Origin: a virus
Strand: one strand, 5' to 3'
Virus record (IMG/VR): IMGVR_UViG_3300036766_002263
Span: 1-30,789 of that record
DNA length: 30,789 bases
Part shown: one piece after another, positions 1-30,789 of the stretch
How positions within the stretch are numbered: position 1 is the stretch's first letter
Layout of the letters: every line of letters starts with the position of its first letter
Notes under the pieces: generated by a model
Told to the model about the DNA's origin: nothing
What the model saw: the letters and a program-made list of their open reading frames with translations, nothing else
Databases searched by the model: none
Program-made: the position numbers and the translations under genes

Positions 1-1212
1 ATGCCCCTGTCTGATACCACAGCGCGTAACGCCAAGCCACGCGAGAAGTCCTACAGAATCGCAGACGCCAAAGGGATGTATCTGGAGGTGACGCCAGCGG
101 GCGGCAAGTATTGGCGCATGAAGTACCGCATCGGCGGCAAAGAAAAGCGCCTTGCCCTCGGTGTCTATCCCGACGTTTCACTGGCACAAGCACGCGAGCG
201 GTGCGGTCAGGCGCGCAAACATCTGGCCAATGCTGTTGACCCCGGCGTATTGAAGCAGACCAGCAAAGCGGCGACCGAGAACAGCTTCGAGGCGGTAGCG
301 CGTGAATGGCACACCAAGTTTTCACCGGGCTGGGTTACACACCACGCCGATAAAATCATCGGGCGGTTGGAGCGTGAAGTATTCCCGTGGCTGGGGAGTC
401 GTCCCATTGGCGACGTGAACGCACCGGAACTGCTCGATGTACTGCGCCGCATTGAAGCTCGTGGCGCGCTCGATACCGCGCACCGCGTACACCAGAACTG
501 CGGAAAGGTGTTCAGATATGCGGTTGCCACTGGTCGTGCGCAACGCGACCCTTCCGGCGATCTGCGCGGCGCGATTCCGCCTGCTCAAGAACATCATCAC
601 CCAACCATTACCGAACCCAAGCGGGTCGGCGAGCTGTTGCGCGCCATTGCCGGGTATAGCGGCTCGTACACCACCCGGGGTGCGCTGCAATTGGCGCCGC
701 TGGTCTTCGTGCGCCCTGGCGAACTGCGCAAGGCGGAATGGTCTGAGTTCGATCTGGACAAAGCCGAGTGGCGCATACCGGCGCACAAGATGAAGATGAA
801 GGCCGTTCATATCGTGCCGCTGTCCACGCAAGCCGTGTTGATCCTACGGGAACTTCACGTACTGACAGGCAAGGGGCGCTATGTGTTTCCCGGTGCGCGT
901 GGCAAAGACCGCCACATGAGCGAAAACACTGTCAACGCGGGGCTTCGTCGGCTTGGCTACGCGGTAGGCGACATGACCGGGCACGGTTTCAGAAGTATGG
1001 CGTCTACCCTACTCAACGAACAAGGATGGAACCGAGACGCCATAGAACGCCAACTGGCACACGCCGAGCGTGACGATATACGCGCCGCATACAACTACGC
1101 CGAGCATCTTCCGGAACGAAAGAGAATGATGCAATCCTGGGCAGATCACCTAGACATCCTCGCGAACGGTGCCGAGGTGGTGCCCATCGGAGCGGTGAAA
1201 AAAACCGCCTGA
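1..1212 (+). CDS. P4-type tyrosine integrase
   Basis: This is a site-specific tyrosine recombinase of the P4/DUF4102 class, which usually integrates elements into tRNA genes. The N-terminal arm-binding domain (about residues 1-90) has the typical opening, LSDTTARNAKP, followed by KLxV-like text around EVTPAGGKYWRMKYR. The catalytic domain shows the first Arg in VRPGELRKAEW (about 238), HGFR (about 328-331), the LAHAERD histidine and the nucleophilic Tyr in AAYNYAEHL (about 364). The length of 403 residues is normal for the family. The gene begins on the first base of the window, so an upstream start, promoter and attachment site cannot be excluded. It heads a plus-strand element whose distal end may be the tRNA-like fragment near 8.8 kb. 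The integrase call is firm; the target tRNA is inferred. Confidence 0.93.
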   Translation: MPLSDTTARNAKPREKSYRIADAKGMYLEVTPAGGKYWRMKYRIGGKEKRLALGVYPDVSLAQARERCGQARKHLANAVDPGVLKQTSKAATENSFEAVAREWHTKFSPGWVTHHADKIIGRLEREVFPWLGSRPIGDVNAPELLDVLRRIEARGALDTAHRVHQNCGKVFRYAVATGRAQRDPSGDLRGAIPPAQEHHHPTITEPKRVGELLRAIAGYSGSYTTRGALQLAPLVFVRPGELRKAEWSEFDLDKAEWRIPAHKMKMKAVHIVPLSTQAVLILRELHVLTGKGRYVFPGARGKDRHMSENTVNAGLRRLGYAVGDMTGHGFRSMASTLLNEQGWNRDAIERQLAHAERDDIRAAYNYAEHLPERKRMMQSWADHLDILANGAEVVPIGAVKKTA

Positions 1213-1245
1213 CGTGAAAACGCCAAGCCTAGCCCGACGGGGCGA

Positions 1246-1261
1246 AAGCCGGGACACCCTT
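1246..1261 (+). repeat. 16-bp direct repeat, copy 1
   Basis: AAGCCGGGACACCCTT occurs here just after the integrase gene and again at 2220-2235 just after the HigA gene, in the same orientation. Looser similarity extends about 30 bp upstream (CGCC, TAGC and GGCGA blocks). The pair brackets the relict and the HigBA module. Confidence 0.6.
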
Positions 1262-1399
1262 CAAGACCATCAATGAGGCTGCTTGTCGTCTGCTGAAGAA
1301 CAGCAAGATAGCCGCAAGGATATCTCAAAGGTTGAGACTTATCTCTCAAAACGCGAGGAAGAACTAAAAGCCAAGTACCGTCTGACCACCGATGCTTAA
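1260..1399 (+). pseudogene. relict resembling a phage terminase small subunit C-terminus
   Basis: No intact gene lies between the integrase and HigB. One frame reads FKTINEAACRLLKNSKIAAR, which resembles the RLLKNxKVAxRI helix of Terminase_2-type small subunits. About 20 codons on, a different frame continues as KVETYLSKREEELKAKYRL and then a stop near 1399. The apparent frame change and missing N-terminus suggest a decayed fragment. The assignment rests on recalled family motifs, not on a search. It could instead be non-coding sequence with a chance match. Confidence 0.35.
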
Positions 1400-1549
1400 A
1401 GATGCTACGGTTATGGCGATCATTGCCACTGCCACTGATTGGCGGAGGCGCGCCGCGCTACTGCGGCATGGGCCGCTTCTCCTTGCGGTGCCACGCGGAA
1501 GGGTTCTCCGCCCCGATCCGGCGTTCTGGCAGCGTAAATCCGACGAGTC

Positions 1550-1587
1550 TTGCAAATTGTAATGTCACGCATTACACTTGATTTGTG
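1550..1587 (+). promoter_or_regulatory. higBA promoter with overlapping operator
   Basis: A sigma70-like promoter is visible: TTGCAA at 1550-1555, a 17-bp spacer, and TACACT at 1573-1578. The inverted repeat TGTAATG-TCACG-CATTACA (1558-1576) lies between and across the -35 and -10, as expected for an operator bound by the HigA antitoxin. The GTG start at 1585 lies only 7 bp after the -10, so the transcript may be leaderless. Confidence 0.65.
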
Positions 1588-1863
1588 ATCGTCCGCTTCC
1601 GGCACAAGGGCCTGCAACGTTTCTTCGAGACCGGAGATCATCGGGGCATTGACCCCAAGCACACGGCGCGTATCCGCCGCCTGCTCGACCGGTTGGATGC
1701 CGCTTCCGGCCCCCAAGACATGAACCTGCCGGGTTTTGGATTTCACCCACTCAGGGGCGACCGGAAAGGCGCCTATGCAATCGACGTGTCGGGAAACTGG
1801 CGCATCACCTTCCGGTACGGACCGGATGGAGCCTACGACGTGAACCTGGAGGATTATCACTGA
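1585..1863 (+). CDS. higB: HigB-like RelE-superfamily toxin
   Basis: This 92-residue protein has the fold pattern of HigB mRNA interferases. It opens with IVRFRHKGLQRFFETGDHRG, followed by a central helix rich in Arg and Leu, then LPGFGFHPLRGDRKGAYAID, SGNWRITFRY and the C-terminal DVNLEDYH, all hallmarks of the HigB/GraT type. HigB family members cleave mRNA at the ribosome. The start is GTG at 1585, which fits the family N-terminus and the promoter spacing. The stop codon overlaps the antitoxin start by one base (TGATG), which implies translational coupling. Toxin-first gene order is the usual HigBA order. Activity has not been shown; the key residues appear present and the frame is intact. 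Confidence 0.88.
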   Translation: MIVRFRHKGLQRFFETGDHRGIDPKHTARIRRLLDRLDAASGPQDMNLPGFGFHPLRGDRKGAYAIDVSGNWRITFRYGPDGAYDVNLEDYH

Positions 1864-2174
1864 TGAAGACACTACGCGACCCCAAACGCCGCCCGACGCA
1901 CCCGGGAGAGATTCTGCGCGAAGACGTACTGCCCGCGCTCGACGTCACGCAAGGCGAGTTCGCCAAGCAGCTCGGCGTGTCGCGGCTCACGGTGTCGGAA
2001 CTGCTGCGCGAGAAGCGCGCGGTCTCGCCCGACATGGCGTTGCGCCTGGCGCGCCTCCTGAATACCACGGCGGAGTCCTGGCTCAACATGCAGCAGGCCG
2101 TGGATCTGTGGGAACTGGGGCGCGTGCACACCGGCCGCTACACGCGTATCAAACCGGTGAAGAAAGCGGCGTAG
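1863..2174 (+). CDS. higA: HigA antitoxin, XRE family
   Basis: This 103-residue helix-turn-helix protein would neutralise the toxin encoded directly upstream and repress their shared promoter. It has the typical HigA opening RRPTHPGEILREDVLPALDV, then the HTH core (TQGEFAKQLGVSRLTVSELL, about residues 29-48) and the tail helix TTAESWLNMQQAVDLWEL. Length and motif order match HigA closely. It overlaps higB by one base, so the two form an operon. The palindrome TGTAATG/CATTACA upstream of higB is the likely binding site. The pair sits between two 16-bp direct repeats, which suggests it arrived as a unit in the integrative element and may help stabilise it. Confidence 0.9.
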   Translation: MKTLRDPKRRPTHPGEILREDVLPALDVTQGEFAKQLGVSRLTVSELLREKRAVSPDMALRLARLLNTTAESWLNMQQAVDLWELGRVHTGRYTRIKPVKKAA

Positions 2175-2219
2175 AATCTCCACACCACGCCTAGCTTGCG
2201 GCTGATCCCCGCTGGCGAC

Positions 2220-2235
2220 AAGCCGGGACACCCTT
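2220..2235 (+). repeat. 16-bp direct repeat, copy 2
   Basis: This is the second exact copy of AAGCCGGGACACCCTT (the first is at 1246-1261). It lies between higA and the next gene and closes the segment that holds the relict and HigBA. Confidence 0.6.
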
Positions 2236-2286
2236 TCCCGGTTGGCCTGGCGCCTTCTTCAAGGGCGAGCGTGAAAGGGGCGCGAT

Positions 2287-2964
2287 ATGGCAAAGAAGAA
2301 TGAGAAGCGATCTAGCCGTCTTCCTTATGATGTAAGCCGCGTGTCATGGGATAATCTGGAGCCTCTTGATCTTACTCGCGCAGAGCGGAACGACGTAATC
2401 AAGTCATTTCAGCCCCATACCCCGAGCGACAAATTTTTCAGCGATTACGAACGCGCAGTGCAGTTTTTTGTTTGGGATGTCGAAGAAGTCCGGAAAGTAA
2501 CACCGTCAAAGCTAAGTGCACGGATTAAGGATGGCATCCATGAAAATGCCCATCAGCTATTGAGCGGTCTTCAGTCCCTTGAGATTACTGACCTATGTCT
2601 GCTAGATCGCCATTTCACGAGACAGTTCTTGCAGAACCGAAAATGTGTGAGTGTCAATCGATTTATCTCCTACCTGACGCTCTTCATGGAGAACACGGCA
2701 GAAGCGGTGCGTGTGCTAGAGGACGTTCAGAAGGGCGGGCGCATGCCAGCATTTGCAGAACAAGGTCTTGCATTAAGCATCGGACAAGCAATTCAGGCGG
2801 AGACTGGGAAGCTCCCCATGCTAACCCGCAATGGTGTCTTCTCGCGTGTATTGAAGTGCGCACTGTCAGTTGGCGATAAGAGAATGAAACGGCGCGTCGG
2901 GAAGGATCGACGGGATGTGATGGACCTGATGCGCCAAGCGCGAGACGCAATGATGTCAACGTAG
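2287..2964 (+). CDS. hypothetical protein (225 aa) of the integrative element
   Basis: I do not recognise this protein. It is 225 residues, soluble-looking, with no signal peptide or membrane segment. The N-terminus is basic (KKNEKRSSR), and the C-terminus is also strongly basic, with KRMKRRVGKDRRDVMD near residues 200-215, so nucleic-acid contact is possible. An aromatic stretch, YERAVQFFVWDVEE (about 54-67), and a helical middle suggest a compact helical fold. ATG at 2287 follows a purine-rich stretch (GTGAAAGGGG, about 2271-2280) that could act as a ribosome binding site. Base composition is lower in GC than the integrase and primase genes, which hints at a separate origin. It lies between HigBA and the AlpA gene. 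No function is proposed. Confidence 0.7.
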   Translation: MAKKNEKRSSRLPYDVSRVSWDNLEPLDLTRAERNDVIKSFQPHTPSDKFFSDYERAVQFFVWDVEEVRKVTPSKLSARIKDGIHENAHQLLSGLQSLEITDLCLLDRHFTRQFLQNRKCVSVNRFISYLTLFMENTAEAVRVLEDVQKGGRMPAFAEQGLALSIGQAIQAETGKLPMLTRNGVFSRVLKCALSVGDKRMKRRVGKDRRDVMDLMRQARDAMMST

Positions 2965-2979
2965 TCCCGCCACTCCATC

Positions 2980-3021
2980 AGTTGGTAAAAGGTAGCCCTT
3001 GGCGCCTCTTTTTTACCAACT
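2980..3021. promoter_or_regulatory. inverted repeat upstream of alpA
   Basis: AGTTGGTAAAA (2980-2990) and TTTTACCAACT (3011-3021) are perfect 11-bp complements separated by 20 bases, with a T run (3009-3014) in the right arm. It lies 16 bp after the 225-aa gene and 46 bp before the AlpA start. It could end the upstream transcript or be an operator for the AlpA operon; the position fits either. Confidence 0.5.
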
Positions 3022-3067
3022 CGCATTTGTTCGATTATGTCTGTTCCTAACCTAGAAAGGACAGACA

Positions 3068-3304
3068 ATGAACCAACTTCCTGAAACAGGCTTTCTTCGC
3101 ATCAAGCAAATCATCGGCAATCCCGACGCGAAACCACCGATTCCCGCAGTAATCCCTGTAAGCAAATCGACTTGGTGGGCCGGAGTGAAATCCGGGCGCT
3201 ACCCACAGCCAGTAAAAAAGCTAGGGCAAAGAATCACCGCGTGGCGCGTTGAAGATATTCGCACCCTAATCGAACAAGCCGCGAGCACCACGGGGGTAAG
3301 GTAA
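3068..3304 (+). CDS. AlpA-family transcriptional regulator
   Basis: This is a 78-residue winged-helix/MerR-like protein of the AlpA family. The family acts as an excisionase or activator of integrase expression in P4-like cryptic prophages. Visible hallmarks are GFLRIKQIIG, PVSKSTWWAGVKSGRYPQPVKKLG (a recognition-helix block across about residues 31-53) and AWRVEDIRTLIEQ at the C-terminus. ATG at 3068 follows the ribosome binding sequence AAGGACAG. It is the first gene of a run of closely spaced plus-strand genes (3068-7377) containing the primase, as in satellite-type elements. Its target is probably the integrase or operon promoter, but that is inferred. A second, distinct AlpA-like gene lies at 12.6 kb. 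Confidence 0.85.
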   Translation: MNQLPETGFLRIKQIIGNPDAKPPIPAVIPVSKSTWWAGVKSGRYPQPVKKLGQRITAWRVEDIRTLIEQAASTTGVR

Positions 3305-3306
3305 GC

Positions 3307-3687
3307 ATGAGCACTCCGATACCGATCATTGCTCGACGTGAAAACGTACCCCAAAATTTCCCGAGAAATAACGCGATCCATCTGTTGGGTGAGCGGGATT
3401 TTCGGGACGCCCATTACTGGAACGAACTCGCCAACCGGCTGCTGCCGCGTCACGACCAGCCCCGATGGAACGCGCCATGCTCACCCGATGCGATGGAGAC
3501 GTGGCTCGACCGGCTCAGTATCCCGCTCAAGGACTACCTGCGTGCGACCGGACTCAAACGCCTTCAGGACTGCATCGACCTTAACCCTGACTGGCCGCTG
3601 CGGGCATGGATCGGGTTGATCCTTGAATTTCAAATGGAGAAGCTCCACGACCACTGCGCGTCTGAGCAGCGGAAGATTCAATCATGA
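3307..3687 (+). CDS. hypothetical protein (126 aa), pre-primase gene
   Basis: The product is unrecognised. This 126-residue, soluble, Trp-rich protein has features such as DAHYWNELANRLLP, PDAMETWLDRLSIPLKDYL and DLNPDWPLRAWIGLILE. It starts two bases after the AlpA stop and its last four bases overlap the primase start (ATGA at 3684-3687). It is therefore co-translated with both neighbours. Small unknown genes between AlpA and the primase are common in P4-like islands and may act in replication control. I see no motif that supports a more exact role. Confidence 0.75.
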   Translation: MSTPIPIIARRENVPQNFPRNNAIHLLGERDFRDAHYWNELANRLLPRHDQPRWNAPCSPDAMETWLDRLSIPLKDYLRATGLKRLQDCIDLNPDWPLRAWIGLILEFQMEKLHDHCASEQRKIQS

Positions 3688-6158
3688 GTGCGCGCACTTC
3701 GCATGTAAGGGCGCTCACACAGGGTCCCATCATCGCCTTTTCCGACGTCATGGCACAAGCGGGTATCCCCTGCCCCGATCCCATCATTGCCGACGGGAAA
3801 CTGCACCGCTACTGCACCGATAGAGACAACAACGAAAACTGCTGGTACGCGTTCTATCCCGATGGCGTTCCTGCTGGCGCTTATGGTTGCTGGAAGCGCG
3901 GTCTGTCCGAAACGTGGAGCGCCAAGAGCCAAGAACAATTCAGCGATGCCGAGCGCAAGACGTGGCATGAACGCATGGAACACGCAAAGCAGGAACGGGG
4001 GAAAAAACAAACCGAAGCCCGTACCAATGCGAGGACACGCGCAATTGAGATTTTGCAGAATACCAAGCCCGTGACAGATGAGCATCCCTACCTGCAACAT
4101 AAAGGGGTAAAGTCGCACGGCATCCGTACCGACGGCGAGCGGCTGATTATTCCGCTGTGCGACAATGCCGATGTGATTCATTCGTTGCAGTTCATCTCTC
4201 CAACTGGAGAGAAGCGCTTTCTTCATGACGGTGCAATTACAGGGCACTACGCCATACTCGGCAAGCCCACCGGCGCGCTATGCATCGCGGAAGGCTACGC
4301 CACGGCGGCAAGTATTCACGAAGCGACGGGCTACGCGGTAGTGGTGGCCTTCAATGCCGGAAACCTGAAGCCGGTGGCCGAGACGCTGCGCGGGAAGTAT
4401 CCCGAAGCGCGGATTATCGTCTGTGCCGATGACGATTACCGCACGGAAGGCAATCCGGGCACTACGAGAGCACGCGAGGCGGTGCAGGCTGTGAATGGGT
4501 TTCTCGCTGTTCCTGACTTCGGTGAAAACAGGCCCAGTGGAGCAACCGACTTCAACGACCTACACCAAGCGCAAGGGCTGGAAGCCGTAGGGCGCGCTGT
4601 AGCAAGTGCAAGCGCACTGGTAAGAGAAGTACATCAGCCGGTCGCGGGAAACGTGGCAGCGGGCGATCCTGCGGGCACGGAATGGCCGGAACCGCTGCCG
4701 CTGGTGGCGAAGGTGGAACCGGAGCCTTACCCGCTTGACGCACTGCCGGACACCATCCGGGCGGCGGTGATCGAGGTGCAAGGATTTACCAAGGCACCCA
4801 TTGCAATGGTGGCATCGTCGGCGCTGGCGGCGCTGGCGCTGGCGATTCAAGCCCATGCGGACGTGCAGCGGGCAGACAGGCTGACCGGGCCGGTGGGCTT
4901 GTTCCTGCTGACCATCGCGGACAGCGGCGAGCGCAAATCAACCTGCGATGGCTTCTTTACTGCGGCGATCCAAGAATATCAACAGCAACAAACTGAATCG
5001 GCAAAGCCTGAGATTACTAAGCATCGAGCCGACATTGCTGCATGGGAGGCGAAACGGGCCGGACTGATCGAAGCGATTAAGCAAGCCGCAAGGAAAGGCT
5101 GCGCTACGGCTGATGCTGAATCGAACTTGCGCGATCTGGAAGAAAAAAAGCCGGAACCGAAGAGAGTGCCGAAGCTGCTACGTGGCGACGACACCCCGGA
5201 AAATTTGGCCTGGGTGCTGTCGCGTGAGTGGCCTTCGTCGGGCGTGCTGTCGAGCGAAGCGGGGATAGTGCTTGGCGCGCACGGCATGGGTAAGGATTCA
5301 ATCATGCGCAACCTTGGCCTACTAAATATCCTTTGGGACGGTGGGGTGCTATCCATCGGGCGGCGCACGTCGGAATCTTTCACTGTGCGCGGGGCGCGAC
5401 TGACGATGGCGCTTCAAGTGCAAGAGGCGACCTTGCGGAGCTTCTTCGACCGATCCGGCGGGCTGGCGCGTGGCACCGGTTTTCTTGCCCGCTTTCTGGT
5501 GGCGTGGCCTGAATCAACGCAAGGCTTTCGACCCTTCACCGATCCGCCGGCAAGCTGGCCGCGCCTAGCCGCATTCAATCGGCGCATTACTGCGATCCTG
5601 AATCAACCCGCGCCCATCGATGAGGCTGGCGCACTGACTCCGCCTTTGCTGCCGCTGACACCGGAAGCAAAGGCCGCATGGGTAGCATTCCATGACGCAA
5701 TCGAGGGCGAGCTTTCAACCGGCGGCGAGCTTTACGACGTGCGGGACGTGGCGAGCAAATCCGCCGATAACGCGGCACGGCTGGCGGCGTTGTTTCAGAT
5801 TTTCGAGGGCGCGGGCGGCGCAGTCGGCGCGGATGCTTTCGAGGGGGCAAGCCGAATCGCGGCATGGCACTTGAACGAAGCGCGGCGATTCTTCGGCGAG
5901 CTTGTCCTGCCGGCGGAACTGGCGGGCGCGGCGCGGCTGGACACGTGGCTTATCCAGTATTGCCGACGCGAGAGAACGCACCTTGTCCCGATTGCCAAGT
6001 TACAGCAAGGCGGGCCGGGCGGACTGCGCAGCAAAACGACCATCGAAACCGCCATGCGCGAACTTGAAGAGGCAGATCGTGCGCGGCTGGGGCGGGACGG
6101 CAAGCGAAAAGTGATTGCTGTGAATCCGGCGCTGTTGATCGAGGGAGGTGTATCGTGA
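3684..6158 (+). CDS. Toprim primase / DUF3987 helicase-like replication protein
   Basis: This 824-residue fusion is typical of integrative elements. The N-terminal part (about 1-190) contains a Cys-containing segment (RYCTDRDNNENCWYAF, GCWKRG) that may be a zinc-ribbon-like primase module. A Toprim domain spans about 195-300, with the glutamate motif CIAEGYATAASI and the acidic motif IIVCADDDY, then DFNDL. The DUF3987 region begins near 340. Its Walker A-like loop IADSGERKSTC lies near 409-420, where Gly-Glu-Arg-Lys-Ser replaces the usual Gly-x-Gly-Lys-Ser. It is expected to prime and unwind element DNA. ATG at 3684 overlaps the preceding stop, and the 3' end overlaps the next gene by four bases (ATGA-type overlap at 6155-6158). 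The family call is good; the enzymatic role is inferred. Confidence 0.85.
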   Translation: MSARTSHVRALTQGPIIAFSDVMAQAGIPCPDPIIADGKLHRYCTDRDNNENCWYAFYPDGVPAGAYGCWKRGLSETWSAKSQEQFSDAERKTWHERMEHAKQERGKKQTEARTNARTRAIEILQNTKPVTDEHPYLQHKGVKSHGIRTDGERLIIPLCDNADVIHSLQFISPTGEKRFLHDGAITGHYAILGKPTGALCIAEGYATAASIHEATGYAVVVAFNAGNLKPVAETLRGKYPEARIIVCADDDYRTEGNPGTTRAREAVQAVNGFLAVPDFGENRPSGATDFNDLHQAQGLEAVGRAVASASALVREVHQPVAGNVAAGDPAGTEWPEPLPLVAKVEPEPYPLDALPDTIRAAVIEVQGFTKAPIAMVASSALAALALAIQAHADVQRADRLTGPVGLFLLTIADSGERKSTCDGFFTAAIQEYQQQQTESAKPEITKHRADIAAWEAKRAGLIEAIKQAARKGCATADAESNLRDLEEKKPEPKRVPKLLRGDDTPENLAWVLSREWPSSGVLSSEAGIVLGAHGMGKDSIMRNLGLLNILWDGGVLSIGRRTSESFTVRGARLTMALQVQEATLRSFFDRSGGLARGTGFLARFLVAWPESTQGFRPFTDPPASWPRLAAFNRRITAILNQPAPIDEAGALTPPLLPLTPEAKAAWVAFHDAIEGELSTGGELYDVRDVASKSADNAARLAALFQIFEGAGGAVGADAFEGASRIAAWHLNEARRFFGELVLPAELAGAARLDTWLIQYCRRERTHLVPIAKLQQGGPGGLRSKTTIETAMRELEEADRARLGRDGKRKVIAVNPALLIEGGVS

Positions 6159-6616
6159 CCCTTGCCGCGCTGATTCGCAAACGCGGGGCTGGCAAGGTTG
6201 CTAATGATAATCCTGCTAAAGTTGCTAACGATGGGCAGGCAAGGGGCGAACCATTAGCAGGATTAGCAGCTTTAGCATTAGCAAGTCTCCCAAGCCCGAA
6301 AACCGCAACCGCCCAGCGCCACGGCCTGACCCTGGCCGCCCCGCAGGAAGCCGAGCTGGCCGAGAACATCCGCGAGCATTTCGAGGAACGCGCCGCGATC
6401 CGAGAATACGACGGCCACGAATCCCGGAAAGAGGCCGAGGCTAAAGCCCGAGCCGCCATGCGGGTGTACGAGTACCGGCTTACCGATAACGGTCCTGACG
6501 GTCCTTGGCTGATCCTGCTCGCACCGGGCTGTGATCTGCTGGAAGCCGAACGCTCGCTTAAGAGCCGTTTTGGTGCTGACCGTGTGCAAGACGTGAGGGA
6601 ACGGCGTCATGACTAA
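6155..6616 (+). CDS. hypothetical protein (153 aa) of mobile-element type
   Basis: This 153-residue protein resembles a type seen beside primases in many proteobacterial prophages and islands. It has a low-complexity N-terminus made of VAND and LAALAL words, then a helix ENIREHFEERAAIREYDG (about 70-87), and a C-terminal YRLTDNGPDGPWLILLAPGC followed by LLEAERSLKSRFG. Its function is unknown; I call the family from recalled pattern only. It overlaps the primase by four bases and the next gene by eight, so it belongs to the same operon. The low-complexity part is encoded by alternating GCTAA and TTAGC words that form an imperfect hairpin (6198-6284). Confidence 0.75.
   Translation: MTLAALIRKRGAGKVANDNPAKVANDGQARGEPLAGLAALALASLPSPKTATAQRHGLTLAAPQEAELAENIREHFEERAAIREYDGHESRKEAEAKARAAMRVYEYRLTDNGPDGPWLILLAPGCDLLEAERSLKSRFGADRVQDVRERRHD
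6198..6284 (+). repeat. intragenic TTAGCA/TGCTAA inverted repeat cluster
   Basis: TTGCTAATG (6198-6206) is complementary to CATTAGCAA (6276-6284). TCCTGCTAA (6211-6219) is complementary to TTAGCAGGA (6254-6262). Extra TTAGCA words lie between. The repeats encode the VAND and LAALAL low-complexity stretch. Confidence 0.55.
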
Positions 6617-7244
6617 AACCAAGAAGCGGCCCGGAAAGCCCGAGGCGAAGGATACAAAAGTACAGAACAACGTGTTCAATATTAAAGTGAAGGATGAAGC
6701 GGAGGCCAAGCAGGCTGTAGCGCAGGCCCTCGCGAGCCCAGTTGTACATGCAGCGAGTCTGATCGCCTCATTCAACAGGAACCACTATCTGGACGTTACC
6801 GCCTTGGCGACTGAGCTTGTCGCGCAGTGCGACATGGTGAAAAGCGGCGACCTGAGCCGGATTGAGGCGATGCTGTTAAGCCAAGCCCATGCCTTGCAGG
6901 CGATCTTCACCAACTGCGCTTGGCGCATGAGCAAGGCCGAGTACCTGAACCAAGATCAGACATATGGATTGCTCGCGCTCAAGGCCCAGAACCAGTGCCG
7001 GGCCACCCTCGCCACCCTGGCGGAGATCAAGAACCCCAACCGGGCCACCTTCATCAAGAACACGGCGACCAACCAGCAAATCAACGTCGGGGCGCCTGCT
7101 CCGAAAATTTCAGACGATCCGGCAAACGAACTATTGGAGGCAAAACCACATGAACGGCTGGACACCCCAACGCAAAGCCCGGCAAGCACAGCAGATCAAA
7201 AAATGGAAACCGTGGGGACGCTCAACCGGGCCAAAGACGGCTGA
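6609..7244 (+). CDS. hypothetical mobile-element protein (211 aa)
   Basis: This 211-residue, mainly helical protein begins with a basic tail (KTKKRPGKPEAKD). The middle shows SLIASFNRNHYLDVTALATE, then MLLSQAHALQAIFTNCAWRM, then KAQNQCRATLATLAEIKNPN, ending in a disordered, Pro/Thr-rich tail. The segment NPNRATFIKNTATNQQINVG followed by ANELLE is, as I recall, a recurrent feature of unannotated phage and island proteins. No enzymatic motif is visible. Its start overlaps the previous gene by eight bases. Its last 95 bases overlap the start of the next gene, which has its own strong ribosome binding site. It is part of the primase operon. Confidence 0.75.
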   Translation: MTKTKKRPGKPEAKDTKVQNNVFNIKVKDEAEAKQAVAQALASPVVHAASLIASFNRNHYLDVTALATELVAQCDMVKSGDLSRIEAMLLSQAHALQAIFTNCAWRMSKAEYLNQDQTYGLLALKAQNQCRATLATLAEIKNPNRATFIKNTATNQQINVGAPAPKISDDPANELLEAKPHERLDTPTQSPASTADQKMETVGTLNRAKDG

Positions 7245-7377
7245 GGGCAAGGCGCGCTCGCGCAGGAACGCCTGGAAGCACGGTGGGCGAGATGCCAAGA
7301 TTCGTGCTTTGCACGCGGCACTGGCGGAGCATGGGAGAGCGCTTCGAGAGTTGCAGCAGCGCACCTCGCTCGATTAG
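7150..7377 (+). CDS. small HGG-motif phage-type protein (75 aa)
   Basis: ATG at 7150 follows a clear ribosome binding site, GGAGG at 7136-7140. The 75-residue product carries GWTPQRKARQAQQIKKWKPW, then STGPKTAEGKARSRRNAWKHGG, a pattern I recall from small phage and island proteins. The basic, Trp-containing N-terminus suggests nucleic-acid contact; a link to terminase-like packaging proteins is possible but not shown. It is read in a different frame from, and overlaps the 3' end of, the 211-aa gene. It closes the primase operon; downstream is a gene on the opposite strand. Confidence 0.65.
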   Translation: MNGWTPQRKARQAQQIKKWKPWGRSTGPKTAEGKARSRRNAWKHGGRDAKIRALHAALAEHGRALRELQQRTSLD

Positions 7378-7550
7378 GAATTTCTGAATAATCAGACAAC
7401 AAGCAGAACCTCGCTCATTATTGTCTATTCAGCCAGACTCCCACTCTGCGCTCCTTGGTCGAATTTTGCAAAAGCGAGGATTGGATAAAAAATATCTAAG
7501 AGGATCGTTTCTATCCGCCCTGCCGGCAGGCCGGTGCTGGTATCGATCTC
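7378..7550. other. intergenic gap between convergent genes
   Basis: This stretch of 173 bases separates the plus-strand operon from the convergent HAF-repeat gene. It is AT-richer than the flanks. It holds the palindromic word CCTGCCGGCAGG near 7518-7529 and no convincing gene or strong terminator. Confidence 0.5.
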
Positions 7551-8651
7551 TTATGCTTTCTTGCTTGCCTTATTTCTTGCCAATCCAAACAGCCCAATCA
7601 GTCCCGAGCCGAACAGATACGCAGCAGCAGGCACCGGAACAGGTGCCGCCAGCAGATAGCCATGCCTTTGCTCCGTGAGATTATTGATGGCAATTCCCAC
7701 AATCGATCCGTTTTCGTTGATGTCATCTGCGGTGGCTAGCACCCAGCCTGCACTGATGGTGGCAGCATCCAGAAAAATGTTGAGGTCGGTTGCCGTGGTG
7801 CCATTCCATAGGGTGGCGTGCTGGCCATTGGTGGTGGAGGCTTGCCCTACGACCTGACCTGTATTGTTGATGGCCTTGGCTATGCCGCTGCCAAGGTCAG
7901 TGATAGCGGTGCCATTCCACAAGGTGGCGTGAGTATCAGCATTGCCCATAGTCCAAGAATAACCTGCGACTTGTCCAGCATCGTTGATGCCATGAGCTCG
8001 ACTGCCTAACCCACCCAGGCCGTCCAGGTAGGTTGCCGTGGTTCCATTCCACAGGGTGGCTTGATAGCCAGAGAACCCTGCGACTTGGCCAGCGTTGTTG
8101 ATTGCATATGCGGAACTACCTATTCCACTCGAATCACCCAGGTCGATTGACGTGGTGCCATTCCAGAGGGTGGCATGAGAGTTAGCGTAGTTAATCCCTA
8201 CGACCTGACCTGTATTGTTGATGGCAAAGGCGTGGCCGCTGCCAAGATCAGTGATAGTGGTGCCATTCCAGACAGTGGCGTGCCAGTCATTGCTCGTAGT
8301 GGAGAAGTTGACAGCCCCCGCGACTTGTCCAGCATCGTTGATGCCAAGAGCTTGACTGGCACCCACGCCCAAAGAGCCGAGAGCGGTTAGGGTGGTGCCA
8401 TTCCAGAGGGTGGCGCGTGGATCATACCCAACATACGTGTTGTAGGAATACCCTACGACTTGGCCAGTGTTGTTGATGGCAGATGCCTCGCTGTTAATCT
8501 CGCCCAAGGTGCCGAGGTCGGTGAAAGTGTAGCTCACTGCTTGTGCTGTATTAACGGCCGACAAGAAAATGGCGATAGATATGACTGCAAATTGAAAACG
8601 AAAACAGCGGCTATTGTTTTGCATACCCCACCCCCTAGTGTTTTTTGCCAT
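7551..8651 (-). CDS. HAF-repeat secreted protein with VPLPA/PEP-CTERM-type sorting tail
   Basis: This 366-residue exported protein has an N-terminal signal peptide (FAVISIAIFLSAVNTAQA, cut near residue 38). Six HAF-type repeats follow, each with a DLG or similar opening and a core like AINNTGQVVGYS or GINDAGQVAGYS, separated by ATLWNGTT linkers; a seventh, diverged unit (DDINENGSIVGIA) comes last. The tail VPVPAAAYLFGSGLIGLFGL plus basic residues is a VPLPA/PEP-CTERM-type exosortase signal, so the protein is likely sorted to the surface or matrix. ATG at 8651 has AAGGGG six bases upstream; ATG at 8624, behind AGGGGG, is an alternative start. It is transcribed against the element operon and looks like cargo. 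Substrate and partners are unknown. Confidence 0.85.
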   Translation of the reverse strand: MAKNTRGWGMQNNSRCFRFQFAVISIAIFLSAVNTAQAVSYTFTDLGTLGEINSEASAINNTGQVVGYSYNTYVGYDPRATLWNGTTLTALGSLGVGASQALGINDAGQVAGAVNFSTTSNDWHATVWNGTTITDLGSGHAFAINNTGQVVGINYANSHATLWNGTTSIDLGDSSGIGSSAYAINNAGQVAGFSGYQATLWNGTTATYLDGLGGLGSRAHGINDAGQVAGYSWTMGNADTHATLWNGTAITDLGSGIAKAINNTGQVVGQASTTNGQHATLWNGTTATDLNIFLDAATISAGWVLATADDINENGSIVGIAINNLTEQRHGYLLAAPVPVPAAAYLFGSGLIGLFGLARNKASKKA

Positions 8652-9016
8652 CTTGCGCCCCTTTGTAAGAGAACGCTACTGGACGATACGAAACGTTACT
8701 GGAAGATGTGCAACTGTCGCGCGGTCTAATCGTTGCAAAGGTGGGTACAAAAGGCGGGACTACGGATCAGCCGGGGCTCACGCAACACCATGAAAATAGG
8801 CATTTTCTACACGAGTTCAAGTCCTGCGGCTCCGACCATTTGACCAGGCGCCCCGGGAGATGTCCGCCAGCCTGCTGGATGCTCGGCGGGAGCGCAAAAA
8901 CATCCTGAAATTACACCACCGAATCAGGGTATAGAAAGCCTCAATCTCCGACTCATGCGATCAGGCATGGGTGCCGCATGGGGTGCCAAATCACTAGATT
9001 CCTCACGTCAGCAAAT
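8652..9016. other. gene-poor gap holding the HAF-gene promoter region and a tRNA-like fragment
   Basis: I see no gene here. Near the HAF gene start are two direct repeats, AACGCTACTGGA (8672-8683) and AACGTTACTGGA (8692-8703), 20 bp apart, which could bind a regulator. A tRNA 3'-end-like piece lies at 8813-8838. The remainder is without visible structure. Confidence 0.5.
8813..8838 (+). other. putative attachment site: tRNA 3'-end-like fragment
   Basis: The segment ends TTCAAGTCC, then TGCGGCTCCGACCA, which resembles the T-loop, acceptor strand and encoded CCA of a tRNA, most like tRNA-Pro types ending CTCCGACCA. No matching 5' half, anticodon arm or proper T stem is present, so it is not a whole tRNA. 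Its orientation fits an attR duplicate left by the P4-type integrase at the window start. The matching attL and tRNA would lie left of the window, so the call is an inference. Confidence 0.4.
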
Positions 9017-9039
9017 AAAAACCCCGCCAGGCGGCGGGG
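9017..9039 (-). terminator. rho-independent terminator of the XRE-hicB operon
   Basis: Read on the minus strand, CCCCGCC, the loop GCCT and GGCGGGG form a 7-bp GC stem (9022-9039), followed by five T residues (9021-9017). It lies 18 bp past the HicB stop. Confidence 0.85.
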
Positions 9040-9057
9040 TAGTTAATAGCAGCAATC

Positions 9058-9462
9058 TTATCCGGTGCGCCTCACCGATTCGATTCCTACCCGGGCGAGA
9101 TAACCGGAGCGAGATTCCCCTGAGCGCTTTGCCGCTTCATCGATCACGCGCAGCACCTTACGGGGTAGCGTGATGTTGATGCGCTCGGTTTTATCGTCGA
9201 GCTCGGCAAGGTCCACCTCGATAATCGCCCAGGTCCACCCTTTGTATTTGCGATCCTTCTGGTGCGTCTCAAGCGGCTTTGGTGCCGGCGCTGGTTTCTT
9301 CTCATCCATCAAGCCTTCCAGGTGCAACAGAATCGATTCCTTGGCATTAGAAAGCGCCTCATCCAGCGTGTCGCCGGCCGAGAAGCAACCCGGGAGATCG
9401 GGTACAATCACGCCATAGGCGTGCTTCTTGTCGCCCTTCTCAATCGCTACTACGTAACGCAT
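9058..9462 (-). CDS. hicB: orphan HicB-family antitoxin
   Basis: This 134-residue protein has two parts. The N-terminal HicB domain (about 1-50) contains VVAIEKGDKKHAYGVIVPDL, PGCFSAGDTLDEAL and NAKESILLHLE. A Pro/Lys linker follows, and then a C-terminal ribbon-helix-helix segment (ERINITLPRKVLRVIDEAAK, then SGESRSGYLARVG) that would bind operator DNA. HicB normally blocks the HicA RNase, but no HicA-like frame is found on either side. The upstream neighbour, 13 bp away on the same strand, is instead an XRE protein. The gene ends just before a strong terminator. Either HicA was lost, or this protein now serves as a regulator or antidote to a toxin elsewhere. Confidence 0.82.
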   Translation of the reverse strand: MRYVVAIEKGDKKHAYGVIVPDLPGCFSAGDTLDEALSNAKESILLHLEGLMDEKKPAPAPKPLETHQKDRKYKGWTWAIIEVDLAELDDKTERINITLPRKVLRVIDEAAKRSGESRSGYLARVGIESVRRTG

Positions 9463-9475
9463 ATCACTTACCTCA

Positions 9476-9745
9476 TCAGCCCAGCAGCGCCCGCGGATGA
9501 CGATCCGCTACGCGAAGCAGCGCACGCGCCGGGCCGGTGGGTTGGCGCCGGCCTTGCTCCCACTCTTGCAGCGTGCGCGTGCTGACGCCGAGCAGCGCGG
9601 CGAACGCCGATTGACTTAAGCCCGTGCGTTCGCGGATCGCCTGGACATTATCGGGTAGCTTCACCTCGATGCGCCGACCCTTGCCACGCTTGACGGCACG
9701 CAGGCCATCAAGAATTTCCTGCCCGATGTTTCGTTTCTTGGTCAT
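9476..9745 (-). CDS. XRE/NadS-like helix-turn-helix antitoxin
   Basis: This 89-residue protein begins MTKKRNIGQEILDGLRAVKR. ATG at 9745 is preceded by a strong ribosome binding site (GGAGATC). The HTH covers NVQAIRERTGLSQSAFAALL and GVSTRTLQEWEQGRRQPTGP (about 34-74), a signature of NadS/HigA2-type antitoxins that pair with a RelE-type toxin encoded just upstream. The upstream partner here looks truncated: an open frame ending VNISLNVLREMRKEIKT stops in an ATGA overlap with this start. That fragment is cut by the adjacent TA module. HicB follows in the same operon. It may act as repressor or antidote without its toxin. Confidence 0.8.
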   Translation of the reverse strand: MTKKRNIGQEILDGLRAVKRGKGRRIEVKLPDNVQAIRERTGLSQSAFAALLGVSTRTLQEWEQGRRQPTGPARALLRVADRHPRALLG

Positions 9746-9822
9746 GTCTTGATCTCCTTCCGCATTTCCCGCAGCACGTTGAGCGAGATGTTTACCCGAC
9801 GCGCCCAACATTTGTATATATT
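9742..9822 (-). pseudogene. C-terminal remnant of a gene upstream of the XRE antitoxin
   Basis: On the minus strand a frame opens after a stop near the end of the neighbouring TA cassette and reads QNIYKCWARRV, then NISLNVLREMRKEIKT. It ends at a TGA that overlaps the XRE start as ATGA. Such coupling suggests the last 27 codons or so of a lost toxin gene. The break falls where the RelE/HTH duplication begins (9828), so that cassette's insertion may have removed the 5' part. I cannot name the toxin family from so short a piece. Confidence 0.4.
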
Positions 9823-9827
9823 TTGTC

Positions 9828-10142
9828 TCACGCGGCCCGCCGCTTGCGCTCCTCAAGCGAGAGTCGGAAGCCTGCGCCCTTGATCACGGCCAGCAGCGTG
9901 GATAGCCGCGGATTGCCCTTCGGCGAGAGCGCACGGTAGAGGCTCTCACGCGGAATCCCGGCGGCCTCGGCTAAGCGCGCCATACCGCGCGCCTCGGCGA
10001 CGGTGCGAAGCGCCGACAGCATCACCTTCGGGTCGCCGTCCTCGATCGCCGCCGCGAGGTATTCACGCGCGAGCCTGGGGTCCGCGCGCAGTTCCTCGAT
10101 CAATCTGCTGCGGTGCGAAACTGCTGCCTTGAGTTTGCTCAT
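9828..10142 (-). CDS. HTH antitoxin of the RelE/Gp49 module, copy 1
   Basis: This 104-residue addiction-module antidote protein (COG3636-like) carries an HTH, EARGMARLAEAAGIPRESLY, followed by RALSPKGNPRLSTLLAVIKG. It would bind the toxin encoded just upstream and repress the shared promoter. Its start overlaps the toxin stop as ATGA, behind the ribosome binding site GGAGG. It differs from the second copy at only four residues (R/N, G/D, G/A and E/G substitutions). Homology between the copies ends at the stop codons, where the flanking sequences diverge. Confidence 0.9.
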   Translation of the reverse strand: MSKLKAAVSHRSRLIEELRADPRLAREYLAAAIEDGDPKVMLSALRTVAEARGMARLAEAAGIPRESLYRALSPKGNPRLSTLLAVIKGAGFRLSLEERKRRAA

Positions 10143-10462
10143 TTCTGCCTCCTCTTGAAGTCCTGCAAGTAACCTACAGCCCGCCCGATGTCGGCATTCT
10201 GGGTGCGTTTGTCGCCACCGACGAGGAGCAGGATGACCGCCTTGCCCACCCGGGCGTAGTAGACGCGGTAACCCGCACCCCAATGAACGCGAAGTTCCGA
10301 CACTCCTTCCCGGCACGGCTCGCAGTCGCCGAAGTTACCGCCCTCAAGCCGTTCCAAGCGCGCCAAAACACGGGCCTTTGCCTGCCGGTCGCGGAGAGTA
10401 TTCAACCAGTCTGTGAAGGGCTCTCGGCCGTCCGCCGTCTGGTACCGGATCAGGTCAAGCAT
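10139..10462 (-). CDS. RelE/ParE-superfamily (Gp49-type) toxin, copy 1
   Basis: This 107-residue toxin is of the phage-derived Gp49/HigB-like type, often annotated as addiction module killer protein. Hallmarks are FTDWLNTLRDRQAKARVLAR, LEGGNFGDCEPCREGVSELR, VHWGAGYRVYYARVGKAVIL and LLVGGDKRTQNADIGRAVGY. Family members are ribosome-dependent or free mRNA interferases. The toxin-first order with ATGA overlap is typical. It matches the copy at 17.8 kb at all but one residue (Leu versus His at position 2). The start codon lies 7 bp after a TACACT -10 element, so the mRNA may be leaderless. Confidence 0.9.
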   Translation of the reverse strand: MLDLIRYQTADGREPFTDWLNTLRDRQAKARVLARLERLEGGNFGDCEPCREGVSELRVHWGAGYRVYYARVGKAVILLLVGGDKRTQNADIGRAVGYLQDFKRRQK

Positions 10463-10497
10463 AAAACAAGTGTAACGTATACGCTACAGGAGGGCAA
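10460..10497 (-). promoter_or_regulatory. promoter/operator of TA copy 1
   Basis: On the minus strand TTGCCC, 17 bp, then TACACT form a promoter. The 16-bp near-palindrome GTAACGTATACGCTAC (10472-10487, plus strand) lies between the two boxes and is the likely antitoxin operator. The toxin ATG follows the -10 by 7 bp. Confidence 0.65.
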
Positions 10498-10887
10498 CCC
10501 AGAGAAAAGACGATAAATACCCGCAGGCTGTCCGGTGGCGGTCAGGCGGCCTTACCCATCATCCGGTTTGTAATCCGCCGCGCGATCGTGTCCAGGTCTT
10601 GCGTGAGTTCGATCAGGAACAAGCCGGATATCAGCGAATCATGGTGCATCTCGATTCCGTTCTCACCCGCAGATCGAGTGATTTCAGACACCACGCGCGC
10701 CGCCTTCTGTAGCCGATCTTTACGTAACCGAGATGGCCAAGGTCATGGCCCGCGAAATGCGTGAGTCAGAACGCCCAAGCTACCCGGTCAAGAATGAGGG
10801 GGTATGAAATTGGAGTGAGCATCAATCAGGCGGTGGGGGCACATTTGGGGGCACATGGTTTTCTACAGAATATAAAACAAACCATAA
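10498..10887. other. gap with gene fragments and two tandem GGGGGCACAT repeats
   Basis: No complete gene is visible. On the minus strand an open frame without a good start ends at 10542 with SLISGLFLIELTQDLDTIAR and RITNRMMGKAA. On the plus strand a frame ending at 10807 reads VADLYVTEMAKVMAREMRES, which could be a decayed integrase C-terminus. The two overlap, so at most one is real. TGGGGGCACAT occurs at 10834-10844 and 10846-10856, resembling integrase arm-type sites. The serine recombinase stop follows at 10888. Confidence 0.4.
10834..10856 (+). repeat. tandem TGGGGGCACAT repeats
   Basis: Two exact 11-bp copies lie with a 12-bp period, just outside the serine recombinase 3' end. Such G-rich tandem words are common near attachment sites of P4-type integrases, as far as I recall. 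They may mark a former element edge. Confidence 0.45.
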
Positions 10888-12475
10888 TCAAAAAGTTAGC
10901 TCACAAATGTGAGTGAGTCCCGGGAGCCATTTAACCTTACTAGGAACCGTCCCGACGCCTGCAGCCGCCAGGCGTTGAGGTCGGTACTCGATCCGCACGT
11001 CACTGTCACCCACAACAATCCGGTCAACAAAGCTGTTGAAAAATTGCCGGATTTTCTTTGGATTTTCCGCTGTCCTGATCGTCTCCGTAATCGTTTCGGC
11101 GAGAAATGCGATCTCGTCTTCTTTGACCTCAAATCTCGGCGGCTCCTCGGCGTTAACCTGATCCAGATCGCGACGCAGGGTCACGAGCTTCGTGTTGTGC
11201 TGACGCAAGCGCGTGGTTAGATCGCCAAGATTCGGCGCATTCTTCCCAAGGGTTTCAAGCAGCTCGAAGAGTGTCTCACGTTTATTTTCGATGCCTTCGA
11301 TCTGGCGCATGAGCACGGTGCGGCGGCGTTTCTGCTCCTTCGCCCAATTTCCGCAGGCTTCGTTGAGGTCGCTGATCACCGTGCGCAAATTTTTTTCTGT
11401 TAGAACGTGGCCGAGGATCGCATCAGTCAGAAACTTATCCAGCTCATGCGCATTGATGCGGCGATTCCGGCAATCGCCATGGACCTGAGCGGCGCGGCAG
11501 TTGTAGTAGTGGTAGCGTTGCCGCCTACCTTTTGCGCTTTCTGTTGACATGAGTGCGCCGCAATGGCCACAGCGGAGAATACCGGTGAAAACGAAGTTCG
11601 ACAGCATGGAGCTTCCGCCCTCTGCATTCACATCGGCGGCCACTAACAGCGCTTGAACCGCGGCGAATTTTTCCCCGTCAATAATCGGCTCATGCGCGCG
11701 AATGACAGACCATTGCTCGCGCGGGCGCAGCTTTCCTGTTTGCCTGTTTTTACGGCCGAAAACAATGTTTCCGATTGCGGTTTCGTTTTTTAGAACACTA
11801 AAGATTGAATTCTTTGTCCAACGCCGCCCACGATTCAGCAGCCCCCTGCGCGTTCAGCATGAAGGCTAAAGTTTTCGCCCCATGCCCTTCGATTCTGAGA
11901 TCGAATATCTTCTGGACAATCGCGGCCTCTGATTCATCCGGCGCCAGGCGACGGCGTTTCTCGTTCGCGGGATCCGGAATGACGCGAAAGCCAAAAGGAC
12001 GGCAACCGCCATTCCAATAACCTTCTGTCGCGTTCTTCATCATCGATCGCTTCGTGTCTTGCGAAATTTGGCGACTGTAAAGCTCGTCGAAGATTTCCAA
12101 TACAGAGTCGGTCATCCACCCAGAATCGTCTTCTAAATTGATGTCTATGGAACAGTAGATGAGTTTGACTCCGGCCTGTTCGAGTCGGCGTTTATACAGG
12201 CCCGCATCCACACGATTGCGCGCAAACCGACTCGTAGACCAGGTGATCATGTAGTCTGGTCGAAAGACTTCACAATGTGCGATGGCATCCTGGAATGCGG
12301 GACGAACATCGCTACGGCCGGAAATACCTTCATCTGCAAAAATCTTCACGATCTTCGCATCAAGGGTCTTCGCCTTTTTCTCGCAGGCGACGATTTGACT
12401 CTCGATCGGGAGTTCCTCTTCAGCCTGGCGCGCCGTGCTCACGCGTACATACACGATAGCGGTCTTCTCCTCCAC
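10888..12475 (-). pseudogene. large serine recombinase, disrupted by a one-base frameshift
   Basis: This is a large serine recombinase/integrase in two frames. The N-terminal piece (to about 11800) has the resolvase domain: TAIVYVRVSTARQAEEE with the catalytic Ser, ADEGISGRSDVRPAFQDA, then WSTSRFARNRVDA, plus the recombinase domain (GYWNGGCRPFGFRV). The C-terminal piece has a zinc ribbon (LRCGHCGALM and later NCRAAQVHGDC), a coiled-coil and a terminal DNA-binding part. The frames join cleanly if one C is removed from the five-C run at 11842-11846, restoring NAQGLLNRGRRWTKNSIFSV. GTG at 12475 behind AGGAGGAG is the best start; ATG at 12535 is an alternative. Restored length is about 530 aa. 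It is either a recent pseudogene or carries an assembly error. Confidence 0.85.
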
Positions 12476-12566
12476 GGCTCCTCCTGATAGACGTTGTCCC
12501 TGTGCGATTTTGCCAAAATTTGCAGCTTTTGACATCCCCTAACACGTCAGGACATTTTCCCCCCTT

Positions 12567-12625
12567 ATTTTGTCTTAAAGGTTCGGATAGCCTCGGAATG
12601 GTTCCTATGTCTGTGGAGACAAAAT
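12567..12625. promoter_or_regulatory. inverted repeat in the divergent recombinase/alpA control region
   Basis: ATTTTGTCT (12567-12575) and AGACAAAAT (12617-12625) are perfect complements. The right arm abuts the AlpA ATG at 12626. The recombinase and AlpA genes are divergent here with about 150 bp between starts, so this may be a shared operator or leader hairpin. Confidence 0.45.
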
Positions 12626-12826
12626 ATGGCTGACAGAATTTTGAGAGAGAACGAGGTCACTCACCTGACCGGTATCGACAAGCGGACGATTCGGCGGCTT
12701 GAGTTAAAAGGCGAATTCCCGCGGCGCCGGAAAATCACGTCGCGTAATGTGGGGTGGCTAGCATCAGAGATATTCCGGTGGATCAAGAAACGAGTACCCG
12801 TCCCAACGCCACAAGCCAATATCTAA
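12626..12826 (+). CDS. AlpA-like / MerR-fold DNA-binding regulator
   Basis: This 66-residue winged-helix protein contains RILRENEVTHLTGIDKRTIR, RLELKGEFPRRRKIT, and a C-terminal VGWLASEIFRWIKKRV. This is the AlpA/MerR layout (helix-turn-helix, basic wing, then a residue pattern reading W-x-x-S/E-I). It differs from the AlpA at 3.07 kb. The family controls excision and integrase expression. ATG at 12626 has GGAGA nearby, within the right arm of an inverted repeat, so translation or transcription may be self-controlled. It is divergent from the serine recombinase and lies upstream of the primase-helicase, the position expected for an excision/replication switch. Confidence 0.8.
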   Translation: MADRILRENEVTHLTGIDKRTIRRLELKGEFPRRRKITSRNVGWLASEIFRWIKKRVPVPTPQANI

Positions 12827-12964
12827 AAGACCCGCGGGCGCAACTCGCAAGCCAGATTGGAACGATGGCAACGCAGCTTAACCCTCGTTCGCGAGCATAC
12901 ACACCGCCGTACCACTTAAACACCAAGGTGACCGCGCCTACATCCAACGAAAACAAGGCAGGCT

Positions 12965-15700
12965 ATGGCGTCTATCGATGATCTGAAAACACGTATCGAC
13001 CTCCACGACCTCGCGGACAAGCTCGGACTCGAACGGCCGCACGATCGCGGAAACTATAAGAGCCCACAGCACGACGACAAAACTCCGTCGCTTTCAATTT
13101 ACCAGAACGGTAAGCGCTGGAAGGATCACTCTACCGGCGAAGGCGGATCCTGCGTGGATATCGTGTGCTACGTGCTCGGCGTCGATGTGCCGGCGGCGGT
13201 GAAGAAGTTGCACGAACTCTATGGCATCGAGCCGGACCGTCCCAAGCAAACCACGGAGCGCCGGCGGCGCACACGCGAGGAATATATCGCCGACAAGTGC
13301 ATTGCCCAGGCGGAGCATGCGCTGCCGTATCTGATCGAGCAGCGCGGCATTCCCGACGCGATCGCGCGCCGTGCCATCAGCAGCCGGTCCGTCGGTTTCA
13401 ACGACTGGACCAGCGACAAGATCCCCGCCGGCGAGCCGCTGCACGGCGGGCCGGCGGTCGCGTTTATCGTGCGCACCTTCAATCCGGGCCACGTGGCCGC
13501 GGTCGACCTGCGCTACCTCGACCCCGCCTTAAACGGTGGCGTGAAGACGCAGACGCAGGGGGAGAAGGTCGGCGCTCCCTGGACTTCGGACCTGCGGCGC
13601 TTCGAGAAGGCGAAACGGGTGTATGTCTGCGAGTCGCCCATCAACGCGCTGTCAATCGAGGCCTGCGAGATGCCGTGGACGGCCGCCATCGCTACCCGCG
13701 GCGCGCTCAGTGTCGTGCCCAACATGGATTGGCGCTTCCTTCTCGGCAAGGAAGTCGTGATCGTCATGGATAACGACGAACCGGATCCGAAACAGAACAA
13801 TCTGTGCCCGGGCGCGGCGGCGAGCTGGATCGTGCACGAGCAGCTCACCTCGCTCAATGTTGCCGCGTACCTGGTCGACCAGGGCGAATGGACGCACAAC
13901 GATGTGAACGACATCCTGCGCGAGGAAGGCGCCGAGGAACTCAAGCGCATCCTGCGCAATTTCGAGCCCTGGGCGATCCCCGGCGTGCGCGGCGACGACA
14001 AGGGCAAGGGCAAGGTGCGCGTGTTCCTGCCGCCGCATGACTTCGGCCAATACTGGCGCTACCGGGCGAAGGAAGATTTCACCCGGTTCATCGCCAAGCG
14101 CAAGGAAGAGGACGGGCAGACGGTTGACGACTACCAGGATCTCGCCGGCTTCCGGCTCGCCGGCCTGTCGCGCGTGACCATCGCGAGCGCCGTGGCCACT
14201 ATGACCGGCGATCGCGATAACCAGCCGCTGATGCTGTTCTCGATCTCCGTGCAGACGCCGCACCACGGCGCAAAATTAGTGCGCAGAGTGTTCAAAGACG
14301 ACGCGCTATACAACATCGAGGCATGGAAAAAACTTGGGCCAGTTTTTAACCCAGCCGCCTTTCTGCGCCTGGTGACGATATGGAGTCGCGCGGCCGATAT
14401 CGGCGCGCGGCATGCGATCAACTTTGTCGGTCTCGCCTGGCGTGACGGCAAGCCGATCGTGAACGAGGGGCCGGATTGCTACTTCACCGAACCTGAAAAG
14501 CAATGCCCATATCACAACCTGGTGTTCCCCTCCGGGTCGCCTGAAAACGGACGCGCGGTGATCGAGGCCTATCAGGCCACCTTCCGAAAAAACGCCGCCG
14601 CCTTCGCCCTAGTGTGGGTCTTGGGCGCACATTTGAAGGCGTTCCTTGGCTTCTGGCCGCACCTGATCATGCAGGCCGACAAAGGGGCGGGCAAATCGAC
14701 ACTCATCAAGCGAATCGAGCGCTCGCTCGCGATGACGATGTTCAGCCGCCAGACCATCAGTACCGAGTTCCGCATCGTAACCTCGGTCTCGCACACCAGC
14801 CACCCGGTGGGTTGGGAAGAGATATCCGCCGGCCGGCAGGACATCATCGACAAAGCGGTGTCCACTCTGCAGGAGTGCTACCAGTACACGATCACACGGC
14901 GCGGCTCGGACATGACCGAATACCTGCTGTGTGCGCCGGTGTTGCTGGCCGGAGAAGATGTGCCGGTGCGCTCGCTACTCGGCAAGGTGGTACATACTGA
15001 CTTGACCGCCAAAAAAGGGGCGATGATGCCGGAGGATCTGCCGCGATTCCCCGTACTGCAATGGCTCAAGTTCCTGGCTGGGCATACACGACAGCAGGTG
15101 CGCGGGGTCTACGATGTCGCCCGGCGCCACTGCATTGACCGCCTGAGCGCTACCAAGAGCGACGCCGGCGCCCAGCGCATGGTGGAGAACTACGCCGCCG
15201 TTCTCACGAGCTGGAGGCTGTTGTGCGAGTTCACGGAGACGGATCCGGCGCAGGGTGATTTCGAGGCCTGCCTGCTCGAAGAGATGAACAACCAGGTGCT
15301 GGAGACAACCGCCGACAGGGAGCCCTGGGTGTGGATACTTGAAACCACTCTGTCCGAGATCGACGCCGGGCGATATCAGCATCCGTATACATGGGATGAC
15401 GTGGACGACGAGCATGGCGGTGAGCCAGAACTCTGCTTGATAATACGCACGAGCCATATCATGGATCACCTCGCGCACACCTCGGCCTTGCGTGACAAAT
15501 GGAACAGCCTGCCGGTCAAGAGCGACCGCGTGTTCAAGCGGCAACTGAAGAATGCCGGAGTGGTGATTACGGAGCGCACGGACATTACGGTCGCAGGGAA
15601 GCGGTATTGCCACGCTGTGGCCATCAGCGTGCCGCGCATGGCGCGTTTCGGGCTCTATGCCTCGCCGGACGTTACCGACCGTTCACCCGCCAAGGCCTGA
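12965..15700 (+). CDS. Toprim primase-helicase (911 aa)
   Basis: This large replication protein has an N-terminal CHC2-like primase zinc-finger region (about 1-75). The usual Cys pattern is eroded: YKSPQHDDKTPSLSIYQNGK, then DHSTGEGGSCVDIV. The Toprim domain (about 215-275) shows VYVCESPINALSIEAC and VVIVMDNDEPD. The C-terminal half carries a Walker A, QADKGAGKSTLIK (about 569-581), followed by VGWEEISAG and LLCAPVLLAGED, fitting an AAA/SF-type helicase. This order recalls P4 alpha-like replicases, though the details differ. ATG at 12965 follows AAGGCAGG. An iteron array follows immediately downstream, so this is probably the initiator or helicase of an excised replicon. The final 40 or so residues (about 860-900) form a small domain that could bind DNA. 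Confidence 0.85.
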   Translation: MASIDDLKTRIDLHDLADKLGLERPHDRGNYKSPQHDDKTPSLSIYQNGKRWKDHSTGEGGSCVDIVCYVLGVDVPAAVKKLHELYGIEPDRPKQTTERRRRTREEYIADKCIAQAEHALPYLIEQRGIPDAIARRAISSRSVGFNDWTSDKIPAGEPLHGGPAVAFIVRTFNPGHVAAVDLRYLDPALNGGVKTQTQGEKVGAPWTSDLRRFEKAKRVYVCESPINALSIEACEMPWTAAIATRGALSVVPNMDWRFLLGKEVVIVMDNDEPDPKQNNLCPGAAASWIVHEQLTSLNVAAYLVDQGEWTHNDVNDILREEGAEELKRILRNFEPWAIPGVRGDDKGKGKVRVFLPPHDFGQYWRYRAKEDFTRFIAKRKEEDGQTVDDYQDLAGFRLAGLSRVTIASAVATMTGDRDNQPLMLFSISVQTPHHGAKLVRRVFKDDALYNIEAWKKLGPVFNPAAFLRLVTIWSRAADIGARHAINFVGLAWRDGKPIVNEGPDCYFTEPEKQCPYHNLVFPSGSPENGRAVIEAYQATFRKNAAAFALVWVLGAHLKAFLGFWPHLIMQADKGAGKSTLIKRIERSLAMTMFSRQTISTEFRIVTSVSHTSHPVGWEEISAGRQDIIDKAVSTLQECYQYTITRRGSDMTEYLLCAPVLLAGEDVPVRSLLGKVVHTDLTAKKGAMMPEDLPRFPVLQWLKFLAGHTRQQVRGVYDVARRHCIDRLSATKSDAGAQRMVENYAAVLTSWRLLCEFTETDPAQGDFEACLLEEMNNQVLETTADREPWVWILETTLSEIDAGRYQHPYTWDDVDDEHGGEPELCLIIRTSHIMDHLAHTSALRDKWNSLPVKSDRVFKRQLKNAGVVITERTDITVAGKRYCHAVAISVPRMARFGLYASPDVTDRSPAKA

Positions 15701-15886
15701 TTCGTGATCTCCCCCCCGCACCCCCAACAAGTTTTGCCGCCGCAAAGTGACGAAAGACCTAGAGAGCCATGGGGGGATTGGGTCGTTTTTTGGTGTTTTT
15801 TACAAAAGGTTGGCACAGGCAGCGCACGGGAACCGCGCAACCACATACTCGTCGATACCAACTCATTGATCGTGGAGCAGAATGGG

Positions 15887-15959
15887 TGCGCGGGTTCACT
15901 GAATTTCTGCGCGGGTCTGTCCTCTAACTGCGCGGGTTCGCTCCCATACTGCGCGGGTT
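15887..15959 (+). repeat. four 21-bp-spaced iterons TGCGCGGGTY
   Basis: The ten-base core is at 15887-15896, 15908-15917, 15929-15938 and 15950-15959. Only the second ends in C rather than T. Spacers are unrelated in sequence, so the conserved core and the two-helical-turn spacing point to a protein binding array, not to simple tandem duplication. Confidence 0.85.
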
Positions 15960-16049
15960 ACATTTTGGTAATTTTCTCATCCTCCCCCTCTTTTCTTTCT
16001 TTCTTCTTGATAAAAAAAGAAAAAAGAAATATGAGCAAGGAAAGCACAG

Positions 16050-16174
16050 TGCGCGGGTCGGTTTCGAGAATTTACTTTAACTGCGCGGGTTGCAACCCCC
16101 TGCGCGAGTTAACCCGCGCAGTGATTTTATCGGTAAAACATGGGCCAAACTATGATTGCGCGGGTGCGCGGGTT
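16050..16174 (+). repeat. second iteron group with inverted pair
   Basis: Cores lie at 16050-16059, 16082-16091, 16101-16110 (one mismatch), 16111-16120 (inverted), 16157-16166 and 16165-16174. The fourth and third form a 20-bp near-palindrome. A 12-bp perfect palindrome GGGTTGCAACCC lies at 16087-16098. The last copies end about 35 bp before the next gene and could also control its promoter. Confidence 0.75.
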
Positions 16175-16208
16175 GTTCTGCCTGTGGGTACCCTGAAAGG
16201 ACATCGTC

Positions 16209-16421
16209 ATGACTGACCGGAGACCAGCCGATTTTGCCAAATCGGATAGCAATATGCGCCGCCCGAAGGTCAGGTGCGAGTGCGGGTTCATGGTGTTTAA
16301 CGGTGAGGTGGTGCGCGCTCGAATTATTTTTTTGTCGCCTGATGGAGCACTCGCAAAGTGTCGGTGCCGGCGTCTGGTGCGAGCGCCGCTTGTCTATGCT
16401 GGACTTATAACGGAGGCGTGA
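16209..16421 (+). CDS. small putative zinc-ribbon protein (70 aa)
   Basis: This 70-residue protein has two CxC-type pairs, RCECGFMVFNG (about 23-33) and KCRCRRL (about 50-56). They could form a four-Cys zinc site, loosely like the Com zinc-finger regulator of Mu-like phages. ATG at 16209 follows AAAGGACA, a good ribosome binding site. The gene begins right after the last iterons and is two bases from the next gene, so it is probably co-transcribed with it and with the recombinase. Base composition matches its neighbours. The zinc-binding role is predicted only from Cys spacing; I recognise no exact family. Confidence 0.6.
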   Translation: MTDRRPADFAKSDSNMRRPKVRCECGFMVFNGEVVRARIIFLSPDGALAKCRCRRLVRAPLVYAGLITEA

Positions 16422-16422
16422 G

Positions 16423-16707
16423 ATGCAGCTTATCGAAAATGGTAGATATCAGTCGCATTCCCTTGGGACATTCATCGTGGCTGCGATCGGAATATGCCAC
16501 GAAAAAGAATGCGCAGCGCTCATTACCGAAGGTGATCTGCCAGAGATTATTGTTCGACCGGTTGCAGATTTAACCCGCCTGCTGGGTGCCATCGAACTTG
16601 TTGACAAACGCGCCCTCCCTGGTGAGGTCCGTGGCGTTGGATGGTGGCTCGGGCAAAAAATCGCTTCCGTGCGAAAAGTAAATGGCGAGATCCTGGTCGA
16701 TTTTTGA
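16423..16707 (+). CDS. hypothetical protein (94 aa) upstream of recombinase
   Basis: I do not recognise this 94-residue protein. It starts at ATG 16423 behind GGAGG (16411-16415), one base after the previous stop. It has an N-terminal beta-rich part (HSLGTFIVAAIGICHEKECA) and a C-terminal GVGWWLGQKIASVRKVNGE. No signal peptide or clear membrane segment is seen. It ends 8 bp before the best recombinase start; a longer recombinase start at 16641 would overlap it. It is therefore likely to be expressed with the recombinase. A link to excision or copy control is only a guess from position. Confidence 0.6.
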   Translation: MQLIENGRYQSHSLGTFIVAAIGICHEKECAALITEGDLPEIIVRPVADLTRLLGAIELVDKRALPGEVRGVGWWLGQKIASVRKVNGEILVDF

Positions 16708-16715
16708 TTCAACAA

Positions 16716-17729
16716 ATGAATGATCTCGCGGATGACCTGATATCGGCTTACCTGGTTTTTATCGAACACAACCGGGGGAAGTCTGGTCGCACGGCAGAAA
16801 GATATCGAACTCACCTCATTCGTCTTCAAGATTTTATCAAAGGACGTAAGTTGGTGGAAGCGACACGCGAGGATATCGAAGAGTTTGCCGGCATGTATGC
16901 TCACCGCATGGGTATCTCTCCACGATCACGACGCGTGATCGTCGCCGCCGTACGTGGATTTTATCGCTGGCTCGCGCGCGCCGGGCACATCTCCACCGAC
17001 ATCTCACGAGATCTGCCCTATCCCGATGCCGGCGTTCGTTTCCCTGGCGCGCTTTCGTTGCAATTTGCAGAAAAAATGTTGATGGTACCGGACATCAACA
17101 CCTTCACTGGAATCCGTGATTGCGCGATGCTATCGGTCCTGCTCGGCGCCGGGTTGCGAGTTTCTGAGTTGGTGGGGTTGAATGAGGGCGATCTTTTTTT
17201 TGAAAAGATTGATGGGCGCGAACAATTGACGTTGCGTGTTCGCGGCAAGGGCAAGCGGGAGCGCCTGATTCCAGCTCCTCGCGATTGCTGGGCGCTTCTT
17301 CGCGCGTATCTCGGTCACGACATGCTGGAGAAAATGGACCGCACGCTCCCGAGCGGCGAAGTGGTCTTGTTTGTTTCGATTCGGAATCACCGCGTTCCTC
17401 CGCATGGGTACTTCGGCGAACACCGACGCTTGACACGTGGCGCGGTGTTTCGATTCTTTCGGCGCTACGCTGAAAAGGCAGGAGCACCGAAGGAACAGCG
17501 GCACCCACATGCTGCGCGCCATTTGTTCGCGACAGAGCTTCTGGAAGGCGGAACAGACCTTGTTGAAATCCAGGCATCGCTTGGCCACGCATCCATCGAA
17601 AGCACCAGAATCTATCTGCACCTTGCAATGCGCAAACGCCGCGAATCGATCGCCAAAACTGGCCCGCTCGCGAAAATTAGAACGCCCGTGACAGATCTTT
17701 TGAAGAGCCTCGACGCTCGATCGGATTAA
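16716..17729 (+). CDS. XerC/D-like tyrosine recombinase
   Basis: This 337-residue site-specific recombinase has a SAM-like N-terminal core-binding domain (about 1-95: DLISAYLVFIEHNRGKSGRT, ..., VAAVRGFYRWLARAGHI). The catalytic domain contains GAGLRVSELVGL with the first Arg, VRGKGKRERLIP with the Lys, HPHAARHLFATELLEGG (His-x-x-Arg box), LGHASIESTRIYLHLA with the second His and the nucleophilic Tyr. All catalytic residues are present. ATG at 16716 matches the family N-terminus; ATG at 16641 would add 25 basic residues and overlap the previous gene. The ribosome binding site is weak at either start. It is unlike the P4 integrase at the window start and probably moves the iteron-containing element. 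Confidence 0.85.
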   Translation: MNDLADDLISAYLVFIEHNRGKSGRTAERYRTHLIRLQDFIKGRKLVEATREDIEEFAGMYAHRMGISPRSRRVIVAAVRGFYRWLARAGHISTDISRDLPYPDAGVRFPGALSLQFAEKMLMVPDINTFTGIRDCAMLSVLLGAGLRVSELVGLNEGDLFFEKIDGREQLTLRVRGKGKRERLIPAPRDCWALLRAYLGHDMLEKMDRTLPSGEVVLFVSIRNHRVPPHGYFGEHRRLTRGAVFRFFRRYAEKAGAPKEQRHPHAARHLFATELLEGGTDLVEIQASLGHASIESTRIYLHLAMRKRRESIAKTGPLAKIRTPVTDLLKSLDARSD

Positions 17730-17752
17730 GCCGCCAGACCAATGCATGGGGT

Positions 17753-17782
17753 ACCTGCACCCCCTTATGGGGGGGTGCAGGT
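17753..17782. terminator. 12-bp perfect hairpin after the recombinase gene
   Basis: ACCTGCACCCCC (17753-17764) and its complement (17771-17782) enclose the loop TTATGG. There is no T tract, so it may be a rho-assisted terminator or a recombination or protein binding site. It lies 24 bp past the recombinase stop. Confidence 0.5.
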
Positions 17783-17807
17783 GTGAAAGATCATAGCCAT
17801 TCCCGTA

Positions 17808-17845
17808 TTGCCTTACTGTAGCGTACACGTTACACTTGTTTTATG
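17808..17845 (+). promoter_or_regulatory. promoter/operator of TA copy 2
   Basis: TTGCCT (17808-17813), a 17-bp spacer and TACACT (17831-17836) form a promoter. The near-palindrome GTAGCGTACACGTTAC (17818-17833) overlaps it and is the likely antitoxin operator. The ATG at 17843 is 7 bp after the -10. Confidence 0.65.
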
Positions 17846-18166
17846 CATGACCTGATCCGGTACCAGACGGCGGACGGCCGTGAGCCCTTCACAGACTGGT
17901 TGAATACCCTCCGTGACCGGCAGGCGAAAGCCCGCGTCTTGGCGCGCCTGGAACGGCTTGAGGGCGGCAACTTCGGCGACTGCGAGCCGTGCCGGGAAGG
18001 AGTGTCGGAGCTTCGCGTTCATTGGGGTGCGGGTTACCGCGTCTACTACGCCCGGGTGGGCAAGGCGGTCATCCTGCTCCTCGTCGGTGGCGACAAGCGC
18101 ACCCAGAATGCCGATATCGGGCGGGCTGTAGGTTACTTGCAGGACTTCAAGAGGAGACAGAAATGA
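17843..18166 (+). CDS. RelE/ParE-superfamily (Gp49-type) toxin, copy 2
   Basis: This 107-residue toxin matches copy 1 except for His instead of Leu at residue 2. It has the same motifs, FTDWLNTLRDRQAKARVLAR and VHWGAGYRVYYARVGKAVIL. ATG at 17843 is 7 bp after the -10, so no leader or ribosome binding site is evident and the message may be leaderless. The stop overlaps the antitoxin start (ATGA). It lies just outside the tyrosine recombinase end of the iteron element, whereas copy 1 lies just outside the serine recombinase end. Because the two modules are nearly identical, each antitoxin should be able to neutralise both toxins. Confidence 0.9.
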   Translation: MHDLIRYQTADGREPFTDWLNTLRDRQAKARVLARLERLEGGNFGDCEPCREGVSELRVHWGAGYRVYYARVGKAVILLLVGGDKRTQNADIGRAVGYLQDFKRRQK

Positions 18167-18477
18167 GCAAACTCAAGGCAGCGGTTTCACACCGCAACAG
18201 ACTGATCGAGGAACTGCGCGCGGACCCCAGGCTCGCGCGTGAATACCTCGCGGCGGCGATCGAGGACGACGACCCGAAGGTGATGCTGTCGGCGCTTCGC
18301 ACCGTCGCCGAGGCGCGCGGTATGGCGCGCTTAGCCGAGGCCGCCGGGATTCCGCGTGAGAGCCTCTACCGTGCGCTCTCGCCGAAGGGCAATCCGCGGC
18401 TATCCACGCTGCTGGCCGTGATCAAGGCGGCGGGCTTCAGGCTCTCGCTCGGTGAACGCAAGCGCCGGGCAGCATAG
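18163..18477 (+). CDS. HTH antitoxin of the RelE/Gp49 module, copy 2
   Basis: This is the 104-residue antidote protein, 100 of 104 residues identical to copy 1. The HTH lies in EARGMARLAEAAGIPRESLY, followed by RALSPKGNPRLSTLLAVIKA. ATG at 18163 overlaps the toxin stop and follows GAGGAGA. It is expected to bind the 16-bp near-palindrome upstream of the toxin and hold both genes off. The sequence after the stop codon is unrelated to that after copy 1, which marks the duplication edge. Confidence 0.9.
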   Translation: MSKLKAAVSHRNRLIEELRADPRLAREYLAAAIEDDDPKVMLSALRTVAEARGMARLAEAAGIPRESLYRALSPKGNPRLSTLLAVIKAAGFRLSLGERKRRAA

Positions 18478-18691
18478 GAGACCTGGCTCGCACTTCTCGC
18501 CTCTCGTACGATGTTCAAAACTCGTATTCAGGGGCTCAGAGATATTTCAGAAATGCCAGTTTTCCCGATGCGGCAATGCGGGTACGGGGAGGTCTGAAAC
18601 TCGTGTTTGAAACGGGCTAAGTCGTCAGGTGTTCAGAAAACTTTTTGACTGAAATCTACCCGAGGGTTAGTTATTCCCATTTGTGGGAGGC

Positions 18692-18717
18692 TTCCACCCC
18701 GGATATCCGGGGTGGAA
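18692..18717. repeat. perfect 26-bp palindrome
   Basis: TTCCACCCCGGAT (18692-18704) is followed directly by its exact reverse complement (18705-18717), with no loop. This suits a dimeric protein site or recombination site better than a transcription terminator. Confidence 0.85.
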
Positions 18718-18740
18718 AAGAAACTACCGGCTGATGGGGT

Positions 18741-18766
18741 CTGCATAGGGCCTATGCCCTATGCAG
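18741..18766. repeat. 10-bp hairpin at the resolvase 3' end
   Basis: CTGCATAGGG (18741-18750) and CCCTATGCAG (18757-18766) enclose CCTATG. It touches the end of the minus-strand resolvase gene. It lacks a T tract, so it may stop transcription weakly or protect the mRNA end. Confidence 0.6.
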
Positions 18767-18767
18767 G

Positions 18768-19373
18768 TCAGGCCCGCGAGATGGACACCGTCTGTGTTCT
18801 GATGACACGCTGCACGACTGAGGTTCCTACCTTCAGGGTGCGGGAAATTGCACGGATGCCCTTCCCTTGTGCGCGCTGTTGTCTAATCAATCGCTCAATC
18901 GAGTCAGCTACCGGTGGACGTCCGAGGCGCTTTCCTTGTGCCCTGGCACGTGTGAGTCCCGCCTTCACGCGCTCCTGGATCATTGCGCGCTCGAACTCCG
19001 CGAAGACACCACACATCTGGAACAGCGCCTTACCAGCCGGGGTGGTAGTGTCGATCCCCTGCTGATGCAGGTACAGGTCAACACCCTTCGCGTGTATCTC
19101 AGCGAGGAACGTCACAAGGTGCTGTAGGCTGCGCCCAAGTCGATCAACTGACCAAACTGCGATCACATCGAACTCACGGCGTATGGCGGCCTTACAGAGC
19201 CGATCGAAGGCTGGGCGTTGACCACGATCCTTGGCTCCACTGACCCCGTTGTCGACATACTCTTCAACCACCTTCCAGCCCATTCTATGAGCTACTGATC
19301 TCATCTCTTGCAACTGATTCGCAGTGTCCTGGTGGTCGGTGCTTACCCGCGCATAGATTGCCACTTGCTTCAT
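18768..19373 (-). CDS. small serine recombinase (resolvase/invertase)
   Basis: This 201-residue serine recombinase begins MKQVAIYARVSTDHQDTANQ (catalytic Ser near residue 10). It then shows DNGVSGAKDRGQRPAFDRLC, AVWSVDRLGRSLQHLV, and FAEFERAMIQERVKAGLTRA. The C-terminal HTH lies in GIRAISRTLKVGTSVVQRVI. All hallmarks of the Tn3-type resolvase/DNA invertase family are intact. ATG at 19373 is preferred to 19397, since the family N-terminus starts there and GGGGGC lies just upstream. No transposase is present. Palindromes lie on both sides (18692-18766 and 19481-19502) and could be its sites. The role may be resolution or inversion in a remnant transposon. Confidence 0.88.
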   Translation of the reverse strand: MKQVAIYARVSTDHQDTANQLQEMRSVAHRMGWKVVEEYVDNGVSGAKDRGQRPAFDRLCKAAIRREFDVIAVWSVDRLGRSLQHLVTFLAEIHAKGVDLYLHQQGIDTTTPAGKALFQMCGVFAEFERAMIQERVKAGLTRARAQGKRLGRPPVADSIERLIRQQRAQGKGIRAISRTLKVGTSVVQRVIRTQTVSISRA

Positions 19374-19728
19374 GGTCGCCCCCTGTGTTGAAAACATTTG
19401 ATTACCGTACAGCCGATCTTCACTCCGACGTCTCTAGAAAACAAGCAATACATGACATCGAAGTTGGAGAGGTTTTCGGTACATGCATGTGCCATACGTA
19501 TGTGAACGACAGGAATGAATTCACACGACTCGTTGCCAGCTGTTGGGGGTGGGGGGTCGGCGTGAAGATATACGCTCCTCGTTAGGGGGGGGTGGTTACC
19601 AGGATTTCTGCAATTCCGCCAACCCCATCTTAAAAAAAACGACCGCGATTCTTGACGTCCGCGAGATTGAGTTCGCGCCCCTAGTTCAAAACTTCCGCAC
19701 TGTGAAATAATGATCGCCCTTCACATGG
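19374..19728. other. gap upstream of the resolvase with paired palindromes
   Basis: No supported gene is seen in these 355 bp. Two 10-bp perfect palindromes lie close together: ACATGCATGT (19481-19490) and CATACGTATG (19493-19502), about 108 bp upstream of the resolvase start. They could be recombinase subsites. Several G runs (19543-19592) are also present. A plus-strand promoter for the phage genes may lie in the last 100 bp but I cannot place it firmly. Confidence 0.45.
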
Positions 19729-19737
19729 ATGGGCCCA

Positions 19738-19929
19738 ATGCAATCAACCCAGTGTCTTGAGTGCAGGCATTACCAGGGCGTTCAGCCGCGCGCCGATTTT
19801 CCGGTGCATGTCTGCGCGGCGTATCCGGACGGCATTCCGGAGGCGATCGTCACCGGTGCGCACGATCACCGCGAGCCGTACCCGGGCGACAACGGCCTTC
19901 GCTTCGCGCCATCTGTCGCGGGCGATTGA
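19738..19929 (+). CDS. small Cys-containing phage-type protein (63 aa)
   Basis: This belongs to a recurrent unnamed family of small phage/prophage proteins, recalled from the pattern CxECRHYQG ... [15 protein letters not shown], then [15 protein letters not shown]. Three Cys residues in a short, soluble protein suggest possible metal binding, but this is not established. ATG at 19738 gives 63 residues; ATG at 19729 would give 66. Ribosome binding sequence is weak at both. It opens the phage-like cluster and precedes a structured intergenic region. Its role in phages is unknown to me. Confidence 0.7.
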
Positions 19930-19960
19930 CTTTCACACTCGTTGCTGCACAATAACACCC

Positions 19961-20104
19961 GGCGCTCAAAACGCCGTTATCGGTGAGCGGTACCGCACCC
20001 GTCAGACTTGCGGATTTTTTGTGCCTGCGATTCGCCGGGTGCGTGGCTGAATACAACACGCGCAAGCGGAATACGCCCGCCGCCTCACCGCGGTTTTGAG
20101 CGCC
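19961..20104 (+). ncRNA. candidate structured RNA / attenuator ahead of the phage genes
   Basis: Nested complements enclose 144 nt: GGCGCTCAAAAC (19961-19972) with 20093-20104 (12 bp), CGGTGAG (19981-19987) with 20084-20090, and CGCACCCG (19994-20001) with 20036-20043. An alternative short hairpin, CCGCA (19993-19997) with TGCGG (20009-20013), is followed by six T residues (20015-20020), like a terminator that excludes the third long stem. This suggests a switching leader. The sequence has the look of conserved prophage RNA elements, but I cannot assign a family. Confidence 0.45.
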
Positions 20105-20137
20105 CGGCCCTATTTCCTACACATCAGGAGGCGCACC

Positions 20138-20488
20138 ATGTCCGCTCAAATTGTCGCACTACTCAATCATTCCGTTTTCGCTCAACTCCAGGCAAAGGAT
20201 TCCGCGCGCGTCTGGCTCACAACCGAACACGAGATCGAAATCGCGCCGGCGCTAAAATTGAAAATCGAACTCGAACATGTCGATGACGAGTGGCAAATCC
20301 GGGCGACTTTCAATGGCCCAGGCGTCAAAGATAAGTCGTATCACCTGCCACCTGAGACACACCTCGATGCATCTAGGTGGGCGGGCCTTCACATAGTGCC
20401 GCGCGCCATTGAGTTCACAAACGGCGAACCATCGCGATGCCTCATGGAGTTCATCCCCGCGCGCTCGTTGTGTGTTGCCGCCGATTGA
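20138..20488 (+). CDS. hypothetical protein (116 aa) of the phage-like cluster
   Basis: I do not recognise this 116-residue protein. ATG at 20138 is preceded by AGGAGG at a good distance. It has alternating beta-like segments, EIEIAPALKLKIELEHVDDE, then WQIRATFNGPGVKDKSYHLP, and a final SRCLMEFIPARSLCV. No signal peptide or membrane segment is visible. The location just after the structured intergenic region and before the connector-like gene suggests a minor phage structural or regulatory role. That is inference from position only. Confidence 0.55.
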   Translation: MSAQIVALLNHSVFAQLQAKDSARVWLTTEHEIEIAPALKLKIELEHVDDEWQIRATFNGPGVKDKSYHLPPETHLDASRWAGLHIVPRAIEFTNGEPSRCLMEFIPARSLCVAAD

Positions 20489-20551
20489 CGGAAAGTCTCT
20501 AAAAATCTTTGCGCCGACACGAAATCTACCTCCTCTCCGCCTCCAGGAGGC

Positions 20552-20596
20552 ATGATCTCGACCTACCCCGCTACCATCGGACCACCGTTTTTGTAA
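20552..20596 (+). CDS. possible 14-residue leader peptide
   Basis: ATG at 20552 is preceded directly by AGGAGG and would encode MISTYPATIGPPFL before TAA. The ribosome binding site lies inside the palindrome GCCTCC-A-GGAGGC (20539-20551), which could limit access. The next gene starts 11 bp after the stop with almost no ribosome binding site of its own, so coupling through this leader is plausible. It may also be a chance start. Confidence 0.35.
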   Translation: MISTYPATIGPPFL

Positions 20597-20607
20597 CCAT
20601 ACGGCCC

Positions 20608-21273
20608 ATGAAGAACGGAATGGGTAAGGCAGACTTGGTGCGCGACCTGTGTGCCATTTTTCGTGGTGCCCTTGAGAAAAATTCCATCCAGATCGATCTG
20701 GAAAGTTGCCTGTCTTGCGCTGCGCGTGATTTGGCATTAGCGCGACGCCGAACACTGGTCGGCGAGATACTGGCCGATCCCGGGCGAGCAACCTATCCGG
20801 CGCCAGATGACCTACTCTTACTGAAATTTTCACTTTGGGGCGTCGTACATTCTCGCGGTCGTAATTGTGATGCCCTGGATGCATCAAGCACGATCCCGCG
20901 CTTGAGCCTAATCCCGGACAATAGTGGCCGCCAAACGCTGCTGTTAGATCCTCCGCCGACGACGGCGCAGATTATGTTATTTGGGACCGCTTATCGGTTT
21001 TTTTATCTGGCAAACCATCGCCTGGCGAACGATCCGGAAGAAACTACCGTGCACCCAGCGCACCGCACGTTGCTGCTTATGCGCGCCGCCGCTGAGGTTT
21101 TGCAGGAGCTTGTTCGTGGCGGCGCGACAGCGCCGGTCGCAATATCCGGGTCCGGCATACCTCCAAGTCGCGGTACGCCAGCAGAGATTGCAGTGAAGTT
21201 GCTGGAGGAATTCGATTCAAGAACTACCGTCGAGATTTCCGACGGCGCACCCGACGGAGTCGCCGACGGTTGA
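20608..21273 (+). CDS. probable phage connector/adaptor-like protein (221 aa)
   Basis: This 221-residue helical protein recalls phage head-tail adaptor (gp6-like) proteins. The early part has KADLVRDLCAIFRGALEKNS, then LESCLSCAARDLALARRRTL, followed by YPAPDDLLLLKFSLWG. The end has HRTLLLMRAAAEVLQELVRG. A Pro/Gly/Ser-rich linker and acidic tail follow (TTVEISDGAPDGVADG). ATG at 20608 is the likely start; an in-frame TTG at 20509 would extend it. The ribosome binding site is poor and a short leader peptide precedes it. Placement just before the capsid gene fits a head-completion role, but the similarity is weak and the function unproven. Confidence 0.5.
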   Translation: MKNGMGKADLVRDLCAIFRGALEKNSIQIDLESCLSCAARDLALARRRTLVGEILADPGRATYPAPDDLLLLKFSLWGVVHSRGRNCDALDASSTIPRLSLIPDNSGRQTLLLDPPPTTAQIMLFGTAYRFFYLANHRLANDPEETTVHPAHRTLLLMRAAAEVLQELVRGGATAPVAISGSGIPPSRGTPAEIAVKLLEEFDSRTTVEISDGAPDGVADG

Positions 21274-21298
21274 CACCGCCAGATTTCGGGTATAACTT
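21270..21298 (+). promoter_or_regulatory. putative capsid gene promoter
   Basis: TTGACA (21270-21275) overlaps the preceding stop codon. TATAAC (21291-21296) lies 15 bp downstream, and TAACTT (21293-21298) at 17 bp is an alternative -10. A strong -35 and fair -10 suggest a sigma70-type promoter for the capsid gene. Confidence 0.5.
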
Positions 21299-21353
21299 CT
21301 AATCATTAAGGCACAACGCGCGTCGCAATTTCTGCGGCGAGATTCAAGCGAAA

Positions 21354-21387
21354 GCCGCTGATCCCACTCCGGGGTCAGCGGCTTTTT
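21354..21387 (+). terminator. terminator-like hairpin in the capsid leader
   Basis: AAGCCGCTGA and TCAGCGGCTT form a perfect 10-bp stem followed by a T run. It lies between the putative promoter and the capsid start, 8 bp before the ribosome binding site GGAGG. It either ends upstream transcription or attenuates the capsid message. Confidence 0.75.
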
Positions 21388-21407
21388 TGCTTTTGGAGGA
21401 AAACATC

Positions 21408-22865
21408 GTGGATCAACTGGCACAGGAAACCCTACTTCTTCAAGAGGCCGTCGACCGCCGACTCGGTTTGGACAACACTTCAGACTCTCAGCGCTTCTGT
21501 AACACTGGCGGCCAACTCATCGAGGGAAATAAATTAATCGCTGCCCGCATTCTGGCGGAGTTCGACAAAAATCACGGGCATCGTCTGCACTCAGAGTACA
21601 AAATGCTGGCCGCCGGAGACGGCAAGGTTTCCGACGCCGCAGTGCCCGCAATCTTCGAGCGCACGGTCATCCGCGAGGCGCTGTATAACATGATCGGCCT
21701 TCAGTTCGTCGATGTCGGCACATCTCCATTCGCCAGCAGCGCCACGATCGCCTACAGCTACCGCGACACCGCCGCTGCCGGGCGCATTAGCACGCGCAAG
21801 TACGAGGGACAGCCCATCGCCCGCGCCGGTATTATCCAGACATCAGAAACGGCCTACCCGATTCCGCAGAAGCTCGCGTTCGAGGTGTCGGACGAACTGC
21901 GCTACCTGACCACGTCCGGCACTCTCAACTGGGATTCCGTGATCGAAAACATACGCAACGCCGCGCGCATCATCGGCGAAGACTCCGAACAATTGATCTT
22001 CAACGAGGTGCTAAACGCCGCTGATGAATACGGCGCGGTGGCCGTGTCCGCCGAGGCGCTCACCCAGGTCAACGGCACGAACAAGATTTTCGCGCTGGTG
22101 AATTTCCCGGTGGTGCGCCCGCGCAAAATCTTCGATTTGCAGGGCACCCAGGTGGGCAGCACGGTCAACCCGATTGTGGTGAGTTACGCCAGCGTGGCGC
22201 GCAGTGAGTACGACGGCACCGGCACGCAGGCGAGCGGCACGTACTACGTGCTCGACTACAACCTGGGCGAGATCTACTTCGTCTCCGAGCTGGGCGTGGT
22301 GGTCACGCCGCCCAACGCCACGGCGATCACGGTGGCCTACTCCCGGTCGACCAACGCCTATAAGTTCGACACCGATCTCGGTTCGCTCAAGACCGAGGAG
22401 AAGTGGGACGACTTCCTGTACCGCTTCGGGCTGCGCAAGAACGTCATCGAGTCGGACCGCTACTTCGCGGCGAATTTCGGTTTGATGAGCGGCACCATTC
22501 GCACCCAGATCGAGCAGGCGCGCGGCTTCGTGGAATCCGGCGCGCGTACCGGTACCGATCTCGCCGCCGACGGCAATCTTGGACGCATCAAGGATGTGGC
22601 ACAGTTCCGCACCACCGCTCCGAGTCTCAACATGGGCGACGTGCGCGTCATCCTTGGCCAGCGCGGCGTAACGCGCTACCGCGTAATGAAGCCCTGGGCC
22701 ATGGGGCAGCTTGAGAGCCAAAGGGACACCAACGGCCGCTTCACCGGCAAGAAAGAGGCCTACGGCGACCAGTACATCGTGCTGCACACGCCGACGCAGC
22801 TGAAGGCGGCCTACACCAGCATGGTGTTGTACAGCAGCGCCGGACGCGTGAACCGTGCGGCGTAA
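21408..22865 (+). CDS. phage major capsid protein
   Basis: This 485-residue protein has the look of an HK97-fold phage major capsid protein. The N-arm is helical (QETLLLQEAVDRRLGLDNTS). The core has FERTVIREALYNMIGLQFVD, then TIAYSYRDTAAAG, AYPIPQKLAFEVSDELRYLT and ARIIGEDSEQLIFNEVLNAA. A beta-rich insertion follows (about 225-310, VNFPVVRPRKIFDLQGTQVG, then SGTYYVLDYNLGEIYFVSEL). The C-terminus is VTRYRVMKPWAMGQLESQRD, then AYGDQYIVLHTPTQLKAAYT. GTG at 21408 behind GGAGG (21395-21399) is the best start. No protease, scaffold or portal gene is adjacent. It sits between two terminator-like hairpins, implying its own transcription unit. Confidence 0.78.
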   Translation: MDQLAQETLLLQEAVDRRLGLDNTSDSQRFCNTGGQLIEGNKLIAARILAEFDKNHGHRLHSEYKMLAAGDGKVSDAAVPAIFERTVIREALYNMIGLQFVDVGTSPFASSATIAYSYRDTAAAGRISTRKYEGQPIARAGIIQTSETAYPIPQKLAFEVSDELRYLTTSGTLNWDSVIENIRNAARIIGEDSEQLIFNEVLNAADEYGAVAVSAEALTQVNGTNKIFALVNFPVVRPRKIFDLQGTQVGSTVNPIVVSYASVARSEYDGTGTQASGTYYVLDYNLGEIYFVSELGVVVTPPNATAITVAYSRSTNAYKFDTDLGSLKTEEKWDDFLYRFGLRKNVIESDRYFAANFGLMSGTIRTQIEQARGFVESGARTGTDLAADGNLGRIKDVAQFRTTAPSLNMGDVRVILGQRGVTRYRVMKPWAMGQLESQRDTNGRFTGKKEAYGDQYIVLHTPTQLKAAYTSMVLYSSAGRVNRAA

Positions 22866-22929
22866 AAAGGCTCTTGCAGAGCCGCTCGGTCCCGTAGCGG
22901 CATCCACGGGCAATTTTTGCTCCTCCTTG

Positions 22930-22957
22930 CCGGCGAGGCGTCGCCGGCTTTTTTTTC
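22930..22957 (+). terminator. terminator between capsid and tail chaperone genes
   Basis: GCCGGCGA, the loop GGCG, and TCGCCGGC form an 8-bp GC stem followed by eight T residues. It lies about 65 bp after the capsid stop and only 17 bp before the next gene. Confidence 0.85.
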
Positions 22958-22973
22958 AGTTGGAGATTGGCGA

Positions 22974-23366
22974 ATGACCGAAGTGGTGAAAATTCGCGGC
23001 GAGACTCTCGTTCTGCGCAGATTCGATTTTCTGGAACAACGGAAAGCCGCAATCGTGTCTGATCCTGTTCTTGACAACCTTGCACAGATTGTACGGTCTC
23101 AGGGCGGTGAGAATATGAATCCTACGGCGATGGTAAGAGTGTTCGAGTCGCACATCGATTCGTACATAATTTTGCTCGGCATGGCAGCGCACCGGCCGGC
23201 CGAATGGATTCGAACGTTGACGGAAACAGAGGGAGATATGCTGGTCAGTACGTTCTGGTTGGAGCATTCCTATTTTTTCTCGAAACTCTTTTTTTCGAAA
23301 CTGTACGCTGGTATCGACAACGATTCGGGCAATGTCTTGCATGCAACGGTCGGCGTGAAAGTTTGA
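22974..23366 (+). CDS. tail assembly chaperone-like paralogue 1 (130 aa)
   Basis: This 130-residue protein is the first of three related tandem genes. It opens MTEVVKIRGETLVLRRFDFL and carries TAMVRVFESHIDSYIILLGM and AAHRPAEWIRTLTETEGDML. The ending is aromatic and hydrophobic: TFWLEHSYFFSKLFFSKLYA. The order of segments matches the two following proteins, the last of which has a frameshift extension like tail assembly chaperones. The chaperone role is inferred from that and from the tape measure gene nearby. ATG at 22974 follows GGAG and lies just downstream of a terminator. No frameshift partner is found after this copy. Confidence 0.55.
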   Translation: MTEVVKIRGETLVLRRFDFLEQRKAAIVSDPVLDNLAQIVRSQGGENMNPTAMVRVFESHIDSYIILLGMAAHRPAEWIRTLTETEGDMLVSTFWLEHSYFFSKLFFSKLYAGIDNDSGNVLHATVGVKV

Positions 23367-23382
23367 ACGGGGAAACCAACCG

Positions 23383-23796
23383 ATGACCGAAGAGATCGAT
23401 ATCTGCGGTGAAATCATCGTGCTGCGGGAATTCGATTTCTTGGCGAAGCGTAAGGCTTCGGCGCTGGTGGAAAAGGTTCTCGACGATCTGGTTCGGGTTG
23501 TCATATCTCAGCGAGGCACTAACCTCGACATTTTAACTATGGCCAAAGTATTCGAATCGCACAATGAAACATTCGCCATCCTGCTCGGCATGGCAGCGCG
23601 ACGGCCGGTTGAGTGGATTCACGTGCTGTCGGGGATAGAGGGACGATTGCTAACCCGGGCGTTTTGGTCGGTGCATTCGTCTTATTTTTCGCGCTTATTT
23701 TTCCGCAGGCTTGCTCTCGCTTGCGCAGGACATCAGCGAAGCGCCAGTAATATGGCGCCCGCGAATAATTCTAGGCACCAGCAACAATTTCATTGA
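23383..23796 (+). CDS. tail assembly chaperone-like paralogue 2 (137 aa)
   Basis: This is the second paralogue. It aligns with copy 1 across its length: CGEIIVLREFDFLAKRKASA, AKVFESHNETFAILLGMAAR, RPVEWIHVLSGIEGRLLTRA, and WSVHSSYFSRLFFRRLA. The C-terminal 25 or so residues diverge, with a low-complexity NMAPANNSRHQQQFH. ATG at 23383 follows GGGGAAA, 17 bp after copy 1. No frameshift extension is visible. It probably arose by tandem duplication; the function of a second, extension-less copy is unknown. Confidence 0.55.
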   Translation: MTEEIDICGEIIVLREFDFLAKRKASALVEKVLDDLVRVVISQRGTNLDILTMAKVFESHNETFAILLGMAARRPVEWIHVLSGIEGRLLTRAFWSVHSSYFSRLFFRRLALACAGHQRSASNMAPANNSRHQQQFH

Positions 23797-23810
23797 GGCG
23801 AAAATCAACT

Positions 23811-24206
23811 ATGAACGATAAAGAAAACGATCTCACCACCCTGTTCCCAGCTCCGGTGGCCGTGGAAGTGCGCGGCGAAAGCTTAAACATTCTACCGCTG
23901 AAAGTCGGTCAAATCCCTCCATTGATGCGCGCGCTCGGGCCAGCAGCACGCGATATGTTTAATGGCGAGACGATCGACTGGCTGCTGCTGCTCGAACGCC
24001 ATAGCGACTCTGTGATCGATGCACTCGCCATCGCTATCGGCAAGCCGCGAACATGGATGGATGCGTTGCCGCCGTCCGATCTGCTCCGGCTTGCTCGCGC
24101 CGTACTGGAGATCAACCGGGATTTTTTTACCCAAAGCGTCAAGCCGGAACTCGACCGGATGATGGCGCTAATGGCGGGGAGTGGGCAGACGCCTGTCACG
24201 ACTTAA
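23811..24206 (+). CDS. tail assembly chaperone (short form), paralogue 3
   Basis: This 131-residue protein resembles the two upstream: VEVRGESLNILPLKVGQIPP, LLLLERHSDSVIDALAIAIG, KPRTWMDALPPSDLLRLARA, then EINRDFFTQSVKPELDRMM. In siphophages the gene just before the tape measure encodes a chaperone made in short and frameshifted long forms that coat the tape measure during tail assembly. Here the -1 frame stays open past the stop, without a start codon, and encodes a further compact domain (next entry). ATG at 23811 follows GAGG. Its position, paralogy and frameshift make it the most convincing of the three. Confidence 0.65.
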   Translation: MNDKENDLTTLFPAPVAVEVRGESLNILPLKVGQIPPLMRALGPAARDMFNGETIDWLLLLERHSDSVIDALAIAIGKPRTWMDALPPSDLLRLARAVLEINRDFFTQSVKPELDRMMALMAGSGQTPVTT

Positions 24207-24388
24207 TCGCGGCAGGCCATGATTGGGGCGACATTCGGGACTATACGCTGGCGCAGACGCGGCTGTTTCTCGCCGCCACGGGGCGCGCGGAGAGCCGAAA
24301 ACGACGCGAACTGCTCACGCTGTTGCGCGCGGCTCAGGCAGACGAAAAGAGTTTCGAGAAAATATGGAAAATCCTGGCGGCGGAGTAA
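24128..24388 (+). CDS. -1 frameshift extension of the tail assembly chaperone
   Basis: In the -1 frame relative to the chaperone, an open frame extends to a stop at 24388 and includes GEWADACHDLIAAGHDWGDI, then RDYTLAQTRLFLAA. A GHxxxDIRxYTLAQ pattern resembles C-terminal parts of phage tail chaperone proteins as I recall them. No ATG, GTG or TTG occurs in this frame after 24128, so it needs ribosome slippage. Candidate sites are T_TTT_TTT (24122-24128), exactly in zero frame, and the GCG_GGG_A run (24174-24180), which gives the smoother junction MAG-EWADAC. The true site is unsettled. Confidence 0.6.
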   Translation, partial: YPKRQAGTRPDDGANGGEWADACHDLIAAGHDWGDIRDYTLAQTRLFLAATGRAESRKRRELLTLLRAAQADEKSFEKIWKILAAE

Positions 24389-24433
24389 GCACGGCGGAAT
24401 GAACGAATCACGGCAACTCGGGTGACAACATAA

Positions 24434-27400
24434 ATGGCGCGCGAACTAGACTTCGGTATTCGCATTCGGGCGAAAGACGAGACGGCGGCGGCTTTCCGCT
24501 CTGCGCAGCAGGGCGCGCGGTCTTTCAGCTCACAACTTGATTCGGCTCGCCGCGCGCTGATCACTTTTTTTTCTCTCGCCGCCGCCACCCGCGCCGCTAG
24601 CGAAATTATCCGGGTCGCTGACGCTTATCAACAGGTCAACGCGCGCCTGCGGCTGGCAGTCACCTCCACGCAGGAATACGTTAGCGCCCAGACGGCGCTG
24701 TTCCAGATCGCGCAGGCCACCCGCAGCGAAATTAGTGGCACCGTCGATCTCTACACACGTCTTGCACGTTCGACCAAGGATCTCGGCGCGTCGCAGGCGA
24801 CGCTCCTCGCCGTCACCGAGACAGTCAATAAGGCGATCCAACTTTCCGGGGTTTCAGCCGAGTCCGCCAATGCCGCACTTGTTCAGTTGAGCCAAGGTCT
24901 GGCCGCCGGCGCACTGCGTGGCGATGAGCTGCGCTCCGTGCTTGAGCAAACGCCGCGCCTCGCCGAGGCCCTGGCCCAAGGCCTAGGTGTCTCGATCGGC
25001 GAGCTGCGCTCGCTCGGCGAACAGGGCAAGCTCACGGCCGAGGCGATCATTAACAGCCTGTTGAAGGCCGGTGAAACCGTCAACAAAGAATTCGGTCAGA
25101 TGCCGGCGACGGTTGGGCAGGCGCTCACCCAGGTCGGCAACGCCTGGGCGCGGTTCATCGGCCAGTCGAACGAATCCGCCGGCGCAACGCGGTCATTGGC
25201 CTCGGCGCTTTCGGCCCTCGCGCAGAATTTCAACGCCTTCGCCGAGAATGCCGTGCGCCTCGGCGGCATCATTGCCACGGTCTACGCGGCGCAGGTGATC
25301 AAATCGATCCACGATTGGATCGTGGCCCAGCTCGCCGGCCTGCAGGTGGCCGCGGCGGCGCGCGCGGCGCATCTCGCGGAATTGCAGGCCAAGGTGCGCG
25401 TGACTGAGGCCACGGCGATTTACACTCAGATGCTGCTCGCCGAGGCGCAGGCGGCAGTTGCCGCCGCCACCGGCATGCAGCGCCTGATTCTGGTCGAGAC
25501 CCAGCTTATCGCGGTGCAGAAGGCCGCAGCCGCTTCCGCCGCCGAGGCCGCGGCGGCGCAGAAGGCCCTGGATGCGGCTATGACCACCGGCGCGCTCGGC
25601 GGCATCAAGGGATTGCTTAAGGGCCTGTTTAGCCTGAATGCCGTTTTTGCTGCCCTCATCGGTTGGCAGATCGGGTCATGGCTGCGCGATGAATTCGAAG
25701 TCGCGCGCAAAGCTGGCATCGCCCTCGCCGGTGGACTACATGAGACTTTTGCGAGTCTCAAGGGCGCCATACTGGTCGTCGGCGAAACCATCAGTTTTGC
25801 GTTCGACCATCCGCTCGATATGGTGCGCGGGAAGCTCGACGTCCTGCGCGAGCGCATCAAGGCGATCAACGCCGAGACGCAAAAGGAACTGGCCCAGGTC
25901 CGCGACGGGTATAGCGAACTCTTCGCCGCGGAAAACAAAACCTCCGCACCGGATGTTGGCGCCACGGGCGGTAGCACTGCCCCCACGCCCGTGCGCCGCG
26001 CGCCTACCTCCATTCCTGATCCCGACGTGACTCGGGCAAGGCTAGATAGCATCGCCGCAATTACTAAGGATCATATCCAACGCGAGCGGGAGTCGATCGA
26101 TGCATCCTACGCGCAAAGTCTCATATCCTTGCGCGACTACTTCACACGCCGCACGGCGCTGACGCAGCAAGGGCTCGATGCCGAGATCGTCGCGGGGCGC
26201 GCGGCGCTGGATGAGGCCAGGAGAGAGGAAGAGAAAGCCCGCGCCAAGGTGCAGACCACGCAACCCGGGGAAAGCCGCGAGCAGGCGCTCGGTGATTTGA
26301 AGAAGGCGAAGGAAAATGAAATCAAGGCGGAAGGCGATCTCATCCGCTTGCAGGAAGCGCGCACGGCTGCCGGCATCGCCGGCACGCGCGATCTCAGGGC
26401 CGCCGAGCAGATATATGCAGACGAAGTCTCGCAGATACTCGAACGCACGCTCGAAGCCCAGGGACAGACCGCCGAGGCGCGCGGGCTCGCACTGGAGCGC
26501 GAATTCCGCGGCACGCTCGCGCGCATGAAACAAGAAGGCGACACCGTGGGCCAGACCCTCATCGAAAATCTCATCGACACCGAAAAGGCACGGGCACTGC
26601 TCGATCAGTTCCAGAAAGACTATGACCGCGCGCTTGTGCAAATGCAGGCGACCGAGACCGACATCAACACCCAGCGCGCGGCCGGGATGATCGGCGAGAC
26701 CGAGGCACGCCGACGCATCATCGATCTGCACCAGCGCACGGCAGCCTCGATGGAGACAGTTATTCAGAAGATGCGCGAGCAGGCGGATCTCATCCGGAGC
26801 GACTCACCCGAGGCGACGGCGGCCATCGACAGGACGATCGCCGGATGGCAGCGCCTATCCCAAGAGATAGACCCCATCGCGCAACGCATTAATGACTCCG
26901 TCGAGAAAGGTCTTGCCGACTCGCTCTACGATTTCATCATCGGCACGAAAACCGCCAAGGAGGCCTTCCAAGACTTCGCGAGATCGGTCGTATCTGCAAT
27001 AGCGCGCATCGCCGCCGAGAAGATGGCCGCGGCGATCTTCGGGGGCATGGCTGGGGGAGGCGTTGGCGGTCTGATCGCCAGCATCTTCCACAGTGGCGGC
27101 GTGGTAGGCTCGGGTGGCACGCGACGCGCGATCTCGCCGCTCGCCTTCGCCGGCGCACCCAGGATGCATGCGGGCGGCATCGCCGGACTGAAATCGGACG
27201 AAGTGCCGGCCATCCTGCAGAGCGGCGAGACAGTGATCCCGCGCGGTCAGACGCGTAGCGGTGGCGGCCAGAGCGACAACGTCAAAGTTATCATCGAGAA
27301 CAAGGGAGCGCCGATCGCTGCGGACAATGCCAATGCCTCGTTCGACGCAGAGGGAATGGTAGTGCGAATCGTGGTGGGCGACGCCGCCCGCGGCGGGCCG

Positions 27401-27451
27401 ATTTCCTCTACCCTGGCGCGCACCTTCAACCTGCGTCGCGGTGGCGGGTAA
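24434..27451 (+). CDS. phage tail tape measure protein
   Basis: This 1005-residue protein sets tail length and is threaded through the tail tube. The N-terminal tape-measure domain (about 55-240) has IRVADAYQQVNARLRLAVTS, ..., SGTVDLYTRLARSTKDLGAS, ..., GDELRSVLEQTPRLAEALAQ and NEFGQMPATVGQALTQVGNA-like text. Hydrophobic and Ala-rich helices (about 270-420) and long coiled-coil (about 530-830) follow. The C-terminus has AAIFGGMAGGGVGGLIASIF and the GLKSDEVPAILQSGETVIPR motif common to this family. At roughly 0.15 nm per residue the tail would be about 150 nm. ATG at 24434 has a weak ribosome binding site. It is the last phage gene; expected downstream tail-tip genes are absent. Confidence 0.9.
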   Translation: MARELDFGIRIRAKDETAAAFRSAQQGARSFSSQLDSARRALITFFSLAAATRAASEIIRVADAYQQVNARLRLAVTSTQEYVSAQTALFQIAQATRSEISGTVDLYTRLARSTKDLGASQATLLAVTETVNKAIQLSGVSAESANAALVQLSQGLAAGALRGDELRSVLEQTPRLAEALAQGLGVSIGELRSLGEQGKLTAEAIINSLLKAGETVNKEFGQMPATVGQALTQVGNAWARFIGQSNESAGATRSLASALSALAQNFNAFAENAVRLGGIIATVYAAQVIKSIHDWIVAQLAGLQVAAAARAAHLAELQAKVRVTEATAIYTQMLLAEAQAAVAAATGMQRLILVETQLIAVQKAAAASAAEAAAAQKALDAAMTTGALGGIKGLLKGLFSLNAVFAALIGWQIGSWLRDEFEVARKAGIALAGGLHETFASLKGAILVVGETISFAFDHPLDMVRGKLDVLRERIKAINAETQKELAQVRDGYSELFAAENKTSAPDVGATGGSTAPTPVRRAPTSIPDPDVTRARLDSIAAITKDHIQRERESIDASYAQSLISLRDYFTRRTALTQQGLDAEIVAGRAALDEARREEEKARAKVQTTQPGESREQALGDLKKAKENEIKAEGDLIRLQEARTAAGIAGTRDLRAAEQIYADEVSQILERTLEAQGQTAEARGLALEREFRGTLARMKQEGDTVGQTLIENLIDTEKARALLDQFQKDYDRALVQMQATETDINTQRAAGMIGETEARRRIIDLHQRTAASMETVIQKMREQADLIRSDSPEATAAIDRTIAGWQRLSQEIDPIAQRINDSVEKGLADSLYDFIIGTKTAKEAFQDFARSVVSAIARIAAEKMAAAIFGGMAGGGVGGLIASIFHSGGVVGSGGTRRAISPLAFAGAPRMHAGGIAGLKSDEVPAILQSGETVIPRGQTRSGGGQSDNVKVIIENKGAPIAADNANASFDAEGMVVRIVVGDAARGGPISSTLARTFNLRRGGG

Positions 27452-27469
27452 CCCCTTCTCGTGAAGGGG
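27452..27469 (+). terminator. hairpin directly after the tape measure gene
   Basis: CCCCTTC, the loop TCGT, and GAAGGGG form a 7-bp stem two bases past the stop. It is followed by AATTTAT, a weak T tract. It is a plausible end of the phage operon. Confidence 0.6.
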
Positions 27470-27577
27470 AATTTATGAGGTTCAAGCCGCCCGTTGCATC
27501 TTTTCGGGCAGTCCTATGATAAGTTTTCGTGTTCCCAGGATGTCTGTGCAACGGAGCCATTTATGCAATCCTCACAA

Positions 27578-27617
27578 CAATCCGGTAGCAGCACGCTGAG
27601 CCGCTGCTACCGGATTG
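27578..27617. repeat. 15-bp perfect inverted repeat
   Basis: CAATCCGGTAGCAGC (27578-27592) and its exact complement (27603-27617) enclose a ten-base loop. It lies between the phage cluster and the dehydrogenase gene, about 75 bp before the latter. There is no T tract. It could be an RNA hairpin, an operator, or a junction mark. Confidence 0.75.
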
Positions 27618-27692
27618 CTGCCGCTTGCTACTATGCTTGCCGGTTTCCGTGTTTGTTTAACAGCCAGAGATCGCCATAAGCGGAGTGCAACC

Positions 27693-28580
27693 GTGACACA
27701 GACCATTGGCTTCATCGGATTGGGCAACATGGGGCTGCCCATGGCCAGAAATCTCCTCAAGGCTGGCTTCAAGGTGCGCGTTTATAACCGCAGCCCCGAC
27801 AAGGCAAAGACCCTCGCCACAGAGGGTGCGATCATTGCTGCCCACGCGGCAGACACCGTAACGCCGGGCGGCATTGTGGTCACGATGCTTGCTAACGATG
27901 CCGCCGTGGAAGAAGTAATCGCCGGCCCCAACGGGATCGCCGCGGCACTTGGAACCGATGGCATCCATGTTTCGATGAGTACCATTGCGCCGGCCACATC
28001 AAGAAAATTGTCGGCAATCCACGCCCAGCGCGGCAGTCTTTATGTCGCTGCCCCGGTCTTCGGGCGTCCTGAAGCCGCCGCCGCAAAGAAACTCTGGATC
28101 TGCCAGTCCGGTGCCGCTTCCGCCAAGGAACGTATTCGTTCCGCCCTCGAAGCCATGGGGCAGGGAATCTACGATTTTGGTGAAGACCCCAGCGCCGCCA
28201 GCACCGTCAAGCTCTGCGGCAATCTCATGATTCTTTCTGTGCTGGAAACGCTCGGTGAAGCTTTCGCGCTCGCTGAGAAGAGTGGCCTGGACCGCAAGGC
28301 ACTCGCCTCCTTCTTTGGCGAAACCATCTTTGCGTGTCCGGTATACCAGACTTACGGGCGCAGTATCGCAGACAGAACCTACGAACCGGCGGGCTTCCGC
28401 GTCGAACTCGGACTAAAGGACGCCAATCTGATTATCGATGCAGCCAATAAAGCGGAAACGCCGATGCCTCTGGCGCACCTGGTTCAGGAAAGAATGCTGG
28501 CAGCAGTGGCCAATGGACATAAAAACCTGGATTGGGCAGCGATCGAACTGATGATTGCTGGAAATGCCGGGTTGCGTTGA
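27693..28580 (+). CDS. 3-hydroxyisobutyrate dehydrogenase-family NAD(P)-dependent oxidoreductase
   Basis: This 295-residue enzyme is of the beta-hydroxyacid dehydrogenase family, which oxidises or reduces short hydroxyacids with NAD(P). The Rossmann fold starts at once with IGFIGLGNMGLPMARNLLKA and GFKVRVYNRS. The substrate region has VSMSTIAPATSRKL and APVFGRPEAAAAKKLW. The helical C-terminal domain starts at VKLCGNLMILSVLETLGEAF and has LGLKDANLIIDAANKAETPM. The NRS after the second strand suggests NADPH preference. GTG at 27693, 8 bp after a GGAG, matches the family start. It appears to be the first ordinary chromosomal gene; it converges with the GlcG-like gene. The substrate cannot be told. 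Confidence 0.88.
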   Translation: MTQTIGFIGLGNMGLPMARNLLKAGFKVRVYNRSPDKAKTLATEGAIIAAHAADTVTPGGIVVTMLANDAAVEEVIAGPNGIAAALGTDGIHVSMSTIAPATSRKLSAIHAQRGSLYVAAPVFGRPEAAAAKKLWICQSGAASAKERIRSALEAMGQGIYDFGEDPSAASTVKLCGNLMILSVLETLGEAFALAEKSGLDRKALASFFGETIFACPVYQTYGRSIADRTYEPAGFRVELGLKDANLIIDAANKAETPMPLAHLVQERMLAAVANGHKNLDWAAIELMIAGNAGLR

Positions 28581-28624
28581 TGGGATAGAATTTTCACACC
28601 ATCCACTGACTCCGATGTCTTCGG

Positions 28625-29041
28625 TTACTCCAGTATCCTCGCGCCAGCGAGGGCAATCTGTCCATCTTCGGATGATTTGACGCCACTGACCCCGATGGCG
28701 CCGATTATTTTTCCTTTCCATGTCAACGGTACGCCTCCTTCCGATGGCACAACACCCGGAAGCCCCAACACTCCCTGACGGCCACCGGCTAAGGCATCCT
28801 CCCAGGCTTTAGTGGGCCGCTTGAACGCCACGGCGGCTTTGGCTTTACGAATGGCAATTTCCACGCTGCCGAACTGAGCGCTGTCGAGACGATCAAGACA
28901 AATCAAGTTCCCACCGTCATCCACCACGGCAATCACGACGGGCCAATCGTGTTGCAGTGCCTCAGCCTCCGCTGCCGCAATGACCTTTCTGGCGGTGGCG
29001 AGCGTTAATACGGATTTAACCGGCAACAAGTTGTCCGTCAT
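28625..29041 (-). CDS. GlcG/HbpS-family protein (DUF336)
   Basis: This 138-residue protein is of the heme-degrading/heme-binding GlcG/HbpS family. It has LTLATARKVIAAAEAEALQH, then WPVVIAVVDDGGNLICLDRL, AIRKAKAAVAFKRPTKAWED, GLPGVVPSEGGVPL and KGKIIGAIGVSGVKSSEDGQ. All the family's conserved blocks are present and length is standard. Family members bind heme or cobalamin, or act as small accessory proteins near dehydrogenases and glycolate genes. No signal peptide is seen, so it is cytoplasmic. It converges with the dehydrogenase gene and diverges from the lipoprotein gene. The ligand is unknown. Confidence 0.88.
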   Translation of the reverse strand: MTDNLLPVKSVLTLATARKVIAAAEAEALQHDWPVVIAVVDDGGNLICLDRLDSAQFGSVEIAIRKAKAAVAFKRPTKAWEDALAGGRQGVLGLPGVVPSEGGVPLTWKGKIIGAIGVSGVKSSEDGQIALAGARILE

Positions 29042-29112
29042 CGTTTTTCCCCGTTCCTTTCATTAACAGCAAGAAATCAATTTCACGAAAATCATGCCGC
29101 CAGTCTACGCAA

Positions 29113-29149
29113 TTGTTAAGTTTTTCAGAAACACTACAATAGCACGATG
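29113..29149 (+). promoter_or_regulatory. promoter for a possibly leaderless lipoprotein mRNA
   Basis: TTGTTA (29113-29118), a 16-bp spacer and TACAAT (29135-29140) form a sigma70-type promoter. The ATG at 29147 is 7 bp after the -10 and no ribosome binding site is present, so the transcript may begin at or near the start codon. Confidence 0.5.
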
Positions 29150-29542
29150 CTTCGTTGGACCCTTCTTGCAGCGGTATCCTTTATTCTGGCCGGCTGCGCC
29201 ACACCGGAAGCGGAAATACTGACCAAAATCGAAACCTACCCCGCGACCACGAATGTTGAAATCCTTCTGGATTTCCCGAAACAATCCTATAAAACGATTG
29301 CCATTCTTGAAGACCGATATGGCGGTACACCTGAGGAAATCAACGCGCGGCTATCCCGCAAGGCGGGCGAAATCGGGGCAGACGCTATAGTCATCGTCAG
29401 CATCAACGATAAAACCGTCACCAACTGGCTTATGATCGATCCCTACTATGATGCTCGCTCTCTGCGTCACCCTCACTATCGACCCGTTAAACAAAACTAC
29501 CGCAGCGTGCGTGCCAAGGCTATCAAGTTTTACTTGAAGTAA
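29147..29542 (+). CDS. small lipoprotein of unknown function
   Basis: This 131-residue protein has a lipoprotein signal, RWTLLAAVSFILAGC, with the lipobox L-A-G-C (residues 14-17). Residue 18 is Ala, so outer-membrane sorting is likely. The mature part has a beta-alpha segment, KQSYKTIAILEDRYGGTPEE, then KAGEIGADAIVIVSINDK, a pattern recalling small YbjQ/DUF4156-type domains, and a His/Tyr-rich end. I do not recognise a specific family. The start ATG lies just behind a promoter without a clear ribosome binding site. A shorter start is unlikely because it would remove the signal peptide. Confidence 0.75.
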   Translation: MLRWTLLAAVSFILAGCATPEAEILTKIETYPATTNVEILLDFPKQSYKTIAILEDRYGGTPEEINARLSRKAGEIGADAIVIVSINDKTVTNWLMIDPYYDARSLRHPHYRPVKQNYRSVRAKAIKFYLK

Positions 29543-29775
29543 TAGTCTCTACTTACTGTTTTGTATTGTAAAAATATATCCCACCGACTCCCGCCCTGCT
29601 GAAACAGTAACGAGTCCATCTGTCATAAAAATTCGGTAGCACGATTAGCGGCTTGTTGAATACCGTTCATCCGGGTTACCCTTCCGTTTGTAGGAAATTC
29701 GCCGCTTTGATATTGCAAGGCAAAAACATTTAAGGGAATCTAGGGTCAGTCTCAGCCCTTACACGGAGGTTTTAG

Positions 29776-29994
29776 ATGAGTACAGAAATGTGGGTGGTTA
29801 TTCTTCTGGCCTGGACCGTCACAGGCCTGCTTGTCGCAATTGCATTCGGCCGAATGAACCAGACCGAAGAAGTGGGTCAAGACGAAAAACTGCCAGTTTC
29901 CTCTGCGCAAGCTATAAAATACCTCCGCAGAAACAAGCGCAAAGCTACCGCTCGCTTATCGTCGCGCGACGCGGTGAGGCAGCATCGCTGCTAA
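29776..29994 (+). CDS. small membrane protein (72 aa)
   Basis: This 72-residue protein has one N-terminal membrane helix, MWVVILLAWTVTGLLVAIAF, followed by a charged soluble tail with GQDEKLPVSSAQAIKYLRRN and a basic, Arg-rich end. ATG at 29776 follows GGAGG with normal spacing. The tail would be cytoplasmic by the positive-inside rule. I do not recognise the family. It is separated from both neighbours by gaps and may be a single-gene unit. Confidence 0.6.
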   Translation: MSTEMWVVILLAWTVTGLLVAIAFGRMNQTEEVGQDEKLPVSSAQAIKYLRRNKRKATARLSSRDAVRQHRC

Positions 29995-30030
29995 CTAACT
30001 CAGCTTTTTCCTCCTTCAAGCCGGACAAAT

Positions 30031-30789
30031 CTAACCGGGGTGCTCCTCAGCCGGAGGTAGCACCGTCTTGTTGATGTTCCACGATAATGTGATTCTTGGC
30101 CGCACGCCGTTATAGGGATTAACGGTGTGCACCAGCTGGCTGGGGAAGATAATCATCGTTCCGGCAGCCATTTCTGGCAGAAATGGCGCCGTCATGCATT
30201 CTTTCTGGTCAGGACAGCACGTTGTCAGGCGCGGATCGACAAAACTGAAACGCCCGCCTTGCGGGTCGCCAAGGTCTTCATCACCCGGATCCAGACAATA
30301 AACGACACTCGCCACGGTACGCACATGGCTGTGCGGCATGCAGTAATCGCCGACACGGTAAACACCCGCCCAACACAGGTCCACTACCGCCTCCTCACTC
30401 TCCAGGACATGCTGAAATAACACCTTCGCCCGGGCATTGATCAATTCGGCTTCGGCACTGGCCCATTTTTCCAGGTGATGAATCCTGGCTCCACCAGCGC
30501 CACGGATGTGCCGCCCGCGCATCCGCTGGTGCTCCTCGAACTCAAGTATTTTGGAAATCAGACGGGGGTGGTATTCCTGGATGTCCGTAAATACCGTACT
30601 GCGGATGGTTGGATCGCAAAGCGAGTTGATCTTTTGATTTTGCGGCCATATCTGGATTGATTTCAGGCCAAGGTTGATCGCGCCACTCCCCGTGTCGTTG
30701 TGTGCTTCCGTTAGAGACTGGGGGTTTCCTATTACTTTGTCATGTAATTCATGCATGGGGATTGTCACGTCGCGGTCAGGTTCCAACAT
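30031..30789 (-). CDS. 2OG-Fe(II) oxygenase family protein (reaches the window edge)
   Basis: At least 252 residues are seen; the first ATG falls on the last base of the window, so the real start may lie beyond it. The C-terminal double-stranded beta-helix has YCMPHSHVRTVASVVYCLDP with the metal-binding His pair, GGRFSFVDPR, then GTMIIFPSQLVHTVNPYNGV with the third His, and RPRITLSWNINK with the 2-oxoglutarate-binding Arg. This matches the putative 2OG-Fe(II) oxygenase class (PF13759-like), enzymes that hydroxylate unknown substrates. The N-terminal half (about 1-130) is helical and likely carries substrate specificity. It is opposite in strand to the small membrane protein gene and has no co-directional neighbour in the window. 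Confidence 0.8.
   Translation of the reverse strand: MLEPDRDVTIPMHELHDKVIGNPQSLTEAHNDTGSGAINLGLKSIQIWPQNQKINSLCDPTIRSTVFTDIQEYHPRLISKILEFEEHQRMRGRHIRGAGGARIHHLEKWASAEAELINARAKVLFQHVLESEEAVVDLCWAGVYRVGDYCMPHSHVRTVASVVYCLDPGDEDLGDPQGGRFSFVDPRLTTCCPDQKECMTAPFLPEMAAGTMIIFPSQLVHTVNPYNGVRPRITLSWNINKTVLPPAEEHPG

Follow-up and report, generated by a model that had tools for sequence, protein, structure and literature searches.

What is an ordered array of short repeats doing directly behind a primase-helicase gene, and which protein reads it? The window, the whole stretch of DNA analysed here, comprises the 30,789 bases of an IMG/VR virus record. We consider it probable (about 0.85) that its repeats serve as iterons at an origin of phage replication, and that the neighbouring gene encodes the primase-helicase which recognises these iterons and melts the origin. 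The features on which the argument turns are listed below, the copies of the word being called iterons in keeping with this reading.

12965..15700, + strand: putative initiator primase-helicase, 911 residues, PHROG 5629 (profiles, AlphaFold2 model, fold matches)
14672..14701, + strand: Walker A of the helicase domain, residues 570-579, QADKGAGKST (sequence)
15449..15628, + strand: predicted C-terminal winged helix, residues 829-888, with the helix motif KSDR at residues 852-855 (model, alignment)
15560..15631, + strand: predicted beta-hairpin wing, residues 866-889, in which D873, T875 and H883 covary with the word (whole-protein column scans)
15830..15839, - strand: upstream inverted iteron, one mismatch (conserved offset, 25/30 arrays)
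15887..15896, + strand: left-array iteron 1, exact copy
15908..15917, + strand: left-array iteron 2, exact copy
15929..15938, + strand: left-array iteron 3, exact copy
15950..15959, + strand: left-array iteron 4, exact copy
15960..16049, no strand: presumed melting region, with a pyrimidine tract, AT-rich centre and purine tract (composition)
16050..16059, + strand: right-array iteron, exact copy
16082..16091, + strand: right-array iteron, 32 bp further on (+31/32 step in 30/30 arrays)
16101..16110, + strand: right-array iteron, one mismatch (sequence)
16111..16120, - strand: right-array inverted iteron, about 30 bp past a direct copy (25/30 arrays)
16157..16166, + strand: first of a terminal overlapping pair with an 8-bp step (sequence, layout across arrays)
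16165..16174, + strand: second of the terminal overlapping pair (sequence, layout across arrays)
16641..17729, + strand: neighbouring tyrosine recombinase, Pfam PF00589, consistently adjacent to the array in these phages

The repeat array and the adjoining primase-helicase

Eleven copies of the word TGCGCGGGT(Y) fall within about 345 bp. Four exact copies of TGCGCGGGTY begin at 15887, 15908, 15929 and 15950, at precisely the 21-bp steps given in the preliminary description. The other copies that it listed, five direct and one inverted, are also present: those at 16050, 16082 and 16165 and the inverted copy at 16111 are exact, and those at 16101 (TGCGCGAGTT) and 16157 (TGCGCGGGTG, 9 bp exact) each have one mismatch to TGCGCGGGTY. 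A second inverted copy, overlooked there, lies at 15830 with one mismatch; its offset, -56, is one at which relatives too have an inverted copy. These repeats are not due to chance: the exact 9-mer TGCGCGGGT occurs 10 times in the window, compared with 0-3 times in 200 first-order Markov copies, and its longest equally spaced run is four, compared with at most two in those copies.

The long CT/AG-rich tract described between the two groups of copies occupies 15960-16049 and is 68% AT, compared with 42% for the window, placing it in the top 0.3% of the window. A hairpin in this tract has no excess stability (z 0.04); the segment 16080-16180 folds more stably than its shuffles (z -2.5), at least in part because of the inverted iterons. 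Comparison of the 511-bp array region with 50,697 phage records by blastn gave no matches, in agreement with the earlier view that the spacers are not conserved. The neighbours are likewise those described, with a TOPRIM/Walker-A protein on the upstream side and, on the downstream side, two small ORFs and a tyrosine recombinase. The integrated element of the preliminary description is a phage or a prophage, and the same module is found in P2-like Burkholderia phages.

Several other features of the window lie around this segment. The replication segment is flanked by an inverted repeat of 666 nt (9832-10497 and 17808-18473, 95% identical), each arm of which carries an HTH gene of PHROG 4268; as an ORF in the left arm (9832-10497) resembles, by eye, a HigB/RelE toxin, the arms may hold a duplicated toxin-antitoxin pair. 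Beside the tyrosine recombinase module, a large serine recombinase on the minus strand (10888-12535) is seemingly split into a resolvase N-terminal ORF and a zinc-ribbon C-terminal ORF, both of PHROG 95. Another mobile element may abut the prophage, as suggested by two genes within 1-7244: a further tyrosine integrase, at base 1, and a further primase-helicase (TOPRIM and DUF3987, 3684-6158). The tape measure gene is preceded by a tandem triplication at 22917-24206, where three successive ORFs are all assigned to the tail assembly chaperone family PHROG 1442.

The 911-residue protein gives a full-length match to PHROG 5629, a DNA primase family (1309.8 bits, residues 1-900), and Pfam matches to Toprim_3 and Zn_ribbon_DnaG. 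A Zn-ribbon-like and TOPRIM primase part (residues 1-350, approximately) precedes a helicase and winged helix (residues 340-906, approximately), and K573, G576 and K577 of the Walker A motif are invariant across 36 relatives. A PDB sequence search returned nothing beyond a marginal DnaG match. In the AlphaFold2 model (36 sequences, pLDDT 80, with residues 591-673 unreliable), residues 100-350 match DnaG/T7 gp4 (VIA Z 18.0), and residues from about 340 to 906 match both SCCmec Cch (5dgk; Z 12.1, 413 aligned) and SaPIbov1 Rep (8tch; Z 10.9, 410 aligned). The primase domain is of the DnaG/TOPRIM type, not the AEP type of the P4 alpha replicon. Inspection of sequence and consensus by eye indicates that its CHC2-like N-terminus (12965-13240) is without most of the DnaG zinc-ribbon cysteines, implying that template recognition may differ from that of DnaG.

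Modelled alone, the C-terminal 177 residues (pLDDT 86) are predicted to form a winged helix comprising three helices and a hairpin of two strands, in which the motif KSDR (residues 852-855) aligns with that of array-bearing relatives. The best solved match to this domain is SaPIbov1 Rep 453-561 (8tch; Z 8.3 over 91 residues), followed by TcpK (Z 7.7). A Z of about 8 is modest taken alone; the match to SaPIbov1 Rep is weightier because the two proteins are of one kind and the matching part is the same in both.

Layout and words in the relatives

Homologues of the gene occur in 20 phage records, all but one of them from Burkholderia phages, in one plasmid-collection record and in 56 loci of genomes and viral contigs. 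Words were identified by de novo repeat searches downstream of the primase gene. The P2-like Burkholderia phages KS5, KL3, AP3, Mana and Carl1, together with many uncultured phages, share the layout of the window and use other words. Those of the relatives include TCCACRGGT, GCCACKAGT, TCCACARGT and TCCACCAGT, with GCCACGGGT in Carl1, GCCCCGAGT in AP3, GCCACNAGT in KL3 and CGTGCGGGT in L008, and GCCACGAGT is the word type of other homologues. The copies inside any one locus carry that lineage's own word or a near variant of it.

Among 30 non-redundant arrays, the +31/32 step is present in all 30, the upstream inverted copy in 25, the inverted copy some 30 bp beyond a direct copy in 25 and the 8/9-bp pair in 22; the corresponding figures for reversed or permuted words sought in the same DNA are 3, 3, 4 and 1 of 60. 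In the loci examined, a run of pyrimidines opens the gap and a run of purines closes it, with an AT-rich centre between them; few stretches of any of these loci are richer in AT. If a binding protein coevolves with its sites, the spacing should stay fixed while the word changes in concert, as is seen here.

The preliminary description had made the 10-bp core itself the test, its absence beside close homologues counting against an origin. The exact core is common only to L025/L072, L070 and L071 and is absent from most relatives, in which the layout is conserved and the core lineage-specific, so this test would have misfired. As a guide to relatives an exact-core search is misleading, since they use other words, and we also rejected a two-copy TCCACRGGT pattern at 21 bp in viral contigs, for which many of the matches listed were unrelated. 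Arrays of different layout (L140, L145, L163, L171, L173 and L192) were set aside. A single clade for the TGCGC-type words is not rejected in a tree of residues 1-800 (p-AU 0.295), and on this phylogeny these words could share one origin.

Some relatives have the primase and no array. For KS14, FLC5 and FLC10 the primase is present and the array was not found, and in the KS14/FLC clade (L060, L065, L066, L193) KSDR is changed to KTPA. This plasmid-prophage clade retains the primase, having either lost the array or never had it. ParA is encoded by KS14, FLC5 and FLC10, and KS14, which persists as a plasmid (PMC3091744), has an annotated replication initiation protein of its own. Six KSDR-type relatives showed no 21-bp array over their contigs, which are possibly incomplete. 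Blind prediction of the word was applied to seven loci of the KSDR type that have no array close by; six were negative and one gave a weak two-copy pair (L015/L202). For the six relatives lacking an array, word prediction thus either failed or was beyond the test. L015 (Oceanospirillaceae) has a GAAAATGCCCGGGGGAA-like repeat family, direct and inverted, after its primase, possibly representing a different form of origin. The arrayless KS14/FLC clade and the six KSDR-type relatives together imply that the pairing of primase and array is widespread, not universal.

The probable reader of the word

Could the repeats instead be arm-type sites at which the downstream tyrosine integrase, or an excisionase, acts in integration and excision? 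A tyrosine recombinase comes after nearly every array, and the array adjoins the integrase more consistently than it does the primase. The KS14 clade, a plasmid prophage for which no integrase was found, has the primase and no array, which speaks for arm sites. In four viral contigs the array lies 9-13 kb downstream of the primase, beside the integrase, so that the integrase needed testing as the reader; those contigs of at least 29 kb in which the array is away from the primase still encode the primase.

Natural swaps of integrase and word argue against arm sites. The primases of KS5, KL3, Musica and Mana are 94-97% identical, their integrases mostly unrelated and their words of the form GCCAC(K/N)AGT; for KS5, KL3 and Mana the integrases are 24-33% identical, yet the words match. 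Conversely, the integrases of KL3 and Carl1 are 97% identical, as are those of AP3 and Mana, whereas the words differ (GCCACNAGT versus GCCACGGGT, and GCCCCGAGT versus GCCACKAGT, respectively). L056 and L147 have an identical word and integrases that are 20% identical. The whole array is, moreover, intact in chromosomal loci, for example L005, L006 and L011.

Scans of every column of the primase point to the wing. Residue 873 ranks top for core position 2, being D or N in 4/4 cases with G and E in 30/30 with C, and residue 883 ranks top for position 7, with H or N accompanying G and Y, R or N accompanying A. For position 1, residue 875 (R in 8/8 with G, T in 24/25 with T) comes second to column 510, which lies in the helicase part and looks like a clade marker. 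Residues 873, 875 and 883 are all placed by the model on a single hairpin wing. Carl1 has R875 and H883 together, and the combined word GCCACGGGT; there are 11 aligned differences from KS5 after residue 735, including Y883H and P882A, and word position 7 changes from A to G. In AP3, P882R accompanies a change from A to C at word position 4, and the N883 lineages have both A and G at position 7 inside one array.

The best integrase column for core position 7 reaches a z of 4.8, compared with 11.2 for primase residue 883; for core position 2, integrase column 216 and primase residue 873 perform about equally. Integrase distance also correlates with the word, the partial r in a Mantel-type test being 0.22 (p 0.003) for the integrase and 0.25 (p 0.014) for the wing, a modest global correlation that does not separate the two proteins. 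The case for the primase as reader is made by the natural swaps and the site-specific covariation. As judged from these comparisons, the word follows wing residues 873, 875 and 883 and not the neighbouring integrase, and an arm-site array, whose word fails to follow the integrase across relatives, is quite improbable.

We regard it as highly improbable that a phage repressor or activator uses the repeats as operators to control int or the replication operon. There are HTH genes in the window and the array precedes a gene start, but eleven copies over about 345 bp, at fixed steps around an AT-rich tract, are unlike known operators, and the word covaries with the primase wing. Least probable is a centromere (parS/parC-like) or copy-number control array of an extrachromosomal prophage: the word is repeated in both orientations and plasmids often carry iteron arrays that serve such purposes, but no ParA/ParB-like family was found among the scanned proteins beside the array, the ParA-bearing plasmid relatives KS14, FLC5 and FLC10 are without it, and the wing covariation implicates the primase. 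An iteron origin beside its initiator, as the preliminary description had it, is supported by the conserved layout, the covariation with the DNA-binding domain and the fold match.

Proposed mechanism and known origins

How might such an origin fire? The repeats, their conserved layout, the predicted domain folds and the covariation of word and wing were obtained directly; from these, and by analogy with SaPI and SCC (PMC7581432, PMC9894130), we infer binding, hexamers, melting, priming and a theta mode. The C-terminal winged helix would bind the word of 9-10 bp, its beta-hairpin wing determining which word is chosen, and the 21-bp step would keep the copies on one face of the DNA helix. Protomers would gather on either side of the AT-rich pyrimidine/purine tract and assemble into two helicase rings, presumably hexamers, one on each flank. 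The rings would melt the tract, the helicase thus loading itself, and the fused TOPRIM domain would lay primers for the host polymerase, giving theta-type initiation that probably dispenses with DnaA, DnaC or a nickase.

Iteron origins of this kind are described for staphylococcal islands, and no description of one was found for these phages. A search of the openly accessible literature gave no description of this origin, and the main text of the KS5/KS14/KL3 genome paper (PMC3091744) mentions neither iteron nor primase. The present reading predicts where replication starts in a group of sequenced Burkholderia phages for which no origin description was found, suggests a way in which P2-like phages could replicate without gene A, and links the self-loading initiators of SaPI/SCC style to Gram-negative phages with a built-in primase. 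It also offers a concrete word-to-residue code; if true, wing residues and word would change together to give mutually independent (orthogonal) phage replicons. The wider proposition, that self-recognised iteron origins occur in a large phage family including P2-like members and that a three-to-four-residue wing code sets the word and yields orthogonal replicons, stands in our judgement at even odds.

P4-like satellites had been named among the known carriers of iterons beside an initiator gene, but the nearest known kind is the origin of SaPI Rep and the putative one of SCCmec Cch. The P4 alpha primase is not of the DnaG type, and the words of the P4 origin differ from those of the window. 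P4 alpha does, likewise, fuse primase and initiating helicase in one protein for a phage element (PMC7145576). The Burkholderia relatives are P2-like in their structural genes, yet the rolling-circle gene A of P2 has no listed homologue in KS5, KL3 or KS14 (PMC3091744), consistent with replacement of rolling-circle initiation by the iteron module. TcpK of pCW3 is a winged helix that reads tandem 9-nt repeats, the wing being the main reader in its solved structure (PMC6137059); it is a conjugation accessory protein, in contrast to the helicase and putative initiator of the window.

SCCmec Cch shares its fold (5dgk) with residues 359-906 of the window protein, as predicted by the model, and the C-terminal domain of Cch2 binds direct repeats that follow its own gene (PMC7581432), as they do in the window. 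The Cch2 site has just three 5-nt iterons, however, compared with an 11-copy, two-sided array, and SCC elements use a separate polymerase-MP primase, whereas that of the window is fused.

SaPI Rep reads iterons just downstream of its own gene through its C-terminal domain (PMC7581432), and two oppositely directed, self-loading hexamers have been proposed for SaPIs (PMC9894130). The window protein is predicted to share the helicase and C-terminal winged-helix folds of SaPIbov1 Rep, and its iterons too follow immediately after the gene, flanking an AT-rich region. It differs in having a DnaG-type TOPRIM primase fused at its N-terminus, and its origin in having a different word, a 21-bp step and a pyrimidine/purine melting tract. 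SaPIs are phage satellites with primases of the AEP family (PMC7581432), whereas the window module belongs to Gram-negative phages or prophages and carries TOPRIM in the same protein. We conclude that the window origin, while not classed as a SaPI, probably works like that of SaPI Rep: the working plan of a self-recognised origin is alike, and the primase fusion, host range and word set are different.
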